Source: Bacteroidota bacterium (GTDB lineage: Bacteria; Bacteroidota; Ignavibacteria; Ignavibacteriales; Ignavibacteriaceae). From it: a DNA stretch of 64,000 bases. How positions within the stretch are numbered: the first letter of the stretch is position 1; each line of letters begins with the position of its first letter. The translations under genes were made by a program, and so were the position numbers. Below are positions 1-64,000 of the stretch, piece after piece. The notes beneath the pieces were generated by a model. The model did no database searches and was not told the origin of the DNA. It was given only the letters and a program-made list of their open reading frames with translations. The stretch spans positions 62,001 through 126,000 of the forward strand of contig JAJYDC010000005.1 in assembly GCA_021777835.1 (NCBI GenBank), given 5' to 3'.

Positions 1-381
1 AGTATAAAGGACGAGAATGATAAAATAGATTTATTAAATAAATTTTATCAGAATCAAATAAAACAAGTATACTTAACCGATGGGGGAAATGAAATTAGTG
101 CCTCAAACTTTGATTTCCATTTCAAAGCTACTCCTCCAAGAATTCAGCCTGTTGATCCAACAGGAAGCGGGGATGCTTTTGTTGCAGGTGTAATATACGG
201 GTTAACTCATGATCTAACATTTGAAGATACATTTCAAACAGCTGTATCTCTTGGATCCTTAAATGCAAACCGATTTGAAGTTTGCACTGTTTCACTTGCA
301 GAAGTTGAACGGCAAAAAACTAATGTTATAATTCAACCAATCGGCAAAAGAATGAAAACCTTAGATGTATCGCCTAATTAG
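1..381 (+). CDS. PfkB-family sugar kinase, C-terminal part (partial)
   Basis: This is the 3' end of a gene cut by the window start; frame 1 is open from base 1 to the TAG at 379-381 (126 residues). The segment DPTGSGDAFVAGVIYGL is the PfkB signature 2: the GSGD loop forms the anion hole and its Asp is the catalytic base that activates the substrate hydroxyl for ATP-dependent phosphorylation. Members phosphorylate fructose-1-phosphate, ribose, adenosine or related compounds; the substrate cannot be told without the N-terminal half. The stop lies 17 bases inside the next gene, so the two are probably co-transcribed. Some family members act on non-sugar substrates, so the name is kept general. 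Confidence 0.85.
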   Translation, partial: SIKDENDKIDLLNKFYQNQIKQVYLTDGGNEISASNFDFHFKATPPRIQPVDPTGSGDAFVAGVIYGLTHDLTFEDTFQTAVSLGSLNANRFEVCTVSLAEVERQKTNVIIQPIGKRMKTLDVSPN

Positions 382-2128
382 TTTTTCCCTGCTGTTTCTC
401 ACTACTCTATCCATTACCTATCCTCAAACAGTTGAATCTATTCAAGTAATTGAGAACCATGTATTTTCACAGGATAATATACTGAGCTGGTGTGCTGTAA
501 GTAAAGGGACCAAAGAATTCCCAGGGATGCTTGACTCGATAAAAACTCGTCTTGCGCTGCATTTTGGAGCTGAAGGTTATTTTCATGCAGAGTTTAAGGG
601 ATCAAAAGTAGAATTGTCGCCTGATTCCCAGCAAGTTAAATTGATAATTAAAATAGACGAAGGTGAACCAACCTATGTAAAGAAAATATTCTTTACCGGC
701 TTAGATACTGCTTTAGATAACAATATTATTGGTTCATTCGATTTTCTTAAAAATCGAGTTTATAGCAAATCAGGCCTTGAGAATAATATTTCATCAACGT
801 TAAAATATTTTCAGAACAATGGTTATCCATTTGCTAAAATTGAAATTCCTTCAATATATTTTTATTCTGATACAGCAAAGAAGGATTATTTTGCAGATAT
901 TTATGTTAAAATAGACAAGGAGCGTTATTGTAAGATTGACAAGGTTGAAATTGCCGGAAATAATAAAACTAAAGATTACGTAATTCAAAGAGAATTACGT
1001 TTAAAACCCGGAGAGGCGTATTCTCAGAAAGTTATAGATGATATACCTAATCGCTTAAATCGTCTTGGTTTTTTTGAACCAGTCAGTGCTCCTAAATATT
1101 TTGTAGATTCTAAGAACGAAGGAATCCTTAGAATTGAAATTAAAGAAAAGGAGACAAATAATTTTGACGGCATTATCGGATATATTCCTTCAAATAGTTC
1201 TAATCAAAGCGGATATTTGACCGGGCTTGTTGATGTAAGTTTAAGTAATCTTTTCGGCACAGGTAGAGCTGCAGCAATACACTGGCAGCAGTATAATCGC
1301 TCGTCGCAGGATTTGCAGTTAAAATATCTTGAACCCTGGTTATTTGGATATCCATTTAACTTAAACCTTAGTTTATTCCAAAGGCAGCAAGACAGTACGT
1401 ACGTACAAAGAACTATTGAAGCTTCCTTAGAATATTTAGCAACAGAAGAAGCATCCGCTTCAATTTTCATTTCCACAGATGCTGTAATTCCGACCGATAA
1501 TGGGAACCAGATATTCACGGTATATAATTCAAGCTCAGTAACAACGGGTTTGAATATAAAAGTTGATACCCGTGATGATCCTTATGCCCCAACAAAGGGA
1601 GTCTTATTTTTAAGTTCATATTCTTTAAGCAAGAAGACTATATCCGGACCGGTTCAATTTTTCACACCAGATCTTGCAACTAACATTAATTTACAAAGAC
1701 TGACTATTGACATTGACGGATTTTATGAATTATTTAGCCGCCAAGTTATAGCATTGGGGTTACACGGAAGAGAATTACGCGGGCCTTTCTTTGAGAACAG
1801 TGATTTGTTCAGGCTAGGGGGCGCAAACACGCTTCGCGGTTATAGTGAAAGTCAGTTTCTTGGAAATCGTGTAATGTGGACAAATTTAGAATACCGGTCT
1901 CTGCTTACAAAGCGTTCCTTTGTATTCTTATTTTTAGATACCGGTTATTATTTGCGGAATGCAGATCCTTCAAGAAATATCTTAAAATCTGAGGGGTTTA
2001 ATATTGGCTATGGATTAGGGATGAATATAGAAACCGGGCTGGGTGTCTTGAGTGTAAGCTTTGCACTTGCCAAAGGAGACTCCTTTTCGAACGGTAAAAT
2101 TCATTTTGGAATTGTAAATCAGTTTTAA
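365..2128 (+). CDS. BamA/TamA-family outer membrane protein (POTRA + beta-barrel)
   Basis: A 587-residue Omp85-superfamily protein. Residues 1-21 form a signal peptide. Residues about 25-265 read as POTRA-type modules (for example the segment from KVEIAGNNKTKDYVI to LRIEIKEKE), and about 270-587 as a 16-strand surface-antigen barrel. TLRGY near residue 490 is the conserved loop-6 VRGF/Y motif, and the chain ends in Phe as a barrel signal does. Family members insert or secrete proteins at the outer membrane. It is shorter than true BamA (usually over 750 residues, five POTRAs), so a TamA- or patatin-barrel-like accessory role is more likely than the essential BamA. It overlaps the upstream kinase gene by 17 bases and is followed closely by a UbiA gene. 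Confidence 0.88.
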   Translation: MYRLISFSLLFLTTLSITYPQTVESIQVIENHVFSQDNILSWCAVSKGTKEFPGMLDSIKTRLALHFGAEGYFHAEFKGSKVELSPDSQQVKLIIKIDEGEPTYVKKIFFTGLDTALDNNIIGSFDFLKNRVYSKSGLENNISSTLKYFQNNGYPFAKIEIPSIYFYSDTAKKDYFADIYVKIDKERYCKIDKVEIAGNNKTKDYVIQRELRLKPGEAYSQKVIDDIPNRLNRLGFFEPVSAPKYFVDSKNEGILRIEIKEKETNNFDGIIGYIPSNSSNQSGYLTGLVDVSLSNLFGTGRAAAIHWQQYNRSSQDLQLKYLEPWLFGYPFNLNLSLFQRQQDSTYVQRTIEASLEYLATEEASASIFISTDAVIPTDNGNQIFTVYNSSSVTTGLNIKVDTRDDPYAPTKGVLFLSSYSLSKKTISGPVQFFTPDLATNINLQRLTIDIDGFYELFSRQVIALGLHGRELRGPFFENSDLFRLGGANTLRGYSESQFLGNRVMWTNLEYRSLLTKRSFVFLFLDTGYYLRNADPSRNILKSEGFNIGYGLGMNIETGLGVLSVSFALAKGDSFSNGKIHFGIVNQF

Positions 2129-2139
2129 CCTTATAAATT

Positions 2140-2985
2140 ATGAAACACGTTACAAAAATACAGGCACTTATAAAAATGTGCCGACCATTAAACGCCCTAA
2201 TTACTTTTCTATCAATTGTTATTGCCTCGGTTGTATGCGCCGTTAATGATTTTAGCTATATTAATGTGTTTTTAGCAGCTTCAGCAGGAGCTTTAACGGC
2301 TATAGGGGGAAATACAATAAATGATATATTCGATATCGAAATAGATAAAATAAATATGCCTGATCGCCCCTTAGCCAGGGGGATCTTATCAAAAAAGGAA
2401 GCTATATCGTTTTATATAACGGTAAACATTATTGCTCTTATTCTTTCAATATTTCCGGGTGTTTATTCATTTGTAATAGTGCTTACTGCCGAAGGCATTC
2501 TTTTTTTATATTCTTATATTCTTAAAGGAATAATTTTAGCGGGGAACCTATCGGTGGCTTTTTTAACGGGACTTGCATTTTTATATGGCGGAGTAGTAGT
2601 ATCTAATTGGAAATATTCATTGATACCGGCAGCCTTTGCTTTCTTAATAAACCTAATCAGAGAAATTATTAAAGATATGCAAGATATAGTCGGTGACTCA
2701 AAACAGGGGGTAATTACTTTTCCACAGAAGTACGGTTTAAAATCTTCAAAGAGAATTATAGCCTTGTTATCAATACTGCTAGTCTCAGCAACGATTATAT
2801 CGTTCTTTCTTAAGGTATATAATTTACAATTCTTTATTATTGTTATGGCGTTTGTGAATCCTATGCTTATTTATTCCCTTAAATTGTTAATTGAAGATGA
2901 TTCACAAAAGAATTTGAAGAAAATAAGCTCTATATACAAACTAAGCATGGTCTTAGGATTAATTGCAATTTACTTTGGAAAATGA
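2140..2985 (+). CDS. UbiA-family prenyltransferase
   Basis: A 281-residue integral membrane protein with about eight or nine hydrophobic segments. It has both Asp-rich motifs that bind Mg-prenyl diphosphate: NDxxDxxxD at 61-69 (NDIFDIEID) and DxxDxxxD at 179-186 (DMQDIVGD). The start MCRPLNALITFLSI resembles the archaeal-type geranylgeranylglyceryl-phosphate geranylgeranyltransferase branch that is common in Bacteroidota, so transfer of a prenyl chain to a polar or quinone precursor is expected; the precise acceptor is inferred, not shown. It begins 11 bases after the barrel gene, and its stop overlaps the start of rnhB as ATGA, so translational coupling with rnhB is likely. Confidence 0.88.
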   Translation: MKHVTKIQALIKMCRPLNALITFLSIVIASVVCAVNDFSYINVFLAASAGALTAIGGNTINDIFDIEIDKINMPDRPLARGILSKKEAISFYITVNIIALILSIFPGVYSFVIVLTAEGILFLYSYILKGIILAGNLSVAFLTGLAFLYGGVVVSNWKYSLIPAAFAFLINLIREIIKDMQDIVGDSKQGVITFPQKYGLKSSKRIIALLSILLVSATIISFFLKVYNLQFFIIVMAFVNPMLIYSLKLLIEDDSQKNLKKISSIYKLSMVLGLIAIYFGK

Positions 2986-3587
2986 AAAACTTCGACAACT
3001 CATTTTTAACAGATAATATAAGACTAATTGCCGGTGTTGATGAAGTCGGAAGGGGACCACTTGCCGGTCCGGTAGTAAGTGCCTCTGTAATTTTTTCGCC
3101 CGATGATTATATTGAAGGAGTAAATGACTCAAAGCAACTTTCAGAGAGAGAAAGGGAGCAGTTACTTCCCCAAATAATGGATAAGGCAATTTCCTATTCG
3201 GTTGCTGCTGTTTCACATACTAAGATAGATCAGATAAACATATTACAAGCTTCTTTGCTATCCATGAAGATTGCTGTAAACAGGCTACAGATTCAGCCGC
3301 ATTTAATACTCATAGACGGGAATAAGTCCTTTCAATGCTCAGTAAAAACTATCCCAATTGTCAAAGGAGATTCGAAATCCTTTGCAATTGCTGCCGCCTC
3401 GATAATTGCCAAGGTTGCCCGCGATAGGTTAATGAAAAGGCTTGACAGGCATTTTCCTAATTATCTTTGGGGGAAAAACAAGGGCTACGCTACGAAGGAG
3501 CATATTGAAGCAATTAGGATATATGGAGCTTCGTCGCTTCACAGGAGGACTTTTTTGAAAAACATAGCCTTGTTAGAAAAAGCATAA
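2982..3587 (+). CDS. rnhB: Ribonuclease HII
   Basis: A 201-residue enzyme that cuts the RNA strand of RNA-DNA hybrids and starts removal of single ribonucleotides misincorporated in DNA. The family signature GVDEVGRGPLAGPVV is at residues 18-32, with the acidic quartet D20, E21, D112 (LIDGNK) and D130 (KGDSKS). Length matches the family (about 200). The ATG overlaps the UbiA stop by four bases. The following gene is yraN, a frequent neighbour of rnhB in bacteria, which supports the call. Confidence 0.97.
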   Translation: MKNFDNSFLTDNIRLIAGVDEVGRGPLAGPVVSASVIFSPDDYIEGVNDSKQLSEREREQLLPQIMDKAISYSVAAVSHTKIDQINILQASLLSMKIAVNRLQIQPHLILIDGNKSFQCSVKTIPIVKGDSKSFAIAAASIIAKVARDRLMKRLDRHFPNYLWGKNKGYATKEHIEAIRIYGASSLHRRTFLKNIALLEKA

Positions 3588-3629
3588 GTTCATGTCAGGG
3601 AGCATTAATTCTTATTAAAAGGTGGGAAT

Positions 3630-3995
3630 TTGGGAAAAACATCGAAAGAAGTCGGAGATGAAGGGGAGCAAATAGCCTTTGACTTCCTAATAGCGGAGGG
3701 GTACAAAGTTTTGGAGAAAAACTACAGGTACGGTAAAGGTGAAATTGATATAATAGTAAGTGATCCCAAAGATGGGTTCCTTGTTTTTGTTGAAGTTAAA
3801 TCACGTCAGAACCTGGAATATGGGGAGCCAGAATATGCGATTACAAAGAATAAGATAAAACAGCTAAAGAAGATAGCCAAGCTATATTTATATGAGAAAA
3901 AATTAGAAGAAGTCGAATGCCGGTTTGATGTTATAGCTATACTCTTTATGCCAGACTTAACACCTCAAATTTCACATATCGAAAATGCTTTCTAA
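3630..3995 (+). CDS. YraN/UPF0102-family putative endonuclease
   Basis: A 121-residue protein with the YraN layout: GEQIA near residues 12-16, GEIDII at 37-42 and FVEVKSR at 53-59, which together form an E..D..ExK PD-(D/E)XK-type nuclease core (D40, E55, K57). The biochemical role of the family is poorly defined; it is thought to act on branched or recombination DNA. The best start is TTG at 3630, four bases after a GGTGG ribosome-binding site at 3621-3625; no in-frame ATG lies before the conserved region. The neighbour upstream is rnhB. Confidence 0.9.
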   Translation: MGKTSKEVGDEGEQIAFDFLIAEGYKVLEKNYRYGKGEIDIIVSDPKDGFLVFVEVKSRQNLEYGEPEYAITKNKIKQLKKIAKLYLYEKKLEEVECRFDVIAILFMPDLTPQISHIENAF

Positions 3996-4291
3996 AGGTG
4001 TCTTTGATTTTATACCAGTAGTTTAGTCTGCTTAGAAGAATATATAACCCTGAATAAGTTCACCTTCCAAAAAGTAAGGCAAACTGACATACTTTGCCTT
4101 CCTATATTTAGGGCTCCTTCTCCCTTATACTTCCACAATAGGTAGGAAACCAACCAAAACACTAAATAAGTCGAATAATTGGCAATCCTAGGTGAAGGTA
4201 GTTTTAGAACCATTTGATATTGAATTTCCATGACCTCAAGACTAACTTTGAAACGTAAAAAGTATGTTAAACTAAAAATAAGAGGTACTTA

Positions 4292-4786
4292 TTGAGGTCA
4301 TTATTAAGAGTGTTAATCATAATGGTGATGGTTTCGCTGGTTGGATTTACAATCGTAGCCAATGAAACTTCAAAATCGCCTTTTCCGGTTAATAAAACCG
4401 AGAACCTAACGGTTAACAATGACGAAAGTACAGTAAACTCCTCGATAGTGAATTATATTAACAAAGGCACAATGTTAGCGTCCTGGTATGGACCCCGTTT
4501 TCATGGAAAGCAAACAGCAAACGGAGAGATATACAATCAAATGGCATTTACGGCGGCCAGCAAGAGTCTCCGGTTTGGTACCCTTTTGAAGGTTATCAAC
4601 CCAAAGAATAACAAATCAGTCATCGTAAGGGTCAACGATAGAGGACCTTATATACCCGGAAGGCAGCTTGATCTTTCAAAAGCAGCTGCAGTATCATTAG
4701 GCATGATAAATAGAGGCGTTGTTAGAGTAAAAGTGGAACAATTAAGCCTAAAGGGAGTTAATTTTCCGGTTATTAACCTAAATTAG
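4292..4786 (+). CDS. RlpA-like septal ring lytic transglycosylase (double-psi beta-barrel)
   Basis: 164 residues. An N-terminal hydrophobic export signal (3-24) is followed by a linker and a double-psi beta-barrel at about 58-155. Motifs seen: ASWYGPRFHGKQTANGE (63-79), FGTLLKV, VRVNDRGPY (112-120) and LDLSKAAA. RlpA enzymes cut naked glycan strands of peptidoglycan and help daughter-cell separation; the DRGP and upstream Glu are the usual catalytic region. There is no SPOR domain, unlike RlpA of gamma-proteobacteria, so septal targeting by denuded glycan is not predicted. The start is TTG at 4292 with AGAGGT at 4281-4286. A strong terminator follows at 4811-4830. Confidence 0.85.
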   Translation: MRSLLRVLIIMVMVSLVGFTIVANETSKSPFPVNKTENLTVNNDESTVNSSIVNYINKGTMLASWYGPRFHGKQTANGEIYNQMAFTAASKSLRFGTLLKVINPKNNKSVIVRVNDRGPYIPGRQLDLSKAAAVSLGMINRGVVRVKVEQLSLKGVNFPVINLN

Positions 4787-4810
4787 TATAAATTACTATC
4801 AAACCATAAA

Positions 4811-4835
4811 AGCCCGGTATTAGCCGGGCTTTTTT
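4811..4835 (+). terminator. Rho-independent terminator after rlpA-like gene
   Basis: AGCCCGG-TATTAG-CCGGGCT forms a perfect 7-bp GC-rich stem with a 6-base loop (4811-4830), followed directly by five T, then GTTTT. It ends the transcript of the RlpA-like gene 25 bases after its stop. Confidence 0.93.
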
Positions 4836-4902
4836 GTTTTATACAAGTCATGCTAATATTTACAAATAAATACTTAAATTTGGATCAAAAACTAGTGAGA
4901 AT

Positions 4903-5454
4903 ATGAAACTTAACTTAGGCTGCGGCAAAGATATTAAAGAAGGGTATGTTAACCTTGACATTGTCGACTACGGCGGAAATAAGATCCATGACATTAATTC
5001 ATTTCCTTACCCCTTTGAGGACAATACATTTGATGAGGTTTTTGCGTCGCATGTTCTTGAACATTTAGAAAGCTTCCACAAGACAGTAACTGAGCTGTAC
5101 AGGATTATAAAGCCAAACGGACTTTTGATAGTTTACGTTCCATTTTTCCTTAACACCAAGTATTTTGGCGAACCCGACCATAAAATCCCATTTTCTATAC
5201 GCTCATTCGATAATTACGAGTATATAGGCAACCGGAAACTTAAATTCTATGAGCAATGGAAGCTTAATCACCGAACAAATTATGAAGGGAAAGCACAGTT
5301 TGAAGTTCTTGAGAAGAAGTTTATAACATCTCACTTTGTTCCATTAAAATGGATGGACCATATTCTGAATATAGAGCCCGTCATATACGAAAGATTCTTT
5401 GCCGGAATATTTTCGCCTGAAGAGGTTTATTTTAAGCTTAGAGTCGTAAAGTAA
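4903..5454 (+). CDS. Class I SAM-dependent methyltransferase
   Basis: A 183-residue single-domain enzyme. LNLGCGKD (3-10) is the SAM-binding motif I, VNLDI carries the acidic ribose-contact residue, FDEVFASHVLEHL is the motif IV region and LKPNG-like IIKPNGLLIVYVPFF is the post-IV strand, as in the Methyltransf_11 fold. The acceptor cannot be told; close relatives are often found in surface polysaccharide loci. It is a lone transcription unit after a terminator, with a TAAATTTG element at 4875-4882 that resembles a Bacteroidota -7 box but lacks a well-placed upstream TTTG. Confidence 0.85.
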   Translation: MKLNLGCGKDIKEGYVNLDIVDYGGNKIHDINSFPYPFEDNTFDEVFASHVLEHLESFHKTVTELYRIIKPNGLLIVYVPFFLNTKYFGEPDHKIPFSIRSFDNYEYIGNRKLKFYEQWKLNHRTNYEGKAQFEVLEKKFITSHFVPLKWMDHILNIEPVIYERFFAGIFSPEEVYFKLRVVK

Positions 5455-5491
5455 AATAACTAACTTCTAAAAGATAAGGCAGCTCCTATAT

Positions 5492-5854
5492 CTATTTCTT
5501 CCAGCCTTCCAGGATAAGCAAAAACCATCCTACTAAAAAGCTTACACCGCCAAATGGTGTAATGATTGCAAACCATGTAATCTGCGTTACAGCATATAGA
5601 TACAGTGAGAAAGAAAAAAGTATTATACCAATTAAGAAAAACAACGCGCTCTTAATAAATTTTGTATTTCCGCTTACAGCTATCGCAAGAATTGCTACTG
5701 CATGTATTAAGTGGTACATAACCCCGGTTTTATATATTTCCATATTCTCCGGGGACAAGGTATCTTTTAAGCCATGAGCGCCAAATGCTCCAATTGCGAC
5801 TCCAGTAAAACCAGCTATACCGGAAACTACAATCCATAACTTTGTGCTTTTCAT
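5492..5854 (-). CDS. DUF423 (YgdD-like) small membrane protein
   Basis: 120 residues with four predicted transmembrane helices and the family signature GAFGAHGLKD near residues 22-31, plus HAVAILAIA and PFGGVSFLVGW. The function of DUF423 proteins is not established. A longer in-frame reading begins at 5956, but the ATG at 5854 is preferred: it has an AGAGG site seven bases upstream, matches the family N-terminus, and avoids running into uvrB, which starts divergently at 5948. Confidence 0.88.
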   Translation of the reverse strand: MKSTKLWIVVSGIAGFTGVAIGAFGAHGLKDTLSPENMEIYKTGVMYHLIHAVAILAIAVSGNTKFIKSALFFLIGIILFSFSLYLYAVTQITWFAIITPFGGVSFLVGWFLLILEGWKK

Positions 5855-5947
5855 CTTTGCCTCTAGGAAGATTGCAAGTAAATAAATACATTTAATCACA
5901 CACTTGAAATTAGTAAATTTATACAAAAGAAATTTGTTCAGGAATAA

Positions 5948-7966
5948 ATGAAGCAATTTGATTTACACTCAAACTACAAACCATCCGGTGATCAGCCGAA
6001 TGCAATAAAAGAACTTACCGATGGAATTATAAGCAACGAAAAATTCCAGACACTTCTTGGCGTAACAGGAAGCGGTAAGACCTTCACGATATCTAACGTA
6101 ATTCAAAATGTTAATAAGCCGACATTGATAATTTCCCATAACAAAACTCTTGCTGCCCAGCTTTATTCCGAATTTAGAAACTTCTTCCCTAACAATGCAG
6201 TTGAATTTTTTATTAGCTATTATGATTATTATCAGCCGGAAGCTTACGTTGTTTCAAGAGACCTTTTTATAGAGAAAGATTTTGCGGTAAACGAAGAAAT
6301 TGACAGGTTAAGGTTGAAAGCTACAACAGCGCTTATCGAAGGCAGAAGAGACGTTATCGTAGTTGCCAGCGTTAGTTGTATATACGGAATAGGTGCTCCA
6401 CAAGAATTTGCAAAACAGATAATATTCTTAAGAAAGGGTGAAAAAGTATCACGGAAGAAGCTTCTTCGAGATTTAATAGACATTCACTACGTACGAAATG
6501 ATATTGACTTCACACGAGGAACATTTCGTGCACGCGGCGACGTTATAGAAATCATTCCTGCGTACCAGTATGAAGAGGCAATTAGGATAGAATTTTGGGA
6601 CGACGATATTGAAAGGCTTTCAGTAATAGATGCAGTTACGGGTGAGGTGATAAGAGAAACGGATACAGTACCGGTTTATCCTGCAAAATATTTTGTCTCG
6701 AACCGTGAGCAAATTCAAAAAGCAATTTATGGTATTGAGCAAGAACTTGACGAGAGACTTAAATACTTCTGGAAAGAAGAAAAATACGTTGAGGCTCAGC
6801 GAATTGAACAACGTACAAAGTTTGACATAGAGATGATGAAAGAAATCGGCTACTGCGGCGGAATTGAAAATTACTCACGTCATATGGATGGGCGGGAACC
6901 CGGATCACGACCATATAATCTATTTGACTATTTCCCGAAAGATTTCCTTTTAGTAATTGATGAATCGCATGTTACAATGCCTCAACTACATGCAATGTAT
7001 AATGGAGATAGAGCACGGAAGGAAAATCTAGTTGAATACGGATTCCGGCTCCCTTCAGCTTTAGACAATCGACCGATGAAGTTTGAAGAATTTGAAGGCA
7101 TGCTAAACCAGGTAATATTTGTCAGCGCCACCCCATCCGATTTTGAACTTGAAAAAAGCGGGGGAGTAATCGTCGAACAAATAATACGTCCAACCGGTTT
7201 ACTTGACCCGGAAATTGAAGTCAGACCCATAAAAGGACAAATCGATGACCTAATAGGAGAAATTAGGAAAAGAGTTGTGCTAAGGGAAAGGATACTTGTT
7301 ACTACACTTACGAAAAAGATGGCGGAGGATCTATCTGATTACCTTGATAAAATAGGAATAAAAGTAAGATATATTCACAGTGATATAGATTCGCTTGAGC
7401 GTGTAGAAATCTTAAGGGATTTACGTCTTGGTGAGTTTGATGTATTGGTAGGAGTTAACCTTTTAAGAGAAGGACTTGATCTTCCGGAAGTTTCTTTAGT
7501 TGCTATTATAGATGCAGACAAAGAAGGGTTTTTAAGGAGTGCAAGATCGTTAATGCAAACTGCGGGTAGAACTGCTCGTAATGTTAACGGCAGGGTAATT
7601 ATGTATGCGGATAATATGACAGACTCAATGAAAAAGACAATCGATGAGACAGAAAGAAGGAGAAAGATTCAGACACAATATAATATTGATAACAATATAA
7701 ATCCGCAGACGATATTTAAAAGTATGGAAGAAATCATGTCTTCTACATCGATTGCAGATGTCCGAAAGAAAGAAGAGAAACAGGATTTTTCATTTGCAAA
7801 AGTCTCCGAGCCAATATTAAAGTACATGGACACGGACCAGAAAAAAGACTTGATAGAGCAACTGACATTTGAGATGCACCAGGCTGCAAAGGACTTAGAA
7901 TTTGAAAAAGCTGCTTCCTTAAGAGATGAAGTTAACCGGCTACAAAAAATGGTTAGCGGGAAATAA
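5948..7966 (+). CDS. uvrB: UvrABC excinuclease subunit B
   Basis: A 672-residue nucleotide-excision repair helicase that verifies damage and loads UvrC. Walker A GVTGSGKT is at 38-45, the beta-hairpin region [11 protein letters not shown] at about 92-102, [10 protein letters not shown] is the Walker B/DEAH equivalent, RRSLMQ-like [13 protein letters not shown] is helicase motif VI, and the C-terminal UVR domain ([18 protein letters not shown]) contacts UvrC. Length and all motifs match the family. AGGA lies just upstream of the ATG. It is divergently arranged from the DUF423 gene with about 90 bases between the starts. Confidence 0.98.
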
Positions 7967-8025
7967 TAACAAACAACCATTCTTTATGAGCCTACATTAA
8001 TGTCGACTGTAGGTGACTAGCTTAC

Positions 8026-8202
8026 CTATCTTCTTGGAGTCTCTTCCTTTTTCTGAAATTTAAGACATTCTTTGCCTGATGTAGCGAATACTTCTACAGA
8101 CGGCATTTGTTTTGTCTTCATTCCGAAGATTCTACACCCATAAGGATTTTTCGGATCCCACGTAATAAAAAAATGCTTACACTTTCTACAATCTATTGCC
8201 AT
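8026..8202 (-). CDS. Small conserved four-cysteine protein (putative zinc-binding)
   Basis: 58 residues starting MAIDCRKCKHF. It has CxxC at 5-8, C23 in PYGCR and C46 in SGKECLKF, plus H10, a spacing consistent with one structural zinc site. The pattern CRxCxHFxxTWDxxxPYGCxxxG...SGxxC recurs in small uncharacterised proteins of many bacteria as far as I recall; no function is known to me. A longer in-frame reading exists upstream to 8346 but is hydrophobic junk, so the ATG at 8202 is chosen. It is convergent with uvrB, 59 bases away. Confidence 0.7.
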   Translation of the reverse strand: MAIDCRKCKHFFITWDPKNPYGCRIFGMKTKQMPSVEVFATSGKECLKFQKKEETPRR

Positions 8203-8601
8203 ATAAATGAAAGATAATAAATATTTAGGAATTATTACACTGAGAGGGATGGAGCATGGAATATGGAATAGGGAAAAGCAGTTCAAATATCTTGACATAA
8301 AAAGCTTATCGGCAATCAGGTAAATGTTTAAATGGCAATACTGCAAAGATGCGGGCTAGATTTGCATTTACTTTGCATCAAATATTATTTGAAATAGGCG
8401 TTCCATAATCCAAGAAGTTGTCTTGTTGTAATGAAAATGAGGATTTAAATAGCTATAGAAGTAGTAACAAAATGAGTTCTTATCATTTTGTTACTTTTGC
8501 ATTCTATTGGAATTGAAAATATTTTGATAAGCAATTCGATTTAAGGATAATATCAAGTATAATTTGGAGTATAGTCGGGATACTAAATATAAATCAACCT
8601 T
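8203..8601. other. Intergenic region with a 13-bp inverted repeat
   Basis: About 400 AT-rich bases without a convincing gene. The only structure seen is a perfect 13-bp inverted repeat, AGTAACAAAATGA at 8463-8475 and its complement at 8483-8495, with a 7-base spacer. It lies downstream of the radical SAM gene (minus strand) and could be a weak terminator or an operator. Confidence 0.6.
8463..8495. repeat. Perfect 13-bp inverted repeat (7-base loop)
   Basis: AGTAACAAAATGA, spacer GTTCTTA, then the exact reverse complement. TTTT follows within two bases on the plus strand; the minus side is not T-rich. AT-rich stem, so termination is doubtful. Confidence 0.7.
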
Positions 8602-10131
8602 TCAGCCTTGCATTTCAAGATTTTGAGATGATATTTCGTAATAACTGACCATAAACTTATCGTGTAATTTTTGGAATTGAAATAATAAGGCACCGAATAA
8701 TACTGCATTAATAATGTTTTTCTTATTCATGAAAAATGTTCTAATTAACAATCTCCAAAAATAAAATCTTCCCTTTCCAATTATACCTGAAAAAAAGACT
8801 ATTTTTGATAATACGATTAAGTCACCAAAAGTAACTTTCTTTTGAATCGGATTTTCTGCTTTATGGTATCCGTAGCTTGAAATGAACTGAAGCGAACGTT
8901 CATAAATTTTCTGAGGGCTATAGATGTTATCCAATATTTTTTTGTAGCCGTTATATAGAACATGCTGATCCATTTTAGTGACGATGTTCGTTTTATTTTC
9001 GTCAAAATCAAACGGTTCAATAAGTCTATTTTCAATTTGAAGTTTCTTATTTAAATCAGTGCCGGGAGGTGCTTTTAGAATATTAACGGTAGCCATGACA
9101 ATCCCGCTACTTTGAATAAAGTCAATTTGTTCATCAAAGACCGTTTCTTTATCCGAATCAAATCCGACAATAAAGCCCGCAGTAACGATAAACCCTTTAT
9201 TCTGAAGGAGCTTTACATTTTCGAATATGTTTCTTCTTAAGTTCTGAGTTTTTTTACAATCTTCGAGACTTTTCTCGTCAATCGATTCAATACCAACGAA
9301 AATATGTCTAAATCCGGCTTCAATCATTAGTCGCATCATTTCTTCATCGTCTGCAAGGTTGATTGTTACCTGGGTGGCAAATCCCGGAGCAGTTTTATTA
9401 TTTCTTCTCCAATTTATTAATGCGGGCAAAAGATTCTTTTTAAGATCCACTCTATTGCCAATTAGGTTATCATCTGCAAACAATATCATTTCCGGGTGGC
9501 CTAATTCCAAAATTTTATTTAATTCACCTATAATTTGGTTTGCCGTTTTTGTCCTAGGTCGCCTACCAAATAACGCAGTAACATCGCAAAAGTCACACAT
9601 ATAAGGACAGCCACGGGAATATTGTACAATTGCATAGGCATATTTATTTAGGTCTATCAAATTCCAATCCGGCAAAGGTGATTGAGTTACATCAGCATAT
9701 TCTTTGGTAGTATAATATCTTTTGGGGGTACCATTATTAATATCTTCAATAAATAAAGGCAGAGTAATTTCCGCTTCATTCAAAACAAAATAATCCACGT
9801 CAGGAAATTTTTCGAACTCATGTGTAAAAAGGGGTCCGCCTGCGACTATTTTTTTATTAAACAATTTGCAAAACGCAATAGCTTTCTTTGCATATTCCAC
9901 CTGCACATTCATTGCAGATATAAATACATAATCTGCCCATTCAACATCAGAAGCCTTAAGGCTAGTAACATTGAGGTCAACCAGCTTCCTAGTCCAATTA
10001 TCAGGTAAAAGATTAGAAACTGTTAAAAGCCCAAGAGGGGGATAGCTGGACATTTTTGAGATCATTTTCATCAAGTATTTCATTGACCAAAATGTTTCTG
10101 GCATTTCCGGGTAAAGTAATAAAATATTCAT
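8602..10131 (-). CDS. B12-binding radical SAM protein with DUF4070-type C-terminus
   Basis: 509 residues. The N-terminal Rossmann-like cobalamin-binding module spans about 1-135 (YPPLGLLTVSNLLP, VEWADYVFISAM, KIVAGGPLFT). The radical SAM core at about 165-350 carries CxxxCxxC at C175, C179, C182 (SRGCPYMCDFC) for the 4Fe-4S cluster that cleaves SAM. The remainder (about 370-500) resembles the DUF4070 region that also occurs in HpnP hopanoid C-2 methylase. Family members use methylcobalamin to methylate unactivated carbons or rearrange substrates. A lipid-type substrate is only suggested by the HpnP likeness. The gene stands alone; no hopanoid genes are near. Confidence 0.85.
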   Translation of the reverse strand: MNILLLYPEMPETFWSMKYLMKMISKMSSYPPLGLLTVSNLLPDNWTRKLVDLNVTSLKASDVEWADYVFISAMNVQVEYAKKAIAFCKLFNKKIVAGGPLFTHEFEKFPDVDYFVLNEAEITLPLFIEDINNGTPKRYYTTKEYADVTQSPLPDWNLIDLNKYAYAIVQYSRGCPYMCDFCDVTALFGRRPRTKTANQIIGELNKILELGHPEMILFADDNLIGNRVDLKKNLLPALINWRRNNKTAPGFATQVTINLADDEEMMRLMIEAGFRHIFVGIESIDEKSLEDCKKTQNLRRNIFENVKLLQNKGFIVTAGFIVGFDSDKETVFDEQIDFIQSSGIVMATVNILKAPPGTDLNKKLQIENRLIEPFDFDENKTNIVTKMDQHVLYNGYKKILDNIYSPQKIYERSLQFISSYGYHKAENPIQKKVTFGDLIVLSKIVFFSGIIGKGRFYFWRLLIRTFFMNKKNIINAVLFGALLFQFQKLHDKFMVSYYEISSQNLEMQG

Positions 10132-10893
10132 AAATCGAATTCTAAAATCTTTATAAAATATTAATCTGCTGTAAAAAAATGTTTTGAAAATATAATAAGA
10201 TATTAATTAGTTACTAGTTTTATTTTTATTTAAAAGCACAAGAAGTGATCTAGTATACATCATATTTCAAACGATACATTTTTCGATGAAAGGTTTAAGA
10301 TAATTCAGTTTAATAAGGACGATGAGATTAAGAAAGGTGAAGATGAATTGGTACCTCTTAAACTATAAAACAACGTAAGAAACCCAGATTAAAAAAATTA
10401 GAGGAAGAATAGTTAAAGATTCAAATACGAAAGTAAAGCTTAGTAATTACATAGAAATATTAAGCCAGAAGCTTAGGGAAAATCTAGAATGGTTAACATA
10501 TTTAATTTTTCCAGAAATAGTATTGGAATTCAAAACAAACGAAAAAGATGGGATAATTAATTTGAAAATAAGTGGTCGGGAATAAAAAATGCGAACTATA
10601 AACCAATTCGAACATCTGTCGGGTTTGGCTCTGAAAACTGAAGGCAATCGGAGCATATTTCCTGACGGGAAACGACATTAAACCATATAAATACTTTGTA
10701 AAACTTACCAAGGAATAATCTTTCAAATATTATTTCATAATTAAATCTAATTTTCACTAACTTTGTATTATATGTAATTTTATAAGTAATGGGTCATTCA
10801 AATTGAAAGAAATTTTCTATGAATGTTTTTGATATTAGGGTGAAAAGCACTAACAATAGCCTAATCAATTCAATTGGGGAAGCGAATTAATAA
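10132..10893. other. Intergenic region upstream of the defence-type operon, with possible gene remnant
   Basis: About 760 bases. No full gene is supported. A plus-strand frame open from about 10388 to 10582 (see separate entry) could be a remnant. The last 150 bases are AT-rich and must hold the promoter of the operon starting at 10894; TAACTTTG at 10758-10765 fits the Bacteroidota TAnnTTTG box, but a matching upstream TTTG is absent. Confidence 0.5.
10388..10582 (+). pseudogene. Possible gene remnant, no recognised family
   Basis: A 64-codon open frame without a start codon, with protein-like composition (it contains VKLSNYIEILSQKLRENLEW and ends in LKISGRE before TAA). The spacing of hydrophobic and charged residues suggests a helical then beta segment of a real protein, and a short frame upstream (ends near 10368) could belong to it. 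I do not recognise a family. It may equally be chance. Confidence 0.2.
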
Positions 10894-13800
10894 ATGGACA
10901 TATTCCAATTTCATAACAATGTAATCAACGAATATTCCGATTATATTAATTCATTTATTTTTATTAATGATGAAAGAATTAAAGAAAAAGTTGTAAAAGA
11001 ATTAGCTGCTCAAAAGCTCTGGCCTGATCCTCTCATACAATTTAACCCTTCCTATGAAAAATCAATTTCAATTGAAAAGTTGGCGGAACAAAATATAGTA
11101 GTTAATGAATTGGCTCAAATGTTCAAAGGTTTCCAGTTATATAAGCATCAGGAAGAAGGATTAAGGCTTGGAACTTCAAATAAAGATTTTATTGTTACTT
11201 CGGGAACGGGTTCAGGTAAGTCTCTCATTTTCATGGGAACAATTTTTAACCATTTATTTAAAGCGAAAGATCAAACAAGCGGAGTAAAAGCATTAATAGT
11301 CTATCCAATGAATGCTCTAATTAATTCACAAACCTTAGAGCTTGATAAGTGGAAAGAAAATTACGAAGCTAATTCAAATAAAAAATTCCCTTTTACATAT
11401 AAACAATATACCGGTCAAGAAGGAACAAGCGAACGTGAGGAAATAAAAAATAATCCTCCGGATATACTCCTTACTAATTATATGATGCTGGAGTTAATTC
11501 TAACCCGTCTCGCAGAAAATTCAATTAAAAATTCAATTGCAGATAATCTGCGTTTTCTTGTATTCGACGAATTGCATACTTATCGAGGCAGACAGGGTGC
11601 CGATGTATCTTTACTTATTCGCAGGATAAGATCACTTTCAAAGAATTCTTTGGTTTGTATCGGCACATCAGCAACAATGATTTCCGGGGAATCATTTAAG
11701 GAGCAAAAAAGCAAAGTCGCTGAAGTTGCCACAAGAATATTCGGAAAGGTTTTTTCAAGCGACCAAATTATAAGTGAAAAGCTTGTAAATTCTTTGGGCT
11801 ATTCTAAAGAAAACTTCTCACAACTTCAAAGCTCTCTTAAGAATGAAATATTTACCTCAGCGAGATACGAGGATATTATAAAACATCCTCTTGCAATGTG
11901 GATTGAAAGCAATATCGCATTAACAGTTGATAACGGTAATTTTATAAGGCGAAAACCACTCAACTTAAATTCAATTGCCGCAATATTATCTGAAGAAACA
12001 AAAGAATCTCTTCAAATTTGTTTATCGCAATTAAATAAACTTTTGATATGGGCAAATTATTTAAATAATAAGAAAGAAGATGATCGTGTTCCCGTACTTC
12101 CTTTTAAGCTGCATCAGTTTATCAGTCAAACTGGTTCTGTTTATATTACTCTTGATTCAAAAGAAAGCAGAAAAATTACCCTAGATCCGGGAAGTTTCAT
12201 AAAAGACGAAAAGAATGAGAAGAAACCTATATATCCCGTTGTATTTAGCCGCACGTCAGGCCATGAGTTTATTTGTGTAAGAAAAAATTTATCTAAGAGT
12301 ATTCTTGAACCAAGAGAATTCAACCAAAAAATATCTGAGGAAGAAGAAGAAAGTTTTGATCAAGGATATTTGATTATGGATTACGGTTCACAAAATATTT
12401 GGGATGAAAGCCAAATTATTAATCTTCCTGATTCATGGGTCAAAGAATCAAAAAACGGTGAATTATCCGTGGCTAAGGAATATAAACGAAGAATTCCGCA
12501 AAGAATTTATTTTGACGAATTAGGAAATTTTTCGTCTAATGAAAATAACTTGCCATTTAAGGGATGGTATATAACTGCTCCACTAACATTCGATCCAACC
12601 GGCGGTGCATTTTTTGATAATAAAACCTCTGAAAGCACAAAGCTTTCTAAACTTGGAACTGAAGGACGAAGTACATCTACAACGGTTCTTTCATTTTCCA
12701 TTATTAAAGCACTAAATTCGTCAGGTATAGATTATTCGGAACAAAAAATTCTTAGTTTTACGGATAACAGGCAGGATGCTGCACTTCAAGCCGGTCACTT
12801 TAATGATTTTATTAAAATAGGTCGATTGCGTTCAGCAATATATCATGCGTTAAAAAATGCAGATGAAAATATTCTTGATTATTCTACAATAGCTAACTCT
12901 GTTTTTGAATCGCTTAATATTCCGCAGGAATTATATGCTAAACAGCCTTCTCCGCTTCCATTTCCAGCAGAGGAGAACAAAAAAGCATTCAAAAATTATA
13001 TAATGTACCGAATATTAATTGATCTTAAGAGGGGTTGGCGGGTTATTTTACCTAACCTAGAACAGTGCGCTCTTCTTCAGATCAGTTATAAATATTTGGA
13101 TGAAACAATTGCCGTTGAAGATTTTTGGAAAGAAACTCCGATAATTAAGGATATGAATATCGAAGAGCGCAGAGATTTTATTCAACAAACACTGGATTAT
13201 TTTAGAAGAAATTATGCTCTTTCTTACTCACTTCTTGAAAATAGTGAAATAGAACGTCAACAAAACACCTTCCGTGAAAAAATCAATCCTGAGTGGGGGT
13301 TAGATAAAGATGAAGAAATCGACAAACCTAATTTCATGCGGGTTGAAGCCTTTAGGTCTAATACTCAAAAAATATTTACTGTAAGCCTGGGACAGCAAAG
13401 TTATTTTGGAAAGTATCTGAAATCTATTGCTAAAAAATACAATTATGATTTAAGCAGGATTTACAGTGATTATGTCCATAATCTATTAAATTTATTAGTT
13501 CAGGCAAACTGGCTAACATTTAAGGAGATCAATTCTGGCGGATCAAAGTTAAAACTATACCAGTTAAAAGTTGATTCAATAATTTGGAAAATCGGGGATA
13601 GAAGTAATATAATTCCCGATAAAATTAGGGTACTTTCATATAAAGATAATATTCAAAGACCGAATCACTTTTTCCAATCATTTTATTTACAAAGATTCGA
13701 TTTATTAAAAAATCTTGAAGCTAAAGAACATACTGCGCAAATCAAGAATGAAGCAAGAAAAGATAGGGAAGAGAGATTCCGCAAAGGAGAGATTTCACTT

Positions 13801-16020
13801 CTTAATTGTTCTCCCACAATGGAACTAGGAATAGATATTTCTACGCTCAATATAGTACACTTAAGGAATGTGCCTCCAAATCCATCTAATTATGCTCAGC
13901 GAAGCGGTCGTGCCGGAAGAAACGGACAAGCAGCATTAATATTTACATTCTGTTCAAACTATTCTCCCCATGATCAGCATTTCTTTAAAAATCCCGCCGA
14001 TATGGTTGCCGGAGTTGTATCATCTCCGAGATTGGATTTGTTAAACCAAGAATTACTTTGTTCTCATTTAAACGCAATTTTTCTTTCAGAAGTTGGTATT
14101 GGTTCATTAAATGATTCCCTTGCTAATCTTATTATTATGGAAAAGCTGGAAGAATTACCGCTTAAAGATGAAGTCATTGAAAAACTAAATATTTCAGCTG
14201 AGAGGAAAAGAATCGTACACTCTCTTTATAAGAAAGCAATTCAGGATTTAATTCCTGAATTGGAAAAACTTAGTTGGTTCTCTGATGAGTGGATAATTAG
14301 ACAAATTAATGATGCTCCAAGAACTTTTGATAAATCATTAAATCGTTGGCGTGAATTATTTAGATCGGCAACTTTGCAGCTTTACAACGCCCAGCAAATT
14401 ATCAATGATCCTATTCTATCAAACGACTCTAAAGAAAAAAGGCAGGCTTACGTTGATCAGAAACAAGCTAACAGGCAGCTCGACCTTCTAAAGAATTCTA
14501 ATTCTGATTCGCACACAAATTCTCAGTTATCCGAATTCTATCCATACCGTTATTTGGCATCTGAAGGTTTTCTCCCGGGTTACAATTTTACCCGTTTACC
14601 TTTACGTGTTTTTATTCCTAAAGGCGAAGAAGGTGAATTTATTTCAAGGGCAAGGTTCCTTGCTATCCGAGAATTTGGTCCGGGAAATATTATATATCAT
14701 GATGGCGCAAAATATAAGGTATCGCAATCTCTTCTTAGCGATGTTGAAAATAAATTTGAGAAGATCAAGGTCAGTAAATCCAGCGGTTACGCTTTGATGA
14801 AAGGCGATTATAATCTTGAGTATTGTCCTTTTACAGAATCATTACTAAACAACGATGATAATAGGGAATTATATACAGATCTTCTCCCTATGTCAGAAAA
14901 TCGCACTATTCAGTTGGATCGAATTAATTGCGAAGAAGAAGAAAGACGCTCGCTTGGCTTTGATATTAAGACATATTTTACAGTAGAAGGAGGTCTTAAA
15001 AGAATTAGGACTGTTTATGTAAATGACGAAAAAGATCAGCTACTTAAAATCAAATACATACCTGCAGCTACTTTAATAAAAATTAATGAAAAATGGCGTA
15101 TCCGCAAAGAACCCGGTTTCTTAATCAATATAAAAACAGGTTTTTGGAAAAAAGAATCTGTTATGGCAAATAAGGATCAGGAAATAAAAAATATTAAGCG
15201 TGTCAGGCTTTTTACGACAGATACAGCTGATGCTTTATATATTCATCCTATGAAAGCTCTTTCTTTCAAGGAGGAATTCGGTGCGGAAAGTATTATTACT
15301 TTGATTTATTCCCTCAAACGTGCAATTGAAAACGTATTTCAGGTTGAATCAAATGAAATCGGTGTGGAAGTTATGGGAACTCCAGAATGGCCGAATATCT
15401 TTATTTATGAAGCTTCTCAAGGAAGTCTCGGTATTTTGTCTCAAGTAGTAGAAAAAGTTGATACCTTCAAAAAGATTGTTCAAGAAGCTTATAAGATATG
15501 CTATTTTGAAAATGGTATTGATACCAGACCGGATATTGGCCCAGCTACCTATTCTGATTTACTCAGCTATTATAATCAACATCACCATTTGATCATTGAC
15601 AGGCAGTTAATCAAACAGCCTTTGGAAAGATTATTATCTTGTCAGTTTGAAATTTCAACTAACCCGGATTTTGAGAATAATGATGAGCAGTATAAGTATC
15701 TTTTGGATAGAATTGATGTTAATTCAACAACCGAACGGAAATTTTTAGATTATCTTTATAATAACGGTAAAAAGCTTCCTGATCAAGCCCAAGTAGAGAT
15801 TCCGGGCATTTATGTTAAACCTGATTTCTTTTATCAGAAAGAAAATGCCTGTATCTTTTGCGATGGAACTCCGCATGATAATCCGGAAATAAAAAGACAA
15901 GATACTTTAAAAAGAGAAGCTTTGTTAAATGCCGGATATGATGTTGTAACGTATTACTATAAAAATTCGTTGGAAGACCTAATAAAAATCCGTAATGATA
16001 TATTTATTAATATAAGATAA
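10894..16020 (+). CDS. DEAD/DEAH helicase with DUF1998 region and Vsr-like C-terminal nuclease domain
   Basis: A 1708-residue superfamily 2 protein. Walker A TSGTGSGKS lies at about residues 103-112, the DEAD-box variant FDELHTYRGRQGAD at about 222-236, and helicase C motifs SPTMELGIDIS and YAQRSGRAGRNGQ at about 973-1015. A DUF1998-like segment follows (about 1440-1540, FIYEASQGSLGIL). The tail (about 1610-1708: TTERKFLDYL, KPDFFY, ACIFCDGTPHDN, LLNAGYDVVTYYY) has the strand pattern of Vsr/DUF559-type nucleases. Such helicases occur in DISARM (as separate DrmA and DrmB) and Druantia (DruE). The cysteines of MrfA-type DUF1998 are not seen. The next gene starts at the base after its stop, so the two are one operon. 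Defence against phage DNA is inferred from context. Confidence 0.85.
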   Translation: MDIFQFHNNVINEYSDYINSFIFINDERIKEKVVKELAAQKLWPDPLIQFNPSYEKSISIEKLAEQNIVVNELAQMFKGFQLYKHQEEGLRLGTSNKDFIVTSGTGSGKSLIFMGTIFNHLFKAKDQTSGVKALIVYPMNALINSQTLELDKWKENYEANSNKKFPFTYKQYTGQEGTSEREEIKNNPPDILLTNYMMLELILTRLAENSIKNSIADNLRFLVFDELHTYRGRQGADVSLLIRRIRSLSKNSLVCIGTSATMISGESFKEQKSKVAEVATRIFGKVFSSDQIISEKLVNSLGYSKENFSQLQSSLKNEIFTSARYEDIIKHPLAMWIESNIALTVDNGNFIRRKPLNLNSIAAILSEETKESLQICLSQLNKLLIWANYLNNKKEDDRVPVLPFKLHQFISQTGSVYITLDSKESRKITLDPGSFIKDEKNEKKPIYPVVFSRTSGHEFICVRKNLSKSILEPREFNQKISEEEEESFDQGYLIMDYGSQNIWDESQIINLPDSWVKESKNGELSVAKEYKRRIPQRIYFDELGNFSSNENNLPFKGWYITAPLTFDPTGGAFFDNKTSESTKLSKLGTEGRSTSTTVLSFSIIKALNSSGIDYSEQKILSFTDNRQDAALQAGHFNDFIKIGRLRSAIYHALKNADENILDYSTIANSVFESLNIPQELYAKQPSPLPFPAEENKKAFKNYIMYRILIDLKRGWRVILPNLEQCALLQISYKYLDETIAVEDFWKETPIIKDMNIEERRDFIQQTLDYFRRNYALSYSLLENSEIERQQNTFREKINPEWGLDKDEEIDKPNFMRVEAFRSNTQKIFTVSLGQQSYFGKYLKSIAKKYNYDLSRIYSDYVHNLLNLLVQANWLTFKEINSGGSKLKLYQLKVDSIIWKIGDRSNIIPDKIRVLSYKDNIQRPNHFFQSFYLQRFDLLKNLEAKEHTAQIKNEARKDREERFRKGEISLLNCSPTMELGIDISTLNIVHLRNVPPNPSNYAQRSGRAGRNGQAALIFTFCSNYSPHDQHFFKNPADMVAGVVSSPRLDLLNQELLCSHLNAIFLSEVGIGSLNDSLANLIIMEKLEELPLKDEVIEKLNISAERKRIVHSLYKKAIQDLIPELEKLSWFSDEWIIRQINDAPRTFDKSLNRWRELFRSATLQLYNAQQIINDPILSNDSKEKRQAYVDQKQANRQLDLLKNSNSDSHTNSQLSEFYPYRYLASEGFLPGYNFTRLPLRVFIPKGEEGEFISRARFLAIREFGPGNIIYHDGAKYKVSQSLLSDVENKFEKIKVSKSSGYALMKGDYNLEYCPFTESLLNNDDNRELYTDLLPMSENRTIQLDRINCEEEERRSLGFDIKTYFTVEGGLKRIRTVYVNDEKDQLLKIKYIPAATLIKINEKWRIRKEPGFLINIKTGFWKKESVMANKDQEIKNIKRVRLFTTDTADALYIHPMKALSFKEEFGAESIITLIYSLKRAIENVFQVESNEIGVEVMGTPEWPNIFIYEASQGSLGILSQVVEKVDTFKKIVQEAYKICYFENGIDTRPDIGPATYSDLLSYYNQHHHLIIDRQLIKQPLERLLSCQFEISTNPDFENNDEQYKYLLDRIDVNSTTERKFLDYLYNNGKKLPDQAQVEIPGIYVKPDFFYQKENACIFCDGTPHDNPEIKRQDTLKREALLNAGYDVVTYYYKNSLEDLIKIRNDIFINIR

Positions 16021-18828
16021 ATGAGTACTCAAACTTTTCAACCAGGCTCTCTAGTTAAATTACGTAATCGTGAGTGGGTTGTAATGCCTTCTAATGATAA
16101 CGATCTTCTGATTATAAAACCGCTCGGAGGTTCAGAGGAAGAAACAACCGGAATATTCTTACCGCTTGCTTTTGAAGATGAGAAGCCCATCATAGCCGAA
16201 TTTCCTTACCCCGCAGTTAAAGATATTGGTAACTATACAACCGCTAATCTTCTTTATAATGCAGCCAGGCTTTCTTTCAGAAATGTTTCCGGTCCGTTTC
16301 GCTGCATGGGCAAGCTCTCATTCAGGCCGCGTTCTTACCAGGTAGTGCCTCTCGTAATGTCTCTAAAACAAGATTTTGTCCGCTTGCTTATTGCGGATGA
16401 TGTTGGAGTAGGTAAAACTATAGAAGCTTTACTTATTGTTAGAGAATTATTAGACCGCGGTGAAATTAAACGTTTCGCTGTAGTTTGCCTTCCTAATCTT
16501 TGCGAACAATGGCAGCAGGAATTAAAAGATAAGTTTTCAATTGATGCAGTTATTATCAGGTCAAGTACTGCCGCCCAGCTAGATAGAAAAATTCAGGGAG
16601 ACGGTTCTATCTTTCGTGAATATCCTTACCAGGTTGTTTCAATAGATTTTATTAAGTCCGGACCTAAAAGAGAGATTTTTCTTAATGAGTGTCCTGAACT
16701 TATTATAGTTGATGAGGCCCATACTTGCGCGAGACCTGTAGGGCAAAGTGAAAAGCAGCAGCAACGACATCATTTGGTTCACGCTATTGCTGCAAAGCAA
16801 AACCAACATTTAATTATGCTGACGGCTACACCCCATAGCGGCAAACAAGAAGAGTTCCAATCATTGCTCGGATTACTGAAAAATGAATTTGAAACTGTGG
16901 ACTTAATCGCCTCACCTCAAGCCAAAAGAAAAGAAGTCTCTGACCATCTTATTATTAGGAGAAGAGCTGATGTTGAGCAATGGCTTGATGAAAAAACTAC
17001 TTTCCCTCTACGTGATTCTAAGGAAGTCGAATACAATCTCTCGGAAGACTATAAAATAATTCTTAATGACCTGCTTACTTTTGCTCGCAAAATAAATACA
17101 TCGGATTTACAAACGTCTGCTAAGAAAAAATTCCGCTACTTCGCCATACTTTCTCTTTTACGCGGTGTTATGTCCAGTCCCTCTGCCGGTATGGAAATGC
17201 TTTCTAAGAAAGCGTTAAATATTAGTGAAGAAGCATTTGAAGAAGAAGTCATTCAAAATCCTGTAGCGGATACTGAAGGTACTGAATCTGATGCATTGCC
17301 GCTGGAAATTCTCGATAAATCTGAGCTTAAAAAATCAGAATCAAAATTTCTAAATGACCTGGTTGCAAAGCTTGAAAATGTTAAGGACAATAAAGCAGCA
17401 GAGGCTATTAAGATTACATTGCAGTGGCTTAAAGAAGGATTCAATCCTGTTATCTTCTGTCGCTTCATTGAAACAGCAAAATATCTTGGCGATTATTTCA
17501 AAGAGAAACTTCCCAAGAACACTGACTTACTGGTTATTACCGGTGAAATGGTTGATGAGCAGCGCCGTGAGAAAATTGATGAATTCGAAAACTCTAAAAA
17601 TAAACGTGTTCTTATTTCAACAGATTGTTTAAGTGAAGGAATTAACCTTCAGCATTTTTTTAACGCAGTTTTGCATTATGATTTACCCTGGAACCCGAAT
17701 CGCTTAGAACAAAGGGAAGGGCGTGTAGATCGTTTCGGTCAGACTGCAGAAGTAGTAAAGGCATATCTTTTATGGGGGAAGGATAATCCGATTGATTCCG
17801 TCGTATTAAAAATCCTTCTGCGTAAAGCAAGGGAAATTAGAAAGCAGACCGGCATCTCTGTCCCTTTCCCTGAAGACAGCCAGAGCATACTCGATAGTTT
17901 ATTAAATGCTGTTATTCTCAATCCCAATGCAGTAAAGATTGATAACCAAATGGAACTTGGCTTTGATGACCCTGAAATTCAAACCGGTGAAGTTAATATT
18001 AACAACGCCTATGAGAAAGCAAGTGAGAGAGATAAAATAACCCGCAGTATATTTGCACAGCATTCAATCAAAGCAAACGAAATAGAAAAAGATCTTAAGG
18101 AAGTTGATGAAGCTGTGGGTAACCCTGTTGCCGTTAAACAATTTGTAATTGATGCGGTAACTAATCTTGGCGGTCAAATTATTCCTTATAAATCAGGTTA
18201 TAGATTATACACCACGAACTTAAATTCTATATTCAAATCAATTTTTAATTATAAAGATGAAATCCTTATTACTTTTGAATCCCCCGCGCCTGAAGAATTC
18301 CTTTATATAGGAAGAAACAGCTTATTTGTTGAACAGCTTTCGCACTATATTCTTAATAAATCTTTGGTAAGCAACGGACACAAACCGATCGCCGCAAGAG
18401 CTGCGGTTATTCCTTCGAAGAGTATCAAAACAAAAACTACAATTATTCAGATCCGGATTAGAAATATCATATCCGATAAAGCCAACGGGAAACAATTAGT
18501 AGCTGAAGAAATGATTCTTTGGGGATATGAAAACAATATTAGCGAAAGAAAGTTTATTGCTCATGAAGAATGTAAAACTCTTTTAGCAGAGTTGGTACCT
18601 TCGTCGGATTATGAAAAACCTAGGCAAGAATCATTATTTAACCATGAAATAGAAACAATAAAAAATTCTAAAGATGTTCTTGCTGAGATTGTAAGGGAGA
18701 GGTCGTTTAAATTAATTGAAGCTCATGAACGGTTTAGAAAGCTAGTCGGCGGCAGTAAATATCAATTAATTGAACCTGTACTTCCCCCGGATGTTTTAGG
18801 AATTTATATAATTATGCCTCAATTATAG
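16021..18828 (+). CDS. SNF2-type helicase/ATPase of a defence system
   Basis: 935 residues. Residues 1-115 form a family-specific N-terminus (SLVKLRNREWVVMPS, PFRCMGKLSFRPRSYQ). The SNF2 ATPase has LLIADDVGVGKTIEALL (Walker A, about 121-137), IIVDEAHT (about 225-232) and LTATPHSGKQEEF; helicase C has VIFCRFIETAKYL (about 476) and NRLEQREGRVDRFGQT (about 560-575). SNF2-type translocases pair with DUF1998 helicases and adenine methylases in DISARM-like loci, where the DISARM counterpart is DrmD. This N-terminus differs from the DrmD form I recall, so the symbol is withheld. It abuts the helicase gene with no spacer and is followed by fic after 31 bases. Confidence 0.85.
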   Translation: MSTQTFQPGSLVKLRNREWVVMPSNDNDLLIIKPLGGSEEETTGIFLPLAFEDEKPIIAEFPYPAVKDIGNYTTANLLYNAARLSFRNVSGPFRCMGKLSFRPRSYQVVPLVMSLKQDFVRLLIADDVGVGKTIEALLIVRELLDRGEIKRFAVVCLPNLCEQWQQELKDKFSIDAVIIRSSTAAQLDRKIQGDGSIFREYPYQVVSIDFIKSGPKREIFLNECPELIIVDEAHTCARPVGQSEKQQQRHHLVHAIAAKQNQHLIMLTATPHSGKQEEFQSLLGLLKNEFETVDLIASPQAKRKEVSDHLIIRRRADVEQWLDEKTTFPLRDSKEVEYNLSEDYKIILNDLLTFARKINTSDLQTSAKKKFRYFAILSLLRGVMSSPSAGMEMLSKKALNISEEAFEEEVIQNPVADTEGTESDALPLEILDKSELKKSESKFLNDLVAKLENVKDNKAAEAIKITLQWLKEGFNPVIFCRFIETAKYLGDYFKEKLPKNTDLLVITGEMVDEQRREKIDEFENSKNKRVLISTDCLSEGINLQHFFNAVLHYDLPWNPNRLEQREGRVDRFGQTAEVVKAYLLWGKDNPIDSVVLKILLRKAREIRKQTGISVPFPEDSQSILDSLLNAVILNPNAVKIDNQMELGFDDPEIQTGEVNINNAYEKASERDKITRSIFAQHSIKANEIEKDLKEVDEAVGNPVAVKQFVIDAVTNLGGQIIPYKSGYRLYTTNLNSIFKSIFNYKDEILITFESPAPEEFLYIGRNSLFVEQLSHYILNKSLVSNGHKPIAARAAVIPSKSIKTKTTIIQIRIRNIISDKANGKQLVAEEMILWGYENNISERKFIAHEECKTLLAELVPSSDYEKPRQESLFNHEIETIKNSKDVLAEIVRERSFKLIEAHERFRKLVGGSKYQLIEPVLPPDVLGIYIIMPQL

Positions 18829-18859
18829 ATGAATAATAAAATGTTCAAAAGGAATAGCT

Positions 18860-19948
18860 ATGGCAAAAGATTTTAATCCAAATAAACCGTTTAATCAATT
18901 ACCCTCATTACCGCCGGATTTTAGTTTTGACGATGTCGAAATTCTTAAAAAAGTTAATCGTGCTAACATTGCCTTATCAAAACTCAGCGGTATTGCTATG
19001 GCAATTCCTAACCGTAAGCTGCTAATAGAACCATTAACAGTGCGCGAAGCTGTTGCAAGCTCCGGCATTGAAAATATTAATACAACTGTAGAGGAGGTTT
19101 TCCAGGCTTCTCTGTTTGACGAAAGCAGAATTACTAAAGCGCAGAAAGAAACTCTTTATTACCGCGATGCTCTTCTTTCCGGTTATGAAATGCTTAATCA
19201 AAAAGGCTTCCTTAATACTAACTCCTTTATAAAAATCCATTCTGTTCTTGAACCGGATAAAAAAGGAATTAGAAGAATCCCCGGGGTAAAAATTATCAAT
19301 CGTGCTAATAATGAGACTCTTTATACTCCGCCTGATGGAGAATCGACAATTAGAAATCTTCTAAAAAACTTTGAGAATTATTACAACTCTCCCGATGATG
19401 ATGTAGATTCCTTAATTAAAGTCGCTGTTTGCCATTATCAGTTTGAATCTATTCATCCTTTCCTTGATGGAAACGGAAGGGTTGGCAGAATCTTAATGGT
19501 TCTTCAGCTTATCCTTGCTAAACGGCTGGAACTGCCTATCCTTTTTATTAGCGGTTATATTAATAAAAATCGCGCTGAGTATTATCGTTTATTAAGAGAA
19601 GTAACTATTAAAGGTAATTGGAAAGCATGGGTAAATTACATCCTTACTGCTATAGAAGATCAATCTCTTGAAACTACTTCTACCGTTATTAAGATTCGTG
19701 ATCTAATGCAAGACTACCGTGATAAGTTAAAATCCAAATTGCCAAAGATATACTCCGCTGACCTTGTGGAATTTATTTTCACATATCCGTTTTATAATCA
19801 GAAGATTATGATGGAGGTCTTTTCTGTCTCTCGTAAAACTTCAGCTTTATATTTTTCGCTTTTGGAAGAGAACAATTTTATTACTTCAATGAAGATAGGA
19901 AGAGATTTGATTTATTATGCTCCTAGATTTGTTAATCTGTTAAAATGA
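18860..19948 (+). CDS. Fic family protein with N-terminal autoinhibitory motif
   Basis: 362 residues. The Fic core holds HPFLDGNGRVGR at 199-210, the complete HxFx(D/E)GNGRxxR active site that transfers AMP (or another nucleotide-derived group) to a target hydroxyl. S67-x-x-x-E71-N72 (SSGIEN) matches the (S/T)xxxE(G/N) inhibitory helix, placed N-terminally, so this is an auto-inhibited class II Fic. The C-terminus (about 290-362) looks like a winged helix. AAAAGGA precedes the ATG at 18860. It sits between the SNF2 helicase and methyltransferase genes of the island. The target is unknown; its role could be signalling, toxin-like or regulatory. Its stop codon opens the first of four palindromes. 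Confidence 0.92.
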   Translation: MAKDFNPNKPFNQLPSLPPDFSFDDVEILKKVNRANIALSKLSGIAMAIPNRKLLIEPLTVREAVASSGIENINTTVEEVFQASLFDESRITKAQKETLYYRDALLSGYEMLNQKGFLNTNSFIKIHSVLEPDKKGIRRIPGVKIINRANNETLYTPPDGESTIRNLLKNFENYYNSPDDDVDSLIKVAVCHYQFESIHPFLDGNGRVGRILMVLQLILAKRLELPILFISGYINKNRAEYYRLLREVTIKGNWKAWVNYILTAIEDQSLETTSTVIKIRDLMQDYRDKLKSKLPKIYSADLVEFIFTYPFYNQKIMMEVFSVSRKTSALYFSLLEENNFITSMKIGRDLIYYAPRFVNLLK

Positions 19949-20084
19949 TATGCGTAATGTTTACGTATATCACCTTAAATATGCGTAAATATTTTAATAT
20001 TTTACGCATATATTATTTGACAAATATTATGTACAGCTATTGTGCATATACTAAGTCCATGCACAAAAACTCAAATATTTTGAG
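19946..20084. repeat. Cluster of four consecutive palindromes downstream of fic
   Basis: Hairpin 1: TGATATGCGTAA at 19946-19957 with TTACGTATATCA at 19961-19972 (one wobble pair). Hairpin 2: ATATGCGTAAA at 19979-19989 with its exact complement at 20001-20011. Hairpin 3: TTGTGCAT at 20040-20047 with ATGCACAA at 20059-20066. Hairpin 4: CTCAAA-TAT-TTTGAG at 20070-20084. Three share GCATATA at 20006, 20044 and 20084, about 40 bases apart. The sites may bind a regulator such as the winged helix of the Fic protein, or end its transcript. Confidence 0.75.
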
Positions 20085-20113
20085 CATATAATAACTGAAG
20101 TTAAAATTGGAAT

Positions 20114-20153
20114 GTCATCCCCCTCCACAAGAAAGAGGGGAACACGGGAATCC
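20114..20153. repeat. Diverged palindromic repeat copy A (ATTCCC-type family)
   Basis: Starts GTCATCCCCCTC and ends CGGGAATCC, with an internal CCCCTC/GAGGGG stem. It is a degenerate relative of the 25-base palindrome described next, in the same orientation. Confidence 0.6.
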
Positions 20154-20178
20154 AAAAATACTTAGTTAACTCAACATT

Positions 20179-20203
20179 GTCATTCCCGTGAAAACGGGAA
20201 TCC
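20179..20203. repeat. Palindromic repeat copy B (core ATTCCC-N8-GGGAAT), upstream of GIY-YIG gene
   Basis: The 25-base element GTC-ATTCCC-GTGAAAAC-GGGAAT-CC ends seven bases before the ATG of the GIY-YIG gene. The same core occurs as the dRS3 element of Neisseria and in many other genomes. Confidence 0.9.
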
Positions 20204-20210
20204 ATGGACC

Positions 20211-20501
20211 ATGAAACAGTATTATACTTACATAATGGCAAGCAAAAGGAATGGGACACTATACATTGGTGTTACAAATGATTTAATAAGAAGGGTCTAT
20301 GAACACAAAAATGAACTTATTGATGGATTTACAAAAAAATATAAAGTCAAAATTCTAGTCCACTTTGAAATTTTAAATGAAATAAGTGAAGCCATCGCTA
20401 GAGAAAAAAGACTCAAGAAATGGAATAGACAATGGAAAATAGAATTGATCGAAAAGGATAATCATGAATGGAAAGATTTATACGAAGAGTTAACCAAATA
20501 G
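20211..20501 (+). CDS. GIY-YIG nuclease family protein
   Basis: A 96-residue single-domain nuclease. YYTYIM (4-9) and LYIGVTNDLIRRVYEHK (17-33) supply the GIY-YIG strands and the catalytic Arg region; REKRLKKWNRQWK (about 64-76) holds the conserved Glu and basic helix. Stand-alone proteins of this size resemble the UPF0213/YhbQ group. The gene lies between two same-orientation palindromic repeats (20179-20203 and 20534-20558) and interrupts the otherwise tight defence operon, so it may have come in as a small mobile unit with those repeats. That link is inference. The ATG at 20211 starts within eight bases of repeat B. Confidence 0.9.
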   Translation: MKQYYTYIMASKRNGTLYIGVTNDLIRRVYEHKNELIDGFTKKYKVKILVHFEILNEISEAIAREKRLKKWNRQWKIELIEKDNHEWKDLYEELTK

Positions 20502-20533
20502 ATTCTAATATAATTAGAAACTACTATCTTAAT

Positions 20534-20558
20534 GTCATTCCCGCGGAAGCGGGAATCC
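20534..20558. repeat. Palindromic repeat copy C, downstream of GIY-YIG gene
   Basis: GTC-ATTCCC-GCGGAAGC-GGGAAT-CC, a perfect-stem copy in the same orientation as copy B, 33 bases after the GIY-YIG stop. Confidence 0.9.
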
Positions 20559-20579
20559 ATAGAAACTTTATAGTGCAAT

Positions 20580-20600
20580 TTGTCATCCCCGGACTTGCTC
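20580..20600. repeat. Half copy of a related palindrome (copy D)
   Basis: TGTCATCCCCGGACTTG starts like a common longer palindrome whose right arm (CCGGGGATCC-type) is missing here. It lies 22 bases after copy C. Confidence 0.5.
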
Positions 20601-20647
20601 TTACTTTTATCGAAAGTCTAAATGAATAAAAATGTAATGAAATTTTT

Positions 20648-23600
20648 ATGAAAACATCCTCTATACGTGTTGAAGGAAATATTATTTCTCCCGAGCTTTT
20701 CGATAAGCTCGATTCAAAAGATATTCTCGGTCAAAATCCATCCGATTTCGGCTTCGAAAGATCATTTAAGGTAAAAGACGATATTGCCCGAGCCTGGGCT
20801 GACGCTAAAGATCAGTGGAATATTTTCAAACGCAGAACGGAAAATTTAACTGAAAGCCAAAGCGGTATTGAAGAGACAAGAAAATTCTGGATAATACCGC
20901 TACTTGAGAATCTCGGATATAAATTAGAATTCCAGCGCTCATCCGAAATTGTAAACGAAAAATCCTATGCAATAAGCCACCGTGTAGAAGCTCTCGATAA
21001 TTTCCCGGTTCACATAATGGGTGTAAATTATAATCTTGATAAACGCCGCGAAACCGGCGGACCAAGAATGTCTCCGCATGCCTTACTTCAAGAATATCTT
21101 AATGTAACAGAACATCTTTACGGTATTGTTACTAACGGTTACTTTTTAAGAATACTTCGTGATTCAGGAAAGCTTGTCCGCTTAAGTTATCTTGAATTCA
21201 ATCTTCAGAGGATGCTTGAAGATGATCTCTATGCCGAATTTTCAATAATGTACCGGCTTATTCATTCTTCCCGTATGCCTAAAAAGCAGACGGAAGCAGA
21301 ACAAAGTATTTTTGAGCAGTATCATCAGGACGCCATCGAATCCGGCTCACGTATCCGTGAAAAACTAAGTGCTGCAGTTGAAAAATCAATTAAAATAATT
21401 GCCAATGGATTTCTTGCTCACCCTGCCAACGAACAATTACGAAACGCCATCATCAACTGTCATTCCCGCAAAACCTTGGGTGATAGTGACTGTCATTCCC
21501 GCGAAAGCGGGAATCTACCTCTTCAAAGTAGTGAATCCCTTTCCCCCGAAGAATTCTTTAAACAACTTCTGCGCTTCATCTATAGAATTTTATTCCTTCT
21601 TGTAATAGAAGAAAGAGACATCGTCTATCCCGATGTTAACCATCTCAGCAATGTCATTCCCGTCCCCACGAAAGTAAAGAACAGCCCTAGTAATGTCATT
21701 CTCGCGAAAGCGGGAATCCATACTTTTGAAGAATCCGCATACCTCAAAAAGATCTACTACAACAACTACAGCATTTCCCGTTTAAGAAAGCTTGCGGATA
21801 AAATATATTTCTTTGATGACAAACTTGACGATCTCTGGATTTCATTAAAAAACACATTCAACATTTTTATTGAAGAACGTTACGCAAAGAAGCTCGGCAT
21901 CTATCCGCTTGGCGGTGATCTTTTTTCTCCGGGTGCAATCGGTTTGCTCAGTCAATCTCAGCTTGATAATAAAGTATTGTTGGAATGCATCCATAACTTA
22001 AGTTTATTCGAAAGCCCGAATGGCAAAGATGTAATCCGTGTTAATTATGCCGCACTTAATGTGGAAGAATTCGGCTCTGTTTACGAAGGACTTCTTGAGT
22101 ATGACGGCAAGTTTAACATCCAAAACCAGCAAATAACATTTGAATTTATTGAAAGTTCAGGAAGGGCATCGTCCGGTTCACATTATACACCGGAAGAACT
22201 TGTTCAGCCTCTGATAAAACATTCCTTGGATTACATAATCGAAGATAAATTGGCAGCCGCCAAAATGTCATTCACGACGGGTTCAAAAAATCCTCCGTCA
22301 TTCCCGCGAAAGCGGGAATCCAATGATTCAGAACCTTTGGTGAATGTAATAGAAGCACAAAGCAATGCGCTTCTCAGCATAAAAGTCTGCGATGTAGCAT
22401 GCGGCAGCGGACACATCCTCCTATCCGCTGCACGGAGAATTGCAATTGAACTTGCTCGCGTAAGAACCGGCGAAGACCAGCCTTCACCAGAACCATACCG
22501 TCATGCTTTGCGAGATGTAATTAACCACTGCATTTACGGAGTTGATAAAAACCCTCTTGCCGTTGAGCTCTGTAAAGTTGCCCTATGGCTGGAAGCTTAC
22601 AATCCCGGTTTACCTCTTAGCTTTTTGGATCACAAAATTAAATGCGGTGATTCTATCGTGGGACTTGCGAGAAGAGAAGATCTTGAAAAAGGAATTGCTA
22701 ACGAAGCCTTTAAGAAGATGCCGGGTGATGACCCCGAAGTAATAAAATTTCTTGCGAAGAAAAATAAAGATGAAATTGCCGGACAGCTTGAAAACCTTTT
22801 TGATAGAAATGCCGTTGATGAAAACGTAAAACATATTTATTCTCAGTTCAAACAGTTTGACGAATTGCCCGAATTCACTTTGGAAGAAGTAAAAAAGAAA
22901 GCAGAACAGTATGATGTTATGAAAGGCGCCGATTGGTGGCGTTTGAAAGAAGCTGCGGATATTCAAGTATCTCAGTTCTTTATTCCCAAGACGAAGCAGA
23001 ACCAAAATATGCTCACAACATTTTCAGAATATTATAACATATTAAATGGAAATAAAGCGGGGTTTGAATTAAAGACTGCTAACGCAATGGCAATTGCAGC
23101 AGAAAAGAAATTCTTCCATTGGTTTCTTGAATTTCCTGAAGTAATGCAAGAAGGTGGATTTGATTGTATTCTTGGGAACCCGCCGTTTTTAGGTGGATTA
23201 AAGATTTCTTCTCATTATGGTTATAATTTCCTTGAATGGCTAAAATACAATTACCATCCTGCTGGTGGAACTTCTGATTTAGTAGGATATTTTTTTAGAA
23301 GAGTTTTTGTTTTATTAAAAGAAAAGGGATTTCTATCATTAATATCAACTAATACAATTTCGCAAGGGGATACTCGTGAGGGGAGTCTAGCGGAGATTCA
23401 AAGAAGAGGTGGAGAAATTATTTATGCTTTAAAAAGTATGAAATGGCCCGGTATTGCTATTCTTGAAATCTCACAAGTAGCCATTGTCAAAGGGAAATGG
23501 AATGGAAAAAGATTTTTGAATAAATCTATTTCGGAATACATAAGCTCATATTTAGATGATAATCAATTAATAAGAAAACCAAACAAGTTAATTGTAAATA

Positions 23601-24718
23601 AAGATTTAAGTTTTATCGGGAGTTATTTATTTGGAGATGGTTTCCTATTAAGCGAAAATGACGTCCTCAAAATGATTTCAAATAATTCTAATAACAAACA
23701 AGTATTGTTCCCTTATATCAGCGGCGAAGATCTCTATTCAAGATTTGATCAGTCTCCATCAAGGTGGACAATTAACTTTTTTGATTGGAATATTGAAGAG
23801 GCAAAATTATTTGTTGAACCATTTGAAGAAGTAGAAAAAAAAGTATTTCCTTTTAGAAAAAGTGTCAAAGAAACAAATAATACTGCAAAGAGAAGGAGAA
23901 AATTTTGGTGGCAATACGGAGCTGGCTCAGTAAATCTATATAAAGAAATAGAAGGGTTAGATAGAGTCTTAGCCGTTGCACAAACTAGTAAAACATTAGC
24001 TTTTACTTTTTTACCACATGGTTATGTTTACTCATTGATGACTGTGATCTTTCCATTTACAAAATATTTTCAGTTTAGCATCCTTCAATCAATGGCTCAT
24101 TACATTTGGGCTTGGACATTTGGATCTACGATGAAAACTGATCTCAGATATACACCATCAGATATATTCGAGACCTTTCCATTCCCGCAAAACTCTTCTA
24201 AAGAAACTGAATTAGAACTTGAAAAGATCGGACAAGAATACTACGAGTACCGCAGCAAGCTTATGCAGGATATGAAGCTTGGCTTAACAAAAACATATAA
24301 CCTTTTTCATACACCACAGCTTACAACAGACAACAAACAACTTACAAAAGCCAACTTAAAAATCCCGATAGAGCAGGCTATAAAGGACCTAGGAACACTA
24401 CGCCAACTCCACAAACAAATGGACGAAGCCGTCCTAAAAGCCTACGGTTGGAGTGCAGACGTAATTGCGAACGGCGCGAAGCAATCTCAACCGCCAATAG
24501 ACTTGCGGCACGATTTCTACGAAGTAGACTACCTCCCCGAAAACGACAGAATCCGTTACACAATACATCCAGAAGCCCGGAAGGAAATACTAAAACGCCT
24601 GCTGGAACTTAACCACAAAATCCACGCGGAAGAAGTTGCTCTGGGTTTGTTGGATAAAAAGAGAAAGAAGAAAAATAAAACGTTAACTGTTGATAAAAAT
24701 CAAGGAGGGTTGTTTTAA
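20648..24718 (+). CDS. Eco57I-type N6-adenine DNA methyltransferase carrying translated palindromic repeats
   Basis: 1356 residues. The N-terminus (about 1-190) is family-specific (MSPHALLQEYLN, HLYGIVTNGYFLRILRD). The methylase core has motif I VCDVACGSGHILLSAARR (about 579-596) and motif IV ILGNPPF (about 841-847), the NPPF form of N6-adenine enzymes; the C-terminal third resembles target-recognition regions. No PD-ExK nuclease motif was recognised, so cutting, if any, would lie with the helicase-nuclease upstream. In an immune system it would mark self DNA. Palindromic repeats are translated at about residues 268-290 (CHSRESGNL), 335-358 (VILAKAGIH), 540-560 (PSFPRKRES) and 1272-1281 (VIANGAKQSQ), all between conserved blocks, so the enzyme could still work. 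Its start has only a weak ribosome-binding site. Confidence 0.87.
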   Translation: MKTSSIRVEGNIISPELFDKLDSKDILGQNPSDFGFERSFKVKDDIARAWADAKDQWNIFKRRTENLTESQSGIEETRKFWIIPLLENLGYKLEFQRSSEIVNEKSYAISHRVEALDNFPVHIMGVNYNLDKRRETGGPRMSPHALLQEYLNVTEHLYGIVTNGYFLRILRDSGKLVRLSYLEFNLQRMLEDDLYAEFSIMYRLIHSSRMPKKQTEAEQSIFEQYHQDAIESGSRIREKLSAAVEKSIKIIANGFLAHPANEQLRNAIINCHSRKTLGDSDCHSRESGNLPLQSSESLSPEEFFKQLLRFIYRILFLLVIEERDIVYPDVNHLSNVIPVPTKVKNSPSNVILAKAGIHTFEESAYLKKIYYNNYSISRLRKLADKIYFFDDKLDDLWISLKNTFNIFIEERYAKKLGIYPLGGDLFSPGAIGLLSQSQLDNKVLLECIHNLSLFESPNGKDVIRVNYAALNVEEFGSVYEGLLEYDGKFNIQNQQITFEFIESSGRASSGSHYTPEELVQPLIKHSLDYIIEDKLAAAKMSFTTGSKNPPSFPRKRESNDSEPLVNVIEAQSNALLSIKVCDVACGSGHILLSAARRIAIELARVRTGEDQPSPEPYRHALRDVINHCIYGVDKNPLAVELCKVALWLEAYNPGLPLSFLDHKIKCGDSIVGLARREDLEKGIANEAFKKMPGDDPEVIKFLAKKNKDEIAGQLENLFDRNAVDENVKHIYSQFKQFDELPEFTLEEVKKKAEQYDVMKGADWWRLKEAADIQVSQFFIPKTKQNQNMLTTFSEYYNILNGNKAGFELKTANAMAIAAEKKFFHWFLEFPEVMQEGGFDCILGNPPFLGGLKISSHYGYNFLEWLKYNYHPAGGTSDLVGYFFRRVFVLLKEKGFLSLISTNTISQGDTREGSLAEIQRRGGEIIYALKSMKWPGIAILEISQVAIVKGKWNGKRFLNKSISEYISSYLDDNQLIRKPNKLIVNKDLSFIGSYLFGDGFLLSENDVLKMISNNSNNKQVLFPYISGEDLYSRFDQSPSRWTINFFDWNIEEAKLFVEPFEEVEKKVFPFRKSVKETNNTAKRRRKFWWQYGAGSVNLYKEIEGLDRVLAVAQTSKTLAFTFLPHGYVYSLMTVIFPFTKYFQFSILQSMAHYIWAWTFGSTMKTDLRYTPSDIFETFPFPQNSSKETELELEKIGQEYYEYRSKLMQDMKLGLTKTYNLFHTPQLTTDNKQLTKANLKIPIEQAIKDLGTLRQLHKQMDEAVLKAYGWSADVIANGAKQSQPPIDLRHDFYEVDYLPENDRIRYTIHPEARKEILKRLLELNHKIHAEEVALGLLDKKRKKKNKTLTVDKNQGGLF
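21459..21516. repeat. In-gene palindromic repeat pair E (half copy + full copy)
   Basis: A half copy, GTCATTCCCGCAAAA..., begins at 21459 and a full 25-base copy with core ATTCCC-GCGAAAGC-GGGAAT occupies 21492-21516. The full copy is read as CHSRESGNL, with the codon boundary one base before the G of GTC. Confidence 0.9.
21653..21719. repeat. In-gene palindromic repeat pair F (half copy + full copy)
   Basis: A half copy, GTCATTCCCGTCCCC, begins at 21653 and a full copy with one mismatch (ATTCTC left arm) lies at 21695-21719. It is read as VILAKAGIH, with codons in register with GTC. Confidence 0.88.
22267..22321. repeat. In-gene palindromic repeat pair G (half copy + full copy)
   Basis: A degenerate half copy, GTCATTCACGACGGG, starts at 22267 and a perfect full copy lies at 22297-22321. 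It is read as PSFPRKRES, the third forward frame. Confidence 0.88.
24461..24488. repeat. In-gene repeat of a second family (VIANGAKQSQ type)
   Basis: GTAATTGCGAACGG followed by CGCGAAGCAATCTC is a copy of the widespread ATTGCGAnCGnnGCGAAGCAAT-type palindrome, read in frame as VIANGAKQSQ in the methyltransferase, just after LKAYGW. Confidence 0.8.
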
Positions 24719-24769
24719 AGACAAATAGGTGTTGGTATATTTTCAATTAATATTAAAAGGTACTATCAA

Positions 24770-26095
24770 ATGGAGAATAATAAGTTTATTACTATAATTA
24801 AATCCCAAGATATAATAAATCTTTTATGGAAAGCAGAATTTAAGATTATTTATTCATCAATAAATATTCATCAGGAAATTGCCATTGCATTATCTGAGGC
24901 TGCAAAAAAGGGACTTCAAGTTGATGTTATTATTGATACCGACGAAAATAATTACAGAAACGGTTATGGAGATATCCAATCCATTGATATACTTAAGAAT
25001 ACAGGGGTTAAAGTCTATGAAGTTGAAGGAAATAATGTTTCTTTTGTTATAATTGATGAAACGGGATTTTTTATTTTTCCTCAAAGCCGAATTTCTATAG
25101 GAGATCCATCAGGACCAAATGCTATCCTAATAGATAAAATCACTCAGCTAAAACTTCTTTCACATTATTTCCCTCCTAAGTCCAAACAGGAGAAAGAAAA
25201 ATTAATTGATAAAGCACTGGATTTACATTCAAGTAATAAGTTTGAAATTAATACATTAATTGATGACTTAGAAGAAGGTATAACAGAGATAAAACTTCAA
25301 AATCTTGATATAAAAAAGTTGGAAGCAACCAAAGAGAATTTAAGAATAAATCCCCCGTTACACCCTGATTTAAAAAGACTTATTAATACTTACACTTCAA
25401 AAATTCAATTCGTTGAATTAAAATTTGTCGGATCAGATTTTCAGATAACTAAAATATCTCTTCCTCCCAAAACATTACCTTTTAAGGATGCAAAATTAAT
25501 TAAATTATTAGAATCCAAAATGAAATTGTTCGACGATGTTGAATCTAATGACGACTTAAGAAAGCTTGAATTAATTAAAGAAAAAGTTGACAATCTTAGA
25601 GTAAAATTAAATGATAAAACAAAAAAGAGTGGATATTTAATACCTATTAGTTGCAGAAATAAAAGTATAATTAAAATGGATGACAGGAAAAAATTTCTAA
25701 ATGAAGTAGGAAAAATTAGGAAAGAAATTACAGACTATAAAAACTCTACAGCAAATAAACTTGAAGTTGCTATACTAAATGCAAAAAGATTGTTAATAGG
25801 AAACCTAATTGATTTTCTTAAATTATATCCACCTGAAGAGTTTAAAAAATTTGAGCGGGAAACTCTATTTTATAAAATTGAGGATTATAGTCAAAATATA
25901 ATATCAAAATTAAAAATTCCAGATTCAAATGATTTGCTTAAAAAACTAGAATTAACGTGCAATTTTTATGATCTAACTTTTGAGGATTTTAAAGATGAAG
26001 AATTAATCCAGGAGTTTAGAGAAAAAGAAATTTTGAAAAGTAAAGAGTTGAATGATATAGTTTCTAGTAAAAATGCATTTGAAGTTGCAAAATAA
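24770..26095 (+). CDS. PLD-fold protein lacking the HKD motif, helical C-terminus
   Basis: 441 residues. The first 120 or so read like a phospholipase-D-type fold: SSINIHQEIAIALSEAAKKG (strand then helix), VDVIIDTDENNYRNGYG and VSFVIIDETGFFIFPQSR. At the place of HxKxxxxD the sequence is NNVSFVIIDE, so the catalytic His and Lys are missing and this half-site should be inactive. The rest (about 140-441) is Lys/Glu-rich, helical and without known motifs. DISARM includes a PLD protein (DrmC) with an intact HKD; this one is longer and inactive. It follows the methyltransferase after 51 bases, with an AAGGT ribosome-binding site, so it belongs to the operon. Confidence 0.6.
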   Translation: MENNKFITIIKSQDIINLLWKAEFKIIYSSINIHQEIAIALSEAAKKGLQVDVIIDTDENNYRNGYGDIQSIDILKNTGVKVYEVEGNNVSFVIIDETGFFIFPQSRISIGDPSGPNAILIDKITQLKLLSHYFPPKSKQEKEKLIDKALDLHSSNKFEINTLIDDLEEGITEIKLQNLDIKKLEATKENLRINPPLHPDLKRLINTYTSKIQFVELKFVGSDFQITKISLPPKTLPFKDAKLIKLLESKMKLFDDVESNDDLRKLELIKEKVDNLRVKLNDKTKKSGYLIPISCRNKSIIKMDDRKKFLNEVGKIRKEITDYKNSTANKLEVAILNAKRLLIGNLIDFLKLYPPEEFKKFERETLFYKIEDYSQNIISKLKIPDSNDLLKKLELTCNFYDLTFEDFKDEELIQEFREKEILKSKELNDIVSSKNAFEVAK

Positions 26096-26202
26096 GATTA
26101 CCTTAAATCGAGCTAATTATAAAATATATTTAGCGAGTTTTACAACTTATTATTTGAATTTAATTTCAGTTAATAAAAATATCATAAAGGGGATCAAACA
26201 AA

Positions 26203-27057
26203 ATGAATTACACCAGTGAAATCTTTCTATCAAAAGATGATGGTTTATTAATCCCTGAAATCGGCTCTTGGGGTGAAAATAAATATCAAATCATATATGA
26301 TTATAATGTTCTCTTTTCAACTGGGATGAAAAAAATTTGGCATAATAGGATTTATATTGATTTATACTCCGGAAGCGGCAAAGCAAGAATACGTAATACT
26401 AATAAGATACTAAATTCATCAGCTCTTTTAGCATTAAAAGTCCCGGATCAGTATGATAAATATATATTTTGCGATATTGACGAGAATAATATTAATTCAT
26501 TACAAAAGAGAGTTAATAATGAATTTCCAAGCTCAAATGTAAGTTATATCATCGGTGACTGTAATAAAAAAATAGACGATATTCTAAATGAAATTCCGAC
26601 TTATTCTACTAACAACAATGTATTAACTTTTTGTCTAATAGATCCATTTTCTTTGGAAATTGAATTTGAAACAATAAAAAAATTAGGTGAGAATAGGCTT
26701 GTGGATCTTTTAATTCTTTTAGCATTTGGCATGGATGGAAAGCGAAATATTAATCTTTACATAAAAGAAAATAATAACAGAATAGATAATTTTCTTGGTT
26801 TGCCTGATTGGAGAGAGAGATGGATAATTGAGGAGAAAAATGGTACAAATTTAGTTACATTTCTTGCAAATGAATTTACAAATAAAATGAAAAGCCTTAA
26901 TTATAGTCGTTATACAATCAATAATTATATATCAATCCGTTCGGATGAAAAAAATCTACCCTTATATCATTTAATGTTTTTTTCTAAACATCCAACTGGG
27001 TATAAATTTTGGGAAAAAGTTAGAAAAAGAAATATAGAACCGGAGTTAGAATTTTAA
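26203..27057 (+). CDS. tcmP: Three-Cys-motif partner protein TcmP
   Basis: 284 residues. IYIDLYSGSGKA at about 50-61 resembles a SAM-binding glycine loop, followed by KYIFCDIDENN and later LTFCLIDPFSLEI, a DPF motif in the position of a methyltransferase catalytic loop. The family is defined by its constant pairing with a three-Cys-motif Gp37/Gp68-like protein, which is present directly downstream: that ATG begins at the base after this stop. Function is unproven; a nucleic-acid methyltransferase-like role is inferred. AAGGGG precedes the ATG by nine bases. It is 107 bases after the PLD-like gene and may have its own promoter. Confidence 0.85.
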   Translation: MNYTSEIFLSKDDGLLIPEIGSWGENKYQIIYDYNVLFSTGMKKIWHNRIYIDLYSGSGKARIRNTNKILNSSALLALKVPDQYDKYIFCDIDENNINSLQKRVNNEFPSSNVSYIIGDCNKKIDDILNEIPTYSTNNNVLTFCLIDPFSLEIEFETIKKLGENRLVDLLILLAFGMDGKRNINLYIKENNNRIDNFLGLPDWRERWIIEEKNGTNLVTFLANEFTNKMKSLNYSRYTINNYISIRSDEKNLPLYHLMFFSKHPTGYKFWEKVRKRNIEPELEF

Positions 27058-27780
27058 ATGGCGCTTAAATCATCAATAGAATGGACCGAATCAACCTGGA
27101 ATCCTGTAACCGGATGCAGTAAAATAAGCCCCGGTTGCAAATTTTGCTATGCGGAAAGAATGGCAAAAAGACTTAAAGCTATGGGTTCATCAAATTATGA
27201 AAATGGATTTAAACTAGCATTACATGAACATATAGTTGAATTACCTTTAACTTGGAAAAAACCGCAAACAATTTTTGTTAATTCCATGAGCGATCTTTTC
27301 CATAAAAATGTCCCACTTGAATTTATACAAAGAATATTTGAAGTAATGAATAAGGCATATTGGCATAAATTTCAAGTACTGACAAAGAGGTCGGATATCT
27401 TATTAAAATATAATTCAAAACTTAATTGGACAGAAAATATCTGGATGGGTGTCAGTGTAGAAAATGATAAATATACTAACCGAATAGAACATTTAAGAAA
27501 TACGGATGCAAAAACTAAATTCCTATCAGTTGAACCATTGATTGGTCCAATAAATAAATTGGATTTGACAAATATTGATTGGGTAATAGTCGGCGGTGAA
27601 TCCGGTCCCGGCGCGAGACCAATGAAAGAAGAATGGGTTATTAAAATTAAAGATGAATGCAAAAATGCGAAAGTTCCGTTCTTCTTTAAACAATGGGGAG
27701 GCGTGCAGAAAAAGAAAGCCGGGAGATTATTGCAGGGTAAAATCTGGGATCAAATGCCGAATCTTAAAAGGGCGAGTTGA
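27058..27780 (+). CDS. Three-Cys-motif Gp37/Gp68 family protein (DUF5131)
   Basis: 240 residues. [20 protein letters not shown] (14-33) carries C20, C27 and C30, the three-Cys motif that resembles a radical-SAM cluster site with altered spacing. SKFLSVEPL-like [13 protein letters not shown] and [14 protein letters not shown] are typical of the family, first named from mycobacteriophage Gp37/Gp68, and the C-terminus FFFKQWGG is also conserved. The protein pairs with TcmP upstream with no gap. Its reaction is unknown; a radical-based modification of nucleic acid or protein is possible. It is the last plus-strand gene of the island. Confidence 0.9.
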
Positions 27781-28027
27781 CAAAAACCATAGTTGAAAAT
27801 CTATTTGTAATCATCTCATTCCTGTTTTTTCAGAAAAAGTATTTTCTTGTAGAATTTTAATTGTAAGCGCCAAAATATTTCCATTATGGTATTACCGTTT
27901 AGAAAATTATTCGAAATAATATGAATGCTTTTGTTATTGTCAAGCGCCACAAAAATGAAAAAAAGGGCATGCAAAACCTGCCATTCCTGGGGGACAATAC
28001 TGTCTATAGTTCAAACTGACAATAATT

Positions 28028-28059
28028 ATTCAAGAAATGAGACATATTATTTCTTGAAT
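28028..28059. repeat. 11-bp inverted repeat at the 3' end of the cREC gene
   Basis: ATTCAAGAAAT at 28028-28038 and ATTTCTTGAAT at 28049-28059, 10-base spacer. It overlaps the stop codon of the minus-strand cREC gene and may weakly terminate it; no clear U-tract follows. Confidence 0.45.
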
Positions 28060-28337
28060 CGTACAATATTTCTAGCTCCGGCCTCCATTTTCTCCCTAGC
28101 AACTGGGTTGGCAGTATGAATATGTATTACCGGCGGAATGAAATTATTTTCATAAACTTCTTTTTCCAGCCAAGTAATGACATCGTATCCTGTGCCGTTT
28201 TCTTCTTCCCCAAGATCATTATCAAGACTGATTTCTTCAACATTATTTGTAATTAATAAGTCAATTGCTTCTTGAGCCGTTTTTACAAGAACCCAACCAT
28301 CCGGCGGTGTTCGCATATCGTCTAAATAAACTTTCAT
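28047..28337 (-). CDS. Cyclic-phosphate processing receiver domain protein (cREC)
   Basis: A 96-residue single-domain protein. KVYLDDMRTPPDGW (2-15) and ISLDNDLGEEENGTGYDV (about 36-53) match the receiver-like cREC family, whose LDDxRxPP and SLDHDLG motifs were proposed from comparative genomics to process cyclic-phosphate ends or nucleotides in conflict systems. Here the usual DHDLG is DNDLG, losing the His. The fold is CheY-like, but the conserved positions are not those of a phospho-receiver. It is encoded opposite to the defence-type island, 266 bases after its last gene. Confidence 0.82.
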   Translation of the reverse strand: MKVYLDDMRTPPDGWVLVKTAQEAIDLLITNNVEEISLDNDLGEEENGTGYDVITWLEKEVYENNFIPPVIHIHTANPVAREKMEAGARNIVRFKK

Positions 28338-28902
28338 GGCATAACTTCCATTCTAGAATTATAATATTAAGGCTAATATTTATATTTTGTTAATGCTTTT
28401 ATCTATTAAGTAATTCATATTTTTATGATTTTGTAACGAGTTATTAACATAACTTCTATTAGTTTTTTATATTTTTTGTAATTGAATTGAATGAAAATTT
28501 TCTGAAGAGTATTCTTTCGGATTACTATTCTTACTTCAAAATATATCGAACTCATATAGGAATCAATAAAAATTCGTCTGTAGGTAGGTCAGTTTAACTA
28601 ACTGGGAAGATAGATTGAATTCCTTAAGTTAATGAATTGCATCACTACTATTTCAGACAAACCGCATAAATCTCTGAAGCATTTATTATTTAGCCGAATT
28701 TGGTAAAGGAATAACTATGCTCTCACAGTAATAATATTATCTTTTCCTCGGTAATTAGTTTTAATGAGGTTGCTCAAACAGTCAGGATGAAGTTGGAATT
28801 GAAAGAAAATGACTGAATGAGAAACTCATTTTTATACCGGATTAAGAAAAGAATAGGAAAAAGTAAAAAGTGTTCGACTTTTTTTATAAAAATATTAAAA
28901 TT
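28338..28902. other. Non-coding stretch, nothing recognised
   Basis: About 565 AT-rich bases between two minus-strand genes. No open frame of protein-like composition, tRNA, terminator or repeat was found. The right part should contain the 3' end of the TonB-C lipoprotein transcript and the left part the cREC promoter. Confidence 0.6.
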
Positions 28903-29619
28903 CTATTTATTCCTTAATGCAAATTTAAAGGGCACCATTACCCACATTTTTTGATTATGCCCTTTCCTTTTGAAAGGCGAAAATTTACTTGCCAAGGCAG
29001 CGTTAAGTGATGCTTCATTAAATATCGGGTTAGAAGACTTTGCAATTAAAGCATTTATAGGTATTCCATTATTATTAATTAATATTTTAACATAGACAGT
29101 GCCCACTATACCATCTTTTTTTGCCTCTTCAGGGTATATGGGAGGTTCGACATGAACAACTTGAGGCATTACATCATAAGGCACAAATCCGCGTTCTCTT
29201 TTCAATGAATTTGGAAAAGCCGGATAACTCTTGAACCAGTCCTTTAGAGTATCAAGATTAAAATCAAGATTTTCCTCTACAGTTGAATGTTTATCCAATT
29301 GGTTCTCTATTTTCCTTATTCCTTCTTCATAAACGACTTTTCCACTATCTTGCTTACCCAATTGCTTATAACACTCAGCTAAAAATGCATAAGATTCAAA
29401 ATTGGCTATTGTAGTATCTTCAAAATTATATTCACTAAATTTTTCTTTTGCTAATTGAAAGTTCTTTTCTTTAAACTGCAAATAAGCATCGGAAAATTCT
29501 TTATCCGATTTCTTAAAATACAGATCCCAGTCAGTAACATGTTTAGAAGAGGAGCATCCTCCAATAAAAATAATTGAAATAAATAAAAACACAAAAAATG
29601 ATTTTGACAAGAGATTCAT
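28903..29619 (-). CDS. Lipoprotein with TonB C-terminal domain
   Basis: 238 residues. A signal peptide ends in a lipobox, IGGC with Cys22, so the protein is probably lipidated. Residues about 35-110 form a TPR-like helical region (AKEKFSEYNF, SYAFLAECYKQLGK). Residues about 150-236 match the TonB C-terminal fold: PPIYPEEAKKDGIVGTVYVK and LNAALASKFSPFKRKG. TonB transduces proton-motive energy to outer-membrane receptors, but a lipid-anchored form without a transmembrane helix cannot couple to ExbB/ExbD in the normal way, so a structural or periplasmic role is likelier. GGTGG lies just before the ATG. Confidence 0.85.
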   Translation of the reverse strand: MNLLSKSFFVFLFISIIFIGGCSSSKHVTDWDLYFKKSDKEFSDAYLQFKEKNFQLAKEKFSEYNFEDTTIANFESYAFLAECYKQLGKQDSGKVVYEEGIRKIENQLDKHSTVEENLDFNLDTLKDWFKSYPAFPNSLKRERGFVPYDVMPQVVHVEPPIYPEEAKKDGIVGTVYVKILINNNGIPINALIAKSSNPIFNEASLNAALASKFSPFKRKGHNQKMWVMVPFKFALRNK

Positions 29620-29802
29620 AATACCACCAACATTGAATTATTATTTTATTGCAGATTTTTTATAAAACTAATATAAAACACTATTTTCTCAAAACTATAT
29701 GGAGACTCATCTTTGAAATCTGGTACTAGAACATTTTTGTATTGCCAGTCTATCGGTATGTTCATTATGAAAATGCCATTATGGTTCAATTTGTAACATT
29801 TG

Positions 29803-30381
29803 CTATTCGGTTTTTATTTTTAATAGCATAGACAATTTCCTTTCGTTTTGTAGAAAGAAATCTATCCCTATACCTAATCCAAATCCTATTAGTATCGCAC
29901 TTCTTGCAACAAAATAAATAAAACCTAATGGTGGTAGTCCTGCTTTTGCATTTATTATATATGCAATACTTATGAATAATGTATACATCAATCCGAAAAA
30001 TAAAACTAACGCAAAGCTTCTTAAATAATATTTTATGTTCGGATTTCTTATTATGAATTGATAATAAAGTTTAATAGAAAAAAACAAGCTTCCTAAATAC
30101 AAAAGGTCTCTTATTACATAAGCCATTGATAAATATATTCCAATGAAAATTATTAGATGTAGAAAAAACATAAATATCATTCCAAAGATTTGCTCTCTAA
30201 TACTTGTATATTCTAAAAGACTAAAAAATAAAGCTCCGTATAATCCATCTGCAACAAATTGAAAATTAGAATTTGTTGTGTGGAAAATAGTATCATTAAA
30301 AAATATAAATCCAACTAATATACTTCCGAACATTCCAAAGAAGGTCATTAATAGTATCTGATATATTTTATCTGATTTCAT
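29803..30381 (-). CDS. Multi-pass membrane protein of unknown function
   Basis: 192 residues with about six hydrophobic segments, including 8-28, 66-90, 92-106, 120-145 and 155-178, separated by short charged loops; the C-terminus NERKLSMLLKIKTE is cytosolic by the positive-inside rule. I recognise no family signature. It is 183 bases upstream of the TonB-C lipoprotein gene on the same strand and could share a transcript. The composition is very rich in Phe, Ile and Leu, as expected for a real membrane protein rather than chance. Confidence 0.65.
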   Translation of the reverse strand: MKSDKIYQILLMTFFGMFGSILVGFIFFNDTIFHTTNSNFQFVADGLYGALFFSLLEYTSIREQIFGMIFMFFLHLIIFIGIYLSMAYVIRDLLYLGSLFFSIKLYYQFIIRNPNIKYYLRSFALVLFFGLMYTLFISIAYIINAKAGLPPLGFIYFVARSAILIGFGLGIGIDFFLQNERKLSMLLKIKTE

Positions 30382-30451
30382 ATTATTTCTTTTCTCAATG
30401 ATTTACTGCAAATAAATTCTATAGTAGAATGAACTTTCTTCATTCCAACTG

Positions 30452-30591
30452 TTAATTATAAAATATATACTTTTTTATTTTTATTAGTACGGAAAGATTA
30501 ACCAAAGCATTACCTGCTTTAGTCATTTCATGAAGTTTTATGTTTGCCCGAACTGTTCCCAAAATTCTGCGGCCTCACCTAATTGTAGCAT
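30452..30591 (-). pseudogene. Possible frameshifted remnant of a small protein
   Basis: The minus strand reads MLQLGEAAEFWEQFGQT then a stop at 30538-30540. In the frame shifted by one base it continues as KLHEMTKAGNALVNLSVLIK. The two parts together look protein-like. No family recognised; chance is not excluded. Confidence 0.22.
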
Positions 30592-30678
30592 TTTAACTTA
30601 CAGTTTTCACAATTCTCTATCAAGAAAAATCTTTTTTTGATATAAGAAAAACATGTAAACAACATAAATGGAGTTTAT

Positions 30679-30798
30679 ATGTCACTTACACTAGGCTGCG
30701 ACCCGAAGCTGTTCTGCAGATTAAGTGGGATATACATACCAGGTCATAACTATTTCAAATTTCACTCGAACATAGCAGAAATAAAACCAGATAGTTAG
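30679..30798 (+). pseudogene. N-terminal stub resembling phage COOH-NH2 ligase-type proteins
   Basis: A 39-residue frame with a GGAG ribosome-binding site starts MSLTLGCDPKLFC. The start LTLGxDPELF is the hallmark of phage phiEco32-like ligase-type 2 proteins (about 250-300 residues). Only the first 12 or so residues fit, then the frame ends, so this would be a decayed 5' end. Confidence 0.3.
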
Positions 30799-31140
30799 GA
30801 CAGCTATTTATCAGATTCTCTATAACTAATTTTATTTTGGCTATTATGAGTAGACTTGAAAATCAGGTAATTGGATAAAAGGAAATCATCGAAAGATTTA
30901 TATTTCCGAATAATTTATAGAGTGGAAAATATCATCTGTGAAAGATGACTAGTCAAAAGATATAGAAGATAGAAAGAGGCTGATCGAAAGCTCTAAAAAG
31001 GGGAGTGAACTATTAATGAAATAGAGAGATAATCTGACCTAACTAAAATTGAAGTCTTCAATTGAGGTCGAAGAATAGTCAAACAAAAAAGAATGATTCT
31101 GTCTTGTCCCGCTTAGAACCTGCTCAAGTAACAATAAAAA

Positions 31141-31177
31141 AAGGGACTTACAATACTTTTGGTACCATAAATCCCTT
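31141..31177 (-). terminator. Rho-independent terminator of tRNA-Asn
   Basis: On the minus strand AAGGGATTTATGGTAC, loop CAAAA, then GTATTGTAAGTCCCTT form a 16-bp stem with four G-U pairs, followed by a T-run. It begins four bases past the tRNA 3' end. Confidence 0.85.
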
Positions 31178-31181
31178 AATG

Positions 31182-31253
31182 CTCCGCGAGCAGGACTCGA
31201 ACCTGCAACCCTTCGGTTAACAGCCGAATGCTCCACCATTGAGCTATCGCGGA
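31182..31253 (-). tRNA. tRNA-Asn (anticodon GTT)
   Basis: The minus strand folds into a full cloverleaf: acceptor TCCGCGA/TCGCGGA, anticodon stem TTCGG/CCGAA around loop CTGTTAA (anticodon GTT), T-arm with GGTTCGAGTCC. It is 72 bases including the discriminator G; CCA is not encoded. A promoter lies 23 bases upstream and a terminator directly downstream, so it is a single-gene unit. Confidence 0.97.
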
Positions 31254-31275
31254 ATTGAATTCTTAAAAAGGCTAA

Positions 31276-31306
31276 CAAAATTAAAGTTTATAGCTATCTT
31301 TGTCAA
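31276..31306 (-). promoter_or_regulatory. Promoter of tRNA-Asn
   Basis: On the minus strand TTGACA (31306-31301), 17 bases, then TAATTTTG (31283-31276). It combines a standard -35 box with the Bacteroidota TAnnTTTG -7 box, about 22 bases before the mature 5' end. Confidence 0.75.
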
Positions 31307-31403
31307 GCTATAAACGCAAGAATTTTCGGCAAAATAGCTGGTTTGCGAGTTTCCAGAGCTTATGTCTAAGAAAACTTCATTGTCATTTGTGAATTATTTC
31401 ATT

Positions 31404-32078
31404 CTACAAATGTATTGTTCTTATCGGGTTGGCCGCCCTACTCACTTTCTTTCCATAAATAATTGCATCAGAGTGTTTCCCTCTGAATAATATTGGTAAT
31501 GTCGCTAAAAAAATTTCTATGTCTAGAGAAACAGAAACGTTTTTGTCATATTCAGCATCTAAATTTATAAGGTTTTCAATTCCCTGTCTTCGATCTCCGT
31601 AAACTTGCCACAATCCGGTGATTCCCGGCTTGACCTTTATAGATTGTCGCTTCCGGTAATATTCAGGATATTTATTTCTGAGAATATTTAAATCACTAAC
31701 CATTAATGGTCGGGGACCAATAAGACTCATTTCTCTTTTTAGAACATTTATTAATTGAGGAAGTTCGTCAAGACCGGATTTACGCAGCCACCTGCAAAAG
31801 GAGGGTATATAATCCAAAAGTTGGTTCTTATATAATATGTTTCTATCCCTTCCAATATTATTCTCAAAGTTTGGCTTAATAGTTTTGAACTTGTAAATAT
31901 TGAAGACCTGGTTTTCTTCTGTGATTCCTCTCTTTTGAACTATAATAGGCAGTGATCTATATATTACAATTAAAATCAAAGCGATAACTATCATGAGCGG
32001 GAATGCAATTAAAAGTATTAATGTTCCTAAAAGTAAATCTATAATACTTTTATTAAAACAAGCTTTCTTGTCCGGCAT
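31404..32078 (-). CDS. Undecaprenyl-phosphate sugar phosphotransferase (bacterial sugar transferase)
   Basis: 224 residues. One N-terminal hydrophobic hairpin (about 12-40) is followed by the catalytic domain of the WcaJ/PglC-type family: FNIYKFKTI, SGLDELPQLINVLKREMSLIGPRPL (a long conserved block) and KPGITGLWQVYGDR. These enzymes move a phospho-sugar from a nucleotide sugar to undecaprenyl phosphate, the first step of many glycan chains. The length fits the short form without an N-terminal CoA-binding-like domain. No glycosyltransferase gene is adjacent; the next is the RCC1 protein, 114 bases upstream on the same strand. The large glycan cluster is 17 kb away. Confidence 0.92.
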   Translation of the reverse strand: MPDKKACFNKSIIDLLLGTLILLIAFPLMIVIALILIVIYRSLPIIVQKRGITEENQVFNIYKFKTIKPNFENNIGRDRNILYKNQLLDYIPSFCRWLRKSGLDELPQLINVLKREMSLIGPRPLMVSDLNILRNKYPEYYRKRQSIKVKPGITGLWQVYGDRRQGIENLINLDAEYDKNVSVSLDIEIFLATLPILFRGKHSDAIIYGKKVSRAANPIRTIHL

Positions 32079-32192
32079 TATTAACTCAAGTAATCCGCTT
32101 TAATTAATAACCACAATGTTATTGGTGAGTTCCAAACAATTATCGTTTAACATATTTAATTCTCCGTCCCCGAAGTTCAATGTTCTCCTCTC

Positions 32193-34124
32193 CTACTTTT
32201 TCAAAAGCATTTTCTTGACCTCAGTTCCTTCGTTCGTTTGAAGTCTATAGTAATAAATACCGCTAGTTAGTTTTTCGCCAACAAATGTTACATTATAAAC
32301 TTGACCGGCAGCAGCGTTTCCATTGAACAAAACTGCAATCTTTTCACCAAGGATATTGTATATAGTCAATACAGCGTGAGTATTCTTAATTACTGCGAAT
32401 TGTATTTGAGTAGCCGGATTAAAAGGATTAGGATAATTTTGATTTAACAAAATCTCATTTTGAATTGCGATAGTATTAACTTCTACCTCATTGCTATATT
32501 CAAATTTACCGTCGTTATCGACTTGCTTAAGTCTGTATCTGATCTTACCAACGATTGAATTATCATCACTAAAGGAATAATTCTTATATGAGTTACTATT
32601 GCCGTTACCCTTAACAAAGCCAATCTTTTCCCAGATACCTAAAGCTAGTTGATCACCGCCGGATTGTCTTTCAATTTCAAAACCATAATTATTAACCTCA
32701 GTTGCAGTCTGCCAATTAAGATTAACAAATTTTCCATTATACCCGGCTGTAAAAGTTACTAGCTGCACCGGAAGCGGACCACCGGGAACTTGTACAACAA
32801 CCGGAGTTAATCTTCGAGTGGTTGTATTGTCTCCTAGCTGACCGTTTGTATTAAATCCCCAACCATACACAGTTCCATTATTGGCAAGAGCGATAGAGTG
32901 AGCGAAGCCAGCAGCAATTGCAATAATTTTATTATCAGCGTTATCGCCAAGAAAAGTATTTCCTAAATAAGTTCCTTTTATAGTTTTTATTGGAACATTT
33001 TTATTATCCTTAGTATCGTTACCAAGCTGTCCCTCAGAATTTAGTCCCCAGGCATATACTTTGCCTTGCTGGTCAATGGCGAGGGAATGGCTATTACCTA
33101 TTGCAACATCAGTTATCTTATTACTTGAGTTATCTCCAAGAAAAGCAGTCCCGGCATATTCTCCCATTCTAACTTTTACTGGAATTAAGCTATTTACATT
33201 TGATTCATTGCCTAATTGACCTTTTGAATTATTTCCCCACGTGTAAACGATGCCGTCCTGAGCTACGGCAATGCAGTGTCCATCTCCCGCGATAGCTTTG
33301 ATGATTTTATTATTTGGGCCATCACCAAGATAAGCAGTTCCTTGATAGTCTCCCTTTTTTACTTTTACAGGTTTGAAACTAGCTGCAGTTGAATCGTTTC
33401 CCAATTGACCATAGCTGTTCTCTCCCCATGTATAAACACAACCGTTCTCGTCTATTGCTAGCGAATAACCATGTCCAGCTGAAACTGAAATAATCTTATT
33501 ATTAGGATCATCACCAAGGTAAGTTGTCCCGGGATATTCTCCCTTTATTACTTTTATAGGGGTTAAATTTGAAGTTGTTGTACCATTACCTAACTGACCG
33601 TCACCACCTTTTCCCCATGTATAAACAATTCCATCGCTTGCTAAAGCAATAGAACAGTATTCACCCGTAGACACCGCAATAATTTTGCTTGTCTTATTAT
33701 CTCCAAGATAAGTAGTCCCGGAATAAGCGCCCTTTGACACCTTTACCGGGCTATAACTATTTGAGGTTGTGCCATTACCTAGCTGCCCCTCAGAATTTAT
33801 TCCCCAAGTGAAAACAGTACCATCTTGAGCGAGAGCGATTGATGTATATTTTCCGACAGAAATTGCAATGATTGGGTTGCCCGGGTTATCTCCTAAGGAC
33901 AATGAGCCGGCATATAATCCCTTTACTACTTTTACAGGGATATGACTATCTCCAGCAGATCCCTTTCCTAATTCGCCATAATAATTATATCCGCATGTAT
34001 AGACAGTACCGTCTGACTTAAGCAATATTGTATGATATCCTTGTCCGGAGCCAAGTGACTGTGGAAATAAATCGAAGTATAAAATTGCTAATATAAGAGA
34101 AATAAGTACTGCAGTTCTTCTCAT
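32193..34124 (-). CDS. Secreted RCC1-repeat beta-propeller protein with T9SS sorting domain
   Basis: 643 residues. A signal peptide spans 1-23. Seven RCC1-type repeats (YTWGxNxxGQLGN motif seven times, roughly 28-450) predict a seven-bladed propeller; each blade also has the spacer Y-G-T-LGD. A fibronectin-like region follows (about 455-550, VNLNWQTATEVNNYGFEIER). The last 80 residues hold the type IX secretion C-terminal domain: NYPNPFNPATQIQF, LTIYNILGEKI, SGIYYYRLQTNEG and KKMLLKK. The protein should therefore be exported through the outer membrane by the T9SS and released or anchored. AAAGGAGAGAG gives a strong ribosome-binding site. Its ligand is unknown. Confidence 0.93.
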   Translation of the reverse strand: MRRTAVLISLILAILYFDLFPQSLGSGQGYHTILLKSDGTVYTCGYNYYGELGKGSAGDSHIPVKVVKGLYAGSLSLGDNPGNPIIAISVGKYTSIALAQDGTVFTWGINSEGQLGNGTTSNSYSPVKVSKGAYSGTTYLGDNKTSKIIAVSTGEYCSIALASDGIVYTWGKGGDGQLGNGTTTSNLTPIKVIKGEYPGTTYLGDDPNNKIISVSAGHGYSLAIDENGCVYTWGENSYGQLGNDSTAASFKPVKVKKGDYQGTAYLGDGPNNKIIKAIAGDGHCIAVAQDGIVYTWGNNSKGQLGNESNVNSLIPVKVRMGEYAGTAFLGDNSSNKITDVAIGNSHSLAIDQQGKVYAWGLNSEGQLGNDTKDNKNVPIKTIKGTYLGNTFLGDNADNKIIAIAAGFAHSIALANNGTVYGWGFNTNGQLGDNTTTRRLTPVVVQVPGGPLPVQLVTFTAGYNGKFVNLNWQTATEVNNYGFEIERQSGGDQLALGIWEKIGFVKGNGNSNSYKNYSFSDDNSIVGKIRYRLKQVDNDGKFEYSNEVEVNTIAIQNEILLNQNYPNPFNPATQIQFAVIKNTHAVLTIYNILGEKIAVLFNGNAAAGQVYNVTFVGEKLTSGIYYYRLQTNEGTEVKKMLLKK

Positions 34125-34444
34125 AACTCTCTCCTTTAATTAATAAGAATTTATATCAATAAATTTGAAAAACACTAAGACGCAATTGTGAGTAATTTAA
34201 AAGGCTTTGCCTCCATTTACATATAACGCCATTTGCAAATGATTTTGTAATATGTACTATTTCTTGGCTCGAGACTTCTTGTTCTGAACTTTAGCCGGAA
34301 TCTCCGCATTTACATTGTGGAAATTACAGTTCTCTCCGAAATGCCAATAAATAGCAATATATTTTTTGTTAAAGATTATTGAAAAGGAATTATCCCCGTT
34401 GATTAAAGAATATCAAAGAGCCCCTGAATGCATAATAAAAAAAC

Positions 34445-34550
34445 CATTGCGAACACGCTTTAATTGTGAAGAAACCTCATACTCCACCTTTATTTTGTCA
34501 GGTTTCTCTATTCGTTACCTGTTTATAGAACAGGCAGCTCGTTCGCAATG
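34445..34550. repeat. 10-bp inverted repeat ends enclosing 86 bases
   Basis: CATTGCGAAC at 34445-34454 and its exact complement GTTCGCAATG at 34541-34550. The arm resembles the start of the ATTGCGAACGG repeat inside the methyltransferase gene (24461-24488), so this may be a separated pair of that family. Confidence 0.55.
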
Positions 34551-34956
34551 ATTAAAGATTTCGGTCACTAGTGCCAATAAAAAAAGAAACAGGTGAAAAT
34601 AGCAATAGCTTAAGCTAAATATCGGTTCCCCTTATCGCTATTCGTTAAGACCACTGCTATTTTCTATAATGCTGATTAAGTAACCATTTAAGCCAAACTT
34701 AAGTATACTTGTCAAAACAAATATTATACCATGTAAAATTTATCACATATATACGAATTAACAATATATTGTATTAAATATATTCTTTTTTATAAGAAAT
34801 TGTCACAAGAACATTTTTATAATTGAGAGAGAGAGAAATGCAAGAATAAATCCTAGATATAAAAAATAGGAATTGATTTTGGCAGAATGGCAAAGTTAGG
34901 GGTGAAATCGGGAAATAGTTTTTTGATGACATATAATGAATTAGTTGTTTGAATGC

Positions 34957-35025
34957 GGGGTAAAGTTTTTTTGGGGGATTATCCCTCATAATTCCCAGAC
35001 TAATAGTCTGGGCTACGGGGAGGAA
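34957..35025. repeat. Repeat unit U1 with CCCAGAC-type palindrome
   Basis: A G-rich lead (TTTTTTTGGGGGATTAT) then CCCAGAC-TAATA-GTCTGGG at 34994-35012 and GCTACGGGGAGG. A diverged copy of the whole unit lies at 35290-35356. Confidence 0.75.
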
Positions 35026-35071
35026 TTGGAGGGGAAGTTAGAGTGTGCACTGAGTGAATGATTTTTAGGAT

Positions 35072-35087
35072 CAGGGCTAAAGCCCTG
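35072..35087. repeat. GGGCT-AA-AGCCC palindrome, copy 1
   Basis: CAGGGCT-AA-AGCCCTG, 7-bp stem. REP-like sequence; no RAYT transposase is in the window. Confidence 0.75.
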
Positions 35088-35105
35088 GTTGAGGGGGGGC
35101 AATGT

Positions 35106-35127
35106 ACCCCAGGCTGAAGCCTGGGGT
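35106..35127. repeat. GGCT-GA-AGCC palindrome, copy 2
   Basis: ACCCCAGGCT at 35106-35115, GA, then AGCCTGGGGT: a perfect 10-bp stem, the longest copy of this family here. Confidence 0.8.
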
Positions 35128-35189
35128 TAATGGTGAAGAAATACAAGGACAAGTAGGAGTAGATGTGTGCCAGGAATTTTTTAGAAGTT

Positions 35190-35205
35190 AGGGGCTAAAG
35201 CCCCT
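35190..35205. repeat. GGGCT-AA-AGCCC palindrome, copy 3
   Basis: AGGGGCT-AA-AGCCCCT, perfect 7-bp stem. Confidence 0.75.
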
Positions 35206-35289
35206 CGTGTTTTGGATGTTAGTTTTTTCATTTTAAAATGTGGGATGCTTAAGGAAGTTTCACTTATTACTCTTTAGTTGTAACTAATT

Positions 35290-35390
35290 GGGGTGAAGCT
35301 TTTTGGGGGATTATCTGTCATATTTCTCAGACTGATAGTCTGGGCTACAGAGGAGGAAGAATTCACAGACTAATAGTCTGGGCTACGGGG
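35290..35390. repeat. Repeat unit U2 plus a further CCCAGAC-type palindrome
   Basis: A diverged copy of U1 (TTTTTGGGGGATTAT, palindrome CTCAGAC-TGATA-GTCTGGG at 35326-35344) is followed by a third palindrome CACAGAC-TAATA-GTCTGGG at 35364-35382. All three copies continue GCTAC(G/A)G. Confidence 0.75.
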
Positions 35391-35554
35391 GAGGAATGAG
35401 GGAGCAAGAATTTATAATGTGAGGTAACATGAACTGAACAATATTATCTTTAAGGATAATATCAGTCATATTGAATTGCATCATAGGGTATAGGGGAAAA
35501 TAAAGAGCACAATAATATGTTCTCTGAATTACTTTTGGATTTTATGAGAGCAGC

Positions 35555-35749
35555 TTACAGTTTTGCAATAATTTCAATGAAAAATATCTCTAAGCCAAAA
35601 GCTAAGACCACAACAATTCCTGTAATAATGCGCCTCTTTACTATATCTCTTCTTCTAATTTCAGTAAAATCTAAATGATTAGATTCTCTTTCCCTTAAAT
35701 AATCGCCATCTGTAATTGACCATTTTTTACCGGTAGATTGTTCAGTCAT
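35555..35749 (-). CDS. Small single-pass membrane protein, function unknown
   Basis: 64 residues. A polar, charged N-terminus (1-40, with RERESNHLDFTEIRRRDIVKRR) is followed by one transmembrane helix (about 41-61, IITGIVVVLAFGLEIFFIEII). AAAGGA lies six bases before the ATG. The charge pattern predicts the N-terminus inside and the C-terminus outside. I recognise no family. It stands alone between the repeat region and the signalling cluster, divergent from the histidine kinase gene. Confidence 0.6.
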   Translation of the reverse strand: MTEQSTGKKWSITDGDYLRERESNHLDFTEIRRRDIVKRRIITGIVVVLAFGLEIFFIEIIAKL

Positions 35750-36012
35750 ACGTTTTCCTTTGACTATTTATGATTATAAGTATTGAAATTTCAGCTTATA
35801 TTATTACTAATATTTACAGAATAAAGGGAACCAGGGACTAATATCATGCCATTCGCATTTTAGGTAAAATATTCACAATTCTCATAAATGATCGGAAAAA
35901 ATTACCTGGTAATGGGTAAAAATTGCCTGGGAATTTATTTTACAGGCAAATAAAAAAATTTAGCTATAAATTGAATTAGTCTTAAAAACATCATATTTTG
36001 CGCCGGAAATCA

Positions 36013-37626
36013 ATGCTTAAAATTATTTACGACACAATAGAAATTATTTGCAGATCAAGCGGAAGCTGTGGCAGCATCGTTTTGAGTGAGAGAGACTCTT
36101 CTTATGAAGTTCTAGCTTATTACTATGAAAAAGGATTTTCCCCAAACGAAATCAACCAATCAATTATTAATTCTTTAAGGAAAGAACAGCTAAGCCTTTC
36201 TGAGCAAACGTCTTCTAAAGTGCTGACAGATTTGCTAAGAACCGAAAAACTAAAATCTTTTTATTTTCATCCTTTTCGTAAGCAAGCTGAGAATGACACC
36301 GTTTATGCCTTAGTTCTTTTATCATCAAAGTTAAATTTCTATACTAAGTCTAAGGCTAAAACAATAGACCTAATTGCAGGTCTATTACAAAGTCAATTAG
36401 AGACAATAGGAAATAAAGCTATTCATCAAGGAACTCATAAACCTGAAAATGCAACATCCGACGACTATAAAAACAAATTAGAGACTGTAAAAAAAATAGC
36501 AGGCGAGTTTATTTTCCTTCTAAATAAAGAAGGTTACTTTGCAGAGGTAAATCCATACGGAGCATCATCGCTTGATTACGATGCAGCAGAGATTATAGGC
36601 AAACACTTTACGGATTTAGTATCGAGGAAAGAGCAAGCAAATTCGGCTAAATCATTTCAGCAAATATTGAAGAGGAAAAAAGCAGTATCATTTGAAACAA
36701 TTTTTATCTCAAAATTCGGAAACGAAATACGTTATGAAATTAAGTGTAAGCCTTTATATAAAGACGATGAATTAACCGGAGTTATCGGTACCGGGAGAAA
36801 TATTTCAGAACTAAGAATGTATGAAGACAAATTAAATGATTTAGAGACAAAGTTAAAAGAAGCGCAAAGAATCATTGCAATAGAGAGGCAGAGATCAAAA
36901 AGGCAAAAATCCTTTTTGGATGAAATGAATAATATGAAGAGCGACTTCGTTTCAAATATTTCGCATGAATTAAGAACTCCGCTTGCTTCAATTATTGGGT
37001 TCTCTGAAACTATTACTTCAGACTCAAGTATGCCGGATGAAATGAAAACTGAGTTCATCAATATAATACTTAATGAAGGGAAGCGGCTTGCAAAGCTAGT
37101 AAACGACCTGCTTGACATCTCTCGATTTGAAGACGATAATATATTTGTTGTTAAATCCGAATTCGACATAATAGCAGTTTTAAAAGAGGTAATAAATCTA
37201 AATCGCAGCGCTATCAATAAAAAAAATATTACTCTAACAAGTGAAATATTCGACGAAAATATTATTTTAAATGCCGACAAAGGAAAAATTTTTCTAGTAC
37301 TTGATAGCATAATCAAAAATGCTATAAAACAGACTCAAAATAACGGGAGGATAATTATTACTGCTCAAAGCCTTTATAAAGAATTTGAAATAACTGTAAG
37401 CGATACAGGTGTCGGAATACCTGAAACCGATTTGCATTCAATATTCAAAAAATTTCAGCGCGTAAAATTCCTAGACCAAACCCCGGAGGATACCGGACTT
37501 AACTTGGTTTTTATAAAACAAATTGTAGATTTGCATAAAGGATTTATTGCTATTCAGAGTGAAATTAATAAAGGCACAACAGTTATAATTAAATTACCAA
37601 GAGATTTAACGAGTTCAATAAATTAA
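36013..37626 (+). CDS. GAF/PAS sensor histidine kinase
   Basis: 537 residues. A GAF-like domain lies at about 5-140, a PAS domain at about 150-270 (FIFLLNKEGYFAEVNPYGAS, GVIGTGRNISELR), then a coiled coil (270-310), HisKA with FVSNISHELRTPLASIIG (phospho-acceptor His about 318) and HATPase_c with NAIKQTQ and VSDTGVGIPETD. There is no transmembrane helix, so sensing is cytosolic. A TTG at 35998 would add five residues, but no ribosome-binding site precedes it, and GGAA stands before the ATG. The response regulator gene begins nine bases downstream, so they form a two-component pair. Confidence 0.9.
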   Translation: MLKIIYDTIEIICRSSGSCGSIVLSERDSSYEVLAYYYEKGFSPNEINQSIINSLRKEQLSLSEQTSSKVLTDLLRTEKLKSFYFHPFRKQAENDTVYALVLLSSKLNFYTKSKAKTIDLIAGLLQSQLETIGNKAIHQGTHKPENATSDDYKNKLETVKKIAGEFIFLLNKEGYFAEVNPYGASSLDYDAAEIIGKHFTDLVSRKEQANSAKSFQQILKRKKAVSFETIFISKFGNEIRYEIKCKPLYKDDELTGVIGTGRNISELRMYEDKLNDLETKLKEAQRIIAIERQRSKRQKSFLDEMNNMKSDFVSNISHELRTPLASIIGFSETITSDSSMPDEMKTEFINIILNEGKRLAKLVNDLLDISRFEDDNIFVVKSEFDIIAVLKEVINLNRSAINKKNITLTSEIFDENIILNADKGKIFLVLDSIIKNAIKQTQNNGRIIITAQSLYKEFEITVSDTGVGIPETDLHSIFKKFQRVKFLDQTPEDTGLNLVFIKQIVDLHKGFIAIQSEINKGTTVIIKLPRDLTSSIN

Positions 37627-37635
37627 GGAATAATA

Positions 37636-39018
37636 GTGAACAAATTAATCTTCATAGTAGATGACGAACTTGCAATATCAAAACTTTTATCTTACTGGGT
37701 AAAAGAAAAATGGAAGTATGATATAGAGGTATTTAATAACGGCGAAGACGTCCTCAAGCGATTGAGCGCTAAACCCGACTTAATACTTCTTGACATAATG
37801 CTTCCCGGGATGAACGGTATAGAAATCCTAAAAAAAGTAAAGCAGTACGATGAAAATCTTCCGGTTATAATCTTGTCTGCTCAAGGAAGTATAGAAGTTG
37901 CGGTTGAAGCACTAAAGTATGGGGCATTTGATTATTTCCCAAAGCCAATAGATACTCAGAGGCTTGAACCAGCAATCAAGAATGCGGTTAAGAGTTATGA
38001 TCTTACAAAAGAAATAGAAAATCTAAGAGAGAACGTTAAAAAGGAATACAGTTTTGATAATATAATTTCTGCCGACGGTAAAATGCAGGATGTATTTAAG
38101 TTAGTATCTAAGATTTTGAATAATGATATTACAGTACTCATTCATGGTGAAAGCGGAACAGGCAAAGAATTAGTAGCCCGGGCAATACATTATAACGGAA
38201 AAAGAAAAGACAATCCGTTTATAGTAGTAAACTGCGCATCAATTCCGCGCGAGCTATTAGAGAGTGAATTATTCGGACACGAGAGAGGATCCTTTACCGG
38301 TGCACATCAACGTAAACTAGGTAAGTTTGAGATTGCTAACGGAGGAACTCTGTTTCTTGATGAGGTCGGCGAACTTGAAATGCTGCTTCAAGCAAAACTG
38401 CTTCGTGTAATCCAGGAAAGAGAATTTGAAAGAGTCGGCGGTACAGAACTAATTAAAACTGATGTTAGAATTCTTTCTGCTACTAATCGCGACTTAAAGA
38501 AAGCAGTAGACGAGAAGAACTTCCGCGAAGATCTATTTTATAGATTAAATTCTTTTCCAATAAATATTCCTCCATTGCGACAGCGCAGAGGAGATATTTT
38601 AGTCTTAGCACAGCACTTCCTCGATACATTTAACAAGAAATTAGGTAAAAGTATAAAAGGGTTCTCAAAGAAGGCAATCAAGTTAATATATGAATATAAT
38701 TGGCCGGGGAATATTCGTGAAATGGAAAATACAATAGAACGATGCATGATTATAACCGAAAAAGATATCATTGATATTGATGATTTGCCTGTGCATATTA
38801 AAATGTCTGAAACTTCAGGTACAGTGGAACTGGACAATCCGCTGTTTGGTGATGAAAATGTTATTCCTTTTGAGAAACTGAAAGAGGAATCGATCAGGCA
38901 TGCATTGAAAGTAACTAACGGAAATATAGTTGAAGCTGCAAAAAAGCTTCAACTTGGGCGAGCAACCATTTACAGACTAATGGAAAAATATAAAATAGAA
39001 AACCGCTCAATTGAATAA
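37636..39018 (+). CDS. NtrC-family sigma-54-dependent response regulator
   Basis: 460 residues. The receiver domain (1-120) has the phospho-acceptor Asp in LLDIMLPGMNG; the AAA+ domain (about 140-380) has Walker A HGESGTGKE (about 171), the sigma-54 contact loop GSFTGA (about 217; consensus GAFTGA, so Ala to Ser) and LFLDEVGE; the Fis-type helix-turn-helix ends the protein (GNIVEAAKKLQLGRATIYRLMEK). It activates sigma-54 promoters by ATP hydrolysis after phosphorylation by the kinase directly upstream. The start is GTG at 37636 with AAGGA eight bases upstream. The targets are not evident from this window. Confidence 0.95.
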   Translation: MNKLIFIVDDELAISKLLSYWVKEKWKYDIEVFNNGEDVLKRLSAKPDLILLDIMLPGMNGIEILKKVKQYDENLPVIILSAQGSIEVAVEALKYGAFDYFPKPIDTQRLEPAIKNAVKSYDLTKEIENLRENVKKEYSFDNIISADGKMQDVFKLVSKILNNDITVLIHGESGTGKELVARAIHYNGKRKDNPFIVVNCASIPRELLESELFGHERGSFTGAHQRKLGKFEIANGGTLFLDEVGELEMLLQAKLLRVIQEREFERVGGTELIKTDVRILSATNRDLKKAVDEKNFREDLFYRLNSFPINIPPLRQRRGDILVLAQHFLDTFNKKLGKSIKGFSKKAIKLIYEYNWPGNIREMENTIERCMIITEKDIIDIDDLPVHIKMSETSGTVELDNPLFGDENVIPFEKLKEESIRHALKVTNGNIVEAAKKLQLGRATIYRLMEKYKIENRSIE

Positions 39019-39048
39019 ACAACATTATAATAATTATAGGTTCTAAAT

Positions 39049-39387
39049 ATGGATTTCATTAAAGAAACGATAAATGACATTGTAGTAGAGACCGTAAACT
39101 TAACCAGAGCAACTTTAAAGGAAGCTGAAGAATTTAAGAAAACACTCGGATTTGAAATAGAATTAGGCGCAAGGAAAATTATAGTCGATCTAACCGAATG
39201 TGAATTTATCGACTCTACTTTTCTAGGAGCATTAGTCATTTCACTAAAAAAAATGACTGCGCTAGGCGGAGACTTACGACTTGTTGGATTTCAGCCGGCA
39301 GTCCATTCAATGTTTGAACTGACAAGAATGTACCGTGTCTTTGAAGCTTTCAAAACTAAAAAGGAAGCCATAGAGAGCTTCAAATAG
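39049..39387 (+). CDS. STAS-domain anti-sigma factor antagonist
   Basis: 112 residues, single STAS domain. IIVDLTECEFIDSTFLGALV holds the phosphorylatable Ser56 in the DST position, as in SpoIIAA/RsbV; GGDLRLVGFQPAVHSMFELT is the later helix. Unphosphorylated proteins of this type bind an anti-sigma kinase and free its sigma factor. The PP2C phosphatase encoded 53 bases downstream is the natural partner that removes the phosphate. The anti-sigma kinase itself is not in the cluster; the upstream histidine kinase is not of the HATPase-only RsbW type. Confidence 0.92.
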   Translation: MDFIKETINDIVVETVNLTRATLKEAEEFKKTLGFEIELGARKIIVDLTECEFIDSTFLGALVISLKKMTALGGDLRLVGFQPAVHSMFELTRMYRVFEAFKTKKEAIESFK

Positions 39388-39440
39388 TCAGAAGTGTGAA
39401 ATGATTTTAGGATAATTTTCCGGGGTAGTGAAAACGTACT

Positions 39441-41006
39441 ATGAAGAATTTTGAAAATAAATCTATCCTTATCGTTGACGATGACATTACAATTAGAAAA
39501 ATTATAAGCCATCATCTAAAAAACGTAGAATATTCTGTTTATGAAGCAGAAAGTGCTCAACAAGGATTTGATCAATTAGCAAAAAATAAAATTGATCTAG
39601 TACTTTGCGACGTTACAATGACAGAAATGGATGGGTTTTCTTTCTGCAAGAAAGTAAGGGAAAACGAAAACTACCGGGTCTTGCCTTTCATATTTGTTAC
39701 CGCAAAAAGCTCAATGGAAGACAAATCAAAAGCACTTGAGGTCGGCGGTGACGATATTATAACAAAGCCATTCAATGTAGATGAATTGATCCTCAAAGTC
39801 CAATCTCTTATACGCCGCTCGGATATTTATAAAGTTTATGGAGTTAAAAAGAATTTAGAGCAGTCTTTTTCAGAGAGTACAGTTAAAATTCTATTAGTTG
39901 ACGATGACTCAACGCTTGCAAAGCTTTTTCAATATAATTTGAACAAGGCGGGTTTTGAGTGTGAAACTGCTTCCAACCCTGAAGAAGGATTCATTAAGGC
40001 AAAAAAGAATATTCCAGATTTAATTATTTCAGATATAATGATGCCCGATATAGATGGATTTCAGTTTCGAAAAATGCTGCTTGCAGAACCGCAACTTAAA
40101 GCAATCCCGTTTGTTTTCTTAACCTCAAAGAGTGAAGAAGATGATATTTTAGTAGGATACGATCTTGGAATAACGGACTACGTATTGAAAACCGCAGGCC
40201 CTCGAGTGGTTGTTGCAAAGGTAAGCGCAATAATTAAAAGCCTGGGGAAGGAAAGGCAAAAGATTGTCAGCGAACTTCATCATGCAGCAGATTCGTTACG
40301 TATAAAAGTAGTTCCTGAAAACTTTCCAACATTTGCAGGCTTTGAAATAAAACATTGGCATCAGCCATTTCAGGGAATTCCCGGAGGCGATTTTATAGAT
40401 TATTTTTCACTGGATGAAAATAATCTTGCTGTAATACTTGGTGATGTTATGGGTAAGAAATGGGGGGCATGGTATTTCGCATTTGCATATGCCGGTTATG
40501 TAAGAAGTGCCATAAGAGTTGCACTAGAAACGACAAAGGAATTTATTCCGAGTCAACTTTTGCAGCAAGTAAATAAATCTGTTTATCAAGATGCCAAAAT
40601 TTCTGAAGTATTTGCTACACTATCGATTGTAATTATAAACAATAAGTCAAACTCCTTAAAATATAGTGGAGCAGGAGATTTGCCTATAATATATAAGAAC
40701 GGAATTACAGGCGAGGTTAAAAAGCTACAGTCCAATGGATTGCTGCTCGGCTTTGTAGAGCAGGGAAATTATCAAGACATATCCTTTACATTTGGAAAGA
40801 ACGATTCAATTTTTATGGTAACGGATGGCATTATCGAGTCAAGAAATACTGCCGGAGAACAATTCGGTTCCGTCAAGCTAGCCGAAATAATAAAGGATAT
40901 AAATTCAGAAACAGATGCTCTTGAGGAGATTAAAAAAGAATTTAGACTTTTCACAAATGACAAATTCGAAGACGACGTAAGTTTAATTTCAATTTGCTTA
41001 AAGTAA
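39441..41006 (+). CDS. Dual-receiver PP2C (SpoIIE/RsbU-type) phosphatase
   Basis: 521 residues. Two receiver domains lie in tandem, REC1 about 8-125 (phospho-Asp in VLCDVTMTEMDG) and REC2 about 148-270 (IISDIMMPDIDG). They are followed by a SpoIIE-type PP2C phosphatase, about 300-521, with metal-binding GGDFIDYF and LGDVMGKKWGAW, and VTDGIIESRN near the end. Such proteins dephosphorylate a STAS antagonist when their receivers are phosphorylated. The STAS gene just upstream is the likely substrate. It ends 39 bases from the convergent prfA. Confidence 0.92.
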   Translation: MKNFENKSILIVDDDITIRKIISHHLKNVEYSVYEAESAQQGFDQLAKNKIDLVLCDVTMTEMDGFSFCKKVRENENYRVLPFIFVTAKSSMEDKSKALEVGGDDIITKPFNVDELILKVQSLIRRSDIYKVYGVKKNLEQSFSESTVKILLVDDDSTLAKLFQYNLNKAGFECETASNPEEGFIKAKKNIPDLIISDIMMPDIDGFQFRKMLLAEPQLKAIPFVFLTSKSEEDDILVGYDLGITDYVLKTAGPRVVVAKVSAIIKSLGKERQKIVSELHHAADSLRIKVVPENFPTFAGFEIKHWHQPFQGIPGGDFIDYFSLDENNLAVILGDVMGKKWGAWYFAFAYAGYVRSAIRVALETTKEFIPSQLLQQVNKSVYQDAKISEVFATLSIVIINNKSNSLKYSGAGDLPIIYKNGITGEVKKLQSNGLLLGFVEQGNYQDISFTFGKNDSIFMVTDGIIESRNTAGEQFGSVKLAEIIKDINSETDALEEIKKEFRLFTNDKFEDDVSLISICLK

Positions 41007-41045
41007 TTTGCAATTCGGGGAATGGTGTGAAAGTGAATATAAAGA

Positions 41046-42125
41046 TTAGGCTTCTGTAGTAGCCTGAAGTTTTTCCGCACGGTCTGCAATTTTTAACTGT
41101 TCAATAAGTTCGTGAAGATCGCCTTCCATAATATTCGAGAGGTTGTAAAGAGTTAAACCAATTCTATGGTCAGTAACCCTATTCTGCGGATAGTTATAAG
41201 TTCTGATTTTATCACTTCTGTCTCCGCTTCTAACCATTGATTTTCTTTGAGCAGAGATTTCAGCATTTTGTTCCTTTAGTTTCGCGTCATACAAACGAGC
41301 ACGCAAGACCTTCATAGCCTTTTGGCGATTTTTCAATTGAGATCTTTCATCCTGGCATTGAACAACAATCCCCGTGGGAATATGAATAATTCGTACGGCA
41401 GTTTCAACCTTGTTAACATTTTGTCCGCCTGCTCCTCCGGATCTAAATATATCTATTCTAAGTTCATTTGGATTTATCTCTACTTGCACATCTTCAGCTT
41501 CGGGGAGGACAGCAACAGACGCGGCAGAGGTATGTACACGTCCATTAGCCTCGGTAGAGGGCACTCGTTGCACGCGATGAACACCGCTTTCAAACTTTAA
41601 TTCGCTAAAGACATTTGCGCCGCTTACCGAACAGACAACTTCTTTAATACCGCCTAAACCAGTGTCGTTTATATCGATTAAATCGACTTTCCATCCCTTA
41701 GTCTCAGCATAGCGAGAGTACATTCTGAACAATTCACCGGCAAACAATGCAGCCTCTTCTCCTCCGGTGCCGGCGCGGATTTCCATAATTATATCTTTAT
41801 TATCATTAGGATCTTTAGGTAACAGAAGAAATTTTATTTCTTCTTCCAGCTTAAATCTTTCATTTTGAAGCTCGAAAAGTTCATTCTTTGCGTAGTCAAT
41901 TAGCTCCTTATCCACGCCATCATAAATTATTTGGTTATCGTCTTCTATATTTTTAATTACTAAAGTATACTTATCAAAGGCAGTAATAATATTGATAAGG
42001 TCGCTTCTCTCTTTACTAAGGGCGACAATCTTATCACGGTCATTCATGTAAGAAGGGTCGGAAAGTTGTTGATTTATTTTATCAAATCTTTCCTTAATTC
42101 TATTTAATTTTTCAATCAATTCCAT
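41046..42125 (-). CDS. prfA: Peptide chain release factor 1
   Basis: 359 residues. The GGQ peptidyl-hydrolysis motif is in [10 protein letters not shown], and [14 protein letters not shown] carries the PxT-type stop-codon anticodon that marks RF1 (UAA/UAG) rather than RF2 (SPF). No programmed frameshift is present, again as expected for RF1. It is transcribed alone and is convergent with the phosphatase gene. Confidence 0.96.
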
Positions 42126-42339
42126 TTAAGCTTCAAATTTTGTGCGGCAAATATAGCAAAGAGCCGCGTGAAAATCTAAGTGCTTATTTTTGAACTTCTG
42201 ATATTGGATTGAATAACGGATGTAAGATGATTGCTTAATACAGTTATCTTTTAATATCTGATTTTTATGGCAACAAATTCAGAATATTGAGAAAGCTTTC
42301 TAGAAATTTCATGAAATGCTGATCGGAAAATATCCTAAG

Positions 42340-43638
42340 TTATTTTGATAATATTTTATTTATAACGGATTTACCACTCATCAACTCATATAAAAATAGA
42401 GATAAAACCGGAACGTACTCGAACAACAGAACCAGATTGTATTCTTTCCAAACGCCGTAAAGTTGATAATTTATAATTGTAAAGACTGTCAGGCTAATTA
42501 AGCTAGTAAATGCGATACCGCTCCATTTTGGAATAAACGGAAGCAAAATTAACAGCCAGCTTAAATACCATGGGTGAACTACAGGTGAAAAGATAAAAAG
42601 TAGAAAAAGCGATAAGTATATTTTGACACCAAAATCCTTTTTACTCAAAATTACAGGTAGGTAAGAAATAAGAAGCAATGCAGCGCAAATAAGTCTGGTT
42701 CTTTGATTATCCCGAATGAATGAATCAAGTATGTCAAAGATTATTCCGTTGAAAGTCCAATTTTCGGTAAACTTCATCAGAGCCTGAAACGGCGAGCCTG
42801 AAAATATAAAAGGTAGATACATCAAGGCAGTTATTGCCAACGGGATAACGATAGCTTTTATTCTTTCCCGGAAAGTCTTTTCATTAAAAAATATTATAGG
42901 GAGCAGAATTAATCCTAATGGTTTAACGCATATTGATAAGCCTATAAAAAAATAACTCCAGTTTTTCTTATTACTTATATAAAAGTAGATTGCAAATACT
43001 AGAAGAGGAAGCCCAAATCCATCAACGTGCGCATCAATAAAGAATTGAAATAGCGGAAGGGGAGACAATGCATAAATCAAAATATTTTTATAGTCCAAAT
43101 TCAGCTTTTTAATAATTAAGTATATTCCGAATATTGTCATGATATCAAATAGGAAAAGAAGCAGTTTTATTCCTATAAAACTTTCGCCGCCAATTTTGTA
43201 CGAAAGATAGAAAAGAAATTGTGCGAGCGGGGGATAAATAGTTTTCATTTCAGGATAATTTACCAGTGCAGGAAGAATTGAAGAATGAAGTTTTGCAAGG
43301 GCAATATTATCAGGTGCAAATTCATATGGATTTATTCCGCTTGCCATTACTTTACCATCCCATACGTATCTATAATAATCATCAGAGCCAATCGGGTGAA
43401 GGGAAATTAGGGCTGTTCGCAGAATTAAGGCTAAAGCAATAAGGCTAAAAATATAACCAGCCGGAATCTTATATTTTAAAATAAACCAACAAATTAGTAC
43501 ATAAAGAATAGAAGATGCTAAATATACAATTGCGTAGTTTATCACCGGTTTGTAGGTAAGAGCCGCAAAAAGTAAAAACAGAAGCGCAAAAACAATTGTA
43601 AGCGATATAAAGTAGAATTTATGGATTTTCTTCATCAT
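42340..43638 (-). CDS. Multi-pass membrane glycosyltransferase (GT87/mannosyltransferase-like)
   Basis: 432 residues from the ATG at 43638 (an upstream in-frame ATG at 43701 gives an unlikely N-terminus). About ten or eleven transmembrane helices. SDDYYRYVWDGKVMASGINPYEFAPD, a lumenal acidic loop after the second or third helix, is the hallmark of GT-C enzymes that use polyprenyl-phosphate mannose or a similar donor; YPPLAQFLFY and HVDGFGLPLLVFA also fit. It probably adds a sugar to a lipid-linked glycan at the membrane. It stands alone, 213 bases downstream of prfA. Confidence 0.8.
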   Translation of the reverse strand: MMKKIHKFYFISLTIVFALLFLLFAALTYKPVINYAIVYLASSILYVLICWFILKYKIPAGYIFSLIALALILRTALISLHPIGSDDYYRYVWDGKVMASGINPYEFAPDNIALAKLHSSILPALVNYPEMKTIYPPLAQFLFYLSYKIGGESFIGIKLLLFLFDIMTIFGIYLIIKKLNLDYKNILIYALSPLPLFQFFIDAHVDGFGLPLLVFAIYFYISNKKNWSYFFIGLSICVKPLGLILLPIIFFNEKTFRERIKAIVIPLAITALMYLPFIFSGSPFQALMKFTENWTFNGIIFDILDSFIRDNQRTRLICAALLLISYLPVILSKKDFGVKIYLSLFLLFIFSPVVHPWYLSWLLILLPFIPKWSGIAFTSLISLTVFTIINYQLYGVWKEYNLVLLFEYVPVLSLFLYELMSGKSVINKILSK

Positions 43639-43914
43639 GTTATTCTTTATTATGATTAATAAAATAATCAAAAGCTTAATAAAGCCAAAGGAACAATGCA
43701 AATTGACAGATAAGTTACATGAATGTCTGTACTTCTAAATAAATCTTTGTGCAGTAATAAAAATCATTAATAATTGAGTCGAATAAGGTAAGAAACAGTA
43801 TGTATGGGAAATCAATTAAAATTAAAAGCATTTTTTTCGATAATGAATTAGGATTCTTCCGCAAAAAGGAGAATTACGAGTAAATAACTGCAATTAGAGC
43901 GAAAAACAAGCTGA

Positions 43915-45759
43915 ATGAAAAATAGCACTACATATAGCGAAGATTTTGAAAGCAAGGAACTTGGCGAAATTGCCATGTCAAAATTTAAGAGTTTAGCTAA
44001 GGAATATTTTCAAGTCGAAATCTCGTCTGCGGTTGATTTTGCAAAAGTCATGAAGGATAGTGTGCGCTTTTACAGTTTTAATTTACCTAATGAAATAAGT
44101 GAGAATTTTATTCGCTTTGAAGAAGCTCCCTTATATTGGATTTTTAGATCGCCGACTATTATTCAAGTTGAAGAATTTTATAAGCTATCAATTTCTAATA
44201 TAAGCGGGCAAAATTATTACAAAACGATTATAGATTTCTATTCTAAATGGTTATTGATTAAATCCGATGATGAAAAGAGATATTTTTCATCATCAGCAAT
44301 TAACTATATAGAAAAAAGATCAAACAGTAATAACTTTCTACCGTTGGTATTGCATGCATTATTATTGTCCTTTGATCCCAATTTTTTTGATCCGCTAAAG
44401 TCATTTGAATTATTAGAGAGAGCAAAAGAAAATGTTAACCAAAGTGAATTTGGCGATTCAATAAAGGTTGAATTAACATATCTTTTGAATACTTATGAAG
44501 GGTTTATTTTTCTAAAGCAAAATGAGTATGCCCTAGCGCTAAATTATTTCAATGCAGCAATAGCGTCAAAACCATATGGAATAACGGCAAAATTTTATTC
44601 CGCATACTCATCGGCATTAACCAGGAACGGTGAATTCCCTGAAGAGGCTTTGTCCGATCTTTTTGGTTATGATACTTTGCGAATCGAATATGCCATTGAG
44701 AAAAATGATTTTAATATGCTCGAATATTTTATTAGTAATCCTATATTTACCAAAATTCTGCAATCGAAAAACATATCACATACTTACGAACAAATATCTA
44801 ACTTCTTAAGAAATACTAAAGCTACTAATCAATACGATCTTAATAAGATAAAAGTAAATCTCAATAACTTCAAAAATCTAAATTTGTTAGAGTATTACAC
44901 AGATGAAGTTAATTCCAATATTGCATACCTGGAGAAAATAATTTCCAACTATTCAAAAAGTGAAAATGTAATATTTAAAGGTGTCGCAGGTAAACTTCAG
45001 CAAAAATTTGTTCAAACCATAGACTTCATAACAAACAGAATAAAAGATAAGCATAATGCCGAAATAGCTTCAAAACTTGAGATATATGAAAGTGAGATAA
45101 GAAGCAAATTAAATGAAATTCAGGTGCTTACGCAAAACCGGGAGGAGAGCAAGCAAAGAATTAAGGAAAAAATTAATAACACTCTAAAGCTTATTGAAAA
45201 AAGAACCGCCGACAATATTGCGATAGTTGAAGAAAAAATAAACAATTTGCAAGCGGTCCCAAGTTTTGATCCGAAAGCATCATTCCAAAATGCTATGACC
45301 TATAACTTTATTCTCTCATTTACTGTGTTTTTATTGGGTGGGTGCGCGGGATATTCAAATAGCGGTTTGACAGACTCATTAACGTTCAACAATATTCTGA
45401 GCGTTATTATAGTAGACGGGTTGAAGTGGGGAGTAATTGCTTTTGCAGTAGGACTGATCGTTTCAGTAATATTTGCTGGTCTGGCAGTTATGGAAGGCAG
45501 TAGTCAAAAGCAAAAATTACTGCAGGCTATAAATAGTCTTAAAAAGGAAAAGGAATATCAGATTGATTATTTTAAAAAAGAAGCAGAGCACAATGAGAAA
45601 ATAGGCGAAGAGAGATTTATTAAAAATATTGAAGATAAGAAAAGATATATCGAGAAATTAAAAAATGAAAAGAATACACTTTTTGATAAATATAAAGCTG
45701 AAGCAGATAAAAAATATAATGAAGAATGCACCCCACTACTAAAGCTTATCGAATTCTAG
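43915..45759 (+). CDS. TPR/coiled-coil membrane protein of unknown function
   Basis: 614 residues without a recognised family. The N-terminal 320 residues are helical with TPR-like repeats (LNTYEGFIFLKQNEYALALNYF near 185-205). A long Lys/Glu-rich coiled coil runs from about 330 to 450. Two transmembrane helices follow, about 463-483 (NFILSFTVFLLGGCAG) and 503-525 (GVIAFAVGLIVSVIFAGLAV), and a second coiled coil completes the C-terminus (530-605). Both large parts should be on the same side of the membrane, with a short hairpin crossing. A scaffold role is possible. It is divergent from the GT87 gene. Confidence 0.7.
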   Translation: MKNSTTYSEDFESKELGEIAMSKFKSLAKEYFQVEISSAVDFAKVMKDSVRFYSFNLPNEISENFIRFEEAPLYWIFRSPTIIQVEEFYKLSISNISGQNYYKTIIDFYSKWLLIKSDDEKRYFSSSAINYIEKRSNSNNFLPLVLHALLLSFDPNFFDPLKSFELLERAKENVNQSEFGDSIKVELTYLLNTYEGFIFLKQNEYALALNYFNAAIASKPYGITAKFYSAYSSALTRNGEFPEEALSDLFGYDTLRIEYAIEKNDFNMLEYFISNPIFTKILQSKNISHTYEQISNFLRNTKATNQYDLNKIKVNLNNFKNLNLLEYYTDEVNSNIAYLEKIISNYSKSENVIFKGVAGKLQQKFVQTIDFITNRIKDKHNAEIASKLEIYESEIRSKLNEIQVLTQNREESKQRIKEKINNTLKLIEKRTADNIAIVEEKINNLQAVPSFDPKASFQNAMTYNFILSFTVFLLGGCAGYSNSGLTDSLTFNNILSVIIVDGLKWGVIAFAVGLIVSVIFAGLAVMEGSSQKQKLLQAINSLKKEKEYQIDYFKKEAEHNEKIGEERFIKNIEDKKRYIEKLKNEKNTLFDKYKAEADKKYNEECTPLLKLIEF

Positions 45760-45880
45760 ACTTTTCAAAATTAATCTCAATTAATACAATGTCTTAGCTC
45801 ATTTTATTGCAAAACACATTTTTCAAAGCTTTGCATAGGTATTTATCCCCAAAGATGCATATAATTCAAGGAATGTTCTA

Positions 45881-45911
45881 TTTGAAGAAAGCTTTAATTG
45901 TCATATCTTTG
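45881..45911 (+). promoter_or_regulatory. Bacteroidota-type promoter of rhlE-ywbE
   Basis: TTTG (45881-45884), 19 bases, then TATCTTTG (45904-45911): a perfect match to TTTG-N19-TAnnTTTG. It lies about 135 bases before the rhlE start, leaving a long leader. Confidence 0.8.
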
Positions 45912-45921
45912 TGGTGTAGTT

Positions 45922-46029
45922 ATGAAAAGTTTGCCTCAGAAAATTTTGTTGCCTGCTTGTCCTAATGCAATATTCAATAACCCGACCGTTGATTTAAAAC
46001 ATAAGAAATTTTTTACCCGCCGGTCTTAA
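45922..46029 (+). CDS. Short leader ORF upstream of rhlE (35 codons)
   Basis: An ATG 10 bases past the promoter box opens a 35-residue frame (starts MKSLPQKILLPACPN, ends FFTRRS) that stops 18 bases before rhlE. There is no clear ribosome-binding site. GACCG near 45984 and CGGTC at 46021-46025 could pair within the leader. It may be a regulatory leader peptide or only untranslated RNA. Confidence 0.3.
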   Translation: MKSLPQKILLPACPNAIFNNPTVDLKHKKFFTRRS

Positions 46030-46046
46030 AAAGAAAGACTAATTTA

Positions 46047-47345
46047 ATGTCATTCGAAAATTTAAACCTTATAAAGCCAATACAAAAAGCATTAGCTGAA
46101 GAAGGTTATACTCATCCAACCCCTATTCAAAGTCAAGCAATCCCGGTTATACTAGAGAGAAAAGATATACTCGGCTGCGCTCAAACCGGAACAGGCAAAA
46201 CCGCTGCCTTTGCCGCCCCTATTCTTCAGATACTTTATGCTGAAATGCCTACCGGCAAATATAGAAGAACAATAAAATCGTTAATACTTACACCAACGAG
46301 AGAACTTGCCGTACAAATCGAAGAAAGCTTTAAAACTTACGGAAAATATACCGGTCTAAGAAGCACTGTTGTTTTCGGTGGAGTTTCACAAACAAGACAG
46401 ACCGACATCTTAAGAAATGGCGTTGACATTCTTATTGCAACCCCCGGCAGACTGCTCGACCTTATGAATCAAAACTATATTTCTCTAAAGGATATAAAAT
46501 TATTTGTTCTTGATGAAGCTGACCGCATGCTTGATATGGGATTTATAAATGATATTAAAAAAGTAATTGCAAGGCTGCCTGTTAAAAGGCAATCATTGTT
46601 TTTTTCTGCAACAATGCCGCCTGAAATTGTAAAGTTTGCACGCACTATTTTGTCAGATCCTGTTAAAATTGAAGTAACCCCGGAATCGCCGGCGGTTGAA
46701 GCTATTAAACAGGGAGTTTATTTCGTTGCTAAGCCGGATAAGAAAGCTCTTTTGATTCATATATTAAAAAACGAAGCAATTGATTCCGCACTTGTCTTTA
46801 CGCGTACCAAGCACGGCGCCGATCAAGTGACAAAAAGTTTGAACAGCGCAAAAATTCATGCTGAAGCTATTCACGGGAATAAATCTCAGAATGCACGTCA
46901 GACCGCATTGAATAATTTTAAGTCAAAAAGAACGAGAGTACTTGTTGCGACGGATATAGCCGCACGCGGAATTGATGTTGATAAACTTTCACACGTAATA
47001 AATTTTGAAATGCCCGATGTATCCGAAACATACGTGCACCGCATCGGACGAACCGGAAGAGCCGGCTTAAGCGGAGTAGCCTTATCATTCTGCGACGCAG
47101 ATGAGAGGTCACAATTGAGAGATATAAATAGACTTATTAATATTCCGATACCGGTTATTAAAGATCATCCCTTTGCTCAAATTGAGAGAGAGATAGTTCA
47201 TAATAAACCTGAGCCGAACAATACTCATTTAGGGAGAAACAAAACGGGAATAGATTTTAACCCTGAAGACGCAGCTAAAAGAAATAAAAGAAGATGGTTC
47301 GGAAAGAGCAAGAGCTATGGACGGAACGAAACGCGCAAATATTAA
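46047..47345 (+). CDS. rhlE: DEAD-box RNA helicase, RhlE-like
   Basis: 432 residues. All motifs are present: Q motif YTHPTPIQSQAIP, AQTGTGKTAAF (I), PTRELAVQ (Ia), LDEADRMLDMGF (II), SATMPPE (III), VATDIAARGIDV (V) and HRIGRTGRAG (VI). The C-terminal basic tail (about 375-432, KRNKRRWFGKSKSYGRNETRKY) binds RNA. RhlE-type helicases remodel structured RNA in ribosome assembly and decay. The final 29 bases overlap the start of ywbE, so the two are translationally linked. Confidence 0.95.
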   Translation: MSFENLNLIKPIQKALAEEGYTHPTPIQSQAIPVILERKDILGCAQTGTGKTAAFAAPILQILYAEMPTGKYRRTIKSLILTPTRELAVQIEESFKTYGKYTGLRSTVVFGGVSQTRQTDILRNGVDILIATPGRLLDLMNQNYISLKDIKLFVLDEADRMLDMGFINDIKKVIARLPVKRQSLFFSATMPPEIVKFARTILSDPVKIEVTPESPAVEAIKQGVYFVAKPDKKALLIHILKNEAIDSALVFTRTKHGADQVTKSLNSAKIHAEAIHGNKSQNARQTALNNFKSKRTRVLVATDIAARGIDVDKLSHVINFEMPDVSETYVHRIGRTGRAGLSGVALSFCDADERSQLRDINRLINIPIPVIKDHPFAQIEREIVHNKPEPNNTHLGRNKTGIDFNPEDAAKRNKRRWFGKSKSYGRNETRKY

Positions 47346-47511
47346 ACCCGGCGCACATGTTGAGATAGTGCTAAAAGAAGACCAATCTACCGGTAAACTT
47401 ACCGGTGGTTTTGTCAAAGATATTCTTACCAATTCTAGAGTACATCATCACGGCATTAAAGTACGCCTTGAAACCGGCGAAGTAGGTCGAGTAAAGAAAA
47501 TATTAGAATAA
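47317..47511 (+). CDS. ywbE: YwbE family protein
   Basis: 64 residues matching the small YwbE (DUF2196) family: NIKPGAHVEIVLKEDQ (9-24), GKLTGGFVKDILTNS, HHHGIKVRLE and GEVGRVKKIL. The fold is a small beta-barrel and the function is unknown. It starts inside the rhlE coding end (29-base overlap, other frame), a coupling that hints at an RNA-related role with the helicase. Confidence 0.93.
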   Translation: MDGTKRANIKPGAHVEIVLKEDQSTGKLTGGFVKDILTNSRVHHHGIKVRLETGEVGRVKKILE

Positions 47512-47769
47512 AAAATCTTTTTCAACGTTAGCCATTGCCAATAATTTTAACCTTGCAAAAGTATCCTGTGTTTTTCCATATAATTTTATGTCTTGCACAA
47601 TTAACTTTGTCTCTCCATTTTGAGTAATAATCAAAGTCTTTATATTATTCACAAATCAATATTGTTGGTTTGATAAATACATCTTATTGCAATAATTCAT
47701 TCACATAGGCTTGATTATTTTGTTAATTGTAATTACATTGTAGATACGTAAATCAATAAAAGGTAGTAT

Positions 47770-48027
47770 ATGAAAACCAAAGTTGTAAAAATTGGTAATT
47801 CACGTGGTATAAGAATCCCAAAATCGATTATTGAGGAAAGCGGTCTTAAAAGTGAAGTTGAACTTGAAGTTATAAATGGACAAATAATTATCAAATCCTT
47901 GTTCCAAAACAGAGATTCCTGGGATTCTGCTTTCAAGAAAATGGCAAAAAATAGAGATGACATTTTGTTAGATACTAATACATTAGCCGAACAATCAACA
48001 TGGGATAAGGAAGAATGGGAGTGGTAA
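47770..48027 (+). CDS. mazE: MazE-type antitoxin (AbrB-fold)
   Basis: 85 residues. The N-terminal swapped-hairpin domain MKTKVVKIGNSRGIRIPKSI is the typical AbrB/MazE DNA-binding fold. The C-terminus (about 55-85, ending STWDKEEWEW) is acidic and aromatic, as in tails that bind the toxin groove. It represses the operon and neutralises the toxin. AAAGGTAG lies just before the ATG. The toxin gene begins at the base after its stop. Confidence 0.93.
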   Translation: MKTKVVKIGNSRGIRIPKSIIEESGLKSEVELEVINGQIIIKSLFQNRDSWDSAFKKMAKNRDDILLDTNTLAEQSTWDKEEWEW

Positions 48028-48348
48028 ATGTTTTCTCGTTTTGAAATCCATATTGTTAATCTGGATCCAACAATCGGAAGTGAGATTAAAAAGACTCGTC
48101 CGTGTATAATAATTTCCCCAAACGAAATGAATTACAATATCTCTACTGTAATTATTGCGCCTCTCACATCGAAGCTAAGAAATTATCCTACACGCATTCC
48201 TTGCAAAGTAGAAGGTAAGCAAGGCCAAATCGTATTAGATCAAATCAGAACGGTTGATAAATCAAGACTTGTTAAAAAGATAGATACATTAAATAAATTA
48301 ACACAAATAAAAGTCCTGAAAGTTTTAAAAGAAATGTTCTCAGAATAA
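48028..48348 (+). CDS. mazF: MazF/PemK-type mRNA interferase toxin
   Basis: 106 residues. FEIHIVNLDPTIGSEIKKTRPCIIIS is the conserved start with the catalytic Arg in KTRP; VIIAPLTSK holds the conserved Thr, and GQIVLDQIRTVDKSRL the later strand and helix. MazF cuts single-stranded RNA at short sequences. Length is normal. Directly downstream a further short frame (48345-48464) continues, out of frame. Confidence 0.94.
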   Translation: MFSRFEIHIVNLDPTIGSEIKKTRPCIIISPNEMNYNISTVIIAPLTSKLRNYPTRIPCKVEGKQGQIVLDQIRTVDKSRLVKKIDTLNKLTQIKVLKVLKEMFSE

Positions 48349-48464
48349 ACAACAAATACCTCAAGCAGCTAATAAAAGACATAGAACAAAGTGCACATGA
48401 AAAACTCCACAACTGGAACCTTGCGGAGAAAATGGCGAAAGAAATATTGGAGGATTGGGGGTAG
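48345..48464 (+). pseudogene. Possible 3' remnant of an unrecognised gene
   Basis: A 39-codon frame without a start (KYLKQLIKDIEQSAHEKLH, then MAKEILEDWG and TAG) follows the MazF stop by overlap. It looks like the helical C-terminus of a protein whose front is missing. Chance is possible. Confidence 0.25.
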
Positions 48465-48528
48465 AGAATTAAAAGGACTTATTTTCCGGTTGTTGGTATT
48501 TTAGGACCAAGATAGGTTAGCAATATCC

Positions 48529-49053
48529 TCAACTTTTTACTTTTTGCTTTTGCCTTTTTTCTTTGATTTTCTCAACAAACTTCCCCATTTGCCGAATCAG
48601 TTTTTCATCTTGATCTGTCATGGTGGTGAATGTAACATCTTCGGCTGAAGTATCTTTAGCTTTTATTCCTGGCGCAAATGTAAATATGGCTTCTTTTACA
48701 TTAAATTTTACAAATTTTAATTCCAGTTTTGTGATTTTTGTCCCGAATATTGCATTCATTTTTGTTACCAATCGGGCAATTCCTTTCTTCGCAATTTCAG
48801 GATCTATATCGTAGGCTTGTACTCTCCTGAATTGCTCAAAATACAACGTTAAAGTATCATTTTGTTTCTTTATTTCTTGCCCGAATGTCTTGACTAATAA
48901 ATAATTTTGAGTTTCATCGATCTGGGAACTAAATTTTTTACCCCAGGATATCGCGGTTGGCTTTGTTATTTTTATTTTATTACAAATTTGGTCGTAGGTA
49001 AATCCCGCTGCCCGCAATTCAATAAATCGTTTGTGAAGTTCCAATTTGTCCAT
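48529..49053 (-). CDS. Helix-turn-helix protein of unknown function
   Basis: 174 residues. Residues about 5-40 (HKRFIELRAAGFTYDQICNKI, then TKPTAISWGKKF) form a helix-turn-helix of the kind found in transposase-like and phage small-subunit proteins. The middle is beta-rich without motifs and the C-terminus is a Lys-rich helix (EKIKEKRQKQK). The ATG at 49053 is preferred over one four codons upstream, since GGGGGC then serves as the ribosome-binding site. It may be a mobile-element relic or a regulator. It ends about 180 bases from the MazEF pair. Confidence 0.6.
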   Translation of the reverse strand: MDKLELHKRFIELRAAGFTYDQICNKIKITKPTAISWGKKFSSQIDETQNYLLVKTFGQEIKKQNDTLTLYFEQFRRVQAYDIDPEIAKKGIARLVTKMNAIFGTKITKLELKFVKFNVKEAIFTFAPGIKAKDTSAEDVTFTTMTDQDEKLIRQMGKFVEKIKEKRQKQKVKS

Positions 49054-49538
49054 ATAAGCCCCCATTTTGAAAGTTAAATAATAGTTAAAAATACAGTAAT
49101 ATTTTTACATCCAAAATTAATAAAAGGAAAAAAAAAGTAAAATAATATCAAAAAAGAATTAAAAAAATATATTCAAAAGTAAAACAATAGTATAGTCCAA
49201 TTTTCCAAAATCTTTGTTTTTAGCTCAAATCTCAAACATTTTAATTTTTTTTCTAAAAATCCCCAATTTTTTCTCAATTTTTAAGCTCTCTAACAATAAG
49301 AGTTTTATAAATCTCCTTACCTTTAATTCGAAATTATTCAAAATTGGCTAAAATTAGCCAACATAAGGAAAGAAGCCAACCGAAATATCATTAATAGCCT
49401 TAAAAATCAATTATTTGTAGTGGTATAATATTGGAGTTAGAAGCCACGAATGTTAGGTGTTTATAGTTATATATTTTAAAAAACCTTAACAGAGATGATA
49501 TTAAGAATAATTTATTTTTTAATCACAAGAAAAGTTAA
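49054..49538. other. AT-rich intergenic region with an 18-bp palindrome
   Basis: About 485 bases before the giant glycosyltransferase gene. It is very AT-rich. TTGGCTAA-AA-TTAGCCAA at 49344-49361 is a perfect palindrome and could be an operator. TATAAT at 49424-49429 might be a -10 box, but no -35 box is at the right distance. Confidence 0.5.
49344..49361. promoter_or_regulatory. Perfect 18-base palindrome, possible operator
   Basis: TTGGCTAA, AA, TTAGCCAA: a perfect 8-bp dyad, 178 bases before the start of the giant gene. No matching regulator is known. Confidence 0.35.
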
Positions 49539-52500
49539 ATGATGAGTAATAGCTCCATTTCATTTATTGAGCAGCTAATTAATGCAGGTGAGTATGAAAA
49601 AGCAGAAACTGCCTGTATAGAATTACTTGATAAGAACGAAAATAATGCAGAGGCTTTTAGTAAGCTTGGAGAAATTTATTTGTCCCAGAGTAAGGATATC
49701 GAGGCGCAAATATTTTTTGAAAAGGCTGAAAAGATTGATCCAAACTATTTACCAACGCAAGAGAAACTGAATTCATTAAAGTCGCTTCTTAATAAGTCCT
49801 CTAATGATTATAATTCCTTAATTAAAGAGCAATTCAATAAGAATGCAGTAAATTTTTCAGCCTCAATTATAAATGAGCCTAATATAATGGAGAATAATCC
49901 AATAGAACATTCCTTAATAAGTAATACTAAGGATACAAAAAATTTATCATTAAAATTTAGTTTTAATTCTGAGGAGAAGGAACAAAAACTTGTTAGAAAA
50001 CTTATAAAAAAGGGAATGACTATTTTTGATGTCGGTGCTAATATCGGAGACTATACAAAATTATTTAGCTTGTTGACAGGAGATGATGGAAATGTGCATT
50101 CTTTCGAAGCTTCCTATCAAACATATAAAAAGCTCAAAAAGATAAAAGAGGATTATGGACTTAATAATATCTTTTTTGAGAATGTTGCTGTCTATTCCGA
50201 TAATACAGAAGTCACACTTAATGAGTTTCAAGAGGAATATAGTGCATGGAATAGTATTGGATTTCCCGTAATGGACGATCCAAATAATCCACAAAAGATT
50301 GTACCTATAATTTTTTCAAATAAAGTAAGAGCTATAAAGATTGATTCATATTGCAAAGAAAGAAATATTAGTACAATAGATTATTTAAAAATTGATATAG
50401 AAGGTGCTGAAATTTATGCCCTTAAGGGGGCTTCAGAACTATTAAAAGAGAAAAAAATTAAATATTTACAATTTGAAATATCTCAAAAAATGCTTGAAGG
50501 AATAGAAGTAGAAGCTATTGATGTTTTCAACTTCCTTCATTCAATGGATTATGAATGTCATGAAATTACTGAAGAGGGAGAAATAGGAGAAAGGGCTTTA
50601 GGCTCTTCATCTTTTTATGAAAACTATATTGCATTCCCGATTGTCATTCATTCCAATATAATTCCGCCAGAGATCAAGGATGATGAATTTTATTATCTGA
50701 TTCAAAAATTATCGAGAGAGGAAAATATTCACTCAGTTCTTGAAATCGGATCATCTTCCGGCGGAGGTAGCACCGAGGCATTTGTGAAAGGACTACGGGA
50801 AAATCAGAATCATCCTCAGCTATTTTGTATGGAGATCGAACCTGATCGATTTGAGAATTTATATTTTACATATCAACGTGATTCTTTTGTTCATTGTTAT
50901 AACGTATCATCGGTTGATAGCTCCAAATTGCCTACTGAAAACGATGTTACAGAATTCTATCGGTTGATAAAAACGAATTTAAATTTTTATCCCTTGGACC
51001 AGGTCCTTGGTTGGCTACGTCAAGACAAAAAAAATATTGAAAAAATTGGAACTGAACAAGCTTCTGGTATAGCTTTGATAAAGCAGAAGAACAAAATTGA
51101 TGTTTTTGATATGGTGTTAATAGACGGTTCTGAATTTACGGGTGAAGCCGAGCTCGGAGAAGTGTATGGCGCTCGTATCTTACTCCTAGACGATATAATT
51201 GCTTATAAAAACTATCGTAATTTTATCCGCTTGATAAATGATCCAAACTATACTTTAATAGCTTCAAATCAAAACCTAAGAAATGGATATGCAGTTTTTA
51301 AAAAAAATGATAAAAGGTGGAAGGAAAGGAAAGAAGGAGCCATTGTTAGTAATCAGAGAAATCATAATTTACTACCAATTCACTTTTTTACAATAGTTTT
51401 AAACGGTAAACCTTTTATCGAGTATCATATAAATGTATTTAAAAAATTACCCTTTAAATGGCATTGGCATATTGTAGAAGGCGTAGCTGATTTAATTAAC
51501 GATACAGCATGGAGCTTAAAAAACGGAGCAAATATTTCTGATGAATTTCACAAAAATGGTTTAAGCAATGATGGTACTACCGAATATCTCAAGGAGTTGA
51601 AGAAACTTTATCCTCAAAATATTACTATATATAGGAAAGAAATCTATCAATTCTGGAAGGGTAAATTGGAAATGGTAAATGCTCCACTTTCTGAGATAAA
51701 AGAAGAATGCCTGCTTTGGCAAGTAGATGTTGATGAATTATGGACATTAGATCAGATTGTTCAGAGTAGACAACTTTATGTTAATAATCCGCAAAAAACG
51801 GCTTCATACTATTTATGCAATTTTTTTGTAGGTGAAAGACTTTTTATTTCAAGCACAAATACTTACGGCAATCACACAGAATATGAATGGCTAAGGACCT
51901 GGAGATATAAACCGGGAGATAAATGGATTTCGCATGAACCACCTGCTCTAAGCCGTATAGATTATTCGGGGGAATGGATAGATGTCGGAAAGATTAATCC
52001 TTTTAAGCATTCTGTTACTAAGCATCATAATTTAATTTTCCAGCATTACGCTTACGTTTTGCCTGAACAATTGATGTTCAAAGAAAAATATTACGGATAT
52101 AATAATGCATTGAGCCAGTGGAAAGGTTTGCAAAAGGAAACTCACTTCCCACAACAATTGAAAAATTATTTTTCCTGGGTAACGGATGAAGCCATAGTTG
52201 ATAAAATAGATAAATTCAATATCTCACCGCTGGCTACTATTAAAAATGGAAAATGGTTTGTTAAAATTAATAATACAAAGGAAGTTATATACAAGAAAAT
52301 TTTATTTATAAGGACAGATGCAATTGGGGATAATGTATTAGCTTCTATTATTCTTAAAGGAATTAAAGAAAAGTTTCCCAAGAGTGAGATTACAGTTTTT
52401 TGCGAAGAGCATATTACTATTTTATATAAATATTCTCCTTATGTTAAAAATATTATTGGGATAGATAAAAAGAAATTTTATGAAGAACCAGATTATAAAT

Positions 52501-55500
52501 CTACAATTATTTCAAATTTAAATAGCTATCACTTCGATGTTGCCATTAACTCAGTTTATTCAAGTGAAGCAATTACAGATATAATAATGTTAGCGTGTGG
52601 AGCTAAGCAAACCATTAGAATAGACGGTAACTATGAAAATAGCACCCAGCAGAGGGTTATGGAAGCAAGAGAATTATCAACGTTTGTAATATTAACAACC
52701 GAAAATCGGACAAGCGAGATAGATCGGCATAAAGAATTTTTAAACGGTTTAGGTATTGAGGCAAGAAATCTTACTCCCGAAATTTGGCTAAGTAAAGAGG
52801 ATGAAAAATTTGCAGATCAATTTTTCGACGAAAACGACTTCAATCCAGAAAAGACTATAAGTTTATTTCCATTTACGCAATGGCCTATAAAGGATTTTGA
52901 AAATTTTCGGTATTTATTATCATCACCAATTCTTGATGATTTTAAATTCATAATATTAGGGGGGGGGAGTAATTCTGAAAGAGCAAAACCTCTTCTCAAT
53001 TTATACCCAAATAAAGTCTACAGTCTTGTTGGGGAAATAGACCTTTTGAAAACTGCTGCAATTATCAAGAAATCAAGATTACTGATTGGCGCAGATTCGT
53101 CTGGGCCTCATATTGCTTGTGCTGTTAGTACTCCAAATGTTGTTATTATGGGGGGAGGGCACTTCGGTAGATTTTTTCCCTATTCCGAATTGACATCTAT
53201 AATAACCTTACCTTTATCTTGTTACGGATGCAATTGGCAATGTAGATTTGAAAGAGCTTATTGCGTAAAGGACAATGATCTTGAACTAGTCCTTCTGGCA
53301 ATTGAAAATATATTAAGAAGTAAGTCAATAAAACCTAGAATATATTATAATGAATTGGTGAATGAAAATAGAAGGGATATGATTTCTAAAATGTATGCTA
53401 AGTTTTTATCACTGGACAAAGTTGAAATTATTGAAGTAAAAAAGCATAACATTTTACAGTATTCTAAGAAACTTCTTTTTTTAGCTGAGGAAGCGATTCA
53501 ATCAGGTAAATACATTGATGGAAAATTTTTATTAGAAAATATATTACAGGTGGATAGTTCAAATATTGATGCCCTAAACGATTTAGCTGTTATAGAAATT
53601 TTAATCAAAAATTGGGAAACTGCTTCCAAATATCTTAACCAAGTAATTGAAATTGATCCACACAATAAAACAGGATTTAAAAATAGTAATTATTTAAAGG
53701 AAAATTTTTCTAATCAAATAAGTGTAAAAATTGAAAAAAAAGTCTTAAAAAGAGAACAAGAAAATAATGCAAAATTACTTTCGATTATCGTTCAAGGTAA
53801 GAACGACAATTATATGGGAAATTTTATTTGGAGACTGTCTACCAATATCAATAAAGTTTGCCAAAATTTGCAAGAATTAAATTTGACAGAAAGTGTTGAG
53901 CTAATATTAGTCGATTGGGGTAGTGAAACCAGATTGATTACAAAGCTATCTCTTACTGAAGAAGCTAAAGGACTATTGAAAATTATAACAGTAAACAAAG
54001 AGATTGCAGACAAATATAATCGTGATTCTCATTATTCAATGGTTCACGCTATTAATACAGGTATAAGACGGGCAGCAGGCAAATTCGTCCTTTTCTGCGA
54101 CGGGGACACTTATATTCCTTTTAAGAGTATGGAAAAATTAATTGAAAACATTCAAAACGAAAAATTTTTAGAAGATTATATAAACCATTCACTTTTTATG
54201 GGGTCTAGATTTCATATTCCTAAAGCCTTTCAACTTTCAAATCCTAATTTGCAAGAATTAGATACATATATAGATCAAAATCAATCCTCCTTTGTCCATG
54301 ATAAAATTAGTTTGAGTAATTTCTTAGGAACCGCAACGGCATATTTAATGAGGCGTGAAATGTGGTTTGAATGCCGTGGTTTTGATGAATCATTGATTTA
54401 CTGGGGATGGTTTGATATTGATCTTTTCCATAGAATAAAAAGTAAATATAGAATATATGATTTTGAAGATTTTAGCGTTCCCCTTTTTCATTTGGAACAT
54501 TATAATAATTCTGAAGGCAGAGATATTATGAAAGAGAATCCTCGGAAAATTAATCCTGAAATTCTATCTTTTTTCTTTGCGCCGAACAATGATGATTGGG
54601 GATTGGCTAATGAAAATCTTAGGCTTGAAAATTTTGAACAAACCAAAGTAAGTTCAAAAACCGAAATTTCAAATTTTGACTTAAACGAAATCAAATTGCC
54701 AGAAGATGAACAAAATAAATTTCAAGAAGCAAGTGTAAACATTAAAAACATACGAAGTTTTAATTTCGATTTGGATCAACACAACCATATAAAAAGACCT
54801 TTGACAGTAAATTTAAGTAAAGCGGATAAGAATAACTCAACAAATATTATTAAAAACAAAATAATTATAGACGGAATAATTTTTCAATTACAACGTAATA
54901 TGCATTCTGAAATTAGTTGTTATTGGAAATCTATGCTGTCTAAACTATCAAAGTCTTCAATAGCAGAATCAATTTTATTATTAGATCGTGGGTCAACAGC
55001 TCCATATATTCCTGGAATAAATAAAAGAATGATCTTGCCATTTACCGGATTTGCTCATAGTCAAGCTGACTCAAAATATTTACAAGACATATATGAAGAA
55101 GAAGATGGTAAAATCTTCATATCTACGTACTATTCATTTCCATTAAGCGGCGCTTCAATAGTAATGGTACATGATTTTAATCAAGAAATTACAAATTTAC
55201 CTGGAAAGTTTTGGATAGATATGTGGAATTCCGTAAAAAGTACAATAAATTCTGCATTTGCATATATTTCTGTGTCTCATTCTGCTGCAAGTGATTTATA
55301 CAGGTTATTCGATATCGGATCAACTAAGAATGTATATGTCATCCCTAATGCAGCAAATGATAATTTCCGAAAAAATTCTCCTCAAGCAATTGATAGCTTC
55401 AAAAAAAAATATAATATAACAAAACCTTATTTTTTAGTTTATGACGATAGATTATTTAATATGAACAATATTAAGTTTATTAAAGGTTTTATTGAATTAA

Positions 55501-57629
55501 AAGATAAGTTCGAAATTTTATTTATCGGTGGACCAAAAAATCTTGATCCAGAATACTTACAGCTACTTAAAAAAATAAAGTATCAAAATGTTTTTCTCGT
55601 CGGTATAGACTTGTCAATAGCATATACTGGTGCAGTAGCACTTGTATATTCTTCAAAATTTGAAGGTTTGGGTTTGCCGATTCTTGAAGCTCAAAGGTCC
55701 GGTTGTCCTGTTATAACTTCTAATAATTCTTTGATTTCCGAAGTAGCAGGTGAAGCTGCAATTTATGTGGAAGAAGATAATGTCTTAGATATAGGAAATG
55801 CATTTATCAATGTTCAAAAATCAGAAGTTCGAAAAGTATTGATCAATAAAGGATTTAAAAATTCAGAAAATTTTTCGTGGGCAAAAAGTGCAGAACTTTT
55901 CACACAAGCGATTAAAGAAATCTTAAATGAACTACCGGAATCCGCAGAGAAAAAAGTTTCGAATTTAGGAAAGTCGAATGAAATATTCTATGAAATTATT
56001 AAAGACAAAGTGTTATTTAATGCATATTATAGAATTGAAAACCTATTTTACAGCCCGAACGTAACTATAGATTCCGAATTTGAAATTTATGAAAAGATTA
56101 TTGCAGAGAGCAGCTTGTTTGATAATGAGTATTTTAATAATATTCAAAATGTTGACGATCCATTCCTCCTGTATTTCTCTGGTTTGCGTAAACTGAAATT
56201 TAATGTTAAATCTTATGCAGCAGAAGCACTTATGAAAGCTATAAAAAATGGATTAGGTCATTGGAGATTAGCTTATATAGTAGCCCAGTTAGCAATAGAA
56301 GTTGGACAAAAAAAAGATGCTGAGGAAATATTAAACAGTATAATTAAAACGAACCCCAATCATGAAAATTCAAAAATCCTTTTGGATAAGCTGAAAGGAA
56401 TTGAAATTCAAACTGAAAAAAAAATTAAAGTTTCTGCAATTGTATCAACGTATAATTCTGAAAAGTTTATAGATGGTTGCCTGCAAGATTTGGTTGAGCA
56501 AACCTTATTCAAAAAAGGAGAGATGGAAATAATTGTTGTTAATACCGGTTCGCAGCAAAATGAAAAAAGAATCGTAAATAAATTCCAGCAAAAATACCTA
56601 AACATAAAATATGCGGAAACAAAAACGAGAGAGACAATTTATACCGCATGGAATATCGCAATAGCGCATTCGCAAGGTAAACTTTTAACTAACGCTAATA
56701 CAGACGATAGACACAAGTCCGACGCATTGGAAATTATGGCTGCTGAATTTGATAAGAATCCGGATGCTGACGTTGTCTATGCAGATATTTTTACAACAGT
56801 TCAGCCAAATGATAATTGGGGTTCAAACACTTCCAAAGCTGAAAATAAATGGATACAGTTTGATAAAGATTTAATTCTATTCGGATGTTTCATTGGTCCT
56901 CAGCCAATGTGGAAAAAGAGTCTTCATGAAAAGTATGGTAATTTCCGGGAAGAATTAAAAGTCGTCGGAGATTATGAGTTTTGGCTTAGAATTAGTCGCG
57001 AGGCTAAGTTTATTCATTTAAATGAGAAGTTGGGACTTTACTTTTATTCAACTGGAAGTGTAGAACATAAAAACAAATCATTAACAGAAGATGAAAATAG
57101 AAGAATTCAGAACGAATATTTTATTAAATACGTTTCTGATCTTTCCGGAGTTGAGAGAATAAAAAATAAATTGGCGCCCGTGAAGAATGCAAAAGACGGC
57201 GACGAATATTTCAAAAATGCCATGAGAGTTTTGGAGTTAAGAGAAAAAGGATTAAATATTCAAATTGCAATAGCAAATTTTATTCAGCAATTGGATCAAT
57301 ATACCGGCGAAAATTTTAATAAGGTATCGGCAAGTATTCAATCCATAATCTGTGGCAATAATTCAATCGTCGATAAATCTTATATTGAAAATTTTTATTT
57401 GGTATTAGGGGTGCAGCATTTCAAAAACGGCAACATTGATCAATCAAAAAAAATGTTTGATAATGCTCTGAAGATAAATGGGTTTTCTTCTAATGCTTTT
57501 GTGGGATTAGGTGAAGTTAATTTTTTGAATAATAATTATTTAGCTGCCGGTGAAATGTTTACCAAAGCATTAAAAATTGATCCTAAAAACCAGACAGCCT
57601 TAAACGGACTTAAAAAAATAGATCGCTAA
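49539..57629 (+). CDS. Giant multidomain glycosyltransferase/methyltransferase with TPRs
   Basis: 2696 residues in one uninterrupted frame. In order: TPRs (about 8-75); FkbM-type methyltransferase (about 155-370, IFDVGANIGDYT, LKIDIEGAE); a second methyltransferase-like domain (about 385-590, VLEIGSSSGGGSTEAF); a glycosyltransferase-like region with an FFTIVLNG start (about 612-900); GT9 heptosyltransferase-like (about 918-1260, ILFIRTDAIGDNVL, GADSSGPHIACA); TPR (about 1310-1390); GT2-like (about 1413-1680, FCDGDTYIPF); GT4 (about 1774-2160, EGLGLPILEAQRSGCPV); TPR (about 2215-2285); GT2 (about 2296-2540, VSAIVSTYNSEKF); and TPRs (about 2610-2690). It probably builds and methylates a surface or protein-linked glycan. 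The order of sugars is unknown. Confidence 0.88.
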   Translation: MMSNSSISFIEQLINAGEYEKAETACIELLDKNENNAEAFSKLGEIYLSQSKDIEAQIFFEKAEKIDPNYLPTQEKLNSLKSLLNKSSNDYNSLIKEQFNKNAVNFSASIINEPNIMENNPIEHSLISNTKDTKNLSLKFSFNSEEKEQKLVRKLIKKGMTIFDVGANIGDYTKLFSLLTGDDGNVHSFEASYQTYKKLKKIKEDYGLNNIFFENVAVYSDNTEVTLNEFQEEYSAWNSIGFPVMDDPNNPQKIVPIIFSNKVRAIKIDSYCKERNISTIDYLKIDIEGAEIYALKGASELLKEKKIKYLQFEISQKMLEGIEVEAIDVFNFLHSMDYECHEITEEGEIGERALGSSSFYENYIAFPIVIHSNIIPPEIKDDEFYYLIQKLSREENIHSVLEIGSSSGGGSTEAFVKGLRENQNHPQLFCMEIEPDRFENLYFTYQRDSFVHCYNVSSVDSSKLPTENDVTEFYRLIKTNLNFYPLDQVLGWLRQDKKNIEKIGTEQASGIALIKQKNKIDVFDMVLIDGSEFTGEAELGEVYGARILLLDDIIAYKNYRNFIRLINDPNYTLIASNQNLRNGYAVFKKNDKRWKERKEGAIVSNQRNHNLLPIHFFTIVLNGKPFIEYHINVFKKLPFKWHWHIVEGVADLINDTAWSLKNGANISDEFHKNGLSNDGTTEYLKELKKLYPQNITIYRKEIYQFWKGKLEMVNAPLSEIKEECLLWQVDVDELWTLDQIVQSRQLYVNNPQKTASYYLCNFFVGERLFISSTNTYGNHTEYEWLRTWRYKPGDKWISHEPPALSRIDYSGEWIDVGKINPFKHSVTKHHNLIFQHYAYVLPEQLMFKEKYYGYNNALSQWKGLQKETHFPQQLKNYFSWVTDEAIVDKIDKFNISPLATIKNGKWFVKINNTKEVIYKKILFIRTDAIGDNVLASIILKGIKEKFPKSEITVFCEEHITILYKYSPYVKNIIGIDKKKFYEEPDYKSTIISNLNSYHFDVAINSVYSSEAITDIIMLACGAKQTIRIDGNYENSTQQRVMEARELSTFVILTTENRTSEIDRHKEFLNGLGIEARNLTPEIWLSKEDEKFADQFFDENDFNPEKTISLFPFTQWPIKDFENFRYLLSSPILDDFKFIILGGGSNSERAKPLLNLYPNKVYSLVGEIDLLKTAAIIKKSRLLIGADSSGPHIACAVSTPNVVIMGGGHFGRFFPYSELTSIITLPLSCYGCNWQCRFERAYCVKDNDLELVLLAIENILRSKSIKPRIYYNELVNENRRDMISKMYAKFLSLDKVEIIEVKKHNILQYSKKLLFLAEEAIQSGKYIDGKFLLENILQVDSSNIDALNDLAVIEILIKNWETASKYLNQVIEIDPHNKTGFKNSNYLKENFSNQISVKIEKKVLKREQENNAKLLSIIVQGKNDNYMGNFIWRLSTNINKVCQNLQELNLTESVELILVDWGSETRLITKLSLTEEAKGLLKIITVNKEIADKYNRDSHYSMVHAINTGIRRAAGKFVLFCDGDTYIPFKSMEKLIENIQNEKFLEDYINHSLFMGSRFHIPKAFQLSNPNLQELDTYIDQNQSSFVHDKISLSNFLGTATAYLMRREMWFECRGFDESLIYWGWFDIDLFHRIKSKYRIYDFEDFSVPLFHLEHYNNSEGRDIMKENPRKINPEILSFFFAPNNDDWGLANENLRLENFEQTKVSSKTEISNFDLNEIKLPEDEQNKFQEASVNIKNIRSFNFDLDQHNHIKRPLTVNLSKADKNNSTNIIKNKIIIDGIIFQLQRNMHSEISCYWKSMLSKLSKSSIAESILLLDRGSTAPYIPGINKRMILPFTGFAHSQADSKYLQDIYEEEDGKIFISTYYSFPLSGASIVMVHDFNQEITNLPGKFWIDMWNSVKSTINSAFAYISVSHSAASDLYRLFDIGSTKNVYVIPNAANDNFRKNSPQAIDSFKKKYNITKPYFLVYDDRLFNMNNIKFIKGFIELKDKFEILFIGGPKNLDPEYLQLLKKIKYQNVFLVGIDLSIAYTGAVALVYSSKFEGLGLPILEAQRSGCPVITSNNSLISEVAGEAAIYVEEDNVLDIGNAFINVQKSEVRKVLINKGFKNSENFSWAKSAELFTQAIKEILNELPESAEKKVSNLGKSNEIFYEIIKDKVLFNAYYRIENLFYSPNVTIDSEFEIYEKIIAESSLFDNEYFNNIQNVDDPFLLYFSGLRKLKFNVKSYAAEALMKAIKNGLGHWRLAYIVAQLAIEVGQKKDAEEILNSIIKTNPNHENSKILLDKLKGIEIQTEKKIKVSAIVSTYNSEKFIDGCLQDLVEQTLFKKGEMEIIVVNTGSQQNEKRIVNKFQQKYLNIKYAETKTRETIYTAWNIAIAHSQGKLLTNANTDDRHKSDALEIMAAEFDKNPDADVVYADIFTTVQPNDNWGSNTSKAENKWIQFDKDLILFGCFIGPQPMWKKSLHEKYGNFREELKVVGDYEFWLRISREAKFIHLNEKLGLYFYSTGSVEHKNKSLTEDENRRIQNEYFIKYVSDLSGVERIKNKLAPVKNAKDGDEYFKNAMRVLELREKGLNIQIAIANFIQQLDQYTGENFNKVSASIQSIICGNNSIVDKSYIENFYLVLGVQHFKNGNIDQSKKMFDNALKINGFSSNAFVGLGEVNFLNNNYLAAGEMFTKALKIDPKNQTALNGLKKIDR

Positions 57630-57645
57630 AGCAAAGGATACTAAT

Positions 57646-59541
57646 ATGCAAATGAAATCACGCAATGATTTAGGTTACTTTCTTAACACTATGGGATTAT
57701 TAGGGCATGGAGTTGAGATTGGAGTTCAAGCGGGGGAATATTCTAAAATAATTAGAGCCACTTGGAAAGGAAAGTATCTTCACCTTGTCGATAGATGGAA
57801 GCATGATTCTAATTATATTGATATTGCTAATATTTCAGATGAGGAGCAGAAAAAATTATATCTTAGAGTCGTTGGCTATTTTGCCGATGATCCTTCTGTG
57901 ACAATTCATAGAATGGATTCTCTTGCATCCGCAGAATCCTTCCCTGATAATTATTTTGATTGGGTTTATATTGATGCGGATCATTCATACGAAGGTTGTA
58001 AAGCTGACTTAAATGCATGGTATCCTAAGTTAAAAGGACATGGTATCTTTGCAGGTCATGACTTCATTGACGGTAATTATAATGAAGGAAACTTTGGTGT
58101 CAAATCTGCCGTGGAAGAGTTTATATCGGATAAAAATGTTCAGCTTAATTTAACTTCCGGCGATTATCTCAATTCGTGGTATTTTGAAAAGTCTTCTGTT
58201 GCTGTTAATAAAGATATTGCTCAAATTCATAACATTACTGATAGTAATCCGGATAGATTGATTGACGAGGCAAGAGAATTTCAAGAAAGAAAGGATTATA
58301 AGGCTGCTTTGTCAAAATTGACTTTGGCGGAATCATTGTTTAACGGGCATTTATCCTCCCCTCAAAATGCTGACTTCGCTTCGGCCTTTTTTAGTCTGAA
58401 AGGATATAATTATTTAGGAGATAGAGACTATGATAAAGCAAAGGAATGCTTTGAGAAGGCGTTAAATTTGAATCCCAAATCGTCGGAAGCATGTTCAGGC
58501 TTAGGTGACTTATTTGTTCTGAACGGTGATAATGAAAATGCAAAAGTGATGTATGAATGGGCTATAAAAAATAATCCGTACAATAATTATCCGAAAGAAG
58601 CTCTTGAAAAAATTAGTTTCAATCCTACTATTGTTGAGAATTTTATTCCGGCTGAGGATGAAAATAAACATGATAATTCAAAGATTCGTGTAGTGTTAGA
58701 AAAAATACTTGAATCAATCTTTGAACTATTTAACCTTAAAGAATTTGACGAAGCTTTATATGCTCTCAATAAGAATGAGCAGCTTTTCTATTCCCAATTC
58801 CGCGAAGGCGGAAATAACGATATTGTCTCTTCATATGAAAATATGAAAGGCTTTGTCTATTTAGGTCTCGATCAAATTGAAAACGCTCATTCATCTTTTG
58901 AAACAGCGCTTAACTTAAACCCGGATTCGTCGCAATCTAGTGCCGGTCTCGGTGAGGTGTACTATCTTCAAGGTGAAGATGAGAAGGCAAAGAAAATGTT
59001 CGAGTGGAGCTTGAGGAATGAGCCGAAGAATTTATTTGCTAAAGCGGGTCTCGAAAAAGTAAACAAACTGCTTCAAGAATCCCTCGAAAATTCTTCCGCA
59101 GAACAGAAAGAAGAAAAAATTCGAGAAGTATTAGAAAAAATACTTAATGCTGCTTATGAAATATTTAATCTGAAAAGATTCTCTGAAGCTTTAAAGGCGC
59201 TTGATGAGAATCAGAAATTATTTTATTCACAATATCACGACGGCGAGAGTAACGATATTGTCTCTGCTTATGAAAACCTAAAGGGATTTATTTATCTCGG
59301 GTTGAATGAAAATGAAAAGGCAAAGGAGTCTTTTGAAACAGCATTAAACTTGAATCCCGATTCGTCACAAGCATGTGCCGGACTCGGCGAAGTGTTCTAT
59401 CTACAAAGTGAAGATGAGAAGGCAAAGAAAATGTTCGAGTGGAGCTTGAGGAATGAACCTGAAAATCTTTTTGCTAAAGCCGGGCTTGAAAAGGTAAACG
59501 AGCTGCTTCAACTTAAACAAGAGCACACTTCTAATGCCTAA
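57646..59541 (+). CDS. Methyltransferase-TPR protein with duplicated repeat units
   Basis: 631 residues. The first 185 form a class I methyltransferase of the Methyltransf_24 type (GVEIGVQAGEYSK, DWVYIDADHSYEG, GIFAGHDF). The rest is TPR-like in three long units: a diverged first (about 205-330) and two near-identical ones of 145 residues (346-490 and 491-631), each with ALNLNPDSSQ and KKMFEWSLRNEP. It follows the giant gene after 16 bases and precedes the next TPR-glycosyltransferase gene by 21 bases, so it is in the same operon. The TPRs likely hold partner enzymes or the acceptor. Confidence 0.85.
   Translation: MQMKSRNDLGYFLNTMGLLGHGVEIGVQAGEYSKIIRATWKGKYLHLVDRWKHDSNYIDIANISDEEQKKLYLRVVGYFADDPSVTIHRMDSLASAESFPDNYFDWVYIDADHSYEGCKADLNAWYPKLKGHGIFAGHDFIDGNYNEGNFGVKSAVEEFISDKNVQLNLTSGDYLNSWYFEKSSVAVNKDIAQIHNITDSNPDRLIDEAREFQERKDYKAALSKLTLAESLFNGHLSSPQNADFASAFFSLKGYNYLGDRDYDKAKECFEKALNLNPKSSEACSGLGDLFVLNGDNENAKVMYEWAIKNNPYNNYPKEALEKISFNPTIVENFIPAEDENKHDNSKIRVVLEKILESIFELFNLKEFDEALYALNKNEQLFYSQFREGGNNDIVSSYENMKGFVYLGLDQIENAHSSFETALNLNPDSSQSSAGLGEVYYLQGEDEKAKKMFEWSLRNEPKNLFAKAGLEKVNKLLQESLENSSAEQKEEKIREVLEKILNAAYEIFNLKRFSEALKALDENQKLFYSQYHDGESNDIVSAYENLKGFIYLGLNENEKAKESFETALNLNPDSSQACAGLGEVFYLQSEDEKAKKMFEWSLRNEPENLFAKAGLEKVNELLQLKQEHTSNA
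58681..59541. repeat. 435-base tandem duplication within the methyltransferase-TPR gene
   Basis: Units begin at 58681 and 59116, exactly 435 bases (145 codons) apart. A stretch of about 46 bases (58975-59021 and 59410-59456) looks identical, so the duplication is recent or kept alike by gene conversion. Confidence 0.85.
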
Positions 59542-59562
59542 GAATTCAGAGCGAGTTTTATT

Positions 59563-62500
59563 ATGAACGATTTATATGATGAAGCGGTCATCCATTTTAA
59601 CAGGAAAGACTTTTCAAATGCTGAAAATATTCTTTCCGGGTTATTACAGAATAATCAGCAAGATTATGATGCCCTGAATTTCTTGGGAATAATAAAATTA
59701 AATCTTGAAGATTATAGTTCTGCTTCTTATTATTTTATTCAGACAATCTCTTTATACGAGCAGCATTCCGAAGCTCACTATAACCTTGCTTATTGCTATC
59801 AAAAATTGAATCAGCTTGACGAAGCCGTAATACATTATAAAAGGACATTGGAATTAAATCCTCTCCACATTGACTCAAAAAATAATCTTGCAATCGTCTA
59901 TCAAGAACAAAATAAAATTGAAGAAGCAGAAGAAATTCTTAAGGAATTAGTAGATAAATATCCATTAAATTCAACGGCGCAAAATAACCTTGGTAATCAT
60001 TTTCTAAAGCGAAAGAACTATGACACGGCTATTAAATTTTATCAAAATGCAGTAAAAATTGCCCCTGATAATTCTGATTACCAATTTAATATTGGGATGT
60101 GCTTTTTGAGTATGGATTATTTTAATTCGGCATTCCAATGTTTTGAGAAAGTTTTGCAGGCAAGACCTGATCACCTTCCTTCTCTTATTAACTTAGGTGT
60201 TATTGCAATCTTTTTGAAGTCTTTTGAGAAAGCCGAAAAGATTTTTAACGACCTGCTAAAATCGCACGGTGAAGAACCGGGAGTATTATTCAATTATGGG
60301 CTTTGTTACGAACAGCAGGAGAAGTACGGAGAGGCGTTAGAATTTTATAATAAATATTTAAAGTTATTTTCGGAGTCGGCACCTGAAGCAATTCCCGCTA
60401 TAATTAGATCAGCATATATTTTATCAAAGTTAGGGCAGTTTAATAAAGCGAAAGAATTGTATGATAAATATCTTCATGATGATAATTTAAAAGAATTAGC
60501 TTTCATTGAGATGGGTAATTCAAAAATTGAAAGCGGATTTGTCAAAGATGCTTTAAATTTCTATGAGGAGGTAATATCACTAAAACCGGATTCAGTAGAA
60601 TTGCATTATGCAAGGGCTCACTGCAAATTGCTGCTTGGCGATTTTAAGAATGGCTGGGAAGAATACGAATGGCGGATTAAGAGATCTGATTTTCCAACGC
60701 GAAATCTAAAAAAGCCCCGTTTAATTGATCAGAATATCCAAGGGAAAAAAGTGCTTGTTTATACTGAACAAGGGCTTGGAGATACAATCCAATTTGTAAG
60801 ATATCTTTCAATGCTTAAGGAAAAGGGAGCTTTTGTAATTTTTGAATGCAGTGAATATCTTTTCAAGTTGTTAAAAGATTTTCCAGGATATGACAGGAGA
60901 ATAGATATAACAGGTGTTTCGGAAGATGATCTGGACTATGATTATCAAATACCAATTCTAAGCCTGCCTTATTATTTCAAAACGGAGATCGAATCAATTC
61001 CTAATAATACTCCATATATACAGATTGATAATTTAAAAAAGGTAAAATGGGAAACAATAATTAGACCCTCTGAAAAATTAAAAATAGGAATTGTGTGGGC
61101 AGGCAACCCAATACATGGGAATGATAGAAAAAGGTCGTGCCCCCTTGAAAAATTTCAGCCGTTAATAAACCGTGATGATGTTGAAGTATATAGTATGCAA
61201 CTCGGTGCAGGTTTATATCAGTTAGATGAACAAAATAAAATTATTGATCTAAAGGAATTTAATACCGATTTAACTGAAGCTGCCGCAGCTATTGCAAATC
61301 TTGACCTAATTATTAGCGTCGATACTTCGATTGTTCATCTTGCAGGCGCTTTAGGGAAGTCGGTATGGGTATTACTCCCGATGTTCCCGGACTGGCGTTG
61401 GATGCTTGGCAGAGACGGTACACCGTGGTACCCAACTATGAAACTTTACCGGCAGACTAGACCTTACGATTATGACGGAGTTTTCGAACGAATAAATAAT
61501 GATTTGGATTTGCTTGTTCTGTCAAAAAAAAATGGAAGTATTGGCGAAAGTTCCTTTATTCCCAAAATGAATGATGTGAAAACGTATCAAATAGACGAAC
61601 CTCTTTTTTTAGCCATGTCTAAGGGAGACAATTTCGGCTGGGGTGTTTGCAGCAAATACATCAAAAAGGAATTGTCGAAAAAAATAGATGTAATTGATTT
61701 ATACGACGGTGAAAAATCTTCAATTAAAAATATTCAGGGAAATGTTCTTCATGCAATCGCCGGTTTAGATTTTAATAAGATTTTTGACGTAAATGGAAAG
61801 AAAAATTTTGGATATACCTTTTTTGAAAATGAATTAACTAATACATCATTAGAAAATTCAAAACAATATGATTTAATTCTTGCAGGTTCTTCCTGGTGCT
61901 ACGAAAAGATGTATGATAAAGGAATTAAGAACTGCGATGTCCTTCTTCAGGGAATAGACCCGGAGGTTTTTTATCCTTCAGAATCAAAAATGAATCCCGA
62001 TCTATTTGTTATCTTTTCCGGCGGAAAATTTGAACTTCGCAAAGGGCAAGACCTGGTTTTAAGAGCCGTTAAAGTCCTTCAGCAAAGATTTAATGATGTA
62101 GTTTTAATTAATGCTTGGTATAACGGTTGGCCGAATACAATGTCATCCATGCACTCATCGCAGTATATAAAATATGTTTATCAAGGGAAAGACTGGGCGC
62201 AGGTAATGAATAGCATTTATTTAGTTAATGGATTAGATGTAAACCGGATTATGACTTTACCCTTGGTTCGGAATGAAGAGATGAGAGGAATTTATTCACA
62301 GTCTAATGTTGGTCTTTTCCCGAACCGGTGCGAAGGTGGAACGAATTTAGTCCTTATGGAATATATGGCTTGCGGCAAACCGGCAATTGCTTCTTTTAAT
62401 ACAGGGCATAGAGATATTCTTAATCCGGGAAATTCCATACTACTAAATGATATGAAAGAATTCAAACTTTTTGATTCTGACAAAAAATTAATTGCTGATT

Positions 62501-62661
62501 GGGAAGAACCGGATTTTGATGAAATAATATCAAAGTTAGAGTACGCTTATTTCAACCGGGATGAAATTAAAATAACAGGTCAAAGAGCCGCGCAGGATAT
62601 GAAAAGTTATACCTGGGAAAAGACGGCTGAAGATTTATTAAAAAAGATTAAAGAGATTTAA
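59563..62661 (+). CDS. TPR - GT9-like - GT4 glycosyltransferase
   Basis: 1032 residues. About ten TPRs fill residues 1-375 (SEAHYNLAYCYQKLNQLDEA, TAQNNLGNHFLKRKNYDTA). A GT9/heptosyltransferase-like domain follows at about 395-665 (VLVYTEQGLGDTIQFVRYL, ISVDTSIVHLAGALGK, PMFPDWRWMLGRDGTPWYP). A GT4 domain closes the protein at about 690-1032 (FSGGKFELRKGQDLVL, RCEGGTNLVLMEYMACGKP). TPR-linked GT9-like domains resemble O-GlcNAc-transferase-like bacterial enzymes, so protein glycosylation is possible. The next gene repeats the first two domains. Confidence 0.9.
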   Translation: MNDLYDEAVIHFNRKDFSNAENILSGLLQNNQQDYDALNFLGIIKLNLEDYSSASYYFIQTISLYEQHSEAHYNLAYCYQKLNQLDEAVIHYKRTLELNPLHIDSKNNLAIVYQEQNKIEEAEEILKELVDKYPLNSTAQNNLGNHFLKRKNYDTAIKFYQNAVKIAPDNSDYQFNIGMCFLSMDYFNSAFQCFEKVLQARPDHLPSLINLGVIAIFLKSFEKAEKIFNDLLKSHGEEPGVLFNYGLCYEQQEKYGEALEFYNKYLKLFSESAPEAIPAIIRSAYILSKLGQFNKAKELYDKYLHDDNLKELAFIEMGNSKIESGFVKDALNFYEEVISLKPDSVELHYARAHCKLLLGDFKNGWEEYEWRIKRSDFPTRNLKKPRLIDQNIQGKKVLVYTEQGLGDTIQFVRYLSMLKEKGAFVIFECSEYLFKLLKDFPGYDRRIDITGVSEDDLDYDYQIPILSLPYYFKTEIESIPNNTPYIQIDNLKKVKWETIIRPSEKLKIGIVWAGNPIHGNDRKRSCPLEKFQPLINRDDVEVYSMQLGAGLYQLDEQNKIIDLKEFNTDLTEAAAAIANLDLIISVDTSIVHLAGALGKSVWVLLPMFPDWRWMLGRDGTPWYPTMKLYRQTRPYDYDGVFERINNDLDLLVLSKKNGSIGESSFIPKMNDVKTYQIDEPLFLAMSKGDNFGWGVCSKYIKKELSKKIDVIDLYDGEKSSIKNIQGNVLHAIAGLDFNKIFDVNGKKNFGYTFFENELTNTSLENSKQYDLILAGSSWCYEKMYDKGIKNCDVLLQGIDPEVFYPSESKMNPDLFVIFSGGKFELRKGQDLVLRAVKVLQQRFNDVVLINAWYNGWPNTMSSMHSSQYIKYVYQGKDWAQVMNSIYLVNGLDVNRIMTLPLVRNEEMRGIYSQSNVGLFPNRCEGGTNLVLMEYMACGKPAIASFNTGHRDILNPGNSILLNDMKEFKLFDSDKKLIADWEEPDFDEIISKLEYAYFNRDEIKITGQRAAQDMKSYTWEKTAEDLLKKIKEI

Positions 62662-62675
62662 GGAAATTCTCAGCA

Positions 62676-64000
62676 GTGACTAATAAATCGGAATTACTCA
62701 ATGAAAACCCCCACCCTTTTATTGAAATGGCTAAGCTAGCTTATGAAAGAAAAGATTATGTAACAGTATGCGAATGTTTGGAATCACTTATAAAACTTGA
62801 TTCAACCAAACCGGAATATTTTTCCGGATTAGCTACTGCTCAGAAAAAACTAAAAAAGTTTGTTGATGCGGAGATAAATTATTTAAATGCTCTAAAAATT
62901 AAATCCTCATTTTGGGAAGCTTCTTATAATCTTGGATTACTGCTCCAGGAAAGGGGTGAAGTCGAACAGGCGATAAAATTTTACAATGCTGCCATTGAAT
63001 CAAATCCCGCTCTTTATCTTGCATATTATAATCTTGGAAATGCGTACCGGGAAATGGAAATGTTTTCGGATGCTATTTTATATTACTCAAAGGCTATTGA
63101 CGCAAAAAAAGATTTTCCTGATGCTTATTACAACCTCGGCGTAGTTTGCGAGCATTTATTTGATTTTGAAAATGCATTGCAAAATTATGAGTCTGCGTTA
63201 AAATATGAACCTAATCATATATACGCTCATTGGAACAAATCTCTTTTACTTTTGCTTAATGGAGATTACAAAAAAGGCTTTGAAGAATTTGAATGGAGAC
63301 TTTTACGTAATGAATCTGTAAAAAGAAATTTCATCAAACCGAGATTAACTAGTCTTAGGATTACAGGAAAGAAAATTTATATTTATTGCGAACAAGGTTT
63401 GGGGGATACTATTCAGTTTGTTAGATTCCTAAGCGGCTTAAAAAAAATGGGATGTTACTTGATTTTTGAAGTTGATCCTTTGCTGGTAAATTTATTTTCC
63501 GGTCTGAACTTTATTGATAACCTTGTCCCAAGACTTAGTCTTGACGAGCCTATCGTGGATTATGATTATCAAATATCATTATTAAGTTTGCCAAAATTGT
63601 TTGGGACAACAATCGAAAAAATACCTTCCGATACTCCCTATTTGCAAACCGACATAAATAAGATGAAATATTGGAATGATGAATTAGCCGTAAGTTATTT
63701 GAAGGTTGGAATAGCGTGGGCAGGTAATCCAAATCATTCAAGAGATAAAATGCGTTCGGTTTACTTAAATCGTTTTGAAAAATTCACAAGTATAAATTCA
63801 CTGAGATTATTCTCCTTGCAAAAGGGTGAAGCAGCAAAAGAAATTAATGAAGTGAACTTTAATATAAGGGATTTAAGTTCACTTGGAATGAATGATTTTT
63901 CAGACACAGCGGCGGTAATTTCGAATCTTGATTTAGTAATTACTGTGGATACATCGGTCGCGCATCTTGCCGGTGCGCTTGGAAAAGAAACTTGGCTGCT
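62676..64000 (+). CDS. TPR - GT9-like glycosyltransferase (partial, cut by window end)
   Basis: The frame is open from GTG at 62676 to the last base (441 codons). TPRs span about 12-215 (YNLGLLLQERGEVEQAIKFY, YYNLGNAYREMEMFSDAILY). The GT9-like domain begins about 230 (IYIYCEQGLGDTIQFVRFL) and reaches VDTSVAHLAGALGKETW at the window end. It is a paralogue of the middle of the preceding gene. AAGGA lies about 12 bases before the GTG, which is longer than usual; ATG at 62727 is the other choice. The C-terminal part is outside the window. Confidence 0.88.
   Translation, partial: MTNKSELLNENPHPFIEMAKLAYERKDYVTVCECLESLIKLDSTKPEYFSGLATAQKKLKKFVDAEINYLNALKIKSSFWEASYNLGLLLQERGEVEQAIKFYNAAIESNPALYLAYYNLGNAYREMEMFSDAILYYSKAIDAKKDFPDAYYNLGVVCEHLFDFENALQNYESALKYEPNHIYAHWNKSLLLLLNGDYKKGFEEFEWRLLRNESVKRNFIKPRLTSLRITGKKIYIYCEQGLGDTIQFVRFLSGLKKMGCYLIFEVDPLLVNLFSGLNFIDNLVPRLSLDEPIVDYDYQISLLSLPKLFGTTIEKIPSDTPYLQTDINKMKYWNDELAVSYLKVGIAWAGNPNHSRDKMRSVYLNRFEKFTSINSLRLFSLQKGEAAKEINEVNFNIRDLSSLGMNDFSDTAAVISNLDLVITVDTSVAHLAGALGKETWL

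Follow-up and report, generated by a model that had tools for sequence, protein, structure and literature searches.

CGTC-type REPs in frame within a bacterial methyltransferase gene and a neighbouring GIY-YIG nuclease gene as their candidate enzyme

The methyltransferase gene and its inserts

The window, i.e., the whole 64,000-nt stretch of DNA analysed, harbours a methyltransferase gene with in-frame palindromic inserts and, 0.15 kb upstream of it, a small GIY-YIG nuclease gene with palindromes of the same kind on both sides. The features are as follows.

20114..20153, + strand: long imperfect CGTC-type REP upstream of the GIY-YIG gene, pattern GTCATNCC..GGNATCC
20178..20204, + strand: CGTC-type REP, 7 bp before the GIY-YIG ORF, 25/27 consensus matches
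20211..20501, + strand: single-domain GIY-YIG nuclease gene, 96 aa, proposed element enzyme (Pfam PF01541, E 1.1e-15)
20533..20559, + strand: CGTC-type REP downstream of the GIY-YIG gene, 26/27 consensus matches
20582..20600, + strand: putative left half (GTCATCCCCGGACTTGCTC) of a truncated REP of another type, read from the sequence
20648..24718, + strand: methyltransferase gene carrying the inserts, DrmMI-like, type IIG/Eco57I-type (PADLOC DrmMI, E 9.9e-218, 724 bits; Pfam Eco57I, MmeI_Mtase, MmeI_TRD)
21452..21526, + strand: insert 1, 75 bp / 25 aa, half REP (21458-21469), spacer and full REP (21491-21517); gap in homologues
21644..21727, + strand: insert 2, 84 bp / 28 aa, half REP (from 21652), spacer and full REP (21694-21720); gap in homologues
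22265..22357, + strand: insert 3, 93 bp / 31 aa, half REP (from 22266), spacer and full REP (22296-22322); gap in homologues
24458..24496, + strand: insert 4, 39 bp / 13 aa, second-family palindrome GTAATTGCGAACGGCGCGAAGCAATCTC at 24461-24488; gap in homologues

The surrounding stretch (window 10894-27780) is defence-like, with a DruE-like helicase, a DpdE/DrmD-like SNF2 helicase, a SoFic-type Fic, the DrmMI-like methylase and a PDC-M41A/B pair.

The original prediction held that three palindromes lie within the methyltransferase gene, one per forward frame, and all three were located and translated: each full copy spans 27 bp, the one at 21694-21720 with a single core mismatch, and they are read, each from a different forward frame, as CHSRESGN, VILAKAGIH and PSFPRKRES. 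That they are inserts is likewise borne out by alignment, where inserts 1-3 are absent from five homologues (50-58% identity) and from a same-genus homologue divided between two contigs (58-69% identity over the pieces); these two contigs also show no REP-like heads. The same residues in homologues, named in the prediction as what would overturn it, do not appear in the alignment, which rules out ancestral protein sequence. Chance palindromes are ruled out too, by the 25-26 of 27 bases that match the consensus and by their near-absence elsewhere in the genome.

The tolerated loops of the original prediction stay conjectural, although the insert sites do coincide with positions of length variation among homologues. 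At site 3 the homologue of one relative (G132) holds a different palindrome, GTCATTGCGAGCGGAGCGAAGCAATC, of a second palindrome family, so a single position of this gene family has received two palindrome types. A scan of viral contigs found no methyltransferase homologues for the alignment, and the single-sequence AlphaFold model of methyltransferase residues 1-701 (pLDDT 33.6) was too poor to use.

As for the insert inventory, the three full copies stood, while truncated 5′ copies, the fourth insert and the copies flanking the GIY-YIG gene had been overlooked. Each of inserts 1-3 has a truncated REP copy on its 5′ side, approximately 30-42 bp upstream of the full copy, a layout that may be a trace of the insertion mechanism. 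In many of the loci L061-L140, too, a same-strand truncated REP head often precedes a full copy (36 upstream vs 10 downstream, n = 269), sometimes in tandem, as in L089. The insert 4 palindrome has a single match in the window, with 0 expected in shuffles. Its family (GTCATTGCGA..GAAGCAATC) is present in 8-21 copies in some relatives (G198, G201, G132), and in L045 one member and a GIY-YIG gene are 24 bp apart.

Insertion in different frames does not call for selection. Stop codons are absent from every forward frame of the repeat and interrupt only one of its three reverse frames. With insert lengths that are multiples of three, no special frame selection is needed and in-frame copies survive in coding DNA. 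One locus of a relative (L091:12668-17274) has very dense REPs within a single 2644-codon open frame, a putative gene.

Repeat class and the adjacent nuclease gene

Judged by their unpaired TGTC or CGTC tag, stem of 8, loop of 4 and tail, the window palindromes are CGTC-type REPs, whose superfamily also takes in Neisseria dRS3 and Rickettsia RPE-4 and RPE-6, equated with CGTC-4 and CGTC-1, respectively (Di Nocera, De Gregorio and Rocco 2013, PMC3733652). The trait of many interspersed genomic sites is missing here. Pattern searches over the whole 3.64-Mb genome returned the exact core ATTCCCN8GGGAAT four times, all at window 20182-22319, and, with up to three mismatches to the 25-mer, five copies at the locus plus two ACCC variants on other contigs. 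This count, proposed together with the original prediction, puts the repeat almost wholly at one locus, nearly confined to 2.1 kb around the GIY-YIG gene, which it also bounds; both points had escaped the prediction.

REPs within protein genes, more than one per gene, have already been reported (PMC3733652), and the in-gene inserts are an ordinary, if fresh, example of known CGTC-REP behaviour. The precedent of Rickettsia palindromic elements was aptly chosen, given that this superfamily comprises RPE-4 and RPE-6 as well; taken as a whole, the earlier interpretation is partly supported. The published survey found that CGTC REPs 'apparently lack a dedicated transposase', and none were found when sought beside tyrosine or other transposase genes (PMC3733652).

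The GIY-YIG gene is the only such match in the window genome and lies beside the REPs, the nearest of which are both in + orientation, not inverted. Its predicted structure is confident (AF2 pLDDT 94.8), with UPF0213 (1zg2) as best Foldseek match, followed by Slx1 and the UvrC N-domain, the best E-value being only 1.1e-3. PF01541 is present in all 48 sequences compared, across which residues Y7, Y18, H32, E65 and N84 are invariant and R28 nearly so.

GIY-YIG genes and REPs in relatives

The best 80 relatives of the window GIY-YIG protein in GTDB genomes, picked by protein similarity alone, come from many phyla, and in 73 of them a GTCAT-stem-loop-stem-C palindrome lies within 300 bp. REP density is 5.95/kb at less than 150 bp from the gene and 0.10/kb at 4-10 kb, an approximately 60-fold enrichment; outside ORFs of at least 100 aa the values are 5.6/kb near the gene vs 0.51/kb. 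Among 64 possible tags, GTC alone is enriched (167 near the gene, the next tag reaching 3), and 98% of 180 copies near GIY-YIG genes have a C or T at position −1. Stem/loop sizes of 8/4, 8/5 and 9/5 prevail, the tail is C-C/T-A, and conservation begins one base before GTC and stops at CCAG. The commonest arrangement of nearest REPs is + upstream and − downstream (28 loci). Within the phylum of the window, palindromes were found nearby at 15 of 30 GIY-YIG loci vs none of 29 methylase control loci (120 kb).

Three loci (Rhizobium L150, Novosphingobium L151 and S. meliloti L147) had no REP by the detector used, and the association is therefore not universal. REP type tracks protein similarity weakly (Mantel r 0.20, reached in 3/2000 permutations, with host relatedness left in), and in 22 of 25 loci the REPs farther away are similar to those of the gene itself. 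Across genomes, the two are modestly linked: a GIY-YIG match occurs in 13 of the 14 REP-rich genomes and in 109 of the 184 others, and G133 combines many REPs with no such match. The N. gonorrhoeae GIY-YIG gene lies within an array of ATTCCCN8GGGAAT repeats, which is the dRS3 pattern. Plasmid records with the GIY-YIG protein include taxa for which CGTC REPs have been described (Azospirillum lipoferum, S. meliloti, Neisseria, others); phage records had none. The plasmid collection holds chromosome-sized records labelled as plasmids, such as N. gonorrhoeae at 2.17 Mb and S. meliloti at 3.7 Mb (L149, L147, L216).

This association bears on the idea that the inserts are passive CGTC REPs imported from a REP-rich donor, the GIY-YIG gene being a coincidental co-transfer and RAYT or other transposases moving the REPs. 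REP-rich relatives do exist, the repeat is limited to an accessory locus and Y1 transposases are matched twice on other contigs of the genome, all of which would fit. We nonetheless regard this idea as improbable in view of the 73 loci in many phyla and of the fruitless published search beside transposase genes (PMC3733652): import itself may have taken place, whereas coincidence alone is disfavoured.

Relatives also display signs of mobility. Two loci of one genome (L064 and L080) share 81% identity over 363 bp, from outer REP edge to outer REP edge, with unrelated flanks, and the similarity between Shinella and S. meliloti (2942-3321) runs exactly REP to REP. In Azospirillum lipoferum the GIY-YIG/REP unit sits between sufB and sufC, which are adjacent, with neither unit nor REPs, in four Azospirillum relatives; Shinella relatives likewise have the same site without unit or REP. 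S. meliloti Ak57 (L216:519-678) keeps both REPs and the inner ends of a unit whose gene interior is deleted, adjoining an intact unit, and a same-genus GIY-YIG copy has two internal stops. Defined ends, in the sense of sequence alike between the termini and unlike outside together with empty sites, are found in these relatives, not in the window itself, and no target-site duplication was established.

The main rival explanation is a free-standing homing GIY-YIG endonuclease that inserts into or near existing REPs; these would serve as its target and owe their origin and movement to another agent. Homing is a classic activity of GIY-YIG nucleases (PMC1564403), unrelated MITEs can carry REP pairs, and two Sphingobium relatives, TomTYG64 and TomTYG74 (L159, L160), keep a lone symmetric palindrome with GTCA at both ends where TomTYG46 has REP-gene-REP. 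For that reason these two were rejected as clean empty sites; their palindrome looks like a fusion of two inverted REPs. Homing does not readily account for complete REPs, rather than halves, on both flanks and mostly inverted, for copies alike exactly to the outer REP edges, for the REP-free empty sites of Azospirillum and Shinella relatives, or for a deletion derivative that retains both ends, and we deem it unlikely.

A further possibility is a host-side role for the nuclease, which would process or tidy up REP cruciforms and be retained beside REPs for regulation, not mobility. Its model is similar to nuclease domains of UPF0213, Slx1 and UvrC, Slx1 being active on branched DNA (6seh entry title). 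Against this stand features that look selfish, namely patchy gene presence with up to 20 copies per genome, duplicates with unrelated flanks, internal stops, deletions and the sufB/sufC insertion, and such a role seems very improbable to us.

The same-genus genome G202 has 203 REP pattern matches. In loci L194-L213, all 20 units examined are REP heterodimers inside a MITE of approximately 150 bp with 16-bp inverted ends (TAACTCATGTTACGCA), and the pattern count suggests about 100 MITE-borne REP pairs. GIY-YIG-driven spread was accordingly rejected as the source of REP abundance in this genome. Since the pairs ride on a MITE, REPs can spread by other means.

On the sequence comparisons above, the probable explanation is that CGTC REPs inserted in frame into the methyltransferase gene and belong to a mobile GIY-YIG/REP element, with the GIY-YIG protein as its likely enzyme. 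Such an element would consist of one GIY-YIG nuclease gene bounded by REPs, typically inverted. The protein would probably bind the YGTC-tagged hairpin when the DNA is single-stranded or forms a cruciform, and cleave at the hairpin edge; new sites would then receive copies of the unit, of its deletion derivatives or of single REPs. Single REPs and dimers would be non-autonomous products of the unit. That a 3.6-Mb genome has five REPs within 2.1 kb beside its sole GIY-YIG match suggests local spread or joint import, and the data fit both: most likely, the in-gene copies spread locally from the neighbouring element or arrived with it.

We see an even chance that the scope is wider still, with a stand-alone GIY-YIG nuclease mobilising the whole CGTC-REP superfamily, Neisseria dRS3 and Rickettsia RPE-4/RPE-6 included. 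Mobile elements of such a class would encode one nuclease and no transposase, would end in hairpin REPs, and would be where in-gene palindromic inserts come from.

Comparison with known systems

The part that matters is the candidate enzyme beside the inserts. What is new is a candidate GIY-YIG enzyme with sharp REP boundaries, for repeats whose published survey named none, and it makes CGTC-REP movement directly testable. We found no paper in the open-access literature linking GIY-YIG with REP, MITE, RAYT/REPIN or Rickettsia palindromes; a prior description beyond that literature is possible. CGTC REPs are widespread in bacteria, they shape Neisseria genomes as dRS3, and Rickettsia RPEs add segments to proteins; the repeats account for peptides like SFPRKRES and VIPAKAGI in annotated proteins. 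If the proposal is true, this type of nuclease would be new as driver of a stand-alone bacterial transposable unit.

The host gene is a strong PADLOC match to DISARM DrmMI. However, DrmA, DrmB and DrmC are not the best match of any tested neighbour, these being DruE, DpdE, SoFic and PDC-M41 (PADLOC), and for this reason we do not call the locus DISARM.

With Rickettsia palindromic elements the inserts share in-frame insertion of palindromes in protein genes, the sequence tie to RPE-4/RPE-6 resting on their equation with CGTC-4/CGTC-1 in PMC3733652. They differ in host phylum, in the layout of half copy plus full copy and in the adjacent enzyme candidate.

Free-standing GIY-YIG homing endonucleases of the I-TevI/Seg type have the same catalytic core and a selfish distribution. 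In contrast, the protein described here has about 96 aa, no extra DNA-binding domain matched in Pfam, REP boundaries, and a presence at unrelated intergenic sites in many phyla.

The CGTC REPs of the published survey (PMC3733652) agree with those of the window in the C/TGTC tag, the 8-9 bp stem beginning with AT, the loop of 4-5, the CCA tail and several insertions per protein gene. They differ in that no dedicated enzyme is assigned there, whereas here a GIY-YIG gene is bounded by REPs and about five copies sit at one locus.

REPtrons and REPINs (RAYT plus GTAG REPs) offer a parallel in organisation: a lone small gene between tagged palindromes, a REP type that varies with the enzyme, and shortened non-autonomous derivatives. 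The gene next to the window REPs is a GIY-YIG gene and not a RAYT, the two Y1 matches lying on other contigs. The enzyme is a Y1/HUH tyrosine transposase and the tag GTAG in those systems, whereas here the enzyme is a candidate GIY-YIG nuclease and the tag is YGTC.
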